Shown in pieces: positions 1 through 64,000 of a DNA stretch of 64,000 nucleotides. Made by a program: the position numbers and the translations under genes. The stretch comes from Deltaproteobacteria bacterium. Its GTDB lineage: Bacteria; Desulfobacterota; Desulfuromonadia; Desulfuromonadales; Geopsychrobacteraceae. Below the pieces are notes generated by a model. The model was not told the origin of the DNA. It worked only from the letters and a program-made list of their open reading frames with translations, and searched no databases. The DNA lies in contig JAGYPB010000007.1 in assembly GCA_018399135.1 (NCBI GenBank), positions 1-64,000 on the forward strand, written 5' to 3'. Position 1 is the first letter of the stretch. Each line of letters begins with the position of its first letter.

Positions 1-2
1 CT

Positions 3-311
3 CCGGCCGGGGATGCGGCCGAGGCGGAGAATATCCGTCGCGTGTTTGGTGCCAGAACCCCACCCATCTCAGCTCTTAAAGCCATGACCGGTCACGAATT
101 ATGGATGTCTGGGGCATCGCAGGTGGTTTACACTACCATCATGGCCCAACAGGGCTTTACCGCAGCCAGTAAAAATTTTCAGCGCCCCTGTGACGAGACC
201 CGGGGGTTGAATATTCTGCGTGAACCCCTGCCTTGTGGCCCGAAACGGGCTCTGTGTAATTCGGCCGGCTTCGGCGGCACCAACGCTTCTCTTGTGATCG
301 GTTTCGATTAA
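3..311 (+). CDS. Beta-ketoacyl-ACP synthase (FabF-like), C-terminal fragment; gene starts upstream of window
   Basis: In-frame ORF open to the window edge; KS C-terminal motifs 'LKAMTGHELWMSGA' and terminal 'NSAGFGGTNASLVI'. Confidence 0.85.
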   Translation, partial: PAGDAAEAENIRRVFGARTPPISALKAMTGHELWMSGASQVVYTTIMAQQGFTAASKNFQRPCDETRGLNILREPLPCGPKRALCNSAGFGGTNASLVIGFD

Positions 312-314
312 ACC

Positions 315-1793
315 ATGACCTACGACAGCATTATTATCGGGGCAGGTCTGTCCGGATTGACCTGTGGCCTGTTGTTGGCAAAGAGCGGTCGTCGCGTGCT
401 GATTCTTGAGCAGCATTCCGAACCGGGACCGGTTGTGCGCGGTTTCTTGCGTCGAGGTATTTATTTCGACAGTGGTTTTCACTATGCCGGAGGATTAGGG
501 GAAGGTGGACCCTTAAGGCTGTTGCTCAAACATCTGGGGCTGGTGGAAAAGCTCAAATTTCTACCTTTTGTTGCCGATGGTTTCGACCGGTTACGGATCA
601 CTGGTAGCGGCGATGATATTGCCCTTCCGGTCGGAATGGCGAGGATTGCCGCACACTTGTCCGAATTGTTTCCACATCTGCAGTCGGAAATTATCACTTT
701 TCTGGACGAAATCGAGGAGCGTTGGTGCGATTTTCCTTACCTCAACCTGAACAAGGATTTCACCGCTGTCGGTCTGGCGTCGCTGGACGAGCTGTCATTG
801 GCACGACGGCTGGAGGTTTTTTCCAGCGCACCGGAGCTGCAGACCCTGTTGTCGATGCATGCACTGCTTTACGGTATAGCACCGCAGCAAGCGTCTGTGA
901 CTCTCAATGCCCAGGTTGCAGGCTCTTATTTCCACTCAGCCCATGGTATTGACGGTGGGGGGCGCAGACTGATTGATGCCTGTCTGCAGCGTCTGACAGA
1001 AAGTGGAGCCACTGTCCGTTGCCGGGCCGATGTGGTGCAGATCCTGAGTAGCGATGGCAAGGTGGCCGGGGTTCAGCTTGCTGATGGTGAAATCATTGCC
1101 GCCACAGAGGTAATTGCTACCTGCAACCCGGCCCTGGTCCCTGCAATGTTGCCTGCCGGGGTGTTACGACCGGCGTATCGCAAGCGCTTGGAACAGTTAT
1201 ACCAGACGCCTTCGGCGCTGATTCTTTATGCCCGTTGCGCGACTCCGACATCAACACTGCGTCGTACAAACCTGTTTGTATGCCCCAAGCCGGGAACCCT
1301 TCAAGTGGCTCTTGATCGGACGCTGGAAGATCGTCCCATGTATCTGGCCGGTGCTGATCATTGTCCAGATACGGACGGTACCAGGGGAGTGATTGCTATT
1401 ATTCCAGCCGACTTTGATGAAGTGGCTGCCAGGCAAAATAGCACAGGTCAGCGTTGTTCAGAGTATCTTAACTGGAAGAAGCAGATGGCCCGGCGCCTGG
1501 TGCGCCATGTCATGACCAGTGTCCCGGAATTGGGTGAGCTTGAACCCCTAGATATGGCCACCCCTTTGACCTTGCACGACTATTCCCGTGCACCGCAAGG
1601 GGCGATCTACGGGGTTGGTCGGGTGATGGGGCAGTATAATCCTCAGCCGCAAACCAGGCTGCCAGGGTTTTATCTGTCCGGCCAGGCGGTTGCCGGTCCG
1701 GGGTTGCTGGGAACCCTGGTTGCCGGGTACTATACTTGTGGAACCATCATGGGACATGAACTGTTGCGGGGAGAATTGCGGACATGTCGTTAA
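315..1793 (+). CDS. FAD-dependent oxidoreductase, phytoene desaturase/retinol saturase (CrtI)-like
   Basis: N-terminal dinucleotide-binding motif 'IIIGAGLSGLTCGLLLAKSGRRVLILEQ'; C-terminal 'GFYLSGQAVAGPGLLGTLVAGYYTC'. Confidence 0.85.
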   Translation: MTYDSIIIGAGLSGLTCGLLLAKSGRRVLILEQHSEPGPVVRGFLRRGIYFDSGFHYAGGLGEGGPLRLLLKHLGLVEKLKFLPFVADGFDRLRITGSGDDIALPVGMARIAAHLSELFPHLQSEIITFLDEIEERWCDFPYLNLNKDFTAVGLASLDELSLARRLEVFSSAPELQTLLSMHALLYGIAPQQASVTLNAQVAGSYFHSAHGIDGGGRRLIDACLQRLTESGATVRCRADVVQILSSDGKVAGVQLADGEIIAATEVIATCNPALVPAMLPAGVLRPAYRKRLEQLYQTPSALILYARCATPTSTLRRTNLFVCPKPGTLQVALDRTLEDRPMYLAGADHCPDTDGTRGVIAIIPADFDEVAARQNSTGQRCSEYLNWKKQMARRLVRHVMTSVPELGELEPLDMATPLTLHDYSRAPQGAIYGVGRVMGQYNPQPQTRLPGFYLSGQAVAGPGLLGTLVAGYYTCGTIMGHELLRGELRTCR

Positions 1794-3019
1794 CCTCGGT
1801 TGTCATCACCGGAATTGGAGTCATTTCCCCCCTGGGGAACAACTATGAAACCCTGGTTGAACAGTTGTTTCGGGGTTCCTCTGGAATTGCAGAGTTACCT
1901 TCCTTACGCGCGGTCGGCGGGTTGCGATCGCGTCTGGCCGCGACAGTTAAAGATGTTGATGCCAAACAGATACCGCGCAAGCATCGTCGCTCCATGTCGG
2001 ATATGTCGGTGTATGCCTATCTGGCCAGCCTCCAGGCCCTGACCATGGCCGATTTTCCGCAAGAGCAGCTGGGTTCCGGCGAATTAGGGGTCACTATTGG
2101 CTCAACCCTCGGTAGTACCGCCACCAGCGAAGGATTTTTTCAGGATTATTTTAAGGATTACAGTCTCGAGCGGATGAAATCCGGTCTGTTTTTTCAGTTG
2201 ATGGGTCATTCCTGCGCCGCCAATGTCGCCCAGTCCCTCGGGATCACCGGGCGGGTGATGGCCCTATCGGCCGCCTGTGCCACCAGCTGTCAGGCTATCG
2301 GTTACGCTTACGAGCAGATTGCTTTTGGCAAGCAGCAGGCAATCCTTTGTGGGGGCGCCGATGAGCTGCACCCTCTGACGGTGGCAACCTTTGATGTGTT
2401 GCATGCTGCCTCGACCGCCTGGAATGATTCTCCTGATCAGGCCCCTGGCCCTTTTGACCAGCGCCGTGACGGCGTTGTCTGCGGTGAAGGCAGTGGCGTT
2501 TTTCTGCTGGAGAGCCGCGATAGTGCACAGCGTCGCGGTGCCGCGATTCTGGCTGAGGTTGTTGGTTTTGCTACTACCTCCGACACCTCAAGTATTGCCA
2601 ACCCTGACGTCGGGGCGATGGAACGCTGTATGCGACTGGCGTTAGCTGATGCGGACTTGACACCAGCCGATATCGATTATATCAATGCCCATGCTACCGG
2701 CACTGGCCAGGGTGATATTGCCGAGGCCGAAGCGCTGCGTACAATTTTTTCCGATACTGTACCGGTTAGCAGCTTAAAAGGACATCTCGGTCATACCATG
2801 GCGGCCAGTGGTGCTATTGAACTGGCGGCCAGTGTTGGTATGCTGAAACAGCAGCGTCTGTTTGCCACGCGCAACCTGGTGCAGATTGATGAGCGCTGCC
2901 GTGGCATTCAACATCTTCAACATAATGAAGAACGACCGGTCAGCACCATTCTGAAAAATAATTTTGCCATGGGCGGTATCAACTGCACCATCATCATAAG
3001 GAGCCATGCACGTGACTGA
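1784..3019 (+). CDS. Beta-ketoacyl-ACP synthase II-like ketosynthase
   Basis: KS active-site 'SAACATSCQAIGYAYE', 'NAHATGTGQGD', 'KGHLGHTMAASGAIE'. Confidence 0.92.
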   Translation: MSLTSVVITGIGVISPLGNNYETLVEQLFRGSSGIAELPSLRAVGGLRSRLAATVKDVDAKQIPRKHRRSMSDMSVYAYLASLQALTMADFPQEQLGSGELGVTIGSTLGSTATSEGFFQDYFKDYSLERMKSGLFFQLMGHSCAANVAQSLGITGRVMALSAACATSCQAIGYAYEQIAFGKQQAILCGGADELHPLTVATFDVLHAASTAWNDSPDQAPGPFDQRRDGVVCGEGSGVFLLESRDSAQRRGAAILAEVVGFATTSDTSSIANPDVGAMERCMRLALADADLTPADIDYINAHATGTGQGDIAEAEALRTIFSDTVPVSSLKGHLGHTMAASGAIELAASVGMLKQQRLFATRNLVQIDERCRGIQHLQHNEERPVSTILKNNFAMGGINCTIIIRSHARD

Positions 3020-3266
3020 GCAGGAAGTAATTGAACTGATCGATTCCAGTCTGGCCGAAGAGTTTGAGCTGGAGCGTGAAGCGATGACACCGGAAGCAAA
3101 TATCTACGAGGATCTGGGGCTGGACAGTCTCGACACCGTTGACATGGTGATTGTTCTCGAAGGGGCGTTCAAATTCAAGATCCGGGAGGAGGAAGCGGTA
3201 CGGGGAATTCGCACCCTGGGTGATATTCATCGTTTTGTCTTAAGCAAAATGGAACAACAGTCCTGA
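3006..3266 (+). CDS. Acyl carrier protein
   Basis: 86 aa acidic protein with phosphopantetheine site 'DLGLDSLDTVDMV'; overlaps the KS stop. Confidence 0.92.
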   Translation: MHVTEQEVIELIDSSLAEEFELEREAMTPEANIYEDLGLDSLDTVDMVIVLEGAFKFKIREEEAVRGIRTLGDIHRFVLSKMEQQS

Positions 3267-3286
3267 CCCGAAAGAGGCAACGTGCC

Positions 3287-4084
3287 ATGGCCGGCAGTTA
3301 TCACCGATCATTATCAGCTACGGCCATTTTTGCCCTGCAGGTTGTCCTGATGAACCTATGGGTATATCCCGCTCTGCTGTTGTGGACCCTCATCGGGATT
3401 TTGATCTTTCCCTTCCTCTTCGGCGTCGGATTGGTTTTTTTGCGCCAGCCGGCGGATCGCCTCATGCGCTGGTTTGTATGGATTTACGGTCGTGGTTGGC
3501 TGCTGTTGATGAGCCCATTTGTGCGTTTTCGCCGTGAGGGAATGGAGCGGGTAAGGATCGATCGCCCTTGTGTCTTTGTGGTCAATCACTTCTCTTTTTT
3601 CGATACCTACTGTATGGCCCTGCTGCCCCAGTACGATATCGTATTTGCTGTGCGTTCCTGGCCTTTTCAGTTGTTCTGGTACAGTGCTTTTATGCGTCTG
3701 GCACGTTACCTCGATGTTGAAGGCAGTAGCTGGGAAGAAACCCTGAGCAACAGTCGTAGTGTCTTTGCCGGTGGAGGAACCGTGCTGTTTTTCCCCGAGG
3801 GACACCGCAGCCGTACCGGCGAGATCCAGCGTTTTTATTCCGGCGGTTTCAAGGTGGCGATTGACGCCGGGGTTGAGTTAATTCCTTTATGCATTGACGG
3901 TACTGATAAACTGCTTCCGCCAGGGCGTAAACTGTTTTATCCCTGTACCGTCACCCTGCGGGCTCTGGAGCCGGTTACCACCGGTAATTACCGCGACGTA
4001 AATGGTCATATCCGCCTACGCAAACAGGTCAAGGAACTGATGAGCGCCGAATTAGTTGCCATGCGCGAAGGGCAGAAACAATGA
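3287..4084 (+). CDS. PlsC-type 1-acyl-glycerol-3-phosphate acyltransferase-like protein
   Basis: 'NHFSFFD' (HX4D) and 'FFPEGHRSRTGEI' acyltransferase motifs; N-terminal TM segments. Confidence 0.88.
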   Translation: MAGSYHRSLSATAIFALQVVLMNLWVYPALLLWTLIGILIFPFLFGVGLVFLRQPADRLMRWFVWIYGRGWLLLMSPFVRFRREGMERVRIDRPCVFVVNHFSFFDTYCMALLPQYDIVFAVRSWPFQLFWYSAFMRLARYLDVEGSSWEETLSNSRSVFAGGGTVLFFPEGHRSRTGEIQRFYSGGFKVAIDAGVELIPLCIDGTDKLLPPGRKLFYPCTVTLRALEPVTTGNYRDVNGHIRLRKQVKELMSAELVAMREGQKQ

Positions 4085-5406
4085 GTTTTCAGCCCTGTTT
4101 ACTCAGCAAGCGGGCCGCTCTGGTCGAAATCAAAGAGCGCCAATTGGAACTGCTGCGTCACCATCTGGATTATCTGCAGCGCTGCTCACCCTACTACCAG
4201 CGTCTGTTTGCCGCCAGTGGCTTTACCCCCGACCAGATGACTGACCTGGATCAGTTACAGGCTTTGCCGTTGACGGGAAAGTCTGAACTGGCAAAGTTTA
4301 ATCGTGATTTTCTTGCTGTTGGTGAGGACGAGGTTGTCGATATTTGCGTCACCTCCGGTACCACCGGCGAACCGGTGACCCTCTGGCAGACGGAAACCGA
4401 TTTGCAGCGCCTGGCAGAAAATGAAAGGCAGGCGTTTGTCGCCGCGGGTATTACGCGCCACCAGCGTGTTCTGATTGGCGCTGCCCTTGATCGCGGATTC
4501 ATGGCCGGTCTGGCTTACTTTCTCGGTTTGCGCGAGATCGGTGCGACTATTATCAGAGCCGGGTCAAGTTCACTGGGGTTTCTCGCCGAAATGCTACAGC
4601 GCCAGCGCCCCGATGTGCTGGTCGGGGTGCCCAGTTTGTTTCTGGCCCTGGCCCGGCATTTACAGCACAGTGGGACAGATTCTACCCGCCTCGGGATTGA
4701 CAAGCTGATCTGCATCGGTGAACCGGTGCGTAATCCTGATCTGTCCCTGTCCCCATTGGGTAGAAGCCTGGCTGAGCATTGGTCGGCCCAGGTACTGGGA
4801 ACCTATGCCAGTACCGAAACAGCAACGGCTTTTGCTGACTGTGAACAGGGGTATGGTGGTCATTTGTTGCCGGAACTGGCGCTGTTGGAGATCATCGACG
4901 AAGGGGGCAACCTGTTGGGTTCCGGGCAGGTTGGTGAGGTGGTGGTGACCCCCTTGGGCGTTACCGGAGCACCCCTGTTACGTTATCGCACCGGTGACAT
5001 GGCGGTGCGATTCGATCAACCCTGCGCCTGCGGTCGCCAGACCCCTCGTCTGGGTCCGATTTTGGGGCGGCGTGAGCAGATGCTTAAATGCCGGGGAACC
5101 AGTTTATTTCCGGCGACCATTGCTCATGCCTTACACAGTATGGCGGCGATCCAGGGACATTACATAGAGGTCTATCCTCAGCATGATTTTGCCGATGAGG
5201 TCAAGGTGGTCGTCGGTTGCACTGACCCGACCCTGACCGCAGAGCAGGTCAGTGCGCGTATTGCTGCCCTGACCCGCGTCAAGCTTGCGGTGACCATTTG
5301 TTCGCCGGCTGAGATCATGCGCAAAACCGTACACCCTGATCGACGCAAGCCGGTCACTTTTTTTGATTATCGTCCCGCTCATCAGCAACAGAAAGAATCA
5401 CTATGA
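4081..5406 (+). CDS. AMP-dependent (phenylacetate/coumarate-CoA-ligase-like) adenylating enzyme
   Basis: P-loop 'VTSGTTGEPVTLWQTE', 'YRTGDMAVRF'; ATGA overlap with upstream gene. Confidence 0.88.
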   Translation: MSFQPCLLSKRAALVEIKERQLELLRHHLDYLQRCSPYYQRLFAASGFTPDQMTDLDQLQALPLTGKSELAKFNRDFLAVGEDEVVDICVTSGTTGEPVTLWQTETDLQRLAENERQAFVAAGITRHQRVLIGAALDRGFMAGLAYFLGLREIGATIIRAGSSSLGFLAEMLQRQRPDVLVGVPSLFLALARHLQHSGTDSTRLGIDKLICIGEPVRNPDLSLSPLGRSLAEHWSAQVLGTYASTETATAFADCEQGYGGHLLPELALLEIIDEGGNLLGSGQVGEVVVTPLGVTGAPLLRYRTGDMAVRFDQPCACGRQTPRLGPILGRREQMLKCRGTSLFPATIAHALHSMAAIQGHYIEVYPQHDFADEVKVVVGCTDPTLTAEQVSARIAALTRVKLAVTICSPAEIMRKTVHPDRRKPVTFFDYRPAHQQQKESL

Positions 5407-6992
5407 CAGATAAAGCGATTATTACCCTCAACGGAAGCAGTCTAAGTATTGCTGATATTGTTGCCATCGGCGTCGGCGACAAGAAGGTCGCCTTTGAACC
5501 GGAAGCCCTTGAGCGTTGCCGTGCCAGCCGCACCTTTTTGGAAGAGGAGGTCGCCGCGCGGCGGATCATTTACGGCGTCAACACCTCGTTCGGACCCATG
5601 TGCAACAAGATCATTGACGATCATGAAATTGAAACTCTGCAGGTCAATCTGATCCGCAGCCATGCCGCCGGTCTGGGCGATCCGTTAAAAGATTATATTG
5701 CCATCGCCGTCATGGCCGTGCGCCTCAACACCCTGGTCAAGGGATACAGCGGAGTGCGGATTGCATTGCTCGAACATATGCAGTGGCTGATCAACGAGCG
5801 GATCGCTGCCTATATCCCCGAATCCGGAAGTGTTGGTGCCTCCGGCGACCTGATTCATCTGGCCCACTTGAGCCTGGCGATTATCGGTGAGGGGGATCTC
5901 TACTATCAGGGCCGGCTGCGGCGGGCAGCAGAGGTATATGAGGAATTGGGCCGAACCCCCATGCGCCTGTCGTTTAAGGAGGGGATTGCCCTGATGAACG
6001 GCACCAGCGCCATGACCGCCCTGGCCGCTTTTGCTCTGTTCGGAGCACGTAAACTACTTAATCTAAGCTGTGTTACCGGTGCCTTTGCCATCGAGATTTT
6101 CGGTGGCATTGATGATGCCTTCGACGAAGACCTGCACCGGGTCAAACCCCACCCCGGGCAGCTGGAGATTGCCGACACTGTTCGCCGCCTGTATCAGGGT
6201 TCGGGGAATATCACTCTGCGCTCCGAGATGCACGAGCTGATTCGCAAGCAGAAGCTTGACGGACCGGTGTTTGAAACCAGCATCAACGTCCAGGATGTCT
6301 ACTCGGTGCGCTGTACCCCCCAGGTGCTGGCTCCGGTCGCTGAAGCGATCCGTTACGCCGAGCAGGTGGTGGAAATCGAGGCCAACTCCTCCAATGACAA
6401 TCCGATCATCATTCCCGAAAAGAAGAAGGTGATCCATGGTGGTAACTTTCACGGTCAGAGTATCGGTTTTGCCATGGATATGCTCTGTGTCGCTATTTCC
6501 ACCCTGTGTAATCTGTCAGAGCGGCGCACCAACAAATATCTCGACAAGCATCTCAACGAAGGATTACCGGAATTTCTCATCCCCGGCACCCTCGGTCTGA
6601 CCATGGGTTTTATGGGGGCGCAATACCTGTCGACCTCGACCACTGCCGAAAACCGCCAACTCGCCGGCCCGGTCAGCACCAATACCATCAGCTGTAACGC
6701 CTCCAACCAGGATGTGGTGAGCATGGGGACGGTGGCGGCGCGCAAAGCCTTCAAGTCGGTAAGCAACGCCAAGCATGTGGTGACCCTCGAAGTTCTCGCT
6801 GACCTGCAGGCGTTGTCCTTTCGCAATGCCGATCGTCTCGGGCGTGGCACCGGCCGGATCTATCAGCGGCTGAAACAGGACTTTCGGGTCTACAACAACG
6901 ACCATATTTTCCATGAGGATCTGGTCCATTTTCGCAAGCTTCTGTTCTCCAGTCAGTTGTTTGACGACTTAAGTCAGTATTGGGCGGACTGA
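5403..6992 (+). CDS. HAL/PAL/TAL family aromatic amino acid ammonia-lyase
   Basis: MIO motif 'GSVGASGDLIHLAHL', 'YGVNTSFGP', 'NSSNDNPII', 'GGNFHGQ'. Confidence 0.93.
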   Translation: MTDKAIITLNGSSLSIADIVAIGVGDKKVAFEPEALERCRASRTFLEEEVAARRIIYGVNTSFGPMCNKIIDDHEIETLQVNLIRSHAAGLGDPLKDYIAIAVMAVRLNTLVKGYSGVRIALLEHMQWLINERIAAYIPESGSVGASGDLIHLAHLSLAIIGEGDLYYQGRLRRAAEVYEELGRTPMRLSFKEGIALMNGTSAMTALAAFALFGARKLLNLSCVTGAFAIEIFGGIDDAFDEDLHRVKPHPGQLEIADTVRRLYQGSGNITLRSEMHELIRKQKLDGPVFETSINVQDVYSVRCTPQVLAPVAEAIRYAEQVVEIEANSSNDNPIIIPEKKKVIHGGNFHGQSIGFAMDMLCVAISTLCNLSERRTNKYLDKHLNEGLPEFLIPGTLGLTMGFMGAQYLSTSTTAENRQLAGPVSTNTISCNASNQDVVSMGTVAARKAFKSVSNAKHVVTLEVLADLQALSFRNADRLGRGTGRIYQRLKQDFRVYNNDHIFHEDLVHFRKLLFSSQLFDDLSQYWAD

Positions 6993-7417
6993 TGACCGAC
7001 TTGGCGCTGCCCTGTCCGGCAGAAGAGCTGATCCCGCATCGCCCCCCCATGCGTCTGATTGAGCGTCTGATCGCGATAGACGGCAAAAACGGCATTGTTG
7101 AGGCACGGGTTGGCGCAGCAGCGCTGCTGACGGATGTCGATGGCATGCTCGAAGATGTTGCTCTGGTGGAAATTATGGCGCAATCCTACGCCACCCTGAA
7201 AGGCTACATCGATCGTCGCGATCAGCTCCCGGTACGCCAGGGGTTTCTCGTTGGTATCAAAAAGATGGTGTGCCATGCATCGGTTCAGGCCGATGATTTG
7301 CTGCATGTGCATATCCGTACCATTGCCGAACTTGACAGCTTTGCTGTAGCGGAAGGGGAAATCCGCCGTGGTGATGAATTGATTGCCGCAGGCGATGTCA
7401 AGGTGTGGATCAATTGA
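6992..7417 (+). CDS. Hotdog-fold 3-hydroxyacyl-ACP dehydratase-like (FabA/FabZ superfamily)
   Basis: 'LIPHRPPMRLIERL' and 'VALVEIMAQSYA'; ATG overlaps the lyase stop by 1 nt. Confidence 0.75.
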   Translation: MTDLALPCPAEELIPHRPPMRLIERLIAIDGKNGIVEARVGAAALLTDVDGMLEDVALVEIMAQSYATLKGYIDRRDQLPVRQGFLVGIKKMVCHASVQADDLLHVHIRTIAELDSFAVAEGEIRRGDELIAAGDVKVWIN

Positions 7418-7427
7418 TATGTGACCG

Positions 7428-7569
7428 TCTCTGTTCAGCACCGGATCGGGGATCCTGTGTCAAGGGACGCTTTTCGTCATCCATGACCGCTTGACTGTCG
7501 CCGTCCATGGCGACAGACACCCTTGTCACAGGATCCCCGACCCGGTGCCAGGTACGGAGCTGACTATTT
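7428..7569. repeat. Imperfect-palindromic intergenic repeat, copy 1
   Basis: 29-bp outer arms 7438-7466 / 7520-7548 (gcaccggatcggggatcctgtgtcaaggg vs cccttgtcacaggatccccgacccggtgc) plus inner hairpin gtcgccgtccatggcgac. Confidence 0.9.
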
Positions 7570-7571
7570 AG

Positions 7572-8225
7572 ATGAAACCTTTCATAAGGCTCAAACAATT
7601 CATTCTCGTGCTGCTGAGCGGGTTTTTGATGGTGACAATGTCCGTCGCCGCCGATAATAACGAGCTTGAAGTTGTTCTTGAACAACTCAAGGCAGCCGCT
7701 GCCGAGGTGGAAACCCTGCAGAGTACCTTCGTGCAGGAAAAAAACCTCGAGATGTTTGAACAGCAACTGCTCTCCAGTGGCAGGATGCTCTATGTTCAGC
7801 CCGATCAGCTGCGCTGGGAGTTGCTGTCCCCGGTTGCTTCCGGTTTTGTCCTGCAGGGTGATCAAGGGGTGCGCTGGAATGGCGTGAGTCAGCAGCGGCA
7901 ACGCTTTTCCATCAGTGTCGACCCGCTCATGGGGGTGGTGGCACAACAGTTGCTGGCCTGGGCCCGGGTCGATCTCGACTGGTTGCGCGCAAGGTACCAT
8001 ATCAAGATACTGACAACAGAGCCGGTGGTGCTGGAGTTAACCCCCATTGATCCCGGCGAAGCGGAATTTATCGCACATATCCAGGTGACCTTTGATCTGG
8101 TGCAAGACTATGTCAGTGATGTGCTGGTGTTGGAACACTCCGGCGACAGCACGCGGTTGCGTTTTGGCGATGTGCGCAGCAACGATAGTATCGCGCCAGG
8201 GGCCTTTGAACCGCCGGAATTCTGA
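7572..8225 (+). CDS. LolA-like outer-membrane lipoprotein carrier protein
   Basis: Signal peptide; 'VETLQSTFVQEKNLEMFEQQLLSSGRMLYVQPDQLRWEL' typical of LolA-like proteins. Confidence 0.85.
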   Translation: MKPFIRLKQFILVLLSGFLMVTMSVAADNNELEVVLEQLKAAAAEVETLQSTFVQEKNLEMFEQQLLSSGRMLYVQPDQLRWELLSPVASGFVLQGDQGVRWNGVSQQRQRFSISVDPLMGVVAQQLLAWARVDLDWLRARYHIKILTTEPVVLELTPIDPGEAEFIAHIQVTFDLVQDYVSDVLVLEHSGDSTRLRFGDVRSNDSIAPGAFEPPEF

Positions 8226-10597
8226 TGCATTTTTTTTCAAATTGCTATAACCGTCTGCAGGGTCGCCGCGGTTGGCTGCTGCTGGTGCTGTTGGCACTGC
8301 TGGTGCTCAGCGGTTGGAACTTGTCGCGACTGGATATCGAAGACACTATCGTCGCCATGCTTCCCGACGGTGAATCCCAGGTAGCGCGGGATTTTGAGCT
8401 ACTGCAACAATCCCCTTTTGCTCGGAAAGTGGTTATCCACCTGCGTGCCGATTCCACGGCTGCTGTCCCCCTGCTCAATGCGACCACCGCCCAGCTGCGT
8501 GAGGCCTTACCCGAACCCTGGTTTGTAGATCCCCTCAGTGGTCCAGTCCAGATCCATCCCCAGCGTCTGCTCAATGATCTGCTCGAATCCTTGCCCCTGC
8601 TCCTTGATGAGGGTGATCTGGCGCAACTGGAACAGCGTCTTGACGATGAAGGTGTCGAATTGACACTGGCGGAAAATCTTTCCGAGCTATTGCAGCCCCA
8701 AGGGATCTTTGTCCGTGAGCGTATCCGTCGCGACCCCTTTTCCCTCTATCTGGCGGCGCTGGACAAGTTGCGCAGCGTCAACCCCCTGCCGGAAGTACGT
8801 ATCGAAGGGAGGTTCTTTGTCAGTCATGATGGTTTGAGCCGCATGATCCTTGCCGATACCCCGGTTGTCATCACTGATGCCGATGGTGCAAAACAATTGC
8901 TGGACGCCTTCGAACAGGCGCGCCAGTCGTTGCCGGCGGGTATTTCTGCCGAACTGATCAGTGGCCATGCCTATACCCTGGCCAACGCCGAGGTCATTCA
9001 GAGCGACATGCGGACCCTGTTGCTGGTGTCCGGGGGCGGCTTGCTGCTGCTGTTTGTGCTGTTGATTGGCAAATTACGTGCCGTACCGGTGCTGCTGCTG
9101 CCATTTTTCAGTGTCGCCGCCGCCTTGTTGGTGGTGTCCTTGTTTGCGAACCAGGTATCGGGTATTACCATCGGTTTTGGCGCGGTTGTCCTCGGCATCA
9201 CTATCGATTTTGCCCTGCATGTCTATTTTGCCCTGGCCCGGCGTGGGAGTGAGCGCCCGGAAATGTTGCGTCTGGTGGCCCGGCCGGTGGTGTTTGGCGG
9301 TCTGACGACCCTGGCGGCGTTCAGCGTCCTGGCCTTTTCCGACCTGCCCGGTCAGCGCCAACTTGGCCTGTTTGCCGGTGCCGGGATTGTTGCCGCCGTC
9401 CTGCTGGCGCTGCTGGTTCTCCCTCACTTTATCCCGCGCACAGCTGCGGTTGTCCCCGGGGTGCGGCTGAATGGCAAACGTTCGCTACTGGTGCGCTTCC
9501 CTGCCGTGCGTTATGGCGTCATTGGCCTGTGGGCTGCCTTGTGCGGGACGAGTTTGTTGATGCTGCCGCAGCTGTCTTTTAACGGTGAATTACGTCAGCT
9601 TGGCTATCTGCCCGACCAGCTTCAGCAGGCTGAAAAAAGCTTAAATCAGGCCTGGGGGGATGTCCGTGGCCGTGCCATGATTGTTGTCAGCGCCAGCGAT
9701 CTGGAACAACTGCTGCGGCACAATGAACAGGTGTGGCAGGTGTTGGGTGATCAGCAGCTGCAGTCAGAAGCCGTCAGCCTGGCACCGCTACTGCTGTCAG
9801 AGAGAACCCGTCAGCAGCGGATTGCCAATTGGCAACAATTTTGGCAGCAACATCAGGCCCCGACAGCAGAGCGATTAGCTGATCTGGGCACGGGCTATGG
9901 TTTTAGCTCACGTGCCTTTGCTCCTTTTTTCGACCATCTGGAACAGATCCCGGCGCCCACCGATCTTACCGCCCTTGAGAGCTGGGGGCTGGGGGAGCTG
10001 GTCCATGCCCTGTTGCAGGAGGATGAAAACGGCTACCGGCTGATCACCCTGCTGCCTGATCGTCCGGAACAGATAGCCGCTCTGTTGCAACCGGATGTCT
10101 TGCCGGCTGGGACCGTGCTGGTTTCCCAGGGCGTTTTTGCTGACCAGTTGGCGCAGGAAATCGTTGCTGACTTCTATCAGTTCATGAGCTTTGCCGGACT
10201 GGCGGTGGTGTTACTGCTCGGGATGTTGTTTCGCCGTGTGACTGACGTTGTTGTTGCTCTGCTGCCGGCGCTGACCGGACTGCTGGTGTTGCTCGGCGGT
10301 ATGGCCTGGCTTGGGCTGGAGCTGAATCTTTTTAACGTCATTGCCTCTTTGTTGATTATCGGGCTCGGGGTTGATTACGGTATTTTTATGGTCTGTCATG
10401 GCCAGAGCAAGGAAGACCTGGCCTCGGTGCGCGCAGTGCTGGTATCGGGGCTCTCGACCCTGATCGGCTTTGGTGCCCTGACCCTCGCCCAGCACCCGGC
10501 GCTTTTTTCCATCGGCCTGACCCTGCTGCTGGGTATCAGTGCGGCCATGCCGACGGCGATTCTGGTCCTGCCGGCGTTACGGAGGCAACAGCAATGA
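8225..10597 (+). CDS. MMPL/RND-family exporter
   Basis: 790 aa, two sets of TM segments; 'GFGAVVLGITIDFALHVYFAL' and 'LLIIGLGVDYGIFMVCHG'. Confidence 0.9.
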   Translation: MHFFSNCYNRLQGRRGWLLLVLLALLVLSGWNLSRLDIEDTIVAMLPDGESQVARDFELLQQSPFARKVVIHLRADSTAAVPLLNATTAQLREALPEPWFVDPLSGPVQIHPQRLLNDLLESLPLLLDEGDLAQLEQRLDDEGVELTLAENLSELLQPQGIFVRERIRRDPFSLYLAALDKLRSVNPLPEVRIEGRFFVSHDGLSRMILADTPVVITDADGAKQLLDAFEQARQSLPAGISAELISGHAYTLANAEVIQSDMRTLLLVSGGGLLLLFVLLIGKLRAVPVLLLPFFSVAAALLVVSLFANQVSGITIGFGAVVLGITIDFALHVYFALARRGSERPEMLRLVARPVVFGGLTTLAAFSVLAFSDLPGQRQLGLFAGAGIVAAVLLALLVLPHFIPRTAAVVPGVRLNGKRSLLVRFPAVRYGVIGLWAALCGTSLLMLPQLSFNGELRQLGYLPDQLQQAEKSLNQAWGDVRGRAMIVVSASDLEQLLRHNEQVWQVLGDQQLQSEAVSLAPLLLSERTRQQRIANWQQFWQQHQAPTAERLADLGTGYGFSSRAFAPFFDHLEQIPAPTDLTALESWGLGELVHALLQEDENGYRLITLLPDRPEQIAALLQPDVLPAGTVLVSQGVFADQLAQEIVADFYQFMSFAGLAVVLLLGMLFRRVTDVVVALLPALTGLLVLLGGMAWLGLELNLFNVIASLLIIGLGVDYGIFMVCHGQSKEDLASVRAVLVSGLSTLIGFGALTLAQHPALFSIGLTLLLGISAAMPTAILVLPALRRQQQ

Positions 10598-11262
10598 TAC
10601 TGCGGATTGTTTTGTCTCTGGTGTTTCTGTTCAACGCTGCCTGCGCCCCGGTTCCGCAGCCGCTTGATCTCAACGAGATCTGTTTGCAGGAGCTCTCTGC
10701 CGCTGAGGTTACTGAACTGCACTGGCTTAATCGGGCCGATACCTGGCGGTTACGCCAGAGTGCACTGTTGGAATTGCGTGGACGAAAAGTTGCCCTTGAA
10801 GGGTTCATGGTTCTTGACCTGGGCGCACAGCGGTTGCACATGGTTGCTATGAACGAAATGGGTGTGGTGTTTTTCGAATTGATCGTGACACCAGAAAGTC
10901 AAGAATTGCGCCGGGTCCTGCCGCAATTGCAGCAGCAGCCTGGTCTGGCAGAGGGGATTGCTGCCAGTCTGCGACGTATCTATCTGGATCCTCAGCCCCG
11001 AAGAACCGATCAGGCACAGATGTCCAAAACCAGCCTGCGTTTGTGGCGTTCGCTGACGGACGGGGATTTGAGTTTTACCTTTGATTGCGATGGCCGGTTG
11101 CGCAAGACACGACAGCGCAGTGGTACTCAAAACTGGCAGATTATCTATGAAAATTATCACCTGGTAGCAGACCGGGCTGTGCCGGAAAAAATTCTGATGA
11201 ATGAGTTGCAGCATGCTGTCACCTTGACACTGTGGCAAAGAGAGATCACTTTAGAACCATGA
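10594..11262 (+). CDS. Putative lipoprotein, DUF3261-like as found in aryl polyene clusters
   Basis: Lipobox 'LFNAAC'; position after MMPL and before a dehydratase; ATGA overlaps on both sides. Confidence 0.6.
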   Translation: MILRIVLSLVFLFNAACAPVPQPLDLNEICLQELSAAEVTELHWLNRADTWRLRQSALLELRGRKVALEGFMVLDLGAQRLHMVAMNEMGVVFFELIVTPESQELRRVLPQLQQQPGLAEGIAASLRRIYLDPQPRRTDQAQMSKTSLRLWRSLTDGDLSFTFDCDGRLRKTRQRSGTQNWQIIYENYHLVADRAVPEKILMNELQHAVTLTLWQREITLEP

Positions 11263-11639
11263 ATCAGATGCGAGAAGCCATTCATCAAGCTGCTGTAGCA
11301 CCACCCCGGATAAGCGCCGGTCACGGCCGCCAGCAATATCGGTTTGGCACAAACTTTCCTGGCTTTTCCGGTCATTTCCCCGGTTATCCGGTGTTGCCTG
11401 CAGTGCTGCAATCCCTGCTTGCGCAAATGCTGGCTGAGCAGATTGTCGGTCGAGCATTATGTTTTAAAACATTGCAACAGGCGAAGTTTACTCGTCAGGT
11501 GCGCCCCGATGAACAGCTTGACGTTACTGTTGAATGCCGGCAACAGCAGGGGGGATACCGTTGTCAAGCGATCTTGACAATCGCTGATGAGCGCGCGGCC
11601 CAGTTTGTCCTGTTCCTTGAAGAGAGATCTACATCATGA
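11259..11639 (+). CDS. Second hotdog-fold dehydratase-like protein (ApeI/FabZ-like)
   Basis: 'NFPGFSGHFPGYPVLPAVLQSLLAQMLAE' resembles FabZ 'GHFPGxPVxPG'. Confidence 0.75.
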   Translation: MNQMREAIHQAAVAPPRISAGHGRQQYRFGTNFPGFSGHFPGYPVLPAVLQSLLAQMLAEQIVGRALCFKTLQQAKFTRQVRPDEQLDVTVECRQQQGGYRCQAILTIADERAAQFVLFLEERSTS

Positions 11640-12097
11640 GAAAACCATATTTTCGCCTCTGCAATGATGCCCCAGAGCCACTGCGCACCCGCGTACAGCG
11701 CACCGTGCGTTTTGAAGAGGTTGATCCGTTGGGTATTGTCTGGCACGGACGTTATCCGAGCTATCTGGAGGACGGACGGGTTGCTTTGGGGAGTAACTAC
11801 GGCCTGGGTTATATGGATTTTTATCATCAGGGGGTGATGGCGCCGATCAAGCAGATGCATCTGGATTATCAATTGCCTCTGCGTTTTGAGGAGGAATTTA
11901 CTATTGAAGCGCTGCTGCACTGGAGTGATGCCACTCGCCTCAACCATGAGTTTATATTGCGTAACCGCGCTGAGCAGGTGGTCACGTCTGGCTATACGGT
12001 GCAGTTACTGACCGATCCGCAGCAGCGCGTGCTCCTGGTGCCGCCGCCTTTCTACGAAGAATTTCGCCGGCGTTGGCGCTCCGGAGAGCTGCTATGA
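11636..12097 (+). CDS. Acyl-CoA/ACP thioesterase, YbgC/4HBT-like
   Basis: 'VRFEEVDPLGIVWHGRYPSYLEDGRVAL' 4HBT signature. Confidence 0.85.
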   Translation: MRKPYFRLCNDAPEPLRTRVQRTVRFEEVDPLGIVWHGRYPSYLEDGRVALGSNYGLGYMDFYHQGVMAPIKQMHLDYQLPLRFEEEFTIEALLHWSDATRLNHEFILRNRAEQVVTSGYTVQLLTDPQQRVLLVPPPFYEEFRRRWRSGELL

Positions 12098-13224
12098 AGC
12101 AGGTGGTGCTCAGTCGTTCGGCCCTGGTCACCCCCCTGGGTGATGGTGGTGATACCCTGTGGCAGCAGTTGGTTGCCGGGGGTACCGCCATTGCCCCCCT
12201 GACGCGCTTTGCTACGGGAAACTACATCAGTTCTTATGCCGCCTGTATCGAGGGGCTGGTGGCCGCGGACGCAGAGTCATTGATGGCTCCCCTGTTGGAG
12301 CGGGTGGCAGAGCAGATGGGCCCGGTTCCAGCGGATTGCCGCTTGCTCATCGCTACCACCAAGGGTGAGATCGACCGCCTCGAAACTCGCAGTCGCGCCG
12401 GTCTGGCACCGACTTTGGCTGATTTGCCGGAAGCTTTTATCCGGCAGGTAGAGCAGCGCTTTCATCTGCCCCCCGGGGGGTTGAATATCAACGCCGCCTG
12501 TGCTTCATCCACCATCGCGGTGGCCCGTGGTGCCGCGCTGATTGCCGCTGGTCAGGCTTCTGCGGTGCTGGTGTATGCGGCGGATCTGGTCAGTGAGTTC
12601 GTTTTCTCCGGCTTTTCAGCGTTGCAGGCTCTCTCGCCGCACGTCTGCCGCCCTTTCGATCAGCAGCGCAGTGGTCTTAATCTAGGCGAGGCCGGAGTTG
12701 CCCTGCTACTTCTTGACGAAGAGCGGGCGCTGCAGAATAAGGCACCGATCATGGCACGGATTGCCGGGTGGGGGGCGGCCAATGATGCCCATCACGTCAC
12801 CGCCCCGGCGCGTGATGGTTGCGGTCTGATACTCGCCTGTCGCCAGGCCCTCAGCAGCGCTGAGATCAGCGCAGAGCAGATCTGCGCCATTAATGCCCAT
12901 GGCACCGGCACCTTGTATAACGATGCGATGGAACTTACCGCCTTTCATGCCTTGTTTGCTGAAAGACTGCCACCGTTGCACGGTATCAAGGGAAGTATCG
13001 GTCATTGCCTCGGCGCCGCCGGTGCGGTCGAGGTAGCGGTAGGTGCGCGCGCCCTGGCCGAGCAATTGTTGCCGCCGACCGTTGGCTGCCGTAATCCGGA
13101 AGCGGTCAGTGACGGCCGGGTCGGGGAAAAACAGCAGCCGCTCAGTGGTGATTATCTGCTCTGTTGCAATTCCGGTTTCGGCGGTATCAACGGGGCCCTG
13201 GTGTTGCAGAGGATCATGTCATGA
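12094..13224 (+). CDS. Beta-ketoacyl-ACP synthase (ketosynthase)
   Basis: 'NINAACASSTIAVARGAALI' with Cys; 'NAHGTGTLYND'; 'KGSIGHCLGAAGAVE'. Confidence 0.9.
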   Translation: MKQVVLSRSALVTPLGDGGDTLWQQLVAGGTAIAPLTRFATGNYISSYAACIEGLVAADAESLMAPLLERVAEQMGPVPADCRLLIATTKGEIDRLETRSRAGLAPTLADLPEAFIRQVEQRFHLPPGGLNINAACASSTIAVARGAALIAAGQASAVLVYAADLVSEFVFSGFSALQALSPHVCRPFDQQRSGLNLGEAGVALLLLDEERALQNKAPIMARIAGWGAANDAHHVTAPARDGCGLILACRQALSSAEISAEQICAINAHGTGTLYNDAMELTAFHALFAERLPPLHGIKGSIGHCLGAAGAVEVAVGARALAEQLLPPTVGCRNPEAVSDGRVGEKQQPLSGDYLLCCNSGFGGINGALVLQRIMS

Positions 13225-13934
13225 CAGGATGGATCAACGGGATCGGCTGGGTATCAACAATGGGTTGCGGCCGCGGTCGTACGGCAGGCTTAGTGCCGAT
13301 CTGGAATGACAGGCTGGCCATCCCGGCGCGCAAAGATTTATTCGCCCATACGGATCTGCGTTTTGGTCGCCTTGATGGCTTTTCGCGAACCGGTCTGGCC
13401 GGAATCACCATGTGCCTGCGGGATGCCGGCCGTGAAGAATGGCAGGACAAGCGTGCGATTGCCACCATGGCGGTAACCACAAGTGGTTGTTTGCAGACCG
13501 ATCTTGATTATCAGGCAACAGTCATTGAAGGTGACGGTAAGCTGGCAAGTCCCAATCTGTTCGCCTATACGCTGCCCAATTGTTTTCTCGGTGAAGCTGC
13601 ACTGCGCTTCGGGTTGACCGGCAACAGTCTGATTCTGCAGCAGAATGGCGGCGCTGATCTGGATGTGTTGAGCCGGGCGCTGGAGGAACTGACATGGAGC
13701 GGCAGCATCGGGGTTATCGCCGGATTTTGTGAGGTGCCGGTAGCCGGATTGGCATGTCCCCCCACTGGTTATGGGAGCCTCTTTGTGTTGATCGAGGGCA
13801 TCCCTGACCCTCAGTCCGGGTGTTATGGTAAGCTCACCTTAACAGGCAACAAATTATTTTTTAATGATACCCCGCTTGCAAGTTTTACTCACCTGATGGA
13901 CGCGTGTTTTACGGTAACTGATCGCCGTGTATAG
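13221..13934 (+). CDS. Truncated/degenerate beta-ketoacyl synthase-like protein (chain-length-factor-like)
   Basis: 'RLDGFSRTGLAGI', 'SPNLFAYTLPNCFLGEAALRFGLTGNSL' KS N-terminal-like; no Cys at the nucleophile position ('LILQQNGGADLD'). Confidence 0.7.
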   Translation: MTGWINGIGWVSTMGCGRGRTAGLVPIWNDRLAIPARKDLFAHTDLRFGRLDGFSRTGLAGITMCLRDAGREEWQDKRAIATMAVTTSGCLQTDLDYQATVIEGDGKLASPNLFAYTLPNCFLGEAALRFGLTGNSLILQQNGGADLDVLSRALEELTWSGSIGVIAGFCEVPVAGLACPPTGYGSLFVLIEGIPDPQSGCYGKLTLTGNKLFFNDTPLASFTHLMDACFTVTDRRV

Positions 13935-13969
13935 TGGGTGCTGAATAGTCACAAAAGGAGTTTGAAGCG

Positions 13970-15223
13970 ATGAAGATGGAGTTAATCTATCCCCGCTGGC
14001 CGAAGCTTGACCGACAAACCGAGTTTCACTTGCCGCCTCATGGGCCGGTGGTGTTTGCTGCGGCTCTGCCGGATGATGTCGACCTGACATTCACCGATGA
14101 CAACCTGCAGCCGATTGATTTCGATACCGACTGCGACCTGGTGGCCATTTCGACCATGCTGACTTCCCAATTACCACGGGCGTTCGAGATTGCCCGTGAA
14201 TTCCGTCAACGCGGCAAAAAAGTTATCTTTGGCGGCATTTCGACCATGCTCCATGCCGAGGAAGTGCAACAGCACGCAGACGCGGTTTTTTTAGGTGAGG
14301 TTGAAGGGCGGATCGATGCGGTGCTGGATGATTTTCGTCGCGGGGAGCTGAAGCCTGTCTATGATTACATGCACCAGCATCCCGATATCGAGCTGGTCGG
14401 AACCGCGCGCCGCGAGATCCTCGACCGTGAACTGTATAACTATCGTGGGGTGCAGATGCTCGATCTGGTTCATGCTTCGCGCGGTTGCAAGTTTGATTGT
14501 TTTCCCTGCTGTACCGGTTTTCTCGGCGGCAAGACGTTTCGCCCGCGTCCCATCGACAAAGTCATCGAAGAAATGGAAGCGATCCGGAATAACCGCTTGT
14601 TTATTGTAGACAACTCCCTGGCCCAGGATCGCGACTGGTTGCTGGAGCTATTCAAGGCGATGGAGCCGTTAAAGAAAAAATGGGTTTCTCATCCGATTCT
14701 GGATGATGATGAAGTGCTTAAATGGGCGGCAAAAGCCGGGGCCTGGTATGTTTACCAGGCGGTGTTTGACACTTCCGATACTATCCGCAACCGGGTTCGC
14801 AGGCTCAAAGATCACGGCATCGGGGTTGAGGGAACCATTATCCTTGGCACCGACGATCAATCCGAGGATGACATCAAACGGTTGGTCGATTTTCTTCTCG
14901 AAATCGAGCTGGATGTTGCTGAATTTACCATTCTGACTCCCTTTCCCCAGTCCCCCATCCGTCGTAAGCTGGCACAGGAAGGGAGAATTCTCTCCAATGA
15001 CTGGAGCCGGTATACCGCCGACAAGGTGGTGTTTCAACCGAAACAAATGTCCCCGGAAAAACTCCAGGAGCTCTATTACTACGCCTGGGATCATTTCTAT
15101 GCCCAGAGCGGACATCAGCTCAAAATGGGTGAACTGTTCAAACAGGTTATTCGCCGTGAGATGGATGATGGCACCTACCATCGTTATAATCCGCGCAAAC
15201 GGCGGATCTTTCAAAAGGCGTGA
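13970..15223 (+). CDS. Radical SAM protein with B12-binding-type N-terminus
   Basis: CX3CX2C 'RGCKFDCFPC'; N-terminal Rossmann-like B12-binding-type region. Confidence 0.88.
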   Translation: MKMELIYPRWPKLDRQTEFHLPPHGPVVFAAALPDDVDLTFTDDNLQPIDFDTDCDLVAISTMLTSQLPRAFEIAREFRQRGKKVIFGGISTMLHAEEVQQHADAVFLGEVEGRIDAVLDDFRRGELKPVYDYMHQHPDIELVGTARREILDRELYNYRGVQMLDLVHASRGCKFDCFPCCTGFLGGKTFRPRPIDKVIEEMEAIRNNRLFIVDNSLAQDRDWLLELFKAMEPLKKKWVSHPILDDDEVLKWAAKAGAWYVYQAVFDTSDTIRNRVRRLKDHGIGVEGTIILGTDDQSEDDIKRLVDFLLEIELDVAEFTILTPFPQSPIRRKLAQEGRILSNDWSRYTADKVVFQPKQMSPEKLQELYYYAWDHFYAQSGHQLKMGELFKQVIRREMDDGTYHRYNPRKRRIFQKA

Positions 15224-15226
15224 GGA

Positions 15227-16588
15227 ATGAGCCGGATTTTTATCCTCTCCAGTAACACCGCTATTGACCCTTATCCGGTCTATCCGTTGGGGATGGCGGT
15301 GGTTGCGGGAATATTACAGACCGCCGGGCATCAGGTGATGCAGCATGATTGCCTGGCTCAGGGGGCTGAACCACAATTGCTGAAAGAAAAAATTCGGCGA
15401 TTTTCTCCCCATATCCTCGCCTTGTCGTTGCGAAATATCGACAATGTCGATTCTTTTTCCGGTGATGCCGGCTGGTTTTTGCACGCGGCCAGAGCGCTGG
15501 TCGCATCCTTGCGGCTGATTAGTCCTGTTCCGATAGTTGTCGGTGGCCCGGCGTTGACCATTATGCCCGAAGCGATTGCTGACTATCTTCAGGTTGATCA
15601 TGCCATTGTTGGTGAGGCGGAATGCACTTTTCCGGAACTGGTGGCAGCACTGGAGCGCGGTGAAACTCTTCCCCGGGTGATTCAGCGCGGTCTGCCTGTC
15701 TCTGGTAGCGAGTTTGGTGTCCCTGTTTATGATCCGGAGCTGGTGAGCTTTTACCAGCAGCACAGTGGCATGCTGAATCTGCAGACCAAACGTGGCTGCC
15801 CCTACCGGTGCAGCTACTGTTCCTATCCTCATCTGGAGGGGGGACAATTTCGGGTACGTGACCCGCTTCAGGTGGTTGATGAGCTGCAACGACTTAAAAG
15901 CGACCATGGCACAAATCATGTGTTTTTTACTGATTCGGTCTTCAATGATCCCAGAGGCCAGTATCTTCAGCTGGTCGAGGAAATCTTGCGCGCTGATCTC
16001 GATCTGAAGTGGTCGGCTTTTTTCCGCCCCCAGGGATTTGGTCACCAGGAACTGAAGCTGATGAAGCGCGCCGGTCTTTATGCTCTGGAGCTGGGAACGG
16101 ACGCAGCCAGTGATGCAACCCTGGCAGGAATCAGTAAGGGCCTGACCTTTGCTGAAGTGCTCGAAATAAATGATGCCTGTATCAAGGAGCGCTTGCCGGC
16201 AGCACATTTCGTTATGTTTGGCGTTCCCGATGAAACTGAAGTGACGGTGAGTGAAGGGCTAGAGAACATGAAAGCTCTGCGAGAGTCGGTGGTGTTTGCT
16301 TTCTCCGGCATCCGTATTCTGCCGGAGGCACCCTTACATCGTCGGGCTATCAGCGACGGGGTGATTGCTGCTGACACCCCACTACTTAAACCGGTTTATT
16401 ATTTTTCACCGCAGATTGACCGACAGTTGATGGAAGACCGTATCACCGTAGCCTTTGCCAAAAAACGCAACCGGATTTTCCCTCCGTCAGAAGGGTTGTT
16501 GCGGATGACCGCCATGAAGGGTTTTGGTTTCGTCGGTCTGATGTGGAATCATCTGGTTCGCTTCCCCCCGGCAGCAGCGGTTGAATAA
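15227..16588 (+). CDS. Radical SAM protein with B12-binding-type N-terminus
   Basis: 'KRGCPYRCSYCSYP'; N-terminal 'PLGMAVVAGILQTAGHQV...PIVVGGPALTIMPE...VGEAECTFPEL'. Confidence 0.9.
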   Translation: MSRIFILSSNTAIDPYPVYPLGMAVVAGILQTAGHQVMQHDCLAQGAEPQLLKEKIRRFSPHILALSLRNIDNVDSFSGDAGWFLHAARALVASLRLISPVPIVVGGPALTIMPEAIADYLQVDHAIVGEAECTFPELVAALERGETLPRVIQRGLPVSGSEFGVPVYDPELVSFYQQHSGMLNLQTKRGCPYRCSYCSYPHLEGGQFRVRDPLQVVDELQRLKSDHGTNHVFFTDSVFNDPRGQYLQLVEEILRADLDLKWSAFFRPQGFGHQELKLMKRAGLYALELGTDAASDATLAGISKGLTFAEVLEINDACIKERLPAAHFVMFGVPDETEVTVSEGLENMKALRESVVFAFSGIRILPEAPLHRRAISDGVIAADTPLLKPVYYFSPQIDRQLMEDRITVAFAKKRNRIFPPSEGLLRMTAMKGFGFVGLMWNHLVRFPPAAAVE

Positions 16589-16597
16589 GGTGCTATC

Positions 16598-18046
16598 GTG
16601 CCTCAGTTGAACGAACAACATATTCTGCTGGTTCATCCTTTGGGATACCAGAGCGAAGCTGCGCAGCAGGATATTTCCCGGCGCGCTAATATCATGCCCC
16701 CGCTGGGATTGGCGAGCATGGCCGCCTATCTGAACGCGGCGGGGTTTGTCTGCCGTATTCTCGACTGTTACGCTCATCCCGATGCCGATCAGCGCCTGCG
16801 TGAGTTGTTGCGTGATTTCCGCCCTTTTCTGCTGGGGATCAGTTGCACCACCGCCAGCTTTCACGATGGTGTTCGGTTGACGCAGCTGGCCAAAGTTGAA
16901 ACTCCGGGAATCCAGGTGGTGTTTGGTGGCCCTCACGTATCGGCCCTTCAGGATAAAGTGATTGAATTTTCTCCCCTGATTGATGGGGCGGTCATCGGTG
17001 AGGGAGAACAGACTCTGCTCGAACTGGCTAAACGTGGCGGCGAGGCGTCGGAAAAGATCCCTGGCCTGGTCTGGCGTGATGCGAACGGCAAGTCGGTCAA
17101 CAATGGTTATCGTCAGCAGCAGATCGTTCTTGATGACCTGCCTTTTCCCGCTTACGAGCTGCTTGAAGGCTATCCGCAAACCTACAGTCTGCCAATTTTT
17201 AACTACCCGAAAACCCCCAATACCAGCTGTCTTTCCAGTCGCGGTTGCCCTTATCAGTGCAGTTATTGTGATCGCAGCGTGTTTCGCCGCACCTTCCGTT
17301 TCAACTCAGCGGATTATCTTTATCGCCACCTGACGTATCTCAAAGAACGTTTCGGCATCCGTCATATAAACTTCTATGACGATCAGTTTACTTTTCATCG
17401 TGACCGGGTTGAGGAGTTCTGTCGGCTGATGATCGATAAACCCCTGGGGATGACCTTCAATTGCGCGGTGCGCGCCAATCATGTTGATCGTGATCTGCTT
17501 AAACAGATGAAAGCTGCCGGTTGCTGGATGGTCAGCCTGGGTATCGAAAGTGGCGACGCGGAATTGCTGGCGCAACATCGTCAGAACGTTGATCTCGATC
17601 ATCTGGGTGAGACTATCCGCATCATCAAAGGCTGCGGTATCCGCGTCAAGGGGTTGATGATGATGGGGCTGCCGGGGGAAACGGAAGCCTCGATCCGCCG
17701 CAGTATGGACTATTTTCTCTCTCTGCCCATCGATGATATGAACCTCGCCAAGTTTACCCCTTTCCCCGGTTCACCCTTGTACAAAGAGATCCATCAGCAT
17801 GGCAGCTTTGATGAGGACTGGCCGAAGATGGATTGCATGCATTTTCAGTTTATCCCTGACGGCATGGATAAAGAAGTTCTCGAAAAACTGTTCATCGAGT
17901 TTTATAAACAGCACTTCAAGCGCCCACGTATCCTCGCCGGCTACGTCGCGATGCTATGGAAATCGCCGGATAGCTGGCTGCGTTTTATCGCCAGCAGTGG
18001 CCAGTTTCTGCGCTTTGCCTTCAGTAACAAGCGTTATGGGAAGTAG
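16598..18046 (+). CDS. Radical SAM protein with B12-binding-type N-terminus (BchE/HpnJ-like class)
   Basis: 'SRGCPYQCSYCDRSVF'; 'PPLGLASMAAYLNAAGF...QVVFGGPHVSAL...VIGEGEQTLLEL'. Confidence 0.92.
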   Translation: MPQLNEQHILLVHPLGYQSEAAQQDISRRANIMPPLGLASMAAYLNAAGFVCRILDCYAHPDADQRLRELLRDFRPFLLGISCTTASFHDGVRLTQLAKVETPGIQVVFGGPHVSALQDKVIEFSPLIDGAVIGEGEQTLLELAKRGGEASEKIPGLVWRDANGKSVNNGYRQQQIVLDDLPFPAYELLEGYPQTYSLPIFNYPKTPNTSCLSSRGCPYQCSYCDRSVFRRTFRFNSADYLYRHLTYLKERFGIRHINFYDDQFTFHRDRVEEFCRLMIDKPLGMTFNCAVRANHVDRDLLKQMKAAGCWMVSLGIESGDAELLAQHRQNVDLDHLGETIRIIKGCGIRVKGLMMMGLPGETEASIRRSMDYFLSLPIDDMNLAKFTPFPGSPLYKEIHQHGSFDEDWPKMDCMHFQFIPDGMDKEVLEKLFIEFYKQHFKRPRILAGYVAMLWKSPDSWLRFIASSGQFLRFAFSNKRYGK

Positions 18047-18051
18047 GAAAA

Positions 18052-19500
18052 ATGATGATTATTGAATTGCTCCGCTCCGACGAAGGTAAAACCCTGGAAT
18101 TCAAACAGGATCTTTCCTCACCACGCAATCTACTCAAGACGCTGGTAGCTTTTGCCAATACTGCCGGAGGTAAGATCATCATCGGTGTTAAGGATAGGAC
18201 CCGTCAGGCGATAGGTGTCGACAACCCGTTGGATGAAGAGGAGAGGCTTTGCAACCTGATTGCTGATTCCATCTCTCCCCGGCTGGTTCCTAATGTTGAA
18301 ATGACCACGGTAGATGGCAAAACATTGCTTATTGTTGAAGTTTTTCTGAGTAATTCACGGCCTCACTATCTTCGCTCTGAGGGTGAGCAAGTTGGGGTCT
18401 ATGTTCGACTTGGCTCGACCAACCGCCAGGCTGACCCTGAGTTGATCGCCGAATTACGTCGTTCTGTTGAAGGGGTGTCTTTCGATGAGATGCCCATGCC
18501 GGAGCTATCTATTGATGATCTGGATATCAGCGCAGCACAGGAGACATTTGGTGCTGACCGAACTTTAAACGAACAATCTTTGTTGACCTTGAAACTGTTG
18601 GTACGCCATCAAAACAAAGTGGTACCGACCAAAGGAGGTGTCCTTCTCTTCGGCAGGCAGCGGAATCAGTATTTCTCTGACGCCTGGATCCAATGTGGTC
18701 GTTTCTTTGGTACCGAGAAAATTGATATTTTCGACCACAGTGATATTGATGTGTCGCTGCCGCATGCCGTTGATGAGGTCATGCTGTTTCTGAAAAAGCA
18801 CGCTTATCGCAGCGCCGATCTCTCCGAAGTACGCCGCAAGGATGTCTGGAGTATCCCTCTGGGGATTTTGCGCGAAGTGATCATTAACGCCATTGTGCAC
18901 AGCGACTATTCGCAACGTGGTGCACCCATCCGGGTTGTCTTTCTTGATGATCGCATAGAGGTGGAAAGTCTGGGTATCCTTCTACCCGGGCTGACCATTG
19001 AAGAGATAAAACAAGGTACTTCACGCATTCGAAATCCAGTCATTGCCCGCATTTTCAAGGAACTTCACCTGATCGAACAATGGGGTACAGGGGTGCGCCG
19101 TATTTTTGCAGAGGCCCAGGAGCAGGGGTTGCGGGAGCCAAAAATTGAAGAAATCGGACTGCGCCTGCGTTTCACTATCTACTTGGCTGCACCACACGTT
19201 ATCCAGAGTAATGTACGAAAGACTAAACTAAAGGCACAAGTCGAGGCACAAGTCGAGGCACAAGTCGAGGCCCGGATTTTACAGGCGTGCACAGAACGTC
19301 CTCTGTCCTCAGCTGAAGTTGCAGCTACGCTTGGACACAAGAAATTGAGCGGCAATGTTCGTAAGGCTCTTCCGGCTCTGCGGGATGCAAGATTGCTGGA
19401 ATATACCATCCCGGACAAACCTAACAGTCGCCTGCAGAAATATCGGCTGACAGCTCTGGGTAGAGAAAAACTCAGGCAGTTGGCCGGGGAAAAGAAATGA
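18052..19500 (+). CDS. AlbA_2 (Schlafen-type) DNA-binding domain / RecG-like C-terminal ATP-binding regulator
   Basis: 'EGKTLEFKQDLSSPRNLLKTLVAFANTAGGKIIIGVKD' AlbA_2; 'PLGILREVIINAIVHSDYSQRGAPIRV' and 'LIEQWGTGVRRI'. Confidence 0.88.
   Translation: MMIIELLRSDEGKTLEFKQDLSSPRNLLKTLVAFANTAGGKIIIGVKDRTRQAIGVDNPLDEEERLCNLIADSISPRLVPNVEMTTVDGKTLLIVEVFLSNSRPHYLRSEGEQVGVYVRLGSTNRQADPELIAELRRSVEGVSFDEMPMPELSIDDLDISAAQETFGADRTLNEQSLLTLKLLVRHQNKVVPTKGGVLLFGRQRNQYFSDAWIQCGRFFGTEKIDIFDHSDIDVSLPHAVDEVMLFLKKHAYRSADLSEVRRKDVWSIPLGILREVIINAIVHSDYSQRGAPIRVVFLDDRIEVESLGILLPGLTIEEIKQGTSRIRNPVIARIFKELHLIEQWGTGVRRIFAEAQEQGLREPKIEEIGLRLRFTIYLAAPHVIQSNVRKTKLKAQVEAQVEAQVEARILQACTERPLSSAEVAATLGHKKLSGNVRKALPALRDARLLEYTIPDKPNSRLQKYRLTALGREKLRQLAGEKK
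19234..19269 (+). repeat. 12-bp x3 in-frame tandem repeat (GCACAAGTCGAG), encoding AQVE repeats
   Basis: Three exact copies read directly from sequence; protein ...KAQVEAQVEAQVEAR... Confidence 0.95.
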
Positions 19501-20687
19501 CTTCCACCCCCACCCGATATTTCATCGCCATCCCCGTTTACAACCACGGCGCGAGTTTACGCCAGGTGGTGGAAGGGTGTTTGCGTCATCATGACCGGGT
19601 GCTGGTGGTTGATGATGGCAGCAGGGTGGCGGTGGCGGATCTGGTTGTGGATCTGCCGGTCGAACTGGTGCGCCATGAGTCTAATCAGGGCAAGGGTGCA
19701 GCGCTGTTGATGGCGGCGCGGTGGGGGCTTGAAAACGGTTTCAGCCATATGGTCTGTCTGGATGCCGACGGTCAGCATGATCCCGATGATCTACCCGGTT
19801 TTTTTGCCGCCATCAAGGAGGATCCCCTGGCGATTGTTGTCGGTCATCGCGATTTTGATCAACAGGGTATTCCCGGCAGCTCCCGTTTTGGCCGTCAATT
19901 TTCCAATTTCTGGTTGCGCGTGCAGACCGGAATCCGCCTCAAGGATGTGCAAAGTGGTTACCGGGCTTATCCTCTGGTGATTTTCCGTTATTTGAATTTC
20001 TGGACCCGGCGTTACAATTTTGAGGTCGAGGTGCTGGTACGGGCGGCCTGGGCGGGACTGCCTTTGAAGGATCTGGATATTGCGGTTTACTACCCGCCGG
20101 CCGCTGAGCGGATCTCACATTTTCGCAAATTCATGGACAACTGGCGCTTGACCCTGCTCAATACCCACTTGACCTTGCGCTCGATTGTCCCCTGGCCCCA
20201 TCGCAAGATTGTCACAGCTGGAAAAGGGGCACTACCGGAAGAAACGGTTTCCGTGTTGCGGCCGTTAAAGTCTCTGCGCTTTTTGTTGCTGCAGAATATT
20301 ACTCCCCGCGGTCTGGCCCTGGCTGCTGCTCTGGGGGTGTTGCTTGGCACCTTGCCCCTGCTGTTCTGCCATACGGTGGCGATTCTGTTTGCCTGCAGTT
20401 TTTTCGGGTTGAACAAGGTGGTGGCGGTGAGCAGCAGTCAACTGTGTATGCCGCCGCTCGTCCCGGCCTTGTGTATTCAGGTGGGTTACTTTATGCGTAA
20501 TGGTGAATGGTTGACGGAACTTACCCTGCAGACTCTGGGCCATGAGGCTTTACAGCGACTTTATGAGTGGCTGTTGGGGTCCCTGGTATTGGCCCCCTTA
20601 CTGGCGGTGTTGGTTGGTGGTTTAACCCTGTTGCTGGCGTTACTGGTAAAAAGCCAGGGATTGGTGGGAGTGTCGACCCGTGAGTAA
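19497..20687 (+). CDS. Glycosyltransferase family 2 with C-terminal DUF2062-like membrane domain
   Basis: 'AIPVYNHGASLRQVVEGCLRHHDRVLVVDDGS', 'LDADGQHDPDD'; hydrophobic C-terminal domain. Confidence 0.88.
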   Translation: MTSTPTRYFIAIPVYNHGASLRQVVEGCLRHHDRVLVVDDGSRVAVADLVVDLPVELVRHESNQGKGAALLMAARWGLENGFSHMVCLDADGQHDPDDLPGFFAAIKEDPLAIVVGHRDFDQQGIPGSSRFGRQFSNFWLRVQTGIRLKDVQSGYRAYPLVIFRYLNFWTRRYNFEVEVLVRAAWAGLPLKDLDIAVYYPPAAERISHFRKFMDNWRLTLLNTHLTLRSIVPWPHRKIVTAGKGALPEETVSVLRPLKSLRFLLLQNITPRGLALAAALGVLLGTLPLLFCHTVAILFACSFFGLNKVVAVSSSQLCMPPLVPALCIQVGYFMRNGEWLTELTLQTLGHEALQRLYEWLLGSLVLAPLLAVLVGGLTLLLALLVKSQGLVGVSTRE

Positions 20688-21573
20688 CTGGACAAGTCGC
20701 AGCATCGGTCGCGATTGGCAGCATCGCTTCTTTTATCTGGCGATCAAACTGGGTGGCCGGCGCCTGGCCTATCTGTGCCTCTATGTGGTGGTGGCCTGGT
20801 ATGCGCTGTTCAGTGCGGTTGCCAAAGAACGCGCCAGTCATTATCTGGCACGGCGTTTCCCCGCCGCCGGTCCGTGGGAGCGTTTTGGGCGGCGCTATCG
20901 GTTGATTTTGACCTTTGGTCAGGTGTTAATCGACCGGGCCATGGTTGGCATTATTGGTGCCGAGCGGATCAAGGTTCAGTTGCACGGCAAGAATGCGTTG
21001 CTGAATCTGCTTGCCGAAGGCAAAGGGATGATTCTGGTCAATGCCCATGTCGGTTGCTGGCAGGTCGCTATGTCGTCCTTAAGTTTTATGGAAACACCGG
21101 TTAACCTGTTGATGCAGCGTGAAGAGGGGGATATCGACCGTCACTATTTCGAACACGCCGGTATTGAGTGTCCCTACCATATCATCGATCCACGCGGGTT
21201 TTTGGGCGGAGCCCTGGAAATGATGGAGGTTCTTAAACGCGGTGAAGTGTTGTCGGTGATGGGGGATCGCATGCTCGGGGATGATCAGAATGGGGTTCCG
21301 GTCGAATTTCTCGGCGAACAGGTGACCATGCCTTTTAGTGCCTATAAACTGGCGTCGGCAACGGGAACACCAATTGTGGCTCTGTTTTCCTACAAAACCG
21401 GGCCGGACAGTTACGATTTGAAACTCTATCGAACAATCCGGGTGCCGCCGGGTTTGGGCCGTGATCAGCAGGCTTTTGTACCCTATGTTCAGGAGTTCGC
21501 CGCCAGCCTGGAAGAATTTTCCCGGGAACACCCATTTCAATTTTTCAATTTCTTTAACATGTGGTACGAATAA
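20680..21573 (+). CDS. LpxL/HtrB-like lipid acyltransferase
   Basis: 'NAHVGCWQVAMSSL' (HX4-type) and membrane-anchored N-terminus typical of LpxL/HtrB-like proteins. Confidence 0.82.
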   Translation: MSNWTSRSIGRDWQHRFFYLAIKLGGRRLAYLCLYVVVAWYALFSAVAKERASHYLARRFPAAGPWERFGRRYRLILTFGQVLIDRAMVGIIGAERIKVQLHGKNALLNLLAEGKGMILVNAHVGCWQVAMSSLSFMETPVNLLMQREEGDIDRHYFEHAGIECPYHIIDPRGFLGGALEMMEVLKRGEVLSVMGDRMLGDDQNGVPVEFLGEQVTMPFSAYKLASATGTPIVALFSYKTGPDSYDLKLYRTIRVPPGLGRDQQAFVPYVQEFAASLEEFSREHPFQFFNFFNMWYE

Positions 21574-21655
21574 AAAGTTAGTGCGGATAAATTGATGCAA
21601 GACATAGGTGCCGTGGCGTATACCGACGCGGTAAAAAATCATACGTAAGGAGCTC

Positions 21656-21916
21656 ATGATTATGAGTGTCAAAGAAAAACTTAAGCAGGTATTAATTGAA
21701 GACCTCAATTTGGAAGATCTGACCCCTGACATGATCGAGGATGAAATGGCCCTGTTTGGTGACGGTCTGGGCCTCGACTCCCTCGACGCAGTGGAGCTGG
21801 TGGTGGTAGTTCAAAAACATTTTGGTGTAGAAATCAAAGATATGGACGAAGGGCGACCAGCGTTGCAGTCGATCAGTACCCTGGCGAAATTTATCGAGGA
21901 GAAGCAGGCGCAATGA
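21656..21916 (+). CDS. Acyl carrier protein
   Basis: 'GDGLGLDSLDAVELVVVVQKHFGVEI'. Confidence 0.93.
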   Translation: MIMSVKEKLKQVLIEDLNLEDLTPDMIEDEMALFGDGLGLDSLDAVELVVVVQKHFGVEIKDMDEGRPALQSISTLAKFIEEKQAQ

Positions 21917-23106
21917 CCTGTTCTTTACCGGTTGTCGTTACCGGTCTCGGTTGTCTGTCCGGAGCCGGGATGAACCTGAACGAAAACCTGAAGAACCTGT
22001 TTGCCGGTTGCCGCTATCCGGGGGCGCCGATCCGTTTTTCCACTGATCACCCGGTGGCCTATCCGGTGCTGGAATTGCGAGATGCGTTCAAACTGCCGTT
22101 GGATGAGGATCAGCTGGTCTACGCCCGGACCGGCCAATTGGCCCTGGCGGCGGCGCTGGGAGCCTTGAGTGCGGCTGGTTACGAGGAAGCATCGCTACGC
22201 GGTCGACGTGTCGGTGTTTGTATCGGTACTACCGTCGGTTGTGCCCTGAACTGTGACGATTTTTACCGCGATTACAAAGCGGGTAAAAATCCGGGAATGG
22301 CCATTATCGAGCGCTATCTGCGCAGCAACCCGGCAGCAGTTATTGCCCGCCAGCTCAAATTGAACGGGCCGGTTCAAACCGTGGTCAACGCCTGTTCATC
22401 CGGTACCGATGCCATTGGTCTGGGGGCGTCCTGGTTACGCTCCGGTGCCTGCGATATCGTTATCAGCGGTGGTGCCGACGAACTGTCGCGCGTGACCTAT
22501 GCCGGGTTTAGTTCCCTGATGATTACCGACACCGAACCCTGCAAGCCATTTGACGTCAATCGCAAGGGGTTGAATCTGGGGGAAGGTGCGGGGATCATGA
22601 TCCTTGAACGCGCTGACCGGGTTGACAAGACGCGGATTCTTGGCCGGGTTCTTGGTTATGGCTCGGCTTGTGATGCCCACCACCTGACCGCACCTCGACC
22701 GGATGGCGCCGGCCTCAAAGCTGCCCTCGCCGAAGCCTTCCGCACAGCAGATGTTGGGGCGAAGCAGATTGCTTTTGTCAACGCCCATGGCACCGGTACC
22801 CCTGACAATGATCGCATCGAGGGGCGGGTGCTGAACGAGGTTTTGCCCGGGGTTCCTTTTTTGTCGACCAAGGGGTATACCGGTCACACCCTGGGGGCCG
22901 CGGGTGCTATCGAGGCGGTTTATACCCTGGCCTGTCTTAATCGTGGTGAGATTCCCGCCAGCATCGGTTTTGCCGAACTGGATCCGCAGATACCGGTCAC
23001 CCCAGTGACAGTTAACACCCCCCTTGGTGGTCATATTGGCCTGTCTCAATCCCTGGCCTTTGGTGGCAACAACGCTGTGCTGATTTTGGCCGCAGGAGGA
23101 GCTTGA
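21913..23106 (+). CDS. Beta-ketoacyl-ACP synthase (ketosynthase)
   Basis: 'VVNACSSGTDAIGLGASWL', 'NAHGTGTPDND', 'KGYTGHTLGAAGAIE'. Confidence 0.92.
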   Translation: MTCSLPVVVTGLGCLSGAGMNLNENLKNLFAGCRYPGAPIRFSTDHPVAYPVLELRDAFKLPLDEDQLVYARTGQLALAAALGALSAAGYEEASLRGRRVGVCIGTTVGCALNCDDFYRDYKAGKNPGMAIIERYLRSNPAAVIARQLKLNGPVQTVVNACSSGTDAIGLGASWLRSGACDIVISGGADELSRVTYAGFSSLMITDTEPCKPFDVNRKGLNLGEGAGIMILERADRVDKTRILGRVLGYGSACDAHHLTAPRPDGAGLKAALAEAFRTADVGAKQIAFVNAHGTGTPDNDRIEGRVLNEVLPGVPFLSTKGYTGHTLGAAGAIEAVYTLACLNRGEIPASIGFAELDPQIPVTPVTVNTPLGGHIGLSQSLAFGGNNAVLILAAGGA

Positions 23107-23107
23107 T

Positions 23108-24176
23108 ATGCGCCTGGCGATTCAGGGAATCGGAATAACCGGCAGTTTCGGTGCCGGGGTTGACGCACTGCGCAGCGCCCTGCAAAGCAAAACAGTTGCT
23201 CCGCAACAACTTACTGTGGATCACCATGACGGGGCGAGGGACAGCTTTCCAGCCTATCGCGCAACAACGGAAGGCTTAGAGCGCTTTCTGCCCAAGCGAG
23301 AACTGCGACGGATTGACCATTTTTCCAAGATGACCCTGCTTGCCGCCCATCTTGCCCTGGAAGATGCTGGGCTACTTGAAGCTGATCGTTCCCGGATTGG
23401 CGTGGTGGTGGCTAGCGGCTATGGGCCCCTGAAAACCACCTTCAATTTTCTCGATTCCTACCTCGATTTCGGTTATTCCTGCAGCTCGCCAACCCACTTT
23501 TCTAATTCTGTGCATAATGCTGCCGCCGCCCACGTGTCGATGCAGTTGAAGTTAACTTCACCCAGCCTCACGGTTACCCAGTTTGAGATGTCCGTTGCCT
23601 CCGCGCTTTTAAGTGCCCGGCAATGGTTGGCGGAAGGGCGTGTCGATCGGGTTCTTTTTGGTGCGGCTGATGAATATTGCGAGGTGTTGCGTTACTGTCG
23701 TCGACATGTTTTTGCTGATGGTGAGCAGGGGCCGCTCCGTCCTCTGGATCTGGAGGTACAGACCGCTATGGCTGGTGAGGGAGCGGTGTTTATGGTGCTG
23801 GAGTGCGCTGATGAAGCGGCGGCATACGCCGCTATTGATTCCGTTATCCTGGGCAACCATGCTGTTGCTCCGCTCACAATGCCGCCTGGCGGCAGCTGTG
23901 GTCGCAGGAGCCGATGGCCACCGCCAGTGCGGACGATGGTATGCTGAGGTCCTGTCCGATCTGCCGGTTGTGGCCTGTTCCCCCTATTATGTGGCAGCTT
24001 TCCGGCCGCCGCCGGTTTTGACCTGGCAGCAGCGGCGTTGATGATGCGTGATCAGCAGCTTTATGCCGGGCCACAGGATGCTGCTGCCAATCTCCATGAG
24101 TCGGCTGTTACCCCTCATGGCGTCGATGGAACACTGGCCTGCCTCAAATTCTCTCGGGGCGGCGATTACGGTTTAA
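23108..24176 (+). pseudogene. Cys-less ketosynthase (chain-length-factor-like), C-terminus frameshifted
   Basis: ORF 23108..23947 is KS-like with Glu at the nucleophile position by ungapped alignment to the neighbour ('TQFEMSVASAL'); the continuation 'GSFPAAAGFDLAAAALMMRDQQLYA' lies in another frame at ~23990-24176. Confidence 0.75.
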
Positions 24177-24177
24177 T

Positions 24178-24744
24178 ATGTCTATCACGCTGAGATTTCT
24201 GTGTCAGATGATGGTTACGGGGGCTCTGGTTCTGGGTGCTGCCGGATTGGTTGCCGCGCAGGAGTCTTCTCCCCGTTACGGTCTGGCACTGATCGCTGGC
24301 CAGGCCTATGATCCGGATCGTTTCGGGTTGGTGATTCTGCAGGGGAATGTGCAATTGCCCTATGATCAGGTGTTCTGGCATGACGCACCCGATAGCCTCT
24401 TTTTTAAAGGGGAGTTCAACCTTGGCGTGACCACCGATGGCCGTGACCGCGTACTGGCAGCGGTCAACATAATGGCGGTAAAATATTTCGACACGTTCTC
24501 TTCCTCCTCCTGGCAGCCTTACCTCGAGGGGGGAATTGGCGTTGTTTATACCGATTTTCGGGTCAAAGGGCAGGGGCTGCGTTTTAATTTCAATCCCCAG
24601 ATCGGAGTCGGAATTGCTTTTAGACCGGCCCATGGCAGAGAGATAAGTGTTGGCTTGCGTTTGCACCATTTGTCCAATGCTGACCTGCATCGTGACAACC
24701 GCGGGATCAATAGCTTGCTGATGGTGGCGGGGGTGCGTTTCTAG
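24178..24744 (+). CDS. PagL-like lipid A 3-O-deacylase / outer-membrane beta-barrel
   Basis: Signal peptide, alternating beta-barrel pattern, C-terminal 'GLRLHHLSNADLHRDNRGINSLLMVAGVRF' with PagL-like H-x-S-N-A. Confidence 0.75.
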   Translation: MSITLRFLCQMMVTGALVLGAAGLVAAQESSPRYGLALIAGQAYDPDRFGLVILQGNVQLPYDQVFWHDAPDSLFFKGEFNLGVTTDGRDRVLAAVNIMAVKYFDTFSSSSWQPYLEGGIGVVYTDFRVKGQGLRFNFNPQIGVGIAFRPAHGREISVGLRLHHLSNADLHRDNRGINSLLMVAGVRF

Positions 24745-24747
24745 TTT

Positions 24748-25248
24748 GTGTCCATCCGGAAACGCTGGATGGGCATGAACCCGTTGCCGAGTCGGAAACT
24801 AGTTATGAAAAAGGAAGATGTTCCACAACATGGTGGTTTGACTGCCGGCTGTCGAGAAGTTAATTATGCCGTCGATGCAGACGGAAACTACAGTCTTGAG
24901 CTCAGCGTTGGCTGGGAAGCTAAAAATGCCACCCTGCGTCAGGCCTGGGAAGCCATTGTTGAGCGGTTGCACCTGGTGCTTGAAGAGATTAACGCTGGTC
25001 ACAAAAGTCCGCTAGCTTACCATATGGTAAAAAACCAGATGGATGTGTCCTTGCTGGCGCAGTATTCAGGCTTTGCCCGTTGGCGTGTCAGACGTCATCT
25101 GAAACCGCAGGTCTTTAAGCGTCTAAGGTCGGCTGTCCTGACCGTTTATGCTGACCTTTTCCGTATCAGTATTGCTCAGTTACAGCAGGTGCCGGATCAG
25201 CCGGATCTGTGTATCGAGGATATGTCCAGCTCGGGGACGCCGCTGTGA
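24748..25248 (+). CDS. Conserved hypothetical protein
   Basis: 166 aa ORF in operon context; its TGA overlaps the next gene's GTG start. Confidence 0.6.
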   Translation: MSIRKRWMGMNPLPSRKLVMKKEDVPQHGGLTAGCREVNYAVDADGNYSLELSVGWEAKNATLRQAWEAIVERLHLVLEEINAGHKSPLAYHMVKNQMDVSLLAQYSGFARWRVRRHLKPQVFKRLRSAVLTVYADLFRISIAQLQQVPDQPDLCIEDMSSSGTPL

Positions 25249-26270
25249 ACATTAATTTCAGCCACCGCCAGTCTGCCCACTGTGAAAGCGGTGTCACCGC
25301 CAACCTGTTGAATCATTATGGCCTTGAGTGTTCTGAGGCTCTGGTTTTCGGGATTGGTGGTGGTCTTTTTTTTGCCTACGCGCCGTTTATCCGCCTCAAT
25401 TTTCTTCCCCTGACAACCTTTCGCACCGCGCCCGGCAGCATTTTCAAAAAAGCCGGCAAAAGGCTGGGGATCACTACGCGCCAGCAGCGCTTCAAAAACC
25501 CTGTTGCTGCCGAACAGGAGCTCGATCGTTTGCTGGCTAACGGCTGTCCGGTGGGTGCGCAGACCGGAGTTTTCTGGCTTCCCTATTTTCCGCCAGCCTA
25601 CCGCTTTCACTTTAATGGTCACAATCTGGTAGTGATCGGCAAAGAGAGGGATGAATACCTGATCAGTGACCCAATCTTTGAACAACCGGTACGTTGTGCC
25701 TCAGCCGATCTGCGCCAGGCGCGCTTTGCCAAGGGAGCTTTGGCGCCACAGGGGCGTATCTATTACATCGAATCCCTGCCCGGTAATATCGATCTATCAC
25801 AGGCGATTATCAGCGGAATCAAGGATGTCTGCCGGGTGATGCTGTCGACGCCGGTACCGGTGGCGGGGGTGCGCGGTATCAACTTTCTGGCTAGACGGAT
25901 CGTTAAGTGGCCGGCGCGTCTCGGCGAAAAAAGAACCTTGCAACATCTTGGTCACATTGTCAGGATGCAGGAGGAAATCGGTACCGGCGGTGGTGGTTTT
26001 CGCTTTATCTATGCAGCATTTTTGCAGGAAGCCGCTGCGCTGACACACAATGCTGCCTTGTTACCTTTATCTCAGCGCTGTACAGTCATTGGTGATAACT
26101 GGCGCGAATTTGCCCTGCTGGCAGCGCGTGTCTGTAAAGGGCGTGCCAAGCTGGTGCCAACGGTCGCTGATCTGGCCCAGCGTCTGGAAGAATTGGCCGT
26201 GGCGGAAAAATCCCTCTATCAGGATCTGCAAAGTGCTATCGCCGGATATTCGATAAAAGGACGGGAATGA
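25245..26270 (+). CDS. BtrH N-terminal-domain-like protein (putative acyl transferase/peptidase fold)
   Basis: 'SHRQSAHCESGVTANLLNHYGLECSEALVFGIGGGLFFAY' (CESG) resembles the BtrH/DUF4872 family; GTG start overlapping the upstream stop. Confidence 0.75.
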   Translation: MNINFSHRQSAHCESGVTANLLNHYGLECSEALVFGIGGGLFFAYAPFIRLNFLPLTTFRTAPGSIFKKAGKRLGITTRQQRFKNPVAAEQELDRLLANGCPVGAQTGVFWLPYFPPAYRFHFNGHNLVVIGKERDEYLISDPIFEQPVRCASADLRQARFAKGALAPQGRIYYIESLPGNIDLSQAIISGIKDVCRVMLSTPVPVAGVRGINFLARRIVKWPARLGEKRTLQHLGHIVRMQEEIGTGGGGFRFIYAAFLQEAAALTHNAALLPLSQRCTVIGDNWREFALLAARVCKGRAKLVPTVADLAQRLEELAVAEKSLYQDLQSAIAGYSIKGRE

Positions 26271-27031
26271 TGAGTGCCAGTGTCCAGGATTCTGTCATCA
26301 GTATCAGCGGTCTTACAAAAACCTATCCTGGTAGCAGCCACCCGGCGTTGGATCATCTCAACCTTGAGGTCGCGCGTGGCCGTATTTTTGGTTTGCTTGG
26401 GCCGAATGGCGCAGGTAAAACCACGACTATTTCCATTGTCTGTACCCTGTTGCGGCCCGATACCGGTCGGGTTGAGGTGCTGGGCCAGTCAGTACCGGCT
26501 GCAGCAGCAGCCATTCGCCACGCCATTGGCCTGGTTCCCCAGGAGATCGCCCTTTATCCAACCTTGACCATCAGGGAAAACTTGACCTACTTTGCCCGTG
26601 TTCTCGGTGTTGACAAAGACCTTCGTGCTGCGCGGATTGCCACTTGTCTTGATCTGGTGGGACTTACGGATATGGCACAGCGGCGCATTGATCGCTGTTC
26701 CGGCGGGATGAAACGTCGCGCCAACCTCGCTGTCGGGATTCTTCATGAACCACAGATTCTGCTGCTTGATGAACCGACGGTGGGCATTGATGCCCAGTCG
26801 CGTAATTTGATACTCGAGCAATTGCGCGAGTTCAACCGCCAGGGGATGACCCTGCTCTACACTACCCACTATATGCGCGAGGCGGAAGAAATTTGTGATG
26901 AAATTGCGATTATTGATGCCGGGCGCGTCATTGCACAAGGAGCGCCGCATCAGTTGATTGCCGGAAATCCTGCTTGCGAAAATCTCGAAGATATTTTCCT
27001 GGCCCTGACCGGTAAAGCTTTGCGCGAATAG
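26267..27031 (+). CDS. ABC transporter ATP-binding protein
   Basis: Walker A 'GPNGAGKTT', signature 'CSGGMKRR', Walker B 'ILLLDEPTVG'. Confidence 0.95.
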   Translation: MMSASVQDSVISISGLTKTYPGSSHPALDHLNLEVARGRIFGLLGPNGAGKTTTISIVCTLLRPDTGRVEVLGQSVPAAAAAIRHAIGLVPQEIALYPTLTIRENLTYFARVLGVDKDLRAARIATCLDLVGLTDMAQRRIDRCSGGMKRRANLAVGILHEPQILLLDEPTVGIDAQSRNLILEQLREFNRQGMTLLYTTHYMREAEEICDEIAIIDAGRVIAQGAPHQLIAGNPACENLEDIFLALTGKALRE

Positions 27032-27042
27032 AGTGTACGGAT

Positions 27043-28356
27043 ATGCATCTGCTGACCCACATCAGAAAAGAACTTCTCCTGCTCAGCCGTGATCGTGCCG
27101 GCTTGCTGGTATTGTTCGTCATGCCAGTGTTGTTGGTACTGGTGCTGACGCTGGTACAGGACAACGTTTTCCGGGCGACCGGAGAAACCACCACCCGCTC
27201 CCTCTTCGTTAACCTCGACGAGGGGTCATTTGGGGTGGATCTGGCCAGAGGCCTTAATGCCACCGGTATGCTTGAGCTGGTTGAGGCTTTTGCTGGTGAG
27301 AAAGTCGATCTGGAGCGGGCACGGCAAGCCGTTTTTCGTGGCGATTACCAGTTTGCCATTGTCGTCCCGGCCGATTTCAGCGCTACCCTTGCTGCTGCTG
27401 CCGAGTCGGCGGCGCGAGCAACCTTGCGTGGGGATACAGTAGAGATTAACCCCGGGGAGTTGCGGCTTTTCTTCGATCCGGCGGTGCGCGGTGTTTATCG
27501 CACAGCGGTTTCCAGTTCGGTGCAACGCGGGGTGATCAGCCTTGCCATGGCCAGTCGTAGCACGGCACTGATGGGACTGTTGCGGGTCGATTTGCAGGAA
27601 AGTATCGATGAGCAGTTGCAGCCCTATGGTGCTGCCGGATTGGTGCGCATCGAGCTGCCTGTATTAGCAGATAATTGGCTGGAACAGCCGTTGATTGAGC
27701 TGAGGGAAGAATCGGCAGCACCTGAGAAGTTCCCCACCATGCCGACCTCAGTGCAACAGAATGTGCCGGCCTGGACCCTGTTCGGGATGTTCTTTATTGT
27801 CATCCCTCTGGCCGGAACTATGATCCGCGAACGCCAGGACAGTACCCTCACTCGTTTGTTGACCATGCCGGTGAGTATTGTCGGATTGTTGGGTGGCAAG
27901 GTGTTCGCCTATCTGCTCATCTGTCTTTTGCAGTTTGCGCTGATGCTGCTGGTGGGCCGTTATCTGCTGCCGCTGCTGGGTACACCACAGTTTGACGTAG
28001 GACTTCCCTCCGGCCCCGCTGGTCGCGGTCGTTCGCCCTGGCGGCCTGTGGTTTCGGATTGTTGGTGGGGGGTGGTGGCGCGCAGCTTCGATCAGGCGGC
28101 GATTTTTTGGTCTGGTTTCTGTGGTCATTGCCGCTGCTCTGGGGGAGTGATGGTGCCGGTTTACAGATGCCGCAGGTGATGCAAGGTGTCAGTATCGTCT
28201 CGCCTTTGGGGGTGGGGGTTATATGTTTCTGGATATCTCGTGCGCGGCGGTGATCTGTTATCTATCCAAGGCCGCAGGTGCTGACATTAAATGGGTTTTT
28301 TCTCCAGCATGCTCATTGCCGCGTTGGTTTTTCGGCGCTGGCGTCAAGGTGAATGA
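27043..28356 (+). pseudogene. ABC-2 type permease, frameshifted in the C-terminal third
   Basis: Intact to ~28010, then membrane-protein sequence continues across frames ('GVVARSFDQAAIF', 'GVMVPVY', 'MPQVMQGVSIVSPLG', 'ALVFRRWRQGE*'). Confidence 0.8.
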
Positions 28357-28378
28357 TGGACAAAAATGGGAGAGTGCA

Positions 28379-28640
28379 ATGAGTGCCGAACTGGAAGTTG
28401 AACTTGCCAGGCTTACCGATTTCTGTAATGTCGAAGATACGTCAGCGCAGGATGTGCCGCGTGATGTGCCGTTAATTGGCCCCGATTCTCCCTTCGGCCT
28501 TGATTCCTTGATGCGGTGGAGATCGTTGTCGCCGCAGAAGGGTTACGGAGCCTCGCATTGGTACCGATGAGTCGAGTCGCGAGGCCCTGGCAAGTTTGAC
28601 CGCTCCTGGGTCCGCCGCGAACGTACGGATCAGGGGTGAC
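28379..28640 (+). pseudogene. Third acyl carrier protein, frameshifted
   Basis: 'MSAELEVELARL..DFCNVEDTSAQDVPRDVPLIGPDSPFGLDSL' followed in another frame by 'LDAVEIVVAA' and later 'RIGTDESSREALASL'. Confidence 0.8.
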
Positions 28641-28655
28641 AACTGTTTCGCTTTT

Positions 28656-28772
28656 CCGGTGCGGGGTCAGACCTCCCACGCCCAGGGACGCTTTTCGCCC
28701 TCCATGGCCGCTTGACTGTCGCCCTCCATGGCGACAGACACCCTGGTCGCAGGAGCTCTGACCCCACACCGG
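28656..28772. repeat. Imperfect-palindromic intergenic repeat, copy 2 (divergent stem, conserved core)
   Basis: Arms ccggtgcggggtcagacc... / ...ctctgaccccacaccgg; core agggacgcttttcgccctccatggccgcttgactgtcgccctccatggcgacagacaccct. Confidence 0.88.
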
Positions 28773-28791
28773 GGGGGGCTTTGGCCAAGCG

Positions 28792-29911
28792 TCAGACCAC
28801 GGTCAGGTGCAGGTAGCTGATGGAAACGGCCGCTTTCGAATATAGGGAGGGATGCGATCCCCTTCCTGAGCTGCCCTTGATTTGAACAGTTCTTCGGAGT
28901 ATGATGTAGAAGGAGGCTGCCCCGGTATTCCCTTAGTTGCCAGATTAGTAAACCAGCGTTCCTCCGGAATATCCACTGACAGCGCGCAATCCGTCCATCA
29001 GGGGTTGACGAAAATAGTTGGATGAATAATGGGCAGGAACCAGTCAACCTGGTCGGCACGCAGGTTGCGCCGGGCAACAACGCGGGGAATGGTGCGTTGG
29101 GCCGAGGTATTGATGATCTCTGCATTCAGAAGTTTGGACATCCCGCGCCGCCTGATGTTGAATACCCTTCGGTTACAGCGGTATTTTTGTTGTAGTCGCG
29201 CCAGCCTTTGAGGGAACCATCCGCGAGTTTGTTGGCACCGGCGTACATACAGACATCAAGTTCGTTGGCAAAGGAATGGATGTCGATCCAGTCGATACGC
29301 AATGAGATGCCGTCAGGTGTGGGTTGATTCTGCAAGTAAACGGCACTGGCTCCGTCCGACAGCATCCAGCGCAGAAACCCTCAAAGGTAAGGATCTTTTT
29401 AGCTCATCCAGTTTTTCTGCCGGGATCTTTTTCATCTGCGCAGCGCGCATGAAGGTAGAGGCCAGCTCCGAACCGGTAGCAACGGCATTGTGACTTTGGC
29501 CGCTGGCAACACTCATCCAGGCGTATTTCAGGCTGAAACCTGGCGAGACAGACACCAATGGTGCTTACTGCCTTCCAAAGCGCCGCCCAGCTCGCCGTGA
29601 ACCATGTAAGGCGTGCCCCGGCATCAACTGGTCGGGCGATGAGGTGCCGCAGCTTAAACATTCGATTTTGCTCGGGTGAAAATTCGCAAGGGCGCAGCCC
29701 ACGGATTGCTTCAGCCGTCAGTTGAGCATTGCTATGGGTCGTTTCTTCCGGATCAATTGGCATAGTAGCGTTGTTCGATTTTGTTGTTGCGCAGAATCAT
29801 TCGCCGTGCGTGATGGCAGTTGATTGGATTTTCCCAAGAATTTCTTCCATCTGCTCATTGCTGACGGCAGCATTGGGCAGAAATGGCAATATCTGTGATA
29901 TAAACAGGCAT
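28792..29911 (-). pseudogene. DarB-like KASIII-type ketosynthase (dialkylresorcinol/flexirubin type), multiply frameshifted
   Basis: Minus-strand fragments in order: 'MPVYITDIA', 'FLPNAAVSNEQMEEILGKIQ', 'LRNNKIEQRYYA', 'HSNAQLTAEAIR', 'AVSTIGVCLA', 'LKYAWMSVASGQSHNAVATGSELASTFMRAAQ', '[55 protein letters not shown]', terminal 'YLHLTVV*'. Confidence 0.8.
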
Positions 29912-30008
29912 AGTTTAGATTTCCAGCGTAAAATAAAGGTTGATTTACAGGTGCGCTACAGGTTAATTCCCGCGACTTTTTTTGTAAATTTTAAAACTTA
30001 CTGTATCT

Positions 30009-30132
30009 GTTCAGCAGCGGATCTTCGGATCCTATGTCAAGGGAAGCTTTTCGCCTGCTGTCGCCGTCCATGGCGACAGACACCCTTGCCACAGAACCCC
30101 CTATCCTGTGCAAGGCCATAGCTGAATAGTTA
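30009..30132. repeat. Imperfect-palindromic intergenic repeat, copy 3 (internally deleted)
   Basis: 'ttcagcagcggatcttcggatcctatgtcaagggaagcttttcgcc...gtcgccgtccatggcgacagacacccttgccacag...gctgaatagtta'. Confidence 0.85.
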
Positions 30133-30217
30133 CAACAGATGCAAACTATGTTAACCGATTTGCTTCACCTTACGCACCCTTGGTGCGGCATAAAACTGTT
30201 TTTGGAGTTGATTGCAG

Positions 30218-30765
30218 ATGTTGAAGATTGTTGTTTTTCTGATTTTATCCCTGCCGCTGATTTATCTGTCCTGGGCAAGCACTGTTCAGCCCTGATAAAC
30301 ACGGACTTTATCGCTTTATCACCTGGGAGCTGATTTTATGGATTGCAGTTCAGAATTATCAATTCCTTTCAGGTTGGGCAGTTTAACTCCCGCCTGGTAA
30401 TATCGTCGCTATTACTGATGAGTTCCGCCCTGCTGGTGGTCTGGGCTTTTGTTGTCATGCGTCGGGAAGGACGGGTCAGCAGCGTGAGGATGAAAACCCG
30501 TTCGGCTTCGAAAAAACCACCGCCCTGGTGACATCGGGAATTTTTGATATATCCGCCATCCCATGTACACCTCGCTGCTGTGCCTTGTTGTGGGGAGTAT
30601 TGCTCCGAAATGTGGAAATCCCACTGCTGCTGGTGGCCCTGTTAGGTACGCTGACTTTATCACTGCTGCGTTGATGGAAGAGGGGGAAAATCTCGAAATA
30701 TTTTGGGATCCATATCGACAATATATGCGCTCTTCAAAAACGTTTTATCCCCTTTTTTATTTTGA
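30218..30765 (+). pseudogene. Isoprenylcysteine carboxyl methyltransferase (ICMT/PEMT)-like membrane methyltransferase, frameshifted
   Basis: Fragments across frames: 'MLKIVVFLILSLPLIYLSWAS', 'LVVWAFVVMRREGR', 'DENPFGFEKTTALVTSGIF', 'MYTSLLCLV', 'ALMEEGENLEIFWDPYRQYMRSSK'. Confidence 0.7.
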
Positions 30766-30767
30766 TC

Positions 30768-32059
30768 TTATAGTTTTGCCTGATCTTGCCCTTCACGTAA
30801 CAGAGCCGCATAGCGCTGGTAGAATAACCCTTCGTCAAGGTAGGTCGGAAGCACCGCATTGTCAGGTGTAGTAGTCCAGGTCATGGTTGGTAATGCGCGG
30901 AGCCATCTGCCGGTACAGGGGGTGCCGCAGGGGGTGAGAACCGTATAGATCGGCAGTTCAATGGCCTGTTTACGGACATAGGCACCCAGCTGATCAAACT
31001 GCTCTTCGCGGTAATCAGGGAAATAATAAAAATCACCAACAATCGTTATCCCGAGGCGGTGGAGAATCTCGATCGCCTGGGCGGTTTTTTTCGCTTTGGC
31101 CTCCTTTGTTCATCCGTCGCAGAGGCCCCATCATCAATCTCTTCAAAACCAATCACCACCGCGCGTAAACCCACCTCTTTCCAGCGTTTGATCAAATCCG
31201 GATGGCGGACCACCAGATCGGCCCTGACATCGGCAAAATACTGCTTGTTGATGCCTGCTGCAGCGATGGCTTCAGCGAGCTTCAGGGCCGCTGCCGGGTT
31301 GCCGAAACTGTTGGCATCGACCAGTCGGATCACCGCGACATGATCAAGCAGTTTGATATCGCGGATAACACTGCCAATGTCGGCGGTCAGATAGTGGCCA
31401 CCAGTGATCGGGCTGATGCAGCAGAAGTGGCAGTCGTAAGGGCAGCCAACCGCGCTCGAAACCAGCCCGAGGGGGATGTTCAGGTTCTCCAGGGTGTAGT
31501 GCGGGCGGTAGTGGTCGACGAGATCATAGCGCGGTGGCATTTTATCAACCAGGTCAGCGTTGGAATAGTTACGGGGAATCAGGAGCAGCTGCCTTCCGGG
31601 GTTGGTTTTTGCGATGCCGGGAACCTGCGGCTGGTTATTGCCCCTCTCCAGTTCTTGCACCAGTTCTCGCAGGCTGAGTTTGCCCAGTCCGACCACAACA
31701 AAATCGACCTGCGGCTGATTGAAAAATTCCGGCTGACAGGATGCATGAACCCCACCCACCACAACCAGTGCCGCTGACAACTCTTTGACGGTTGTCGCCA
31801 TCTTAAGCACTGTCTGTGCCTCACAGGTCACGGCGGTGAATCCGACCAGATCAGGCGCAAAGGTGCTCAGCTCAGTCTCCAGAGCCTCCGGCTCAACCTT
31901 CAGATCGACTATCCGCACCTCATGATCGTACAGATTTCCCGCCAGGGCTTCCAGTGCCAGGGGTTCGCTGCGGAAGATCTTTTTGATCGAGGTGATACCG
32001 TAGCGCTCCTCGGGGATGCTGCGGCCACAGTTGGGGGGGTTGATGAGCAGGATTCGCAT
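30768..32059 (-). pseudogene. Radical SAM protein with B12-binding-type N-terminus; N-terminal ~310 aa intact, C-terminus frameshifted
   Basis: 'MRILLINPPNCGRSIPEERYGITSIKK', 'GCPYDCHFCCISP', 'VVIGFEEIDDG'; downstream frames contain 'ADFYYFPDYREEQFDQLGAYVRKQAIELPIYTVLTP'-like sequence and a stop at 30768. Confidence 0.8.
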
Positions 32060-32158
32060 GATTTTTTTTACCAGAAAAGCGCAAAAAGACAAACACTAAA
32101 GCGTGGAGAGTAATACAGGTTGGACATCGACTATTACTAAATATTTAATATTTAAACA

Positions 32159-32175
32159 TTTACAGCAAATTTACA
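32159..32175 (+). promoter_or_regulatory. Putative regulator-binding direct repeat TTTACA-N5-TTTACA
   Basis: tttacagcaaatttaca; same arrangement at 37186-37202 upstream of nrfA. Confidence 0.5.
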
Positions 32176-32316
32176 CCTAAGCGATGTACAAATATGATGA
32201 CATTTTCCTCAGTGCTATTGAAGTCAGGGTAAGGAGGTGATCGAAGCGCCATATTCCAGTCAAGGAAAATCTCACCTGCCACGCTGTATTTTTACAACTC
32301 TTTTTGGAGGTAACTG

Positions 32317-32718
32317 ATGAAAAAAACAAAACGTTTTCTGACCTTCGTCGTCCTGGGGGTGCTGCTACCGTTGTTTATTGCGGCCTGTATGACCGCTTCT
32401 CCTGAAGCCGAGACGTCTCGGCAGGTAAATTCCGGACACGCGGTGCCGATGGGAACCACGGATTGTATTGCTTGCCACCGTGCTGCCACGCCGGCTGCAG
32501 TGCAGCAATGGGAGCAGAGTGCGCACGGTTTTGCAATGGTTCATTGTCAGGTGTGCCACGGTGATGAGAAGAACTTTGCCAGAACGCCAGGCGTCGAAAA
32601 TTGTCGTAGTTGCCATGCTGATGAGGTAGCCAATAATGTCTCCAAGCCGGGAACCAGCTGTGCAGCCTGCCACATCGCACACCACTTTACCATCCACAAG
32701 GTTCACCAATACAAGTAA
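32317..32718 (+). CDS. Tetraheme c-type cytochrome lipoprotein (NapM-like)
   Basis: Lipobox 'FIAAC'; four CXXCH: CIACH, CQVCH, CRSCH, CAACH; directly upstream of napA. Confidence 0.85.
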   Translation: MKKTKRFLTFVVLGVLLPLFIAACMTASPEAETSRQVNSGHAVPMGTTDCIACHRAATPAAVQQWEQSAHGFAMVHCQVCHGDEKNFARTPGVENCRSCHADEVANNVSKPGTSCAACHIAHHFTIHKVHQYK

Positions 32719-32739
32719 CCAATCATCAGGAGGTCAGCA

Positions 32740-34915
32740 ATGGGATGTTCAGAACTTACTCGCAGGGACTTCATTAAATATTCTGCAGCGGCTGCAGCCG
32801 CTGCTTCAATCGGCTTAACGGTGCCTAAGTGGGCCATGGCGCGGGATGGAGATGTTGATAGGTGGGTTAAAGGGGTCTGTCGCTTCTGCGGTACCGGTTG
32901 CGGGGTCTATGTCGGCGTCAAGGGTGACAAGGTTGTTGCTACCAAAGGCAATCCTGATGCCAAAACCAACTTTGGTTTCCTTTGCGTTAAAGGGATGATG
33001 GCTTACAAGATCATGGAACACCCGGATCGGCTTAAAAAGCCCCTGGTTCGTCAGGCCGATGGCAACTTCAAGGAGGCCGGATGGGATGAGGCCCTTGATC
33101 TTGTCGCCGGCAAGTTCAAAGACCTGCGGACTAAGTACGGCAAGGATGCTGTTGCCTATTACGGTTCCGGGCAGGCAATGACGGAGGAGACGTACACCTT
33201 TAACAAGTTCTGGAAAGGCGGCCTTGGCAGTAATATGGTTGAGGGCAACCCCCGTTTGTGTATGGCCAGTGCCGTCGGTGGCTACATGAGCACTTATGGT
33301 TCCGATGAGCCGGCCGGTTCCTACGCCGATATCGAAGCATAGTAAATGTTTGTTTATTACCGGTTCCAATACCACCGAGGCCCATCCGATTCTGTTCCGG
33401 CGGATCATGCGTCACAAAATGAAAAATCCGGATGTCAAAAAATTATCATCTGTGAGCCGCGCAAAACTAATACGGCTAAGATTGCCGATTTGTGGTTGCC
33501 CGTCGATCCGGGAACGGATCTGGCGGTTTTCCACAGTATGGCCTGAGAAATCATCAAAACGGATGGCATGATCCAAAGTTTATCGAGGAAAATACCCGGA
33601 TTACTGATGGTAAGGAGGCCTTTGACTTTGCCAAGTACGTAGCGCATGTCGAGCAGTTTGATCCCGAACGGTGGAGAAGATTACTCGCTGCCCCGCCGCC
33701 AATATCCGCAAAGCGCCGAGTGGCTCGCTAACAGCGGCGCAACAACTTCACTGTGGTGTATGGGTTGAATCAGCGCACCCGTGGTGTCTGGGCCAATAAC
33801 TCGATCCATAACCTGCACCTGATTACCGGTCAGATCGGTTTTGCCGGTGCCGACGCTTCGTTGACCGGTCAGCCCAACGCATGTGGTGGTGTGCGTGAAA
33901 CCGGTGCCCTGTGCCACTTGTTGCCTGGCACCAAGCCGGTTGCCAACAATATGTGGCGGGCCTATGGAAAAAGCCACGGGTAAGGCAATCTCTTTCTGAA
34001 GGAACTATTAATCCCAAACCCGGTTTCAATACACGATGAAGATGTTTGACAACCGAGCGGAGAATGACAGTAACAAGCCGATCAAGGGGATGCTGGTCTG
34101 TACTACCAACCCGGCCTATTCATTGCCAAACCTGAATAATATATCCCCGGGATGAAGGATTCCTTTCTTGTTGTGCTTGATATCTTCCCGACCCGTACCA
34201 CCCAGTTGGCCGATGTCATCCTGCCGGCCGCCTTTATCTACGAGAAGGGCGGGGTCTACGGTTGTTCCGAACGCCGTATCAGATGACGGAGAAGGCTGTT
34301 AATCCCCTGGCGAAGCCCGAGCTGGATCAGATCGCTGCCCAGCTGGCCAAACGCATGGGGCGGAAAAGTTGATTCCGTGGAATCAGGGAGGATTCCATGG
34401 CGGCTAACGAAATGGCCTGGAACGATTATATTAAAATCACCAAGGATACCGATCATACGATGTGGGGCATGACCTATGAGCGGCTGAAGAAAAGTAAGGA
34501 AGGGATTCAGTGGCCCTGCCCATCTGAAGATCATCCCGGGACTTATAAGCGTTATGTTCGGGGGATGGATCCGATGTTTGAGCATCAGGGATTCATCGAG
34601 AAGTTCGGTAAAAAATGCCGAAAGATCGTAAGGTCGTGTTTTTATATGGATGGTAAAAACGAAGGTCGGGCTAACATTTTCTTGCGCCCCATAAGGGAGC
34701 CGAAGAAGTGCCGAGTGCCGACTACTCCCTTTTATTTGGACTACCGGACGGGTCATTGAACAGTGGCATACCGGAACCACGACAATGCGGGATCCCGGAA
34801 ATCGCCCGCGCCCATCCCAATGGCTATCTCGAAATCCATCCGGATGACGCCCGTAAATACAACATCAATATTGGTGATATGGTTGAGGTAGAAAGCATCA
34901 GGGCGTTGTGAATTC
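32740..34915 (+). pseudogene. napA: Periplasmic nitrate reductase catalytic subunit, multiply frameshifted
   Basis: Tat-type 'TRRDFIK'; 'CRFCGTGCGVYVGV...FLCVKG' [4Fe-4S]; Mo-ligand region 'GNPRLCMASAVGG'; later fragments across frames ('NQRTRGVWANNSIHNLHLITGQIG', 'QPNACGGVRETGALCHLLPG', 'VVLDIFPT', 'YLEIHPDDARKYNINIGDMVEVES'). Confidence 0.85.
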
Positions 34916-35224
34916 CCGCAGTGCTGACCGATGCCGCTCTGCCGGGTATTCTCTTTATTGCGATGCATGATCAAAAGCTTGAACGCCTGGTCAATTTCCC
35001 AGGCATGACGTTGTTGACCCAGGTTCTGAACCTGAGTACAAATTGCTGCAGTCAGGATCAAGCGACTCTCCGACCAAAAAATGTGTGGCGGATCGCTTTA
35101 TCATATCGGACGTCAATGCCACCTTTGAAAGTGCCTGATTTCTGCTAGTAATAGTTTCGCGCCAGCGCCGGGGCATTCCATCGGTCGACTGAAAAACAAG
35201 GGCTAATATGATATTTTTCCCGGC

Positions 35225-35524
35225 AGTATAGTCACCATAGAAAAGGGTTCGTTGGAGGCGGTAAAATCATTTTTGTCAGGATTTCCGCAGGTTGAGATCC
35301 ATCAACAGACTGAGGATGGACGACAGTTGGTAACCGTTTTTGAAGCTCGGGATGACAAAGAACTGGAAGCGCTGTGCCTGGCCCTGAAAGAGAACCCGCA
35401 CATTCAGGATGTGGCCCATCATTATTTTAATTATGAAGAAGAGGTTGAAGAAATCCGCGCGACAGGAAAAAAACCCGATTTGCGCGGGATCGGTAAAATG
35501 TCAGGTGGTAAAAACTTCCACTGA
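35225..35524 (+). CDS. napD: NapD-like chaperone (start disrupted or non-AUG)
   Basis: In-frame 'SIVTIEKGSLEAVKSFLSGFPQVEIHQQTEDGRQLVTVFEA'; between napA and napG; the only upstream ATG (35208) is in another frame. Confidence 0.75.
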   Translation, partial: SIVTIEKGSLEAVKSFLSGFPQVEIHQQTEDGRQLVTVFEARDDKELEALCLALKENPHIQDVAHHYFNYEEEVEEIRATGKKPDLRGIGKMSGGKNFH

Positions 35525-36279
35525 TGGGATTTGTTGAGGCCCTGCGCCAGCGACTCAATCAGAATCCCTTCAAAGGGTTCTTTCGTCTGAACCGTTTGCG
35601 ACCCCCGGGGGCAGTGGCTGAAGATCATTTTATGGAGCTGTGCATCCGCTGTTCCCGCTGCATAGAAATATGTCCTTATGATTCCATCCGGCGAGCTGAT
35701 ATTTACGCCAGTCTGCAGATCGGTACGCCCTACATCTACGCCGAAGATAAAGCCTGCTATCTGTGTATGAAATGTCCGCCAGTCTGTCCGACCGGCGCCC
35801 TTGACACCCGTCTGAGAAAAGGCGAGGAGGTCGCTATTGGCAAGGCGGTCATCGATCAGGATCTGTGTCTTAACTATCTCTATGTCAAAGAAGAAGAAAG
35901 CGGAAAGGTGACCGGCATGGCCACCATCTGTAACACTTGTTTCAACGCTTGCCCGTTAAGGGATAAGGCGATCGTCATGGAAAAATTTTTACTGCCGGTG
36001 ATAACCGAAGAGTGCGTTGGGTGCGGCATTTGTGTGGAAAAGTGTCCGACCCAGCCCAGGCGTGCTGTGAATGTTGTGCCGACGGGCATGATCGATGAAA
36101 AGAGTTCCGGGTACTATTATCGTCGTAACCGCGTGCGCCAAAGCCAGCCTGAAGGTGACCGCGGAGCAGTCTCCGGAGAAGAATTGCTGGAGCGTAAGGA
36201 GCAAATTTCCACCTTTGGAGAGACCCCTCAATTCAAGAGCGATTTCAGTACGGACGGTTCGATGGAAGGGTGGGAATAG
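35524..36279 (+). CDS. napG: NapG-like periplasmic [4Fe-4S] ferredoxin subunit
   Basis: 'CIRCSRCIEICPYDSI', 'CYLCMKCPPVCPTGAL', 'CVGCGICVEKCPTQPRRAV'. Confidence 0.88.
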   Translation: MGFVEALRQRLNQNPFKGFFRLNRLRPPGAVAEDHFMELCIRCSRCIEICPYDSIRRADIYASLQIGTPYIYAEDKACYLCMKCPPVCPTGALDTRLRKGEEVAIGKAVIDQDLCLNYLYVKEEESGKVTGMATICNTCFNACPLRDKAIVMEKFLLPVITEECVGCGICVEKCPTQPRRAVNVVPTGMIDEKSSGYYYRRNRVRQSQPEGDRGAVSGEELLERKEQISTFGETPQFKSDFSTDGSMEGWE

Positions 36280-37095
36280 ATGTTTCAGCGGATCGGCTTT
36301 TATCGTCGTTGTGCTCAGTTGCTGACATTGCTGGCGATTTTCATCATTCCGCTGTTGAATCTTTACGAAATCACATTTGTTAAGGGCACTTTCTACTCTA
36401 TGGATATCGGCGATGTTGCTTTGGCTGATCCGCTCGCTGTTTTCCAGGCGATGTTCACATCGCGTACCATCTCTCTGATCATGCTGGCTTCCATGGTTGT
36501 TCCGGTATTTCTGGTGGTGTTGTTTGGCAGGGTCTGGTGTAGTTGGTTCTGCCCCTACTACCTTTTCACCGAAGCTGTTGCATGGGGGCGCAGCCGATTG
36601 TCGGTATTCGGAATCAAACCCTTTACCGGCCGTTACCGTGAAGGCAGCACCTCAAGACAGAATATTATTCGTTATCTGGTGCTTGGAGTGGGACTGCTGT
36701 TGGCCGGTATTGCCGGGATCCCTTTGTTGAATCTGGTGTCAGCGCCAGGGATTATTTCCTCGCAAGCACTTATCCTGGTGAAGTTTCGAACAGTATCCTT
36801 CGAGTTGGTTTTTATTCTGTTCATTCTGGTTTTAGAATTTTTCTTTTTTAAATACTGGTGCCGACTGTTCTGTCCGACCGGCAGCTTTCTGTCACTGTTT
36901 CAGGGGCGCAGAGGGCTTAAGGTGAAAAAGATAGAGCTTGAGTGCCGCAGTTGCCACACCTGTATCCGCAGTTGCCCGATGCAGATCAACCCCATGACCG
37001 AAGGGGATAATCCTATGTGTCATAATTGCGGGATCTGTATTGACGCTTGTCCAGATAATCATAAGCAACCTACTCTGGGCTTTCGTTTCAGGTAG
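36280..37095 (+). CDS. napH: NapH-like membrane ferredoxin (quinol dehydrogenase subunit)
   Basis: TM segments, 'GRVWCSWFCPY', 'CRLFCPTGS', 'CRSCHTCIRSCPMQINP', 'CHNCGICIDACP'. Confidence 0.88.
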   Translation: MFQRIGFYRRCAQLLTLLAIFIIPLLNLYEITFVKGTFYSMDIGDVALADPLAVFQAMFTSRTISLIMLASMVVPVFLVVLFGRVWCSWFCPYYLFTEAVAWGRSRLSVFGIKPFTGRYREGSTSRQNIIRYLVLGVGLLLAGIAGIPLLNLVSAPGIISSQALILVKFRTVSFELVFILFILVLEFFFFKYWCRLFCPTGSFLSLFQGRRGLKVKKIELECRSCHTCIRSCPMQINPMTEGDNPMCHNCGICIDACPDNHKQPTLGFRFR

Positions 37096-37185
37096 TTCAG
37101 CAGATATGCTGAAAAGTATAAAGCATTGGTTCCCCTCGGCTGTGTGACTTCGTCCTGGAAGATTGTTGCCATTTTGTTAATAACA

Positions 37186-37202
37186 TTTACATCACCTTTA
37201 CA
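37186..37202 (+). promoter_or_regulatory. Putative regulator-binding direct repeat TTTACA-N5-TTTACA
   Basis: tttacatcacctttaca; same 11-bp period as upstream of the cytochrome/napA operon. Confidence 0.5.
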
Positions 37203-37348
37203 TCGATATCGGTATGCTGATGATCAGGATTCCATCACCAGTAAAAAGGACGCACAAATTCATGACAAGGAGGTGATGATTTCGTGCTGAGTTAAGGCGT
37301 CTATTACTGCCACGTACTAAATGATCATTTTTCTAAAGAGAGGTAACG

Positions 37349-38866
37349 ATGAAAAAACTTATTGCGTTAACGGCCATGCTGCTTCTGGCTGCCGGTTCCA
37401 TCGGTTATGCCGAAATTACATTTGATGCGGTTCAGAAGGTTGATGTAAGCCATCAAGATACTCTGAAATTCAAGAATCTGCCCCAGTATCAGTCTTATCA
37501 GAAAAACAACGACGACACCCAGATGACCGAATATAATGGGTCTGTCCCCCATCGCAAGCATGACTGTCTCAGCCCGTTACCAGAAGGGTTCAAGCATTGT
37601 CAGCCTTATCTGAAAAACCTGTGGCTCGGCTATGCGTTCAGCTATCAGTATGATCGCGCTCGCGGCCATACCTACGCCATTGATGATGTATTCAAGATTG
37701 ACCGGATCAACCGTTACAGCGAAAAAGCTGGTCTGCCGGCAACCTGTCTGAACTGTAAAACCAATACTATTCCTGACTATGTGAACGCCTTTGGCGATGA
37801 CTTCTGGAAATCTGAATTTCATCATTATCGTCCAGCGCATGACGGTAAGATGAACTCCATCGGTTGTACCAACTGTCATGACCAGGAAAATAACTTCCGC
37901 CTGGCAATTACCAGCGTTCCTTTGGACGATGCCCTGAAACGTCAAGGTAAGGATTGGCGCGAGGCTTCCCGGGATGAAATGCGTTCCCTGGTTTGTGCCC
38001 AGTGTCACGTTGAATACTATTTTGAGACCGGTGTTCACGGTGTTGCTGCCAAACCCCATTTCCCCTGGGACGAGGGGATGAATCCAGCTGATATGTGGGA
38101 ATACTACAGTAACGGTCAGCCGGAACGGGATGGTTTCAAGGGCGAGTTTGTTGACTGGAACCACAGTGTATCCAAAAGTCCGATGATCAAAATGCAGCAC
38201 CCTGAATACGAGATGTACCATGACAGTATTCATGGCGCCAATGGCGTTTCATGTGCCGATTGTCATATGCCACGAGTTAAGTCGGGTCCGGCTACCATCT
38301 CTTCCCACCACTGGACATCACCACTTAAAAGTGATGAAGGCATGAGTGCCTGTATGGAGTGCCATGGTGACAAGACGCCTGAATTCATGAAAGATCGGGT
38401 TGTTTTCCATCAGGATAAAGTCTGGACACAGCTGTTGATTGCCCAGGAAAAATCGGTTCGTGCCCACGAAGCGGTGCGTATGGCTTCTGAGTATCCGAAT
38501 CTGTCTCCGCAAAACAATACTATCCTGAATGAAGCCCGTGATCTGGTACGTAAGGGTCAGATGTACTGGGATTATGTCTCGGCCGAGAACAGTGCCGGTT
38601 TCCATAATCCGAGCAAGGCGCTCGAAACCCTGGCTTTCTCCCAGCAGTATAGTGATGACGCGACCCAACTGGCAATCCGGGCAACTGATTATGCCATTGC
38701 CAAGGCGATGGATAAACCAGTCAAAGAGTTGGTAACGCCGATCATGGAGCACAGTCGCAAACTGCAGCAGAGCCAGACCCATCTGGACTCTCACCCCTGG
38801 TTGGGATATTTGCCCCTGTTGCCCGAAGCTGACCTGATCTGGAATGGTTACAAAAGAGTCAAATAG
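37349..38866 (+). CDS. nrfA: Ammonia-forming cytochrome c nitrite reductase
   Basis: Active-site heme CXXCK ('CLNCK') plus four CXXCH (CTNCH, CAQCH, CADCH, CMECH); signal peptide. Confidence 0.96.
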   Translation: MKKLIALTAMLLLAAGSIGYAEITFDAVQKVDVSHQDTLKFKNLPQYQSYQKNNDDTQMTEYNGSVPHRKHDCLSPLPEGFKHCQPYLKNLWLGYAFSYQYDRARGHTYAIDDVFKIDRINRYSEKAGLPATCLNCKTNTIPDYVNAFGDDFWKSEFHHYRPAHDGKMNSIGCTNCHDQENNFRLAITSVPLDDALKRQGKDWREASRDEMRSLVCAQCHVEYYFETGVHGVAAKPHFPWDEGMNPADMWEYYSNGQPERDGFKGEFVDWNHSVSKSPMIKMQHPEYEMYHDSIHGANGVSCADCHMPRVKSGPATISSHHWTSPLKSDEGMSACMECHGDKTPEFMKDRVVFHQDKVWTQLLIAQEKSVRAHEAVRMASEYPNLSPQNNTILNEARDLVRKGQMYWDYVSAENSAGFHNPSKALETLAFSQQYSDDATQLAIRATDYAIAKAMDKPVKELVTPIMEHSRKLQQSQTHLDSHPWLGYLPLLPEADLIWNGYKRVK

Positions 38867-38941
38867 GCCGCAACCAATGCCACATCGATTAACCAGTCGA
38901 GGCAGGGGCGGTGTCGCCTCTGCCTTGAAAGGGAGTTATTT

Positions 38942-39412
38942 ATGAAACAAAAAAGCTCAATCGTCTGGATCGTGGTCGTGGTTGTCCTGGCAGTGGTTCT
39001 GCTCGGAACCTGGGGACTGGCCGCGAAGACGTCAACGGATAATTTCTGTGTAACCTGTCATGCCTACGAGAAGGTTTCCTGGGATCATGGCCAGCACCCT
39101 GACATCGGCTGTATTGCCTGTCACACAAAAGGGGCGTTCAAGGATAAAACGGCCGGCATGCGTAAGGTCTTTCTGACCCTGACCGATCAGGTTGACCCAC
39201 ACCGTGACAATCTGCCCAGTTATCTGGAGAAAACCCATGAAAACTGCGTTGCTTGTCATATGACGGAAGAAATCGTCGAGATGCTGCCGCACTTCAAGGC
39301 ACGTCATGATGAGTACCTCAAGGCGACTCCGACCTGTATGGGATGCCATGATGCCGGTCATACCCTCAAGCTCAAGGATCTGCGTAAAGATAATGCCCGC
39401 TTGAGGATCTGA
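38942..39412 (+). CDS. nrfH: NrfH-type tetraheme quinol dehydrogenase (NapC/NirT family)
   Basis: N-terminal TM; four CXXCH: CVTCH, CIACH, CVACH, CMGCH; directly follows nrfA. Confidence 0.93.
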   Translation: MKQKSSIVWIVVVVVLAVVLLGTWGLAAKTSTDNFCVTCHAYEKVSWDHGQHPDIGCIACHTKGAFKDKTAGMRKVFLTLTDQVDPHRDNLPSYLEKTHENCVACHMTEEIVEMLPHFKARHDEYLKATPTCMGCHDAGHTLKLKDLRKDNARLRI

Positions 39413-39442
39413 TCTGACTTTTGTTAGTTGCGGGTACCTAAT

Positions 39443-39476
39443 AAAGCCCCCGTTTCCAGTTGGAAGCGGGGGCTTT
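39443..39476 (+). terminator. Rho-independent-type terminator hairpin after nrfH
   Basis: aaagcccccgtttccagttggaagcgggggcttt, GC-rich stem. Confidence 0.8.
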
Positions 39477-40177
39477 GCCCGTCTTTGTGGGGTTGACCTG
39501 GTTATTCTGATCAAAACTATCCAGGCGTTATCAGCAAAATCCATCCACCATATTATCAGGCAGCTATGAGCTGTTGAGTGTTTTGGATTTCAGGGTATTC
39601 AGTAATTGCCCACCTAGATCAATTTCAACCTTCAAGACAATGCAAGATGATTTATAAGACGAAGAGCACCGCCTTTACTAATTCCAGTGTCGTTATTTCA
39701 GTCCCACTTTGACAGCAATGCCACTGTTTTGTAATGATTTGATTAAGCCCGTTCTTTAATAGAAGGAGGATGAGTGGAGACCTATCTGATTGGGCATATC
39801 CGTATCGGGCGGATGCGACCCCGTGGCAACAATATGTCGATGGAGTCCGTCAATCACTACAACCCTTGCCGCCGAGGTGGTGTCTGAGGCACAAAGACGG
39901 CATTCCGGCAGGAGAACATCCCTACGAACAAGTGTGTTGATCGCTTTGTCGATCACTAACGTTGCAGCAATGGTTCACCTCAAAGGGATATCAGTCCTTG
40001 ATCCCCCCTGCGCGATCGTGCCGCTGAGGTTGTGATTGCGGGTTACGAAGGGTAGTTGCGTGGGATGATGACCTTTTTTTAAGAATGCGGAGGCAGGAAA
40101 ACGGTGGCGCGGCGTTTGACCCATAACAGGGTTATTCTATGTCTCTCTTTGGACGAAACCGAATCAGGAGGGGATCA

Positions 40178-40530
40178 ATGACAGAACCTTGCAACCTTGT
40201 TGAAAAAGCTGTATCCCTTTAAAGGCGGTGTGCCACCTTTAGCCGGAAACGAATTGCTGCTCTGGCAGACCAACTCGCCGGAGTGGTCGGTGGAAAGCGG
40301 TCACTTGATTTGCGCCTACCCTTTAAAAACTTCAAGCAGGCTTTGACCTCACTTCAGTGCCATTGGAGAAGTCGCCGAGCGAAGAAAACCACCATCCGGA
40401 AATCACTTTGACCTCGGGGCCTGTAACCGTGCGGGTCTGACACACAAGATTGACGGACTGACAGAAAATGACTTTATTCTCGCGGCCAAAATCAGCGCAC
40501 TGGAAAACCTGATCCTAATCCTATTAGCAA
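40178..40530 (+). pseudogene. Pterin-4a-carbinolamine dehydratase-like, frameshifted
   Basis: Across frames: 'MTEPCNL', 'GGVPPLAGNELLLWQTNSPEWSVESGHLICAYPFKNFKQAL', 'AIGEVAER', 'NHHPEITLTSGPVTVRV', 'HKIDGLTENDFILAAKISALEN'; RBS aggagggg. Confidence 0.7.
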
Positions 40531-40551
40531 CGGTAGGAAGCCATATATTCA

Positions 40552-41292
40552 ATGGACGGAACCGGATTACGTTTTCATTCTGATTGCTTATGTTGTCGCA
40601 GCCGCAATCAAGGGTTTCACGGGTATCGGTTTTTCAACCTCCTGCCTGCCGATTATGGCTTTGCACCTTGATCTGAAAGTTGCCATTCCCCTGGTCATCC
40701 CGTCTATCATCAGCAATATTGCTGTCATGATTCAGGTAGGCATTTTCGTGATGCGATTGGGCGGTTTTGGCCACTTTACGCTTCCAGTGTACCTGGCCTG
40801 CTGATCGGTTTGACAGTTCTGGTGGCGATTGATGCTGATGTTGCAAAGGCAATTCTTGGCTCGGTTCTGGATTGCCTATGCGGTATGGGCCCTTAGCAAC
40901 AAACCCTTTTCGCTTTCCCGAGAACGGGAACGAACATTTAAGATACCCACCGGTTTTTTGACCGGTTTAATCAACGGCATAACGGGTTCCCGTGCTTGCG
41001 CCGTTACTGCCCTTCCTTTTATCGCTCAATCTACAGAAAACCCTTCGTACAGGCGATCAATACTTCGTTCACACTATCGAGTCTGGATCATGCTGTTCGG
41101 GCTGAATCAACTGGGTTATTTTTTCCACTGATATCCGCTATCGGCGGCCGTCATCGGCCTGATTCCCTGGGTCCTGATAATGATTTTACCGCCAGACTGC
41201 AGCACCGCTTGACAGGGGCCTTATACCGCCGCCTGGTTTTAGGTTTTCTGCTAATCATGGGATTTCATCCTCATTATACGAATTGTCTTTGA
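40552..41292 (+). pseudogene. TauE/SafE-family membrane transporter, frameshifted
   Basis: 'DYVFILIAYVVAAAIKGFTGIGFSTSCLPIMALHLDLKVAIPLVIPSIISNIAVMIQVG' then broken frames. Confidence 0.7.
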
Positions 41293-41499
41293 TAGACAGG
41301 CTAAGGCAAATAAAAGGTCGGGAGGGACTCCGGTATATTGTCCGTATCCCGTCTCATAATTGTTTGGCTTGTTGAACACGATAATCCCCGCTTGGCGATG
41401 CTCTATGGGATTACTGGTAATGCAGGAAAACACTCTATTTCTTCTGTTTGAACTTCGGGATTTGGAACTATCGTCTAATTAGTTCAGAAAGATACTCAA

Positions 41500-41830
41500 C
41501 TCGGTGACCTCATGAACTCAACATCGGTTCGGACTTCATCATCTGAAAGAAAAGTTGCATGGCCACGTACCGGTGATAAGTTGCCGATACTCTTGATGGT
41601 ATTTTCAACCAGGATGCCAGTATCTCCTAAAAAAGGGGATCATCAGCTTGGGCGCACCCATGACTCCTCGTTGATGGCAGGATGCACAGTTGCTGTTATA
41701 GACTGTAGCTGCAGGATTGTCCGCTGTAATCATAATTCAATGCGACCTGGCAAAGCGTGCTTGGAAGAGAGTAGATCTGTGCTGTAGAGCGCAAAGCAGC
41801 AAGCCAAGAGCGATACAGGTAAGGAATTCT
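41500..41830 (-). pseudogene. Class I (c5-like) monoheme cytochrome, frameshifted
   Basis: Minus strand 'ITADNPAATVYNSNCASCHQRGVMGAPKL', then in other frames 'ILVENTIKSIGNLSPVRGHATFLSDDEV'. Confidence 0.65.
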
Positions 41831-42314
41831 TGACTCCAATATCAGTTGGAACGCATATCATTGCATAAATTTCAGAAACTAGAATCGCAACTTTTCCTAT
41901 CAGCGCAGTCTGACTTGGATAGCGACAGTCTGATATCTACGCTTCTTGAACAAGAAATGCAGATTTCCAGCAACTGTGCACCAAGCCCACTTCTCTCTTA
42001 TAATAATGCAAGAGAATTTTGGTGCACTCTAAATGGTGTGGCGACGGCATGATCATGAAAGACTCACACGAATCTATTAGGTCTTGATCGCGCTGAAAAT
42101 TTAGAGTTTAGTTTTACTGATTTTGGTACTGGCTATTTCTGTCTCTATTGTTAATCTCATTCCCGATGGATCATCTCAAAGTTGGCCAGTACTTTTTGGG
42201 GTGATGCTGCGGCATCAGATATTCGCTCTGTGGTTGTTTTTATCATTATTGACATTGCCCAGAACCTACATTGACAGCAATCGCAAAGGGTGGAGACAAA
42301 AACAACCGATCTTT

Positions 42315-43749
42315 CTACCATGCCATATTGATATTTTTTATACGGGTATAGCTTAACAGTTCGTCGAGACATTCCTCCTGGCTAAGACCGCTGTTTTTCC
42401 AGCCCCCATAGGGTGCGCCCAGATATCGACCGCTGCTGTTGATCCAGACATATCCCGCTCTACCTGTTCCGCAGGTCATTGCAGTACGCCATGATTCGGT
42501 GACGATCATGCGGCCGCCGAAATCGAGCTGATTGACTTGCCGTAGCATATCCTGCTGATCCGTCCAGGGAATGATCGACATGACGGGACCGAAAATCTCT
42601 TCGCGCGATGCGTGCATCTCCATGCTAACGCCGTCAAATACCGCCGGTTGAACAAAAATCCGGCGGCTGGGCTCCGAGCGCACCCGCCGGTCAATAACTC
42701 ACCCTCACGTTGTCCAATGTCAATGTAACTACACACACGCCGGTATTGTTTTCCGGGAGACAATGGGGCTGAGCTCAATCCCCGGCAACCAGGGTAATCC
42801 GACCGGCAGTTTGGCAGCCAGCTTGACCAATTCGTCACGTACCTCACGATGCAGATCCCGATGTACTGCGGTTCGTGAGGTGGAACTGCACGATTGTCCC
42901 TGACGATTCAGGTTCATGCCCTTGATAGCAAGCTTAGCGGCAACTTTAGGGTCAGCATCAGGAAAAATGATAATCGGGTTTTTGCCACCGAGTTCCAAAC
43001 TGACGTTTAATGTCCGTCGCCGCATCCTTGAAAGTACTGCCTGCTGGCTTCGACGGATCCACACCAATCCGGCGAATAAGAGGATGGCGCACCAGAGCCT
43101 GACCGGTGGAAGCATCGCCAGTGATCACATTGATGACTCCCGGCGGCAGAAGATCCTGACATAATTCGGCAAAACGTAGACTCGACAAGGGGGCCTGTTC
43201 CGAGCCCTTGATGACCACTGTATTACCCGCTGCCAGGGGCGCTGCGGCTTTTTCAGCACAAAAACGGAAAGGGTGGTTGAACGGGTTGATTTTGGCAACA
43301 ACGCCATAAGGCTGACGCCAGGTTACGTTCAGGTGTCGTTCCTGACGGGAAAAGGTTTCACCTTTTAGTTCACCGATCACGCCGGCAAAATACCGCAACG
43401 AGTCGACTGTCCAATCAACATCGGCAATCATGCCATTGAGTGCGTTGCCGCCATCAAGACAATCCATCAGGCCCAGTTCTTCCCGGTGTTCCGATAGACG
43501 GTTTGCGAGAGAACTGAGCAGTGCAGCTCGTTCTTTTATTGGTGTTCTACCCCACTCGGGAGCTGCAGCGGCAGCAGCTGCCACGGCCTCATCAACATCC
43601 AGGACATTTGCGACCGGAACACAACCCAGCTTTTCGCCAGTGGAGGGATTAATCGTGGAGATTTCCTGACCGGACTGGCTCTGGTGCCAGCGACCACCGT
43701 AATACAAACCACGGGGTATAAAGTTTAGAGAAGGGACTTCAGCTTTCAT
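42315..43749 (-). pseudogene. phnY: Phosphonoacetaldehyde dehydrogenase-like aldehyde dehydrogenase, frameshifted
   Basis: 'FIPRGLYYGGRWHQSQSGQEISTINPSTGEKLG', 'NPFNHPFRFCAEKAAAPLAAGNTVVIKGSEQAPLSS', 'SLELGGKNPIIIFPDADPKVAA', 'EIFGPVMSIIPW', 'GAPYGGWKNSGLSQEECLDELLSYTRIKNI'; adjacent to phnA. Confidence 0.8.
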
Positions 43750-44863
43750 CATATAGACCTCCGGTTGCTCCGGGAATAAGGGCGGCACGCAAAACCTGAT
43801 GGGCGGCAGCCCTGGTAAAGGCTTCGTTGATCTGTTCCAGGGGAAAAATACCATCAACAAGATCGGCAAATGGGTATTGCTGGCGGTGACTCATGACAAA
43901 ATCCAGGGCCTGTATCAGGTGACGAGGATGGTAGTTGTGAACTCCCTTAAGGGTAATCAACTTACGGACCAGATCGTTGCCGTCGAGGGTGAAAAAAGAT
44001 CCGGGATTGACCAGTCCGGCGATAACGTAACAACCACCGTGGCGCAACATGGAAATGGCGGGGGGGATAGCTTTCGGGTTGCCACTGACTTCAATAACGA
44101 CATCAGCCCCGTCAGGAAGACACGCGGAGCGTACTTCATGAACCAGACAGTCCTCGTCAAGTGTTGACAAATTAAGGACCATATCCGCACCAAATTTACG
44201 AGCCAATGCCAGACGTTCGGGAACGGCATCAATCCCGATGACTTTACGCGCTCCCCGGGCTTTGGCAATGGCGCAACCGTAAATGCCCAGCAATCCCAGT
44301 CCCTGGATGACCACTGTGTCCCCTAATTCGATCTTCGCCTCTTCAGTGACACAGGCCATAGTGGCGACTCCGCAGTTCAACGGCGCCGCCTCCGCATCCG
44401 TGAGCTGTTCCGGTAGCTTGAGGATCCCGGTTCCCGGCATAATGTAACAGTACTCACTGAAACCGCCGTTGAAGTGGGGATCATCGGTGACCAGATCATG
44501 GCCGTATTTTTTTAGGTTCGGAGCCTTTTGCGGCAGGTTGCGAATATCGGCGTAGTAGGATGGTTCATTTTGATGATATTCCATCCAGGTAACACGATCC
44601 CCGACGGCCAGGGGATCACCCCTGAGATCACTGCACCGGGCAGCACCGAGATTCCTGATGATCCCGACAATCTCGTGACCAAGGATACCCGGACAGGGAT
44701 TGGGACGATGGCCCAGATAAGAATGAATGTCCGACCGACAGATAGTCGCCATGGTCACCTGAACCAGCACTTCCTCTGCGGTCACCGGTCGTAATGGATA
44801 GGAACGAATCTCAAAGGGAGCACCTGGCGCCGTATACACAGCAGCTTTTGCACTTCTGATCAT
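43739..44863 (-). CDS. Zinc-type alcohol dehydrogenase, phosphonate-catabolism-associated type
   Basis: 'PCPGILGHEIVGIIRNLGA', 'VVIQGLGLLGIYGCAIAKARGARKVIGIDA'; sits between ALDH and PhnA genes. Confidence 0.85.
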   Translation of the reverse strand: MIRSAKAAVYTAPGAPFEIRSYPLRPVTAEEVLVQVTMATICRSDIHSYLGHRPNPCPGILGHEIVGIIRNLGAARCSDLRGDPLAVGDRVTWMEYHQNEPSYYADIRNLPQKAPNLKKYGHDLVTDDPHFNGGFSEYCYIMPGTGILKLPEQLTDAEAAPLNCGVATMACVTEEAKIELGDTVVIQGLGLLGIYGCAIAKARGARKVIGIDAVPERLALARKFGADMVLNLSTLDEDCLVHEVRSACLPDGADVVIEVSGNPKAIPPAISMLRHGGCYVIAGLVNPGSFFTLDGNDLVRKLITLKGVHNYHPRHLIQALDFVMSHRQQYPFADLVDGIFPLEQINEAFTRAAAHQVLRAALIPGATGGLYDES

Positions 44864-46119
44864 TGGCTGCCTCTGGTTCCGTTGATGGCAAAATCAAAGA
44901 TCTGGTGGCTGCGCAAGCGCTCCCCCCCGACCGTGCGGCGATATTCGGCGGTCAAGGGTGCACTGAGAATAAAGGGAACCTCCGCCTCCCAGATACTGCC
45001 GTGACTGCGTAAGCGGGCCCCTTTCAGGGCATTCAGGTCATGATCGTTACGGCGGGCACCAATAACCGTACCTATATCACCCATTACCGCTATATCGCCC
45101 TCCCGATCCAGGGGTTGTTCGAGGTCGGCCGCGGCCTCGTGTGCGGACCAAACGCCGGCAATACCTGGCTGACGGCGTGCAATCTCCGCGATCGAAACAG
45201 GATCTGTGTTGCCGTGACAATAAACCCGAACAAATCCACCCAGCGCGCCATGATGCCCGACAAAAGCGTCGGTTATCGGGCAGATAACCGTGCAACATTC
45301 TGCACCCAGAGCTTCTTCCAGAACATCCTGTAACCACACGACCTTAGGCTTTCCATTCTCATCGGCCTTGTCGTTCATTCCGTGATCGGCAGTAAGGGCG
45401 ACAACCGCGCCAAGTTGGTGCAAACGGCCGAAACGCTCGTCCAGATCACGGTAAAATTGTTCCGCTTCAGGAGCTTCCGGTGCGTAAGCGTGCTGGATAT
45501 AATCGGTCAGGGAGAGATAAAGGATCTGCGGCCGGCGTTCATCGAGCAAACGAATGCCGGCATCCAGAACAAACAGCGACAGATCAGCGGAGTACATGTC
45601 CGGCTGTGGCCTGCCGACATAGCTCAGGACATTGTCAATCCCATTCTCTGCCAGACTGCACTGGTCAGCATATTGAGCAGAAAAACTGACCGAACCATTA
45701 TCCAGCACCATGTCTTTCTGCAGTTGTCGACGCAACTTGTCCTTGGCTGTAATCGATACGACGGTAACTCCACAGCGGGAAAATTCGGCCATGACAGTGC
45801 GAGTGCGCAACAGCTCCGGGCCGGTCATCACCACTGGTTCCCGGCTGTTACGGTCTAGATAGTAGTTCCCGGAAATACCGTGACTTGCCGGCTCACATCC
45901 GGTGGCGATGGACATATTATTTGGGCAGGTAAAGCTCGGCATACTGCCTTTAGCGATGGCAGCAAAGCCCTTTTCCATAAACCCTTTTATGTGCGGGATG
46001 ATGCCGGCTCGTAAACAGTGATCGATATACTCGGGAGCGCCGCCATCGATACAGACGACAACAACGGGTTGTGAAGGGACATTATACCTGATACCGTTCA
46101 GTTCAATCTGCTGCTTCAT
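44860..46119 (-). CDS. phnA: Phosphonoacetate hydrolase (alkaline phosphatase superfamily)
   Basis: 'VVVVCIDGGAPEYIDHCLRAGIIPHIKGFMEKGF', 'GSMPSFTCPNNMSIATGCEPASHGISGNYY', 'VVALTADHGMND'. Confidence 0.88.
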   Translation of the reverse strand: MKQQIELNGIRYNVPSQPVVVVCIDGGAPEYIDHCLRAGIIPHIKGFMEKGFAAIAKGSMPSFTCPNNMSIATGCEPASHGISGNYYLDRNSREPVVMTGPELLRTRTVMAEFSRCGVTVVSITAKDKLRRQLQKDMVLDNGSVSFSAQYADQCSLAENGIDNVLSYVGRPQPDMYSADLSLFVLDAGIRLLDERRPQILYLSLTDYIQHAYAPEAPEAEQFYRDLDERFGRLHQLGAVVALTADHGMNDKADENGKPKVVWLQDVLEEALGAECCTVICPITDAFVGHHGALGGFVRVYCHGNTDPVSIAEIARRQPGIAGVWSAHEAAADLEQPLDREGDIAVMGDIGTVIGARRNDHDLNALKGARLRSHGSIWEAEVPFILSAPLTAEYRRTVGGERLRSHQIFDFAINGTRGSQ

Positions 46120-46162
46120 TGATAACCTTCCTAAAAAGAAAAGACGCTCCTAGTATCCGGAG

Positions 46163-47002
46163 CTATTGCATTTTCATGACCGCTTTTCTCGCCCAGGCCG
46201 ATACCGCTTCGGAGATCAGGACAAGAACAACGATCGACAACATGATAGCGGCAACGCGCTGACTTTCGATCTGCAGGACATTGCGTTTTAGATACCAGCC
46301 CATGCCACCGGCGCCAAAAAAACCGACCACGGTGGCAGCCCGAAAGGCAACATCCCAGGTGTAGATAGCAATACCGGTTAAGGCGACCCGGACCTGCGGC
46401 AACACACCAAACATCACGACCTGAAACAGATTGGCGCCGGTAGCGACCATGGCTTCAACCGGTCCCATATCGATGGCCTCGATCTCTTCAGCCATCAGCT
46501 TGACGGCGAATCCGACACTGAAAAAAATCAACGCCACGACTCCGGGAAACATCCCGTAACCTAAAATCGATACCAACAGGATCGTCCAGATTGTTTCATG
46601 GATGGCTCGGCAGCCCATACTGACAAATCGAGCCAGCGGATAGACCAGGCGGCGACTCGGAGTCATATTCCAGGAAGCGAACCAGGCCAGAGGAATGCTC
46701 AGCAGAATACCGATCAATGCTCCTAGAAAGGCCATCTGGATGGTTCCAAGGACATAAGAAAAATAGGTTTTGTCGAGAATGTAACGGATATCCGGAGGAT
46801 AATATCGATCAGCTACCACCTCGCCGATTCGACCGAAGACGCCGAAAATGCGCTCCACCGGCACGTTAAGGTAATCAAGACTGAAAAAAACCAGACTTAA
46901 GATAACCAGCCATGCCGCAAATACACCAACCGAGCGGTGTCGTCGATCGCGATTAAGCCTGACCAGTACAGGATTTATAGACACTGTAGATGCGTGATTC
47001 AT
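46163..47002 (-). CDS. phnE: Phosphonate ABC transporter permease
   Basis: 'EEIEAIDMGPVEAMVATGANLFQVVMFGVLPQV' EAA-type loop of PhnE. Confidence 0.9.
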   Translation of the reverse strand: MNHASTVSINPVLVRLNRDRRHRSVGVFAAWLVILSLVFFSLDYLNVPVERIFGVFGRIGEVVADRYYPPDIRYILDKTYFSYVLGTIQMAFLGALIGILLSIPLAWFASWNMTPSRRLVYPLARFVSMGCRAIHETIWTILLVSILGYGMFPGVVALIFFSVGFAVKLMAEEIEAIDMGPVEAMVATGANLFQVVMFGVLPQVRVALTGIAIYTWDVAFRAATVVGFFGAGGMGWYLKRNVLQIESQRVAAIMLSIVVLVLISEAVSAWARKAVMKMQ

Positions 47003-47031
47003 CAGTTAATCACCTTGGATTTCGAGTGAAA

Positions 47032-47862
47032 TTATAACAACCGTCTGCGAATGGCATGTGATGCCGTCTCTCCGATCAGAATGATGATAAGAATCATAAT
47101 AATGACTGATGTAACACCGTGGTAATTGAAGGTGTTCAACTGTCGGAAAAAGACCAGACCTAGACCTCCGGCGCCAACCAGGCCAAGTACGGCAGAGCGT
47201 CTGATGTTGATCTCCCACTCGAACATGATCACGCTGATGATTTGCGGTAACACCTGGGGCAAGATGGCGTAACGCAACACCTGAAACGATCCGGCTCCGG
47301 TTGCCTGGATGGCTTCAACCGGACGCGGGTCAATATTTTCAATGGCCTCTGCAGACATTTTGGCAATGAAGCCGACCGAGCGAAATGCCACGGCAATAAT
47401 CCCCGCCAATGCTCCAAGACCAACCACAGCGACAAAAAACAGAGCCCAGACAATTTCATGAACCGAGCGGCTGACGGTCATCATCATCCGTGATAGCAGG
47501 TAAGAAAAACGGCCGAGAGGTGTGATATTGCGGGCGCCGAACCAGATCACCGGCAAACACAATAGAACGCCGATCAAGGTTCCCAGAAAGGCGATCAACA
47601 GGGTTTCAAGTGCGGGCTGAAGAAGTTGCTTGAACAAGGGCACATCAAATCCGACATAACGCCCAATCACTCGCAACATATCGCCTATGCTGCCCATGCG
47701 TTGCCAGTCTGTATCGATGATGATGGTCGCGTTGACACACCACAGGGCCAGAATTCCGAACAGCAGGGTACCGCTAGCGATCACGATTTTACGCCGACGG
47801 CGCTCATGAACAACCTGATCTGCAACATCGTTCAATATTCGTTGTCCGGCTTTCTCGGTCAT
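47032..47862 (-). CDS. phnE: Phosphonate ABC transporter permease (second PhnE)
   Basis: 'AEAIENIDPRPVEAIQATGAGSFQVLRYAILPQVLPQIISVIMFEWEINIRRSAVLGLVGAGGLG'. Confidence 0.9.
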   Translation of the reverse strand: MTEKAGQRILNDVADQVVHERRRRKIVIASGTLLFGILALWCVNATIIIDTDWQRMGSIGDMLRVIGRYVGFDVPLFKQLLQPALETLLIAFLGTLIGVLLCLPVIWFGARNITPLGRFSYLLSRMMMTVSRSVHEIVWALFFVAVVGLGALAGIIAVAFRSVGFIAKMSAEAIENIDPRPVEAIQATGAGSFQVLRYAILPQVLPQIISVIMFEWEINIRRSAVLGLVGAGGLGLVFFRQLNTFNYHGVTSVIIMILIIILIGETASHAIRRRLL

Positions 47863-47864
47863 GG

Positions 47865-48633
47865 CTACAGCTCTTCCATCGCATAGATTTCGTTGAGTTT
47901 GTTCCGGTCCAGTTGAGCCGTCGGACCGTTAGGAGAACAGCGGTCATCCCTTCTTTAAGGCCGATGATTTTATTGCGGAATTCCGTAGCCAGGGCAACGT
48001 CAGCGTGGATATTGCCACACAGGCAAGGCACACCGAGTTCCTGCGCCATGTTTTTTACCAGGCGCATAATGTCACGGGAGATCTTCGGATCGAGGGCCGA
48101 TGTCGGTTCATCCAGCAACAGCATTTTGGGATTCTGCATCAGAGCGCGGGCGATTCCCACCCGTTGTTGTCCTGCCCCCGGAAAGTTCGTCGACCCGTTT
48201 TTACGGCCAGGACATGGGCGGAAAGTTCCAGCCTTATCGAGGAGCATCAGTGCCTGTTCAATGTCGCTGCGGCGAAGAACAGGAGCAGGTGCGCAGGGTG
48301 CCGAGCATCAGGACGTCCGGAGAGGACGTTGTCCATGACTCCCATCCGGTTGATCGGGTTGAATTCCTGAAAAATCATGCCGATATCGCGTCGGGCCCGG
48401 CGCAATTGTAGCCAGACAGCTGGGTTATCTCCCGTCCGAAGGAAGTTAATGGTACCGGCGCAGGGTCAACCAACCGATTGATGCAGCGGATAGTGTCGAT
48501 TTTCCCACCTCGCAGATACAATGATGGCGAAAAAATCGTCTGGCTCCACGTCAAAAGCTGATCCCCTTGAGAATGTTACGGGGCCATCACTGGTATATCG
48601 TGCCTGGAGATTTTGAACAGAGAGTATAGGCAT
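47865..48633 (-). pseudogene. phnC: Phosphonate ABC transporter ATPase, frameshifted
   Basis: 'GAGQQRVGIARALMQNPKMLLLDEPTSALDPKISRDIMRLVKNMAQELGVPCLCGNIHADVALA'; start region 'MPILSVQNLQARYTSDGP'. Confidence 0.82.
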
Positions 48634-48722
48634 GTATCAGTCATCCTGATGACAGCAGCGGTTTATTTGTTGTTCCGGAAGCTAAACTTCCGGAACAACA
48701 GAACGTGATTATTGACAGACTG

Positions 48723-49679
48723 TTATTGTGCATCCTTGGCTTTTTTAAGGTCACGAATAATGTCGTAATCGGCGGCTTGCATTGCAACAAAGCGGTTGGA
48801 TTTGACGTTGTTCCAGAAACGCTTTGGCTTCCGGTGCATTGTTAAGTTCGAGAAACGTTGCCCTGATCTGATCCTTCACGTCCTCCACACAGGTTGCCAC
48901 GAAAGACAAAGGGATCCTGGGGTATCGGTTTTGACTGCCACAAAAACATTAACGTCGTCAGAGCGATGTCCCCACGGCCACGTTGTCGAAGCGGTGCGTA
49001 GCGACAAGAGCATCCACCCGACCCTCCTTGACTGCGATAGTTGAGAGTTCATGGCTTCCGGTATAGGCAACCGTCCGAAATAATTATCGAAATCCAACCT
49101 GGGCGTCTTTGGAAAAAACCACCCTGGGCATCAGATTACCGGAGGTACTTCCAGGATCGACAAGGCCAACGGTTGCCCCTTCGAGACTTTTCGATGAGTG
49201 CTGTATTTTTTTAAGATCTGGTGTATACCACCTTTTGGAAATCAGGGCGAGCCCGGTAAACAGGGCCTTCCTCCTGCATGTAACCCTTACGCTTGGCAGC
49301 GTAGGTGGCAAAACACTTCAACAGTAGGATCTTTTCATTGGCAATGATGTGGCTGTACACGTAATTCCCACCACGGTACCGCAATGTCGACATGTTTGCT
49401 CAACAGCCCTTCTACAACCGATGCATAGGACGTCGGCATGAAAAAAGCGATCTTTTTCCGGTAAGTTGTGCCAGACGGTCGGTCTGGTTTATTACAATTC
49501 AGCTCTGCAATGGTTTCTTCGGTAAGGTACGTCGCAAATGTCAGTGTTTCCGGGTTCTCACAAGTTGCAGCATGATTCGGGTTGACTGTGCCGAAAATTA
49601 TTCCCAGCATCATAAAAAAAAAACTGTCACTGGAACCGTACTTGTTCTTCGAAGATGGCTCTGCCATTACTTTCTTCAT
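48723..49679 (-). pseudogene. phnD: Phosphonate ABC transporter substrate-binding protein, frameshifted
   Basis: 'ENPETLTFATYLTEETIAELN', 'KKIAFFMPTSYASVVEGLLSKHVDIAV' and later broken frames; context with phnC/phnE. Confidence 0.78.
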
Positions 49680-49849
49680 TTTTCCTCTCCTTTAGATAGT
49701 GTCTGTTAGATGCGATAAAAATTGTTGTTGATGACATTAGGCCGGTTCTCAGTTGTATCAAACATGAGGAAATAGTTATTCTTTATAAGCAAATTGACAT
49801 ATACTTAACCTGTAATCCAGCTTTACTTATATAGACGATTTATTCATTG

Positions 49850-50727
49850 ATGGATTTTACATTAAGACAATTGCAGGTTTTGCGGCGTGGTGAATTGAGG
49901 CAGGCAGTATGAGAGGGCTGCAGTGAAACTGGGGCTGTCACAGCCGGCTGTGAGCATGATAGTTGCGGATCTGGAAAAGATTTTCGCTGTCGACTGTTTG
50001 ATCGATGGGGAAAAAATTATCCTCAATAATCGTGGCAAAGAACTGCTTCCTTTGGCGCGGCGAATGCTGGCCGAAGCGCCACAGGAAATAGAAAGTATCT
50101 TCAATCCGGACGATACCCGTGGATTTTGTGGCTGGGCGCCAGCTCTACCCGGCGACGTACCTGATACCGCTTATCATCGGGCTTTCTGATCAATCATCCG
50201 GTACAAATATCCGGCTTATATCGAGCAATAAAAAGAATGTGATCGACCAGCTGGAACAGTTCGGCCTGGATATTGGTCTTATTACTTGATGGTGTGACAG
50301 CGGATATTGAAAAACACTATCATTTTGACGATGAGCTGACCATCTTCTGTGCCAAGATCATCCCTTGGCAAAGAAAAGCCATATAAGTATTTTCGATCTG
50401 AAGAAGCACAATGGATTCTACGTGAGTCCGGCTCCTGGATAAGAGAGCTTTTGGTAGCAAGCCTTGATAAAAAGTTGCTGAATCTCTCTGTGGTTTGGAG
50501 CTAAACGGAAATTCGAAGCTATAAAGCGCATTGTTCAGCAGGGCAATACCATTAGTTGTCTGTCACGTCTGGCGGTGCAGAATGAATTGAATAAGGAGGA
50601 TTTGATCTCTTTGAAGGTGCCATTTCTTGATTTGACCCGTGCATTTCACCTCTTGATTCATCGCCAGAAATATCGCAGTTCGTTGATTAATGAATTTGTC
50701 AACCATTGTCATCAAAAAATTACGTAA
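49850..50727 (+). pseudogene. LysR-family regulator, frameshifted, divergent from the phosphonate operon
   Basis: 'MDFTLRQLQVF' then 'KLGLSQPAVSMIVADLEKIFAVDCLI...GKELLPLARRMLAEAPQEIE' (LysR HTH). Confidence 0.75.
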
Positions 50728-50887
50728 TATTATCAGGGAGACAGGAATCTGGTAAGTTTGGTTAAATGTTGACGATAGACGATGCATTCATTCCTATTGC
50801 AAAAATCTTTATTGTCCGCTCGTTACAGGTTTGAGCTTTTGTTCAACGACGTGAGCGAATGGCCGAAATGTATAAGAAGAAAATTTG

Positions 50888-51168
50888 CATTGAATTTTTG
50901 ATTGTGTTGTGATTAATGGCGATGTACAGGTGCGGAAGCCAGATACCGCCATTTACGAACTGTTCCTAAAAAATGCCGGGCTAAGCGCGAATACTTGCGT
51001 GTTTATTGATGACAGACACAAGAATCTTTCAGCGGCCAGACGCGGAATGGCTTGATCCACTTGCCAGAGGCAGGGGCAGAGGGCTTTTATTATATTACCT
51101 GATGCACTTATAGAGAGGGTTTGCGGATCTGGAATCGGTTATCAAGAACTTTTATCCTGACAACTAAT
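50888..51168 (+). pseudogene. C-terminal half of a HAD-superfamily hydrolase
   Basis: 'INGDVQVRKPDTAIYELFLKNAGLSANTCVFIDDRHKNLSAARRGMA' then 'HLPEAGAEGFYYI' in another frame. Confidence 0.6.
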
Positions 51169-51423
51169 CATTCAGCGAATCGCTGACGAGTCTACCGCTG
51201 AATTATCTGCTACGGCGAAACACCCTGTACGAAAACTCACCATATACCAGACACTTATGCGCCCAACTACAAATCACCCGGTTGGGCTGTGTTTCGTTAC
51301 GATCTGCAAAGAAAAGAATCCTACATTTCCAGGACTTATCATCTACCTGCGGTGGCCTTCAGGCGATTATTAGTGGATGGGTTTATTTAATAACAGGTTG
51401 CAGGTTTGGATGATAATAAGCAG

Positions 51424-52122
51424 TTACCCTTCGAAGCGATATCCCTGCCCTAATACCGTGACAATATATTTCGGGGCAGTCGTATCTTCCCCCAGTTTCT
51501 GGCGCAGATGCTGGATGTGGACATCGATCACTCGACTCCAGGAGTAGATTGGCGAGTCCTTCCACAGGGTACGCCGGATTTCTTCCCGGGTCACCAGACG
51601 ACCGCGATTCTCTGCCAGAAAGGTGAGCAGCTGAAACTGCTTCGGGGTCAGGGCGACCGGTTCGCCGCGCAGGGTGGCCTGGTGGTTACCGATGTCCACC
51701 AGCAAATCGCCGGCACAAATGGTACGCGCTGGTTCTGTGGCAGAGGTTTGTCGCAGGCGGGCGCGAATGCGGGCAAGGAGTTCACAGGTTTCAAAGGGTT
51801 TAACGACATAATCATCGGCACCGGTTTCGAGACCGATGATCTTATCCTGCAGCTTATCCCGTGCGGTCAGCATAATGACCGGTATTTGCGGATGGGTCGC
51901 TTTGAATTCCTCACAAAAATCGAGACCGTCACCGTCGGGCAGGGTCAGATCGAGGATAATCAAGCCGGGCAGGGTGGTTTTGATAATATCGCGAGCTTCA
52001 GCTAGATTGGCGGCCGTGATGACATCGAAGCCATGCAGTCCGAGGTTGGCTTTGAGGACGGTGCGGATATCCGCATCATCATCGACCGCCAGCAGGGTGA
52101 TGTTGTCCATGTTGCTTGTCAC
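51424..52122 (-). CDS. OmpR-family response regulator
   Basis: Receiver 'LLAVDDDADIRTVLKANLGL...LIILDLTLPDGDGLDF...MLTARDKLQDKIIGLETGADDYVVKPF'; winged-helix 'LTPKQFQLLTFLAENRGRLVTREEI...VIDVHIQHLRQKLG'. Confidence 0.95.
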   Translation of the reverse strand: MTSNMDNITLLAVDDDADIRTVLKANLGLHGFDVITAANLAEARDIIKTTLPGLIILDLTLPDGDGLDFCEEFKATHPQIPVIMLTARDKLQDKIIGLETGADDYVVKPFETCELLARIRARLRQTSATEPARTICAGDLLVDIGNHQATLRGEPVALTPKQFQLLTFLAENRGRLVTREEIRRTLWKDSPIYSWSRVIDVHIQHLRQKLGEDTTAPKYIVTVLGQGYRFEG

Positions 52123-53765
52123 GGCTCTATCTCCTCGCAGTCATGATGGATCGGCAGGGTGAAATTCACACAGACGCCGCTTCCCTGTTCAGGGTCACTG
52201 ATGTTGATGGTGCCGCCGTGGGCCTCGACAATAGCACGACAGATGGCCAGACCAAGTCCGGTGCCGGCTTTTTCGCCGGAACGGTAGAAGCGTCGGAAAA
52301 CGTTTTCCCGTTTGTCAGTCGGGATGGTTGGCCCCACATTGCAGATTTTCACCTGGATCATGTCACCCTTCTGTTTTGCGCAAACGGTGATAGCCGTATG
52401 CTCCCGGGCGAATTTCACGGCGTTGCCGAGCAGATTGGTCAGAACCTGGCGCACCCGGTCCTCGTCTGCGTGAACCAGTGGTAGGTCAATCGGCAAGGAG
52501 CAAAGGTCAAGACAGTAGCGTTCGGCATCAAATATAAAAGATTGCACAGATTCCTGAATGACGTTCGTCAGATTGATGCTGGACAGGTTAAGGGTGCGTT
52601 CTGCCCCCGCTTCAATGTATTCGATATCGAGCATGGTTTGTACCATGCGGATCAGACGGTCGGTATTTTTTTGAACTATTTCAAAAAATTCAATCAGGTC
52701 GCCAGAATCGGCAGGTTGAGTTGCCGGGGAGGGTTGTTTCATTCGGGCGGTGATATATTCTACCGCGCCCCGGATCGAGGTCAAGGGGGTGCGCAACTCA
52801 TGAGCAGCACGGGCGAGGAACTCTGATTTATGTTCGCTGGCGTCACGAATCTGTTGGTTGAGTTGTTGAAGTTCCAGCGTCGCATCCTGGACTTTGTCTT
52901 CGAGTTCTGATTGGTACTCTGAAAGACTGGCGGCCATCTCTTCGAAGGAACGGGACAACTCTTCAAACTCGTCACCGCTACGCACAATGGCACCGGGGGG
53001 TGGTCCTTTTTCAGAAAAGTGGCGGATCGAAGTGGTTAGCTCATCTACCGGTACCAGCACCATGCGGCGCAAAAAATACAGCAGGGTGCTGCTTAACAGA
53101 ATTACCAGCAGCAGCATGGAGCCGAACATCAGGTTGCGGTTGGCTTTTGCCTCGGTGAAGATTTTGCCCAGGGGCAGAGTGACGCTGATGGCACCCCTGA
53201 CTCCTCCTACTTTATACCCCTCATGACAGCCAAGGCAGGTTTCCTCGACGTAAAGAGGGGAAATGTAACGCAGAAGGCTGTTATTATCCAACTCTTCCAT
53301 GACGATAATTTCATGGAGCGGTTCCTCTTCAAAGCGCAATAGCGCCGCACGTTCGAACTCATCAGGAGCATTTTCCGGATTGGTTAATTTCAGGCTGGTG
53401 ATGTGAAACCAGTAAAGCCCTTTGTCGCGGGCATAGCTGACCAACTCCTTGGTAACCATGGCCGGGGTTTTGTGGGTATAGCGCCGCGCCTCGGATTGGT
53501 CACTCTGAGACTGGATCGGTGCCCCTTCCCGGGCCCAGGGGATTTGTTCAACAAAGACACCACCATGATCGGAAATCCAGCGGCGCATAATAACAATCTG
53601 CTGAAAAATCGCCCGCGCTTCGTTCTCCGCCTGACGGATAATGAGTTGCTGTTGGCGTTCGTTGATGACGTAGAAGGTGATGCTCAAAGAAATCAGCAGA
53701 ATAAGGCTGCAACCGATCACCAGTTTGTAGCTAAGGCTCATCTTCATTGACGCCACCCCGTGCAT
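52119..53765 (-). CDS. Membrane sensor histidine kinase with periplasmic DUF3365/Tll0287-like domain containing a CXXCH heme motif
   Basis: 'ETCLGCHEGYKVGGVRGAISVTLPLG'; H-box 'LARAAHELRTPLTSIRGAVEYI'; 'GTGLGLAICRAIVEAHGG'. Confidence 0.92.
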   Translation of the reverse strand: MHGVASMKMSLSYKLVIGCSLILLISLSITFYVINERQQQLIIRQAENEARAIFQQIVIMRRWISDHGGVFVEQIPWAREGAPIQSQSDQSEARRYTHKTPAMVTKELVSYARDKGLYWFHITSLKLTNPENAPDEFERAALLRFEEEPLHEIIVMEELDNNSLLRYISPLYVEETCLGCHEGYKVGGVRGAISVTLPLGKIFTEAKANRNLMFGSMLLLVILLSSTLLYFLRRMVLVPVDELTTSIRHFSEKGPPPGAIVRSGDEFEELSRSFEEMAASLSEYQSELEDKVQDATLELQQLNQQIRDASEHKSEFLARAAHELRTPLTSIRGAVEYITARMKQPSPATQPADSGDLIEFFEIVQKNTDRLIRMVQTMLDIEYIEAGAERTLNLSSINLTNVIQESVQSFIFDAERYCLDLCSLPIDLPLVHADEDRVRQVLTNLLGNAVKFAREHTAITVCAKQKGDMIQVKICNVGPTIPTDKRENVFRRFYRSGEKAGTGLGLAICRAIVEAHGGTINISDPEQGSGVCVNFTLPIHHDCEEIEP

Positions 53766-53841
53766 CCAAGAGTTATGCGAGCAGTCGAGAAAACCCTCTG
53801 ATGATAACAGAAATTGATTTGATTGTCGTTTTTCCTGATTC

Positions 53842-55005
53842 TCAGGAAGTGTTTTTCAGGTGAAACCTTAAGAGCAGATGCCCACTCGAAAGAACGATTG
53901 CTGCGCAAAGAAACAAACTGGTGTAGCCGGCCAGATCACCGATAATTCCGAGTAGCATCGCGCCGATAAAGGCACCACTGTCAATGCCTCCGGTAAAGAT
54001 ACCGGTTACCTTGCCACGGGCCGAATAGGGTTCGTCACGGATGGCCATGGCGTTCAGGGCAGGAAAGAGCAGACCGTGACCGATGCCGAATAAAAAACCA
54101 ACTATCAACAACATGAGACCATTGTCAACAAGGGGAACCATGATCAACCCACCGGCGGCAATACCAAGCCCCCAGGGGATAATTTGAACCTCACCGACGC
54201 GATCTGCCAGTCTCCCGAGTACTACTCTGGTAACAACAGCTGCCGTAGCGTAAGCAAAAAAATAGAGGGAAATAAAACTCAAGTTTTTGCTCTGGGCAAA
54301 GGGTGCAATAAAATTGCCAGTGGCGGCAAGTCCTACTCCGAATAACAACGCCATCCCACCGCTGATGATCATCTTGCGGGTTTTCAGCAAGGCAAAGAAG
54401 GAAGCAGAGGCCGGTGCGCTTGAGGCTAACAGGCGATGTTGATCGGGAACCGGCAGGTGAAGCAGAAAGGCTGCTGCCGCAAGGCCCGAAGTCGCCAGAA
54501 AGAAAACAGAAAATCCGTAGTGAATCAGTAGCGGTTCGGTGATTAATGGGCCCAGGGCCAGGCCCATCAGCCCGGACGTTCCGAAAATGCCGATCCCCTC
54601 ATTAAGGCGTTGAACCGGGATCAGATCAATGATGAAGGTGAATGCGGACGTAAAGCAGATGGCCAGGCCGACACCGTGGATAATCCTGAGCAGCAGCAGA
54701 GCTGCATAGTAGTTTTCAAGAGGACCTTGCAGCAGGAGGTGCAACAAGGGTAACAGGGTCATCATGATACAGCCGATACTATAGCTGCGTTTGCGACCGA
54801 TCCGGTCGATCATTTCCGCAACCCAGGGGCGGCTCAGGGCTGATGCAAGGGCAAAGATACCCATAATGATGCCGATATCCTTATCGCTCCCCCCCTTTTC
54901 AATAATAAAGAGAGGAAATAAGAAAAAAGCAGCATAGCTGGAAACCAGAGCCAGGTTGGCAATAAACAGGGCGGCAAAAGCCGGGGTATACAGACGCATG
55001 AGCAC
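53842..55005 (-). CDS. MFS transporter
   Basis: 12-TM pattern, 'RPWVAEMIDRIGRKRSYSIG', 'GRLADRVG'. Confidence 0.9.
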   Translation of the reverse strand: MLMRLYTPAFAALFIANLALVSSYAAFFLFPLFIIEKGGSDKDIGIIMGIFALASALSRPWVAEMIDRIGRKRSYSIGCIMMTLLPLLHLLLQGPLENYYAALLLLRIIHGVGLAICFTSAFTFIIDLIPVQRLNEGIGIFGTSGLMGLALGPLITEPLLIHYGFSVFFLATSGLAAAAFLLHLPVPDQHRLLASSAPASASFFALLKTRKMIISGGMALLFGVGLAATGNFIAPFAQSKNLSFISLYFFAYATAAVVTRVVLGRLADRVGEVQIIPWGLGIAAGGLIMVPLVDNGLMLLIVGFLFGIGHGLLFPALNAMAIRDEPYSARGKVTGIFTGGIDSGAFIGAMLLGIIGDLAGYTSLFLCAAIVLSSGHLLLRFHLKNTS

Positions 55006-55009
55006 CAGC

Positions 55010-55465
55010 CTAGGACAATAATTCCGCTCCGCCCAGGGTAATCAAGGCGAGAGTCAGATAACGAAGAGCTTTACCGGTTGTTACCAACACAAAAAATCGG
55101 GAAACCGATGTGCGCAGGGTGCCGGCGACCAGACACAACGGATCACCCACCACCGGTAACCAGGACAACAGCAGGGACAGGCTTCCATAACGTTGAAACC
55201 AATTTTCTGCCCGCAGCTGCTGACGGGCTTCTATGCGCAGAACCTTGCGTATCAGCCAGGAGCCCCCCCAACGACCGATCAGGTAATTGGTGGCACCGCC
55301 GAGGGTGTTGCCAATGGTTGCAATTGTGACAACAACAGCTGGTGCTTTATCGTCCAGCAACAAGGCTACCAGCAACCATTCGGAGCCCAGGGGGAGCAGG
55401 GTAGCTGCCAGAAAGCTGACGATAAACAGGGCCGCATAAGTATGTTCCAGAGCAATATCAGGCAT
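55010..55465 (-). CDS. YqaA-family (SNARE/DedA-associated) inner membrane protein
   Basis: 'AATLLPLGSEWLLVALLL...IGNTLGGATNYLIGRWGG...SLLLSWLPVVGDPLCLVAGTLRTSVSRF'; only the last 151 aa of the 340-aa ORF look protein-like. Confidence 0.8.
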   Translation of the reverse strand: MPDIALEHTYAALFIVSFLAATLLPLGSEWLLVALLLDDKAPAVVVTIATIGNTLGGATNYLIGRWGGSWLIRKVLRIEARQQLRAENWFQRYGSLSLLLSWLPVVGDPLCLVAGTLRTSVSRFFVLVTTGKALRYLTLALITLGGAELLS

Positions 55466-55597
55466 GATCGGCATCATAACAGACGGCATTATGAAAAACA
55501 TAGCGCAGAAAAGCTCTTGTGGGTTACCTTTGTGAACGTGTAACCTGTGCCAGACTTTTTCCCTCGGAACTGTTGCAGAATATGTAAGGGCCACATC

Positions 55598-56479
55598 ATG
55601 ACAATAACCAGAGAACAGGTGTTTTCCAGGATGAAAACCCTGTTGGAGATGATCAAATTTTCCCATACTGTCTTTGCTTTTCCTTTTGCCCTGATGGGTG
55701 TCGTGCTGGCTGCTCTGGCCAGTGGTCACGCGCCGGGATTTGGCCAGATTTTCTGGATCTGTGTTGCTATGGTCGGGGCACGCAGCGCCGCCATGGGACT
55801 GAATCGACTGATTGATGCGCGGATCGATGCCGCTAATCCACGTACGGCTGAGCGTCACATCCCCAGCGGTCAGGTATCGGTGGTGGAGGCTTCGCTCTTT
55901 ATTGTGGCAGCAACGGCCATTTTTCTTCTTGCCGCCTGGATGCTCAATCCCCTGTGTTTTAGGCTGGCTCCGGTTGCTCTTGCCCTGTTTGTGCTCTATG
56001 CCTACTGCAAGCGTTTTACCCATTATGCCCATGTGGTGTTGGGGCTGTGCCTGGCCGCTGCACCTATCGGTGCCTGGATTGCTCTGCGCGGCGATATCGG
56101 CTGGCCGGTCATTTCCTTGGGGCTGGCGGTACTCTTTTGGGTGGCCGGCTTTGACATTTTCTACGCATTGCAGGACTATGATTATGATGTCAAAGCCGGA
56201 CTACATTCGGTGCCGTCGCGCCTGGGTATCGAAAAATCCTTCACACTGGTACGCATCTTCCACGGGCTGATGCTGTTGTTTCTGTTGCTGGTCATGCCCG
56301 GCAGCGGTCTGGGGTGGATCTACTTTGCCGGTGTGGTTGTCGTAGCAGGGCTGCTGGTGTACGAACACAGCCTGGTCAAGCCGGATGATCTGTCACGATT
56401 GGATGCGGCATTTTTCAACATGAACGGCTATATCAGCGTGACGATTTTTGTGTTTACTTTGGTAGATGCGTTGGTGTGA
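55598..56479 (+). CDS. UbiA-family prenyltransferase (MqnP/UbiA-like)
   Basis: 'GARSAAMGLNRLIDARIDAANPRTAERHIPSG' and 'DIFYALQDYDYDVKAGLHSVPSRLG'. Confidence 0.92.
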   Translation: MTITREQVFSRMKTLLEMIKFSHTVFAFPFALMGVVLAALASGHAPGFGQIFWICVAMVGARSAAMGLNRLIDARIDAANPRTAERHIPSGQVSVVEASLFIVAATAIFLLAAWMLNPLCFRLAPVALALFVLYAYCKRFTHYAHVVLGLCLAAAPIGAWIALRGDIGWPVISLGLAVLFWVAGFDIFYALQDYDYDVKAGLHSVPSRLGIEKSFTLVRIFHGLMLLFLLLVMPGSGLGWIYFAGVVVVAGLLVYEHSLVKPDDLSRLDAAFFNMNGYISVTIFVFTLVDALV

Positions 56480-56535
56480 AACCTATTTAACGTAGAGGTG
56501 AAAAAAAAAGTTTTTAAACCTAATTTTTTTTGCCT

Positions 56536-56616
56536 CTCTTGGAGCTCTTCGTGCCTTGGTGGCAACTTTGTTTTAATCTGTTTAACTCAGCCACCAAGAC
56601 TCCAAGTACACCAAGA
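56536..56616. repeat. Imperfect inverted repeat with CTTGGTGGC/GCCACCAAG arms
   Basis: tcttggagctcttcgtgccttggtggc...gccaccaagactccaagtacaccaaga. Confidence 0.6.
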
Positions 56617-56664
56617 AAAGCTTTAGGGTAAAGGGAGCTGTTAAAAAGCAGTTAAAGGTTTTTT

Positions 56665-57267
56665 ATGAATAAAATCGTCGTTGGTATCACCGGTGCTTCC
56701 GGTTCGATTTATGGTTTGCGTCTGATCGCTGAATTGCTGGCTGCTGATCATCAGGTTAGCGTGCTGCTGACCAATGCCGGGCGTCAGGTGACTGCTTTTG
56801 AAACAGGGCTGGATCTGGCTGACGATGCGCCAGAGTGCCAAGCCCAATTGCAGAAATATGTCGACAGCACGAGCCGGCTGCAATACTACGCCATTGACGA
56901 TTTTTTTGCTCCGGTGGCCAGTGGCTCCAGCGCTCCTGATGCCGTGGTTATTTGTCCCTGTTCCATGGGAACGGCCGGGCGCATTGCGGCCGGGCTGTCG
57001 GATAATCTGCTTGAGCGCGCAGCTGATGTTGCCTTGAAAGAGCGGCGGCAACTGGTTCTGGTGCCGCGCGAAACCCCCTTTAACCAGATTCAACTGGAAA
57101 ATCTGCTGCGTCTGGCGCAGGCGGGAGCAACAATTCTGCCGGCCATGCCTGGTTTTTATCATCAACCGCAAACGTTGGAGGATCTGGTGTCGTTTGTCGT
57201 TGGCAAGATACTGGATACCCTGGGTGTTCCCCACCAGTTGTTCAAGCCCTGGGGTGATGATGTGTGA
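56665..57267 (+). CDS. UbiX-family flavin prenyltransferase
   Basis: 'VVGITGASGSIYGLRLIAELLA', 'VVICPCSMGTAGRIAAGLSDNLLERAADVALKERRQLVLVPRETPFN'. Confidence 0.95.
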   Translation: MNKIVVGITGASGSIYGLRLIAELLAADHQVSVLLTNAGRQVTAFETGLDLADDAPECQAQLQKYVDSTSRLQYYAIDDFFAPVASGSSAPDAVVICPCSMGTAGRIAAGLSDNLLERAADVALKERRQLVLVPRETPFNQIQLENLLRLAQAGATILPAMPGFYHQPQTLEDLVSFVVGKILDTLGVPHQLFKPWGDDV

Positions 57268-57291
57268 TTAAATTGATGGAAGAGGAATGTA

Positions 57292-58359
57292 ATGGAACAA
57301 ATCAGAGAGAAGGTCAAAAATGGACATCGCCTCAGCAATGAAGATGCTTTAAAACTGTTTGAATCTTTTGACCTGCTCGAGATTGGTGAGCTGGCAGCTG
57401 AGGTTAATAGACGAAAAAATGGCAACAAGGTTTATTTCAACGTTAACCGCCACCTGAACTACACCAACCTCTGTGTCAACCAATGCATTTTTTGTGCTTT
57501 TGCTCGCGAAGCGGGGGATGCGCGGGGTTATACCCTCGATCTTGATCAGGTACGTGCCAAGGTGCGTGAAGCGGAGGCTGCCGGCGCCACTGAGATCCAT
57601 TCTGTTGGTGGCCTGCACCCGGATCTCTCCTTCGATTTTTATCTGGAGATGCTGCAGGCCATCAAAGAGGAATCCCCCAGGTTACATATCAAGGCGTTTA
57701 CAGCTGTTGAGATCGACTATTTTGCCCGAATCAGCGGTAAAACGGTGATCGATGTCGTTCGTGAGCTCAAGGATGCGGGTCTGGGCTCCATGCCTGGTGG
57801 CGGCGCCGAAATTTTCGGGCAACAGGTGCGCGATAAAATCTGTCCGGAGAAAATCAGCGGCGAGCGCTGGTTGGAGATTACCGAGATCGTCCACAACTGT
57901 GGATTGCGCACCAACGCCACCATGCTCTTCGGCCATCTGGAAAATTATGCCGACCGGGTTGAGCACTTGCGTCTGTTGCGTGAATTGCAGGATCGTACTG
58001 CTGGTTTCCAGAGCTTTATCCCTCTGGCATTTCAACCCGACAATACCAGAGTGCCGGAAGCAGTTGGCGTCAGCGGGGTCGATGCCTTGAAAACCCTCGC
58101 GATCAGCCGTCTTTATCTCGACAATTTCCAGCATATCAAGGCCTACTGGGTGATGCTTGGCATGAAAATCGCCCAGGTTGCTCTGTGTTTTGGGGTCAAC
58201 GACATCGATGGCACCGTGATTGAAGAAAAAATCGGTCACGACGCCGGAGCAGACTCGCCCCAAGCACTGACTCGTGAACAACTGATCACCCTGATCCGCA
58301 ATGCCGGCCGCCAACCGGTGGAGCGCGATACCCTTTATCGGGAAATCCGGGAGTATTAA
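57292..58359 (+). CDS. mqnE: Aminofutalosine synthase (radical SAM)
   Basis: 'NLCVNQCIFCAFAREAGDARGYTLD', 'EIHSVGGLHPDLSFDFYLEMLQ', 'GSMPGGGAEIF'. Confidence 0.93.
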   Translation: MEQIREKVKNGHRLSNEDALKLFESFDLLEIGELAAEVNRRKNGNKVYFNVNRHLNYTNLCVNQCIFCAFAREAGDARGYTLDLDQVRAKVREAEAAGATEIHSVGGLHPDLSFDFYLEMLQAIKEESPRLHIKAFTAVEIDYFARISGKTVIDVVRELKDAGLGSMPGGGAEIFGQQVRDKICPEKISGERWLEITEIVHNCGLRTNATMLFGHLENYADRVEHLRLLRELQDRTAGFQSFIPLAFQPDNTRVPEAVGVSGVDALKTLAISRLYLDNFQHIKAYWVMLGMKIAQVALCFGVNDIDGTVIEEKIGHDAGADSPQALTREQLITLIRNAGRQPVERDTLYREIREY

Positions 58360-58363
58360 CAAC

Positions 58364-59404
58364 GTGAGCAATCATAAATCGATAGATCGCGATTATGCTC
58401 TGCACCTGTTGACCGAGGCTGATCTGCTGGAAGTCGGTAAACTGGCGGATGAGATTCGCAAGCGCAAGCATCCTCATAACCGCGTGACCTTTGTGGTTGA
58501 TCGCAATGTCAATTATTCCAATATCTGTGAGTCGAAGTGCCGTTTTTGCGCTTTTTATCGCAATGATGGGGATGCTGATGCTTATCTGCTTGATGATGAC
58601 ACCATCTTTGCCAAGGTGCAGGAGCTGGTGGACCATGATGGCACCCAGCTGTTGATGCAGGGAGGGTTGCACCCGACTTTGACCATCGACTGGTTTGAAG
58701 GATTATTTCGCCAACTAGGTGAGCGCTTTCCCCAGGTACAGATTCATTCCCTGTCACCGGCGGAAGTGATCCATGTCGCCAAGCTTTCCGCTATCAGCAT
58801 GGAAGACTGCCTGCAGCGGTTACAGGCGGCGGGACTGGCCTCAGTGCCCGGCGGCGGCGCCGAGGTGCTGGTGGATGAGGTAAGGCAGGAGATTTCTCCC
58901 GACAAGATCGGCTGGCGCCAGTGGGCAAGCGTCATGGAAGAGGCCCATCGCCTGGGGATGCGGACAACGGCGACCATGATGTTCGGCAGTCGCGAAAAAC
59001 CGCAGGATATTGTCGAACATTTGTTCCGCGTGCGGGAGATCCAGGAGCGGACTGGTGGCTTTACCGCTTTTATCCCCTGGACTTTTCAGCCCGATAACAC
59101 CGAGCTGGGCGGCGAAAAGGCCGGTGGCGTCGAGTACCTGAAGGTGCTGGCCCTGTCACGCATCGTTCTTGAAAATATCGACAACATCCAAGCCAGCTGG
59201 GTCACCCAGGGAGCCGCGATGGCGCAGGTTGCCCTGTTTTTCGGCGCTAATGATTTGGGCGGTACCATGCTCGAAGAAAATGTCGTCGCCGCTGCCGGCG
59301 TGTCTTTCCGCATGTCACAGCAGGAGATTATCGACCTGGCGCACGGGGCCGGCTTTGTTCCAGCACGACGGACGACGGAGTATCAGATTTTAGAGGAGTA
59401 TTAA
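58364..59404 (+). CDS. mqnC: Cyclic dehypoxanthinyl futalosine synthase (radical SAM)
   Basis: '[26 protein letters not shown]', '[27 protein letters not shown]', '[15 protein letters not shown]'; GTG start. Confidence 0.93.
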
Positions 59405-59408
59405 GCCT

Positions 59409-60455
59409 ATGCTGCCATTACGTAAAAATATCGACAAAATGTCCGGTTATGTGCCTGGTTTCCAGCCCGACGATCCGGGCTGGATCAAGCTGAACACCAA
59501 TGAGAATCCGTATCCGCCATCGCCACAGGTGGTTGCGGCGATCTGGGAGGAACTTGGTGATGATGGTGGCGCGCTGCGTAAGTATCCGGATGCCGGCAGT
59601 AAAGAAGCGCGCAAAGTCGCAGCAGAACTGTACGGGGTTGATCCGTCCTGGGTGATCATGGCCAACGGCTCGGATGAACTGCTCAATAACCTGATTCGTG
59701 CTTTTGCCGCTGAAGGGGAAGAGATCGCCTATGTTCACCCTTCCTATTCCTACTATGCGACCCTGGCGGAGATTCAGGGGGCAAAGGTACGGACTTTTGC
59801 ATTAACGGATGATGGCCGGATTGACTTTCCTGATCGCTACGACGGCAAACTGTTTTTTCTCACCAGTCCTAATGCCCCGTTGGGTTGCGCCTTTGACAAT
59901 AATACCATCGCTGATCTGGCACGGCGTTGCGGCGGGGTGCTGGTGGTCGATGAAGCCTATGTCGATTTTGCCGGCGAGACTGCGCTGGAGTTGGTCAAGC
60001 AGTTTGAGAATGTGGTCGTTACCCGCACCTTCTCAAAGAGTTACGGCCTGGCAGGAATGCGGCTGGGTCTGGCGGTGGCGCGTCCTGAAGTGGTGGCAGC
60101 GCTGGACAAAATCCGTGATCACTATCACCTTGACCGCCTGGCCCTGGTGGCGGCAAACGCGGCGCTGCAGGATCAGGACTATCTGCGTACCACGGTCGCA
60201 AGAATCTGCCGGAACCGCGATGAGGTGCGCGATAAACTGATCAGCTGTGGTTATCAGGTGATACCGTCGCAAGCCAACTATTTGTTTGTCAGCCCCTCTG
60301 ATGGCAACGGCCGGCGTATTTACGATGCTCTTTATGCGGAAAAAATCCTGGTGCGTTATTTTGCAGATTCGCGCTTGAGTCATGGTGTACGCATCTCTAT
60401 CGGCAACGAGGAAGAGATGGCGGCAACTCTGAAGGTGCTGGCCACCCTTGGCTGA
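59409..60455 (+). CDS. hisC: Histidinol-phosphate aminotransferase
   Basis: '[15 protein letters not shown]', 'TSPNAPLGC', '[13 protein letters not shown]', '[19 protein letters not shown]'. Confidence 0.93.
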
Positions 60456-61572
60456 TCTTCCCTTTAATCAGGCTGACTTTGTTCGTGCTCTGCTTAGCTG
60501 GTATCAACAACAGGGGCGCGATCTGCCCTGGCGCAAGACCCGTGATCCCTACCGTATCTGGGTTTCCGAGATCATGCTGCAACAGACCACGGTGGCTACG
60601 GTGCTCGGGCGCTACGATCTGTTTCTTCAGCAATTTCCGACCCTGGCTGGTCTGGCAGCGTCATCAGTAGAGCAGGTGATTGATGCCTGGGCGGGTCTTG
60701 GGTACTACTCGCGGGCCCGCAATCTACACGCTGCCGCTGGTCGAATTCAGACTGATTATGGGGGCCTTTTTCCGGCAGATCCTGATGCATTGCAGCAATT
60801 TCCAGGTATCGGCCGTTCTACTGCCGGGGCGATCGTTGCTCTTGCTTATGATCGTCCCGCACCGATTCTCGATGCCAACGTCCGTCGCGTGCTGTGCCGT
60901 CTGTTTGCTCTACAGCAGCCACCGCGCTCTGCGGCGGCAGAAAAGCAGTTGTGGACGTGGGCTGAGCTGCTGACACCGGAACAAGAGGTTCATGACTATA
61001 CGCAAGGAATGATGGATCTGGGGGCGATGATCTGTCTGCCAACCAACCCGCAGTGTGAATCATGTCCGGTGAACACCTTTTGTCGGGCGTACAAGCAGGG
61101 TCTGCAACAGGAAATTCCGTTCAAAATAAAGAAAAAATCAGTACCTACTCGCTATCAGGCGGTTGTTGTGATGCAGTGGCAGGGGCGGTTGCAGGTACGT
61201 CGGCGCCCGGTTGCTGGTTTTCTCGGTGGATTGTGGGAGTTTCCAACCATAGATCTGGAGCAAGCAGCAGATGCTGAGGCCGCGGTGCGAGGGTTGATGC
61301 TGCAGATGGGGCTGACCGGCGATCCTGTCCTGGTCGGAACCAGTTACCATATGTACAGTCATTTCAAACTTGAATCATTGATGTATCTGGTGGATTTAAC
61401 CGATAAATTGCGGGTTGCGGAAACACAGAATCAGTGGAAAACCCGGGAGGAACTGGAGTTGTTGGCCCTGCATGGGGCGCATAAGAAGGTATTTGAGAAG
61501 GTTAAAGCTGTAGCATGTATTCAGCACCAGATCGGGGATCCTGTGTCAAGGGACACTTTTCGTCATCCCTGA
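60448..61572 (+). CDS. mutY: A/G-specific adenine glycosylase; C-terminus runs into repeat copy 4
   Basis: '[27 protein letters not shown]', '[17 protein letters not shown]', [4Fe-4S] '[17 protein letters not shown]'; TTG start. Confidence 0.93.
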
Positions 61573-61652
61573 CCGCTTGTTGCCGCCGTCCATGGCGACA
61601 AACACCCTTGCCACAGGATCCCCGACCCGGCGCAAAGCCCTAGCTGAATAGT
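61518..61652. repeat. Imperfect-palindromic intergenic repeat, copy 4
   Basis: tattcagcaccagatcggggatcctgtgtcaaggg...cccttgccacaggatccccgacccggcgcaaagccctagctgaatagt. Confidence 0.9.
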
Positions 61653-61705
61653 CCCGATCTGTAAAGGACATGACTTACAGATCATAAACGATAAGGACAG
61701 AAAGA

Positions 61706-62833
61706 ATGTCATTGCCCACAATTTTAACCACCGCTACTGAAGTTGCAGATTTTGCCGTCGAGCTCGCCGAACATGAAACCATCGCCGTCGATCTCGAGGC
61801 TGACTCCATGCATAATTATCAGGAAAAGGTCTGTCTACTGCAATTTACTACAGCACAACGCACGGTATTGATCGATCCGCTGGCAATTCCTGATTTAGAT
61901 CCGCTGAAGTCGATGTTTGCCAATTCCGACCAGCGCAAGATTTTTCACGCCGCTGACTACGACATCCGCTCCCTGGGGCGTGATTTTGATATTTCTGTCA
62001 GGGGGCTGTTCGATACCATGATCAGTTGTCAGTTTCTTGGCGAGGAGCGTTTTGGTCTGGCCGATGTGTTGGGTAAGTATTTTGGTGTCGTGTTGAACAA
62101 ACGTTTTCAACGTGCCGATTGGTCGCAGCGACCCTTGTCAGATGACATGATCCGTTATGCCGCCGAGGATACCCGTTACCTACACGATCTTGCGCAATTG
62201 CTTGAAGATAAGCTGCGTGAAAAAGGGCGGCTCAAATGGGTCAAAGAGGAATGTGAGCTGCTTGAGCAGGTGCACTTTTCTGCTCAGCAAGGGCCCTTAT
62301 TTTTACGATTTAAAGGTGCCGGTTCCCTTAAGCCGCGCCAGCTGGCAGCGCTGGAAAATATGCTGGTCTGGCGCGATGATGAAGCCCGGCGCCGCAACAC
62401 TCCCCACTACAAGGTGTTGGGGAACAAGCCGTTGCTCGAACTGGCGCGGTTGCTGCCCGAGGGGCGTAACCAGCTGGAAGGGATTGATGGTCTGCCGCCG
62501 CGCCTGGTGGGGCGTTATGGAGGTATTATTCTGCAGCAGATAGGTCAGGCTCTGGAGTTGGCCGAAGAGCAATTGCCAACCTATCCGCGCAGCGTTAGAA
62601 AAGAGGTCGATCCGGCGGTGGAAGGTCGTTTTACTGCATTGAAAAAATGGCGGACAAGAATCGCAGCAGAACTACAGCTGGATCCGGGAGTGCTGATCAA
62701 TAATGCCCTGCTCGAAGAGTTGGCGCAGCGCAATCCACGGAGCTTGGAAGATGCGGCTATTGCTGAACTCCTGAAGCGCTGGCAGCAACAGGTGCTGGCG
62801 GACGGAATTGTCACGATATTACAGCGAAGTTAA
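61706..62833 (+). CDS. rnd: Ribonuclease D
   Basis: 'ETIAVDLEADSMHNYQEKVCLLQFTT', 'KIFHAADYDIRSLGRDF', 'YAAEDTRYLHDL', HRDC-like 'ALENMLVWRDDEARRRNTPHYKVLGNKPLLELA'. Confidence 0.93.
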   Translation: MSLPTILTTATEVADFAVELAEHETIAVDLEADSMHNYQEKVCLLQFTTAQRTVLIDPLAIPDLDPLKSMFANSDQRKIFHAADYDIRSLGRDFDISVRGLFDTMISCQFLGEERFGLADVLGKYFGVVLNKRFQRADWSQRPLSDDMIRYAAEDTRYLHDLAQLLEDKLREKGRLKWVKEECELLEQVHFSAQQGPLFLRFKGAGSLKPRQLAALENMLVWRDDEARRRNTPHYKVLGNKPLLELARLLPEGRNQLEGIDGLPPRLVGRYGGIILQQIGQALELAEEQLPTYPRSVRKEVDPAVEGRFTALKKWRTRIAAELQLDPGVLINNALLEELAQRNPRSLEDAAIAELLKRWQQQVLADGIVTILQRS

Positions 62834-62859
62834 TCGCTGGGGAAGTAAGAGATATTCCG

Positions 62860-64000
62860 TCAGCCGGATGGCCTGGTCATGCTTGCCGGATCAAGCAGGC
62901 GATCAAGAACCTCCTCGTTAACCCCATCTTCCAAGGCCAGTTCACGCAGCGTGCGCCCGGTCTTGTGTGCCTCTTTTGCCAGCTCGGCGGAACGGTCATA
63001 GCCGATTTCCGGCACCAGGGCCGTCACCAGGGCGAGGCTCTTTTCAAGTAGATCACCGCAGCGCTTTTCATCGGCCTGCAGTCCCTGCAGGCATTTTTCG
63101 TCGAAGGCACGAATGGCATTGCTGAGCAGTTCGATGCTCTGCAGAACGTTCCAGCCCATCACCGGCATCATCACGTTCAATTCGAAATTTCCCGACAGGC
63201 CTCCCAACGACACCGTGGCATCGTTGCCGATTACCTGGGCGCACACCTGAATCAGGCTTTCGGCCATCACCGGGTTGATTTTTCCCGGCATGATCGAACT
63301 GCCCGGCTGAACCGCCGGTAGCATGATTTCGCCGATACCGCAACGCGGTCCGCTGGCGAGAAAGCGGATATCATTCGCGATCTTATAAAGACTCACGGCG
63401 CAGTCTTTTAAACTGCTGCTAGTCGCTACCAGAGCATCTTTGGCCCCTTGCGCTTCAAAATGATTGTCTGCTTCGCAAAATGGCAGGTCGGTTTCGCGGG
63501 CAATGGCGGAGATGGTGGTGGAGGCAAACTGTGGATGGGTATTGATGCCGGTGCCGACCGCAGTTCCTCCCAGTGCCAGTTCAAAAAGACCGTTGGAACT
63601 GGTTTCCAGGCGTTCCTGCGCCAGCTCAACCTGACGAGCATAACCCGAAAAGACCTGTCCCAGGCGAATCGGTGTTGCATCCTGCAGGTGGGTACGGCCG
63701 ATCTTGAGAATGTCGTGAAACTTTTCCGCCTTGTCGCTTAAATGCTGGAAAAATTGATCAAGGGCCGGTAACAGGTGGTGGTGAAGTTCTGCGGCGCAGG
63801 CGATGTGGATCGCGCTGGGGAACACATCGTTGCTCGATTGCCCCAGGTTGACATGATCGTTGGGGTGAACGGCCTTGCTTCCCATCTCTTTACCCAGCAG
63901 TTGGGCAGCGCGGTGGGCGATGACCTCGTTGGCGTTCATGTTACTGCTGGTGCCCGACCCGGTCTGGAAGATATCAACGGGAAATTGCTCAAGGTGGCCA
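62860..64000 (-). CDS. fumC: Class II fumarate hydratase, partial at window end
   Basis: 'GSSIMPGKINPVMAE' signature; 'SNMNANEVIAHRA', 'KAVHPNDHVNLGQSSNDVFPSAIHIA'. Confidence 0.95.
   Translation of the reverse strand, partial: GHLEQFPVDIFQTGSGTSSNMNANEVIAHRAAQLLGKEMGSKAVHPNDHVNLGQSSNDVFPSAIHIACAAELHHHLLPALDQFFQHLSDKAEKFHDILKIGRTHLQDATPIRLGQVFSGYARQVELAQERLETSSNGLFELALGGTAVGTGINTHPQFASTTISAIARETDLPFCEADNHFEAQGAKDALVATSSSLKDCAVSLYKIANDIRFLASGPRCGIGEIMLPAVQPGSSIMPGKINPVMAESLIQVCAQVIGNDATVSLGGLSGNFELNVMMPVMGWNVLQSIELLSNAIRAFDEKCLQGLQADEKRCGDLLEKSLALVTALVPEIGYDRSAELAKEAHKTGRTLRELALEDGVNEEVLDRLLDPASMTRPSG

Follow-up and report, generated by a model that had tools for sequence, protein, structure and literature searches.

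A conserved triplet of B12-binding/radical-SAM genes in a predicted aryl-polyene/flexirubin-type cluster of anaerobic bacteria

Gene content of the cluster

The window (the whole stretch of 64,000 nucleotides that was analysed) carries, at ~1–32 kb, a cluster that by its gene content is of the aryl-polyene/flexirubin type. The cluster is truncated at the contig start, where only the 3' end of a beta-ketoacyl synthase (KS) gene is left (9..311; 32% identity to the next KS). In relatives, FabG and the first KS open the operon, and genome G049 has an intact 409-aa KS after a FabG-like gene. All genes up to position 28353 lie on the plus strand. The truncated KS is followed by a CrtI/CrtD-type (phytoene-desaturase-like) FAD oxidoreductase (315..1793; Pfam Amino_oxidase, NCBIfam CrtD 92 bits), the beta-ketoacyl-ACP synthase KS_a (1784..3019; Pfam/NCBIfam), acyl carrier protein (ACP) 1 (3006..3266; Pfam PP-binding), a PlsC-like acyltransferase (3287..4084; Pfam Acyltransferase), a FlxY-like aryl-CoA/ACP ligase (4081..5406) and an aromatic amino acid lyase of the HAL family (5403..6992; Pfam Lyase_aromatic 552 bits). 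The lyase and the ligase are homologous to the FlxA (TAL) and FlxY equivalogs, yet both score below the curated NCBIfam cut-offs (468 bits against 700 and 432 bits against 520, respectively). In phmmer searches, the nearest solved structures to the lyase are tyrosine aminomutases, which have the RSH motif in common with it. The lyase motif alone cannot decide between TAL and HAL, because motif 1 of C. pinensis FlxA likewise contains HAL-like residues (PMC3992019).

Next come an ApeP-like dehydratase (6992..7417; Pfam ApeP-like 23.5 bits, under the cut-off), which aligns with its G049 orthologue, a LolA-type periplasmic carrier (7572..8225; Pfam LolA; LolA2_flexi 95 bits, cut-off 125), an MMPL/RND exporter (8225..10597; Pfam MMPL), a LolB/DUF3261-like lipoprotein (10594..11262), a FabA/FabZ-like dehydratase (11232..11639), a 4HBT thioesterase (11636..12097) and KS_b (12073..13224). 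The last gene before the triplet encodes a divergent KS-like protein with a weak FabF match, possibly of the chain-length-factor type (13164..13934); it directly precedes rS1 in most relatives.

The triplet consists of rS1 (13970..15223, 417 aa), rS2 (15227..16588, 453 aa) and rS3 (16598..18046, 482 aa, GTG start), three intact and contiguous ORFs separated by gaps of 3 and 9 bp and each predicted to encode a B12-binding/radical-SAM protein. All three pass the Pfam B12-binding cut-off of 32.1 bits (32.4, 53.7 and 78.5 bits). For the Pfam Radical_SAM domain (cut-off 29.5 bits), rS2 and rS3 reach 60.4 and 85.5 bits; rS1, marginally under the cut-off at 28.8 bits, is classed as a divergent radical-SAM member. 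The CX3CX2C motifs read CKFDCFPC in rS1, CPYRCSYC in rS2 and CPYQCSYC in rS3, and the three cysteines are invariant across 24, 19 and 19 orthologues, respectively. The original prediction of three adjacent same-strand ORFs of this kind is thus borne out in its ORFs, domains and motifs, and Pfam and NCBIfam matches confirm its placement of them inside a polyene KS/ACP gene run. Recent tandem duplication was ruled out because profile-to-profile comparisons among the three give only 21–24% identity; the proteins are assigned to distinct old families.

Downstream of rS3 lies a Schlafen/AlbA_2-type ATP-binding protein gene (18052..19500; Pfam), which was not found in any of 20 relatives examined and is a passenger inserted into the operon of the window genome. 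The cluster continues with a GT2 glycosyltransferase–DUF2062 fusion (19497..20687), a lipid A-type (LpxL-like) acyltransferase (20680..21573), ACP 2 (21656..21916), KS_c (21913..23106), the beta-ketoacyl synthase-like KS_d (23108..24190, with a local frame disruption near 23850–23947), a PagL-like lipid A deacylase (24178..24744), a DarG-family protein (24748..25248; DarG_fam 152 bits, cut-off 70), the BtrH-related acyltransferase DarH (25209..26270; DarH_acyl 470 bits, cut-off 300), an ABC transporter ATPase (26267..27031) and an ABC-2 permease that is frame-disrupted near its 3' end (27043..28353). Pfam searches detected neither a class-I methyltransferase nor an oxygenase in the window cluster, which leaves room for O2-independent methylation.

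Two further genes lie on the minus strand, a DarB-type ketosynthase (28840..29913), which shows about ten frame changes in the window assembly, and a fourth B12-binding/radical-SAM gene, rS4 (30771..32059, frame change near 31115). Both are frame-disrupted, and rS4 had been overlooked in the original prediction. An rS4-type gene accompanies the DarB ketosynthase at 14 of the 14 loci where DarB was found. The intact G049 orthologue of DarB scores 601 bits against StlD/DarB (cut-off 450) and 513 bits against resorcinol_DarB (cut-off 550). Next to darB, no gene resembling darA was recognised, and plasmid-borne neighbourhoods of DarB have no annotated DarA.

Conservation and family relationships of the triplet

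Among 277 genomes of the class, orthologues of rS1, rS2 and rS3 were found in 62, 62 and 66, respectively, and all three co-occur in 57. The triplet is side by side in 49 of these 57 genomes (51 when gaps of 240–250 bp are allowed), and rS1 and rS2 adjoin in 58 of 59. Recurrence on this scale shows that the arrangement is not due to chance, and the order rS1-rS2-rS3 beside polyene KS/ACP genes is kept almost always. G163 has the lyase, ligase and KS genes together with rS3 and lacks rS1 and rS2, and in G191 rS1 alone is missing; the rS1/rS2 pair is dispensable in some lineages. Relatives of rS1 are present in named records of several phyla at 64–89% identity, a stronger conservation than the KS genes at these loci show. 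Culturable carriers include Desulfuromusa kysingii, Geothermobacter hydrogeniphilus, Halodesulfovibrio spirochaetisodalis and Victivallis vadensis. The arrangement is common among anaerobic bacteria and not a one-off.

The three proteins differ in how closely they match established families. rS2 is a member of TIGR04072 (rSAM_ladder_B12), scoring 645 bits over 443 of 443 positions (cut-off 360), whereas rS1 and rS3 are non-members (44 and 96 bits). The best solved relative of rS2 by both sequence and fold is TsrM, a tryptophan 2-C-methyltransferase (6wte; 95 bits, Foldseek TM 0.78–0.81), albeit at only 22% identity. AprD4, a radical-SAM diol dehydratase (6fd2), is the closest fold to rS1 (TM 0.72–0.74) and, among solved chains, the one nearest to rS3 in sequence (102 bits). 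AprD4 is not known to depend on cobalamin, and the NCBIfam AprD4 cut-off of 500 bits is reached by neither rS1 (30 bits) nor rS3 (113 bits). These fold matches rest on 14–22% identity, and the cluster-binding loop of the rS1 model (residues 153–180) has low confidence. rS1 falls into an unnamed, very conserved family; rS3 is nearest to HpnJ (188 bits), BchE and AprD4, under every cut-off.

Candidate roles of the triplet

KS genes are present in 20 of 20 neighbourhoods of the triplet (40 kb), the lyase in 12, with 2 more genomes encoding it elsewhere. The expected co-occurrence with KS and HAL genes thus stands for the former and only partly for the latter. Most Desulfuromonadia clusters examined have a TAL-like lyase, FlxY and DarG/H. 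In G063, G094 and G232, whose genomes are complete or nearly so, the triplet and the KS genes are retained without an orthologue-level lyase or ligase. A second type of Geobacter cluster with rS1 (G252, G253 and G182) likewise has no lyase or FlxY in tblastn searches with the window genes, and in the lyase-less G203 and G258 a radical-SAM/SPASM domain is fused to ApeP at the usual lyase position. A strict tie between triplet and lyase is ruled out by the lyase-less triplet clusters and by G163. Because the triplet is kept in clusters devoid of both lyase and ligase, it is not tied to the aryl starter of these two enzymes; its persistence there points to the shared polyene core.

We consider it most probable, at roughly 40%, that the triplet provides the core tailoring enzymes of an anaerobic pathway for flexirubin/aryl-polyene-type lipids. 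The substrate would be the polyene chain or its head group, bound to an ACP or a lipid carrier, and not a free amino-acid-derived starter. Our best guess, which draws on the TsrM-like features of rS2, is C-methylation combined with further radical tailoring of the polyene. With methylcobalamin as donor, rS2 may methylate an sp2 carbon in the aryl head or in the polyene, and rS1 and rS3 could catalyse further O2-independent radical steps on the same intermediate, for example dehydration, desaturation, a second methylation or ring formation. The finished polyene would be exported by the LolA/MMPL system and then linked to a lipid of the outer membrane; in clusters with darB, it might also be joined to a resorcinol, with rS4 possibly carrying out the step of DarA in aerobes. 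Against the tailoring reading, the triplet enzymes are without a characterised orthologue, the closest fold to rS1 belongs to an enzyme not known to need cobalamin, the fold matches have low identity, and some lineages do without rS1 and rS2 (G163) or without rS1 (G191).

The strongest alternative, plausible and nonetheless less probable than core tailoring, is a general anaerobic pathway for polyunsaturated or 'ladderane-like' fatty acids, in which the radical-SAM enzymes would desaturate or cyclise a polyunsaturated chain as pre- or post-processing and the aryl head would be a later add-on. It would accommodate the ladderane name of TIGR04072, the fit of the window to clusters described in 2009 (PMC2649909) and both kinds of clusters without lyase and FlxY. 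However, D. psychrophila, one of the hosts in that description, was found to have no ladderanes (PMC2649909), 34 anammox candidate genes expressed in E. coli yielded none (PMC4790861), and the lyase, FlxY and DarG/H of most Desulfuromonadia clusters examined count against this explanation.

The original prediction had the triplet methylate or oxygenate, without O2, the aryl ring made by the in-cluster lyase. A coumarate head derived from TAL requires no ring oxygenase and methylation requires no O2, so the argument that the triplet replaces oxygenases is weak. The methylation half of the proposal agrees with the likeness of rS2 to a methylase of an aromatic carbon, with the methionine-derived methyl on flexirubin rings (PMC3992019) and with the missing class-I methyltransferase. 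The idea as a whole is weakened by retention of the triplet in the three genomes devoid of lyase and ligase and, conversely, by the full lyase/ligase cluster of G163 without rS1 and rS2, and we regard it as rather doubtful. It is still less likely that the enzymes produce a starter or other small precursor instead of tailoring the chain: the SPASM–ApeP fusions suggest that radical-SAM proteins may substitute for starter enzymes, but rS1–rS3 coexist with an apparently complete lyase/ligase starter route. Finally, that hopanoid or bacteriochlorophyll genes are merely parked in the cluster is highly improbable, since HpnJ and BchE, although the best family models for rS3, match at one third of their curated cut-offs (188 against 578 and 158 against 481 bits), the best HpnR score in the triplet is 84 against 650, and synteny with polyene KS genes spans many genomes; this assignment, which the original prediction had left to be checked, is not indicated.

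Extending the core-tailoring reading, B12-radical-SAM enzymes may have taken over tailoring more broadly, with rS1–rS3 acting on the polyene core, rS4 performing an O2-free DarA-like aromatisation and, in some lineages, a radical-SAM/SPASM domain replacing tyrosine lyase; we consider this wider scenario unlikely. Few bacterial pigments are as widespread as aryl polyenes and flexirubins, whose characterised examples come mainly from oxygen-using bacteria. The radical-SAM-rich version of the cluster is common in anaerobic lineages, with highly similar rS1 across phyla, and it links the long-unsolved 'ladderane-like' clusters with flexirubin chemistry. The culturable named carriers of rS1 are hosts in which enzyme function could be tested.

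Comparison with known systems

Radical-SAM/FASII clusters were described in 2009 in anammox bacteria (K. stuttgartiensis) and in Desulfotalea (D. psychrophila), Geobacter and Pelobacter (PMC2649909). With these clusters of Rattray et al. the window has in common FabF paralogues, ACPs, a phytoene-dehydrogenase-like oxidoreductase, a PaaK/F390-type ligase and an MMPL-like protein, and the likeness in gene content extends to the radical-SAM genes (Kuste3343/DP1855 and Kuste3342/DP1853) and the anaerobic hosts (PMC2649909). By combining radical SAM, CrtI-like, PaaK-like and MMPL genes and a divergent KS set in one locus, the window agrees with that description (PMC2649909). The designation of the locus as an undescribed system was therefore too strong, given these published clusters and the membership of rS2 in TIGR04072. 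The 2009 clusters were described as a PUFA/ladderane pathway, whereas the window has flexirubin parts, namely, the TAL-like lyase, the FlxY-like ligase, DarG/DarH and the darB remnant.

With the flexirubin clusters of Chitinophaga and Flavobacterium (PMC3992019) the window shares the lyase/ligase start, type II KS/ACP/DH genes, LolA, an exporter, an acyltransferase, a glycosyltransferase and DarG/DarH, as well as, in relatives, a DarB-type KS. The pathway proposed for flexirubin, whose ring methyl comes from methionine, includes a methyltransferase step and DarA (PMC3992019); four B12-radical-SAM genes set the window cluster apart. In the literature covered by our search, no characterised case of a radical-SAM enzyme associated with an aryl polyene or flexirubin was found. 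According to a 2025 preprint, flavoaffinins are the first such pigments from an obligate anaerobe (PMC11839114). Against this background, the anaerobic flexirubin-type reading, the unusual conservation of rS1 and the rS4–DarB pairing appear to be new.

The radical SAM triplet and its cluster

The triplet-bearing cluster is a real, widespread and biologically coherent feature. Its three adjacent plus-strand genes, rS1 (13970-15223), rS2 (15227-16588) and rS3 (16598-18046), are separated by 3 and 9 bp, and each is an intact ORF carrying both B12-binding and radical-SAM domains, in agreement with the original prediction. In alignments of 24 rS1, 19 rS2 and 19 rS3 orthologues, the cysteines of the CX3CX2C motif never vary. 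Since profile comparisons give 21-24% identity among the proteins, they represent three old families. rS2 qualifies as a full TIGR04072 member ('lipid biosynthesis B12-binding/radical SAM protein'; 645 bits versus a cut-off of 360). rS1 is divergent (Radical_SAM, 28.8 bits versus a cut-off of 29.5) and falls into no curated family, its top NCBIfam score being 58 bits. For rS3 the nearest family model is HpnJ, yet it scores 188 bits against a cut-off of 578, and BchE is likewise rejected (158 versus 481).

The triplet lies within a polyene cluster, which its gene content assigns to the flexirubin/aryl-polyene type. In the window, the operon is visible from the contig start onwards: a truncated KS (9-311), then a CrtI-like oxidoreductase, KS, ACP, acyltransferase, FlxY-like ligase, aromatic amino acid lyase, ApeP-like dehydratase, LolA, MMPL exporter, LolB-like lipoprotein, FabA-like dehydratase, thioesterase, KS_b and a KS-like partner. 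Downstream of the triplet are a glycosyltransferase, an LpxL-like acyltransferase, ACP, two KS genes, PagL, DarG, DarH and an ABC transporter. DarG (152 bits) and DarH (470 bits) pass their curated cut-offs of 70 and 300, respectively; FlxA (468/700), FlxY (432/520) and LolA2 (95/125) are clear homologues scoring under theirs. The closest solved relatives of the lyase are tyrosine aminomutases, with which it shares the RSH motif. A Schlafen/AlbA_2 and HATPase_c_4 gene (18052-19500) is inserted in the operon between rS3 and the GT2 gene; none of the 20 relatives examined has it.

A fourth B12-binding/radical-SAM gene, rS4 (32059-30771, minus strand), lies directly behind a DarB-type ketosynthase gene (29913-28840, minus strand); about ten frame changes interrupt this window copy. 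Frame changes cluster in KS_d (23850-23947), the ABC-2 permease (near 28100), darB (28840-29913) and rS4 (near 31115), reflecting either assembly error or decay. The darB-rS4 tandem recurs in all 14 loci where DarB was found. In the intact pair of genome G049 (L040:12786-15231), DarB scores 601 bits with the StlD/DarB model (cut-off 450) and 513 with resorcinol DarB (cut-off 550). Among the genes beside the window darB, none was recognised as DarA. We conjecture that rS4 is possibly an O2-independent stand-in for DarA.

Recurrence, conservation and modularity

Of 277 genomes in the class, 62 have an orthologue-level rS1, 62 an rS2 and 66 an rS3; 57 have all three. The triplet is contiguous in 49 genomes (51 if gaps of 240-250 bp are allowed), rS1 and rS2 are adjacent in 58/59, and gene order is conserved in most of the 20 genomes whose 40-kb neighbourhoods were read. 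Relatives of rS1 numbered at least 540 in a named-genome scan. Among the top 80, at 64-89% identity, are Desulfuromusa kysingii, Geothermobacter, Halodesulfovibrio, Desulfobacteraceae, Nitrospirae, Omnitrophota, Victivallis vadensis, one Phycisphaerales and one Elusimicrobia record, some labels being those of metagenome bins and possibly wrong. rS2 was detected in 60 of these 80 records, several of them short contigs, and rS3 in 37. In more distant records rS1 retains 64-70% identity versus mostly 30-51% for the KS genes, and is therefore unusually strongly constrained. An Acidobacteria record (L095) carries rS1 at 75% identity between genes for queuosine biosynthesis and for complex I; no polyene gene was found within 10 kb. 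The Citrobacter portucalensis plasmid NZ_CP134684.1 (L170, 52126-63512) has a cassette of five radical-SAM genes, one 33% identical to rS1, together with a GH3-type ligase, acetyltransferase, PAP2 phosphatase and fatty acid desaturase.

Presence/absence comparisons show that the triplet follows the polyene core rather than the lyase-made starter. In G063 (a single contig), G094 and G232, triplet and KS genes share a cluster devoid of FlxY and lyase, neither of which was found at orthologue level elsewhere in the genome. G163 retains rS3 alongside lyase, FlxY and KS genes and has neither rS1 nor rS2, and G191 misses rS1 alone of the three. G203, G189 and G258 keep rS1-rS2 and FlxY, lack the lyase and have rS3-like genes elsewhere. 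In G042 and G125 lyase and ligase reside at another place in the genome. By genome-wide counts rather than neighbourhoods, G164, G174 and G176 contain rS3 without orthologue-level rS1 or rS2. At the usual lyase position after FlxY, G203 (L070) and G258 (L065) encode a radical-SAM/SPASM domain fused to ApeP; in L144 a stand-alone homologue comes after a B12-radical-SAM gene. Geobacter-like genomes (G252, G253, G182; L159-L162, L166-L167) contain a second, more distantly related polyene-like cluster type, in which homologues of KS, ACP, GT2, LpxL, LolA and MMPL occur alongside genes resembling rS1, rS2, rS3 and, in some, rS4; a lyase search there gave zero matches.

Likely chemistry and relation to described clusters

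The predicted structure of rS2 (pLDDT 83.7) has its nearest fold in TsrM, an aromatic C-methylase (TM 0.78-0.81), and sequence search agrees. The rS1 model (pLDDT 78.6, weak around the cluster loop) matches AprD4 (TM 0.72-0.74), also the top solved relative of rS3. The ring methyl group of a characterised flexirubin derives from methionine (PMC3992019), and no class-I methyltransferase was seen in the window cluster. On this basis we favour C-methylation of a carrier-bound polyene by rS2, with rS1 and rS3 performing additional radical tailoring of the same substrate; these predicted reactions would putatively use cobalamin.

The original prediction of an undescribed system was too strong. In 2009 Rattray et al. 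published clusters whose content matches, with the radical-SAM genes Kuste3343/DP1855 and Kuste3342/DP1853 among their members, and interpreted them as a PUFA/ladderane pathway; ladderanes were not found by lipid analysis of D. psychrophila (PMC2649909). Expression of 34 anammox candidates in E. coli yielded no ladderanes (PMC4790861), and metagenome studies reported 'ladderane' clusters, with no function assigned, across many phyla outside the anammox bacteria (PMC9902471). As far as we found, in mainly non-subscription literature, three points are apparently new: the flexirubin-type reading, how strongly rS1 is conserved, and the pairing of darB with rS4. The triplet-bearing cluster is an apparently new variant of a cluster type already known but as yet unexplained.
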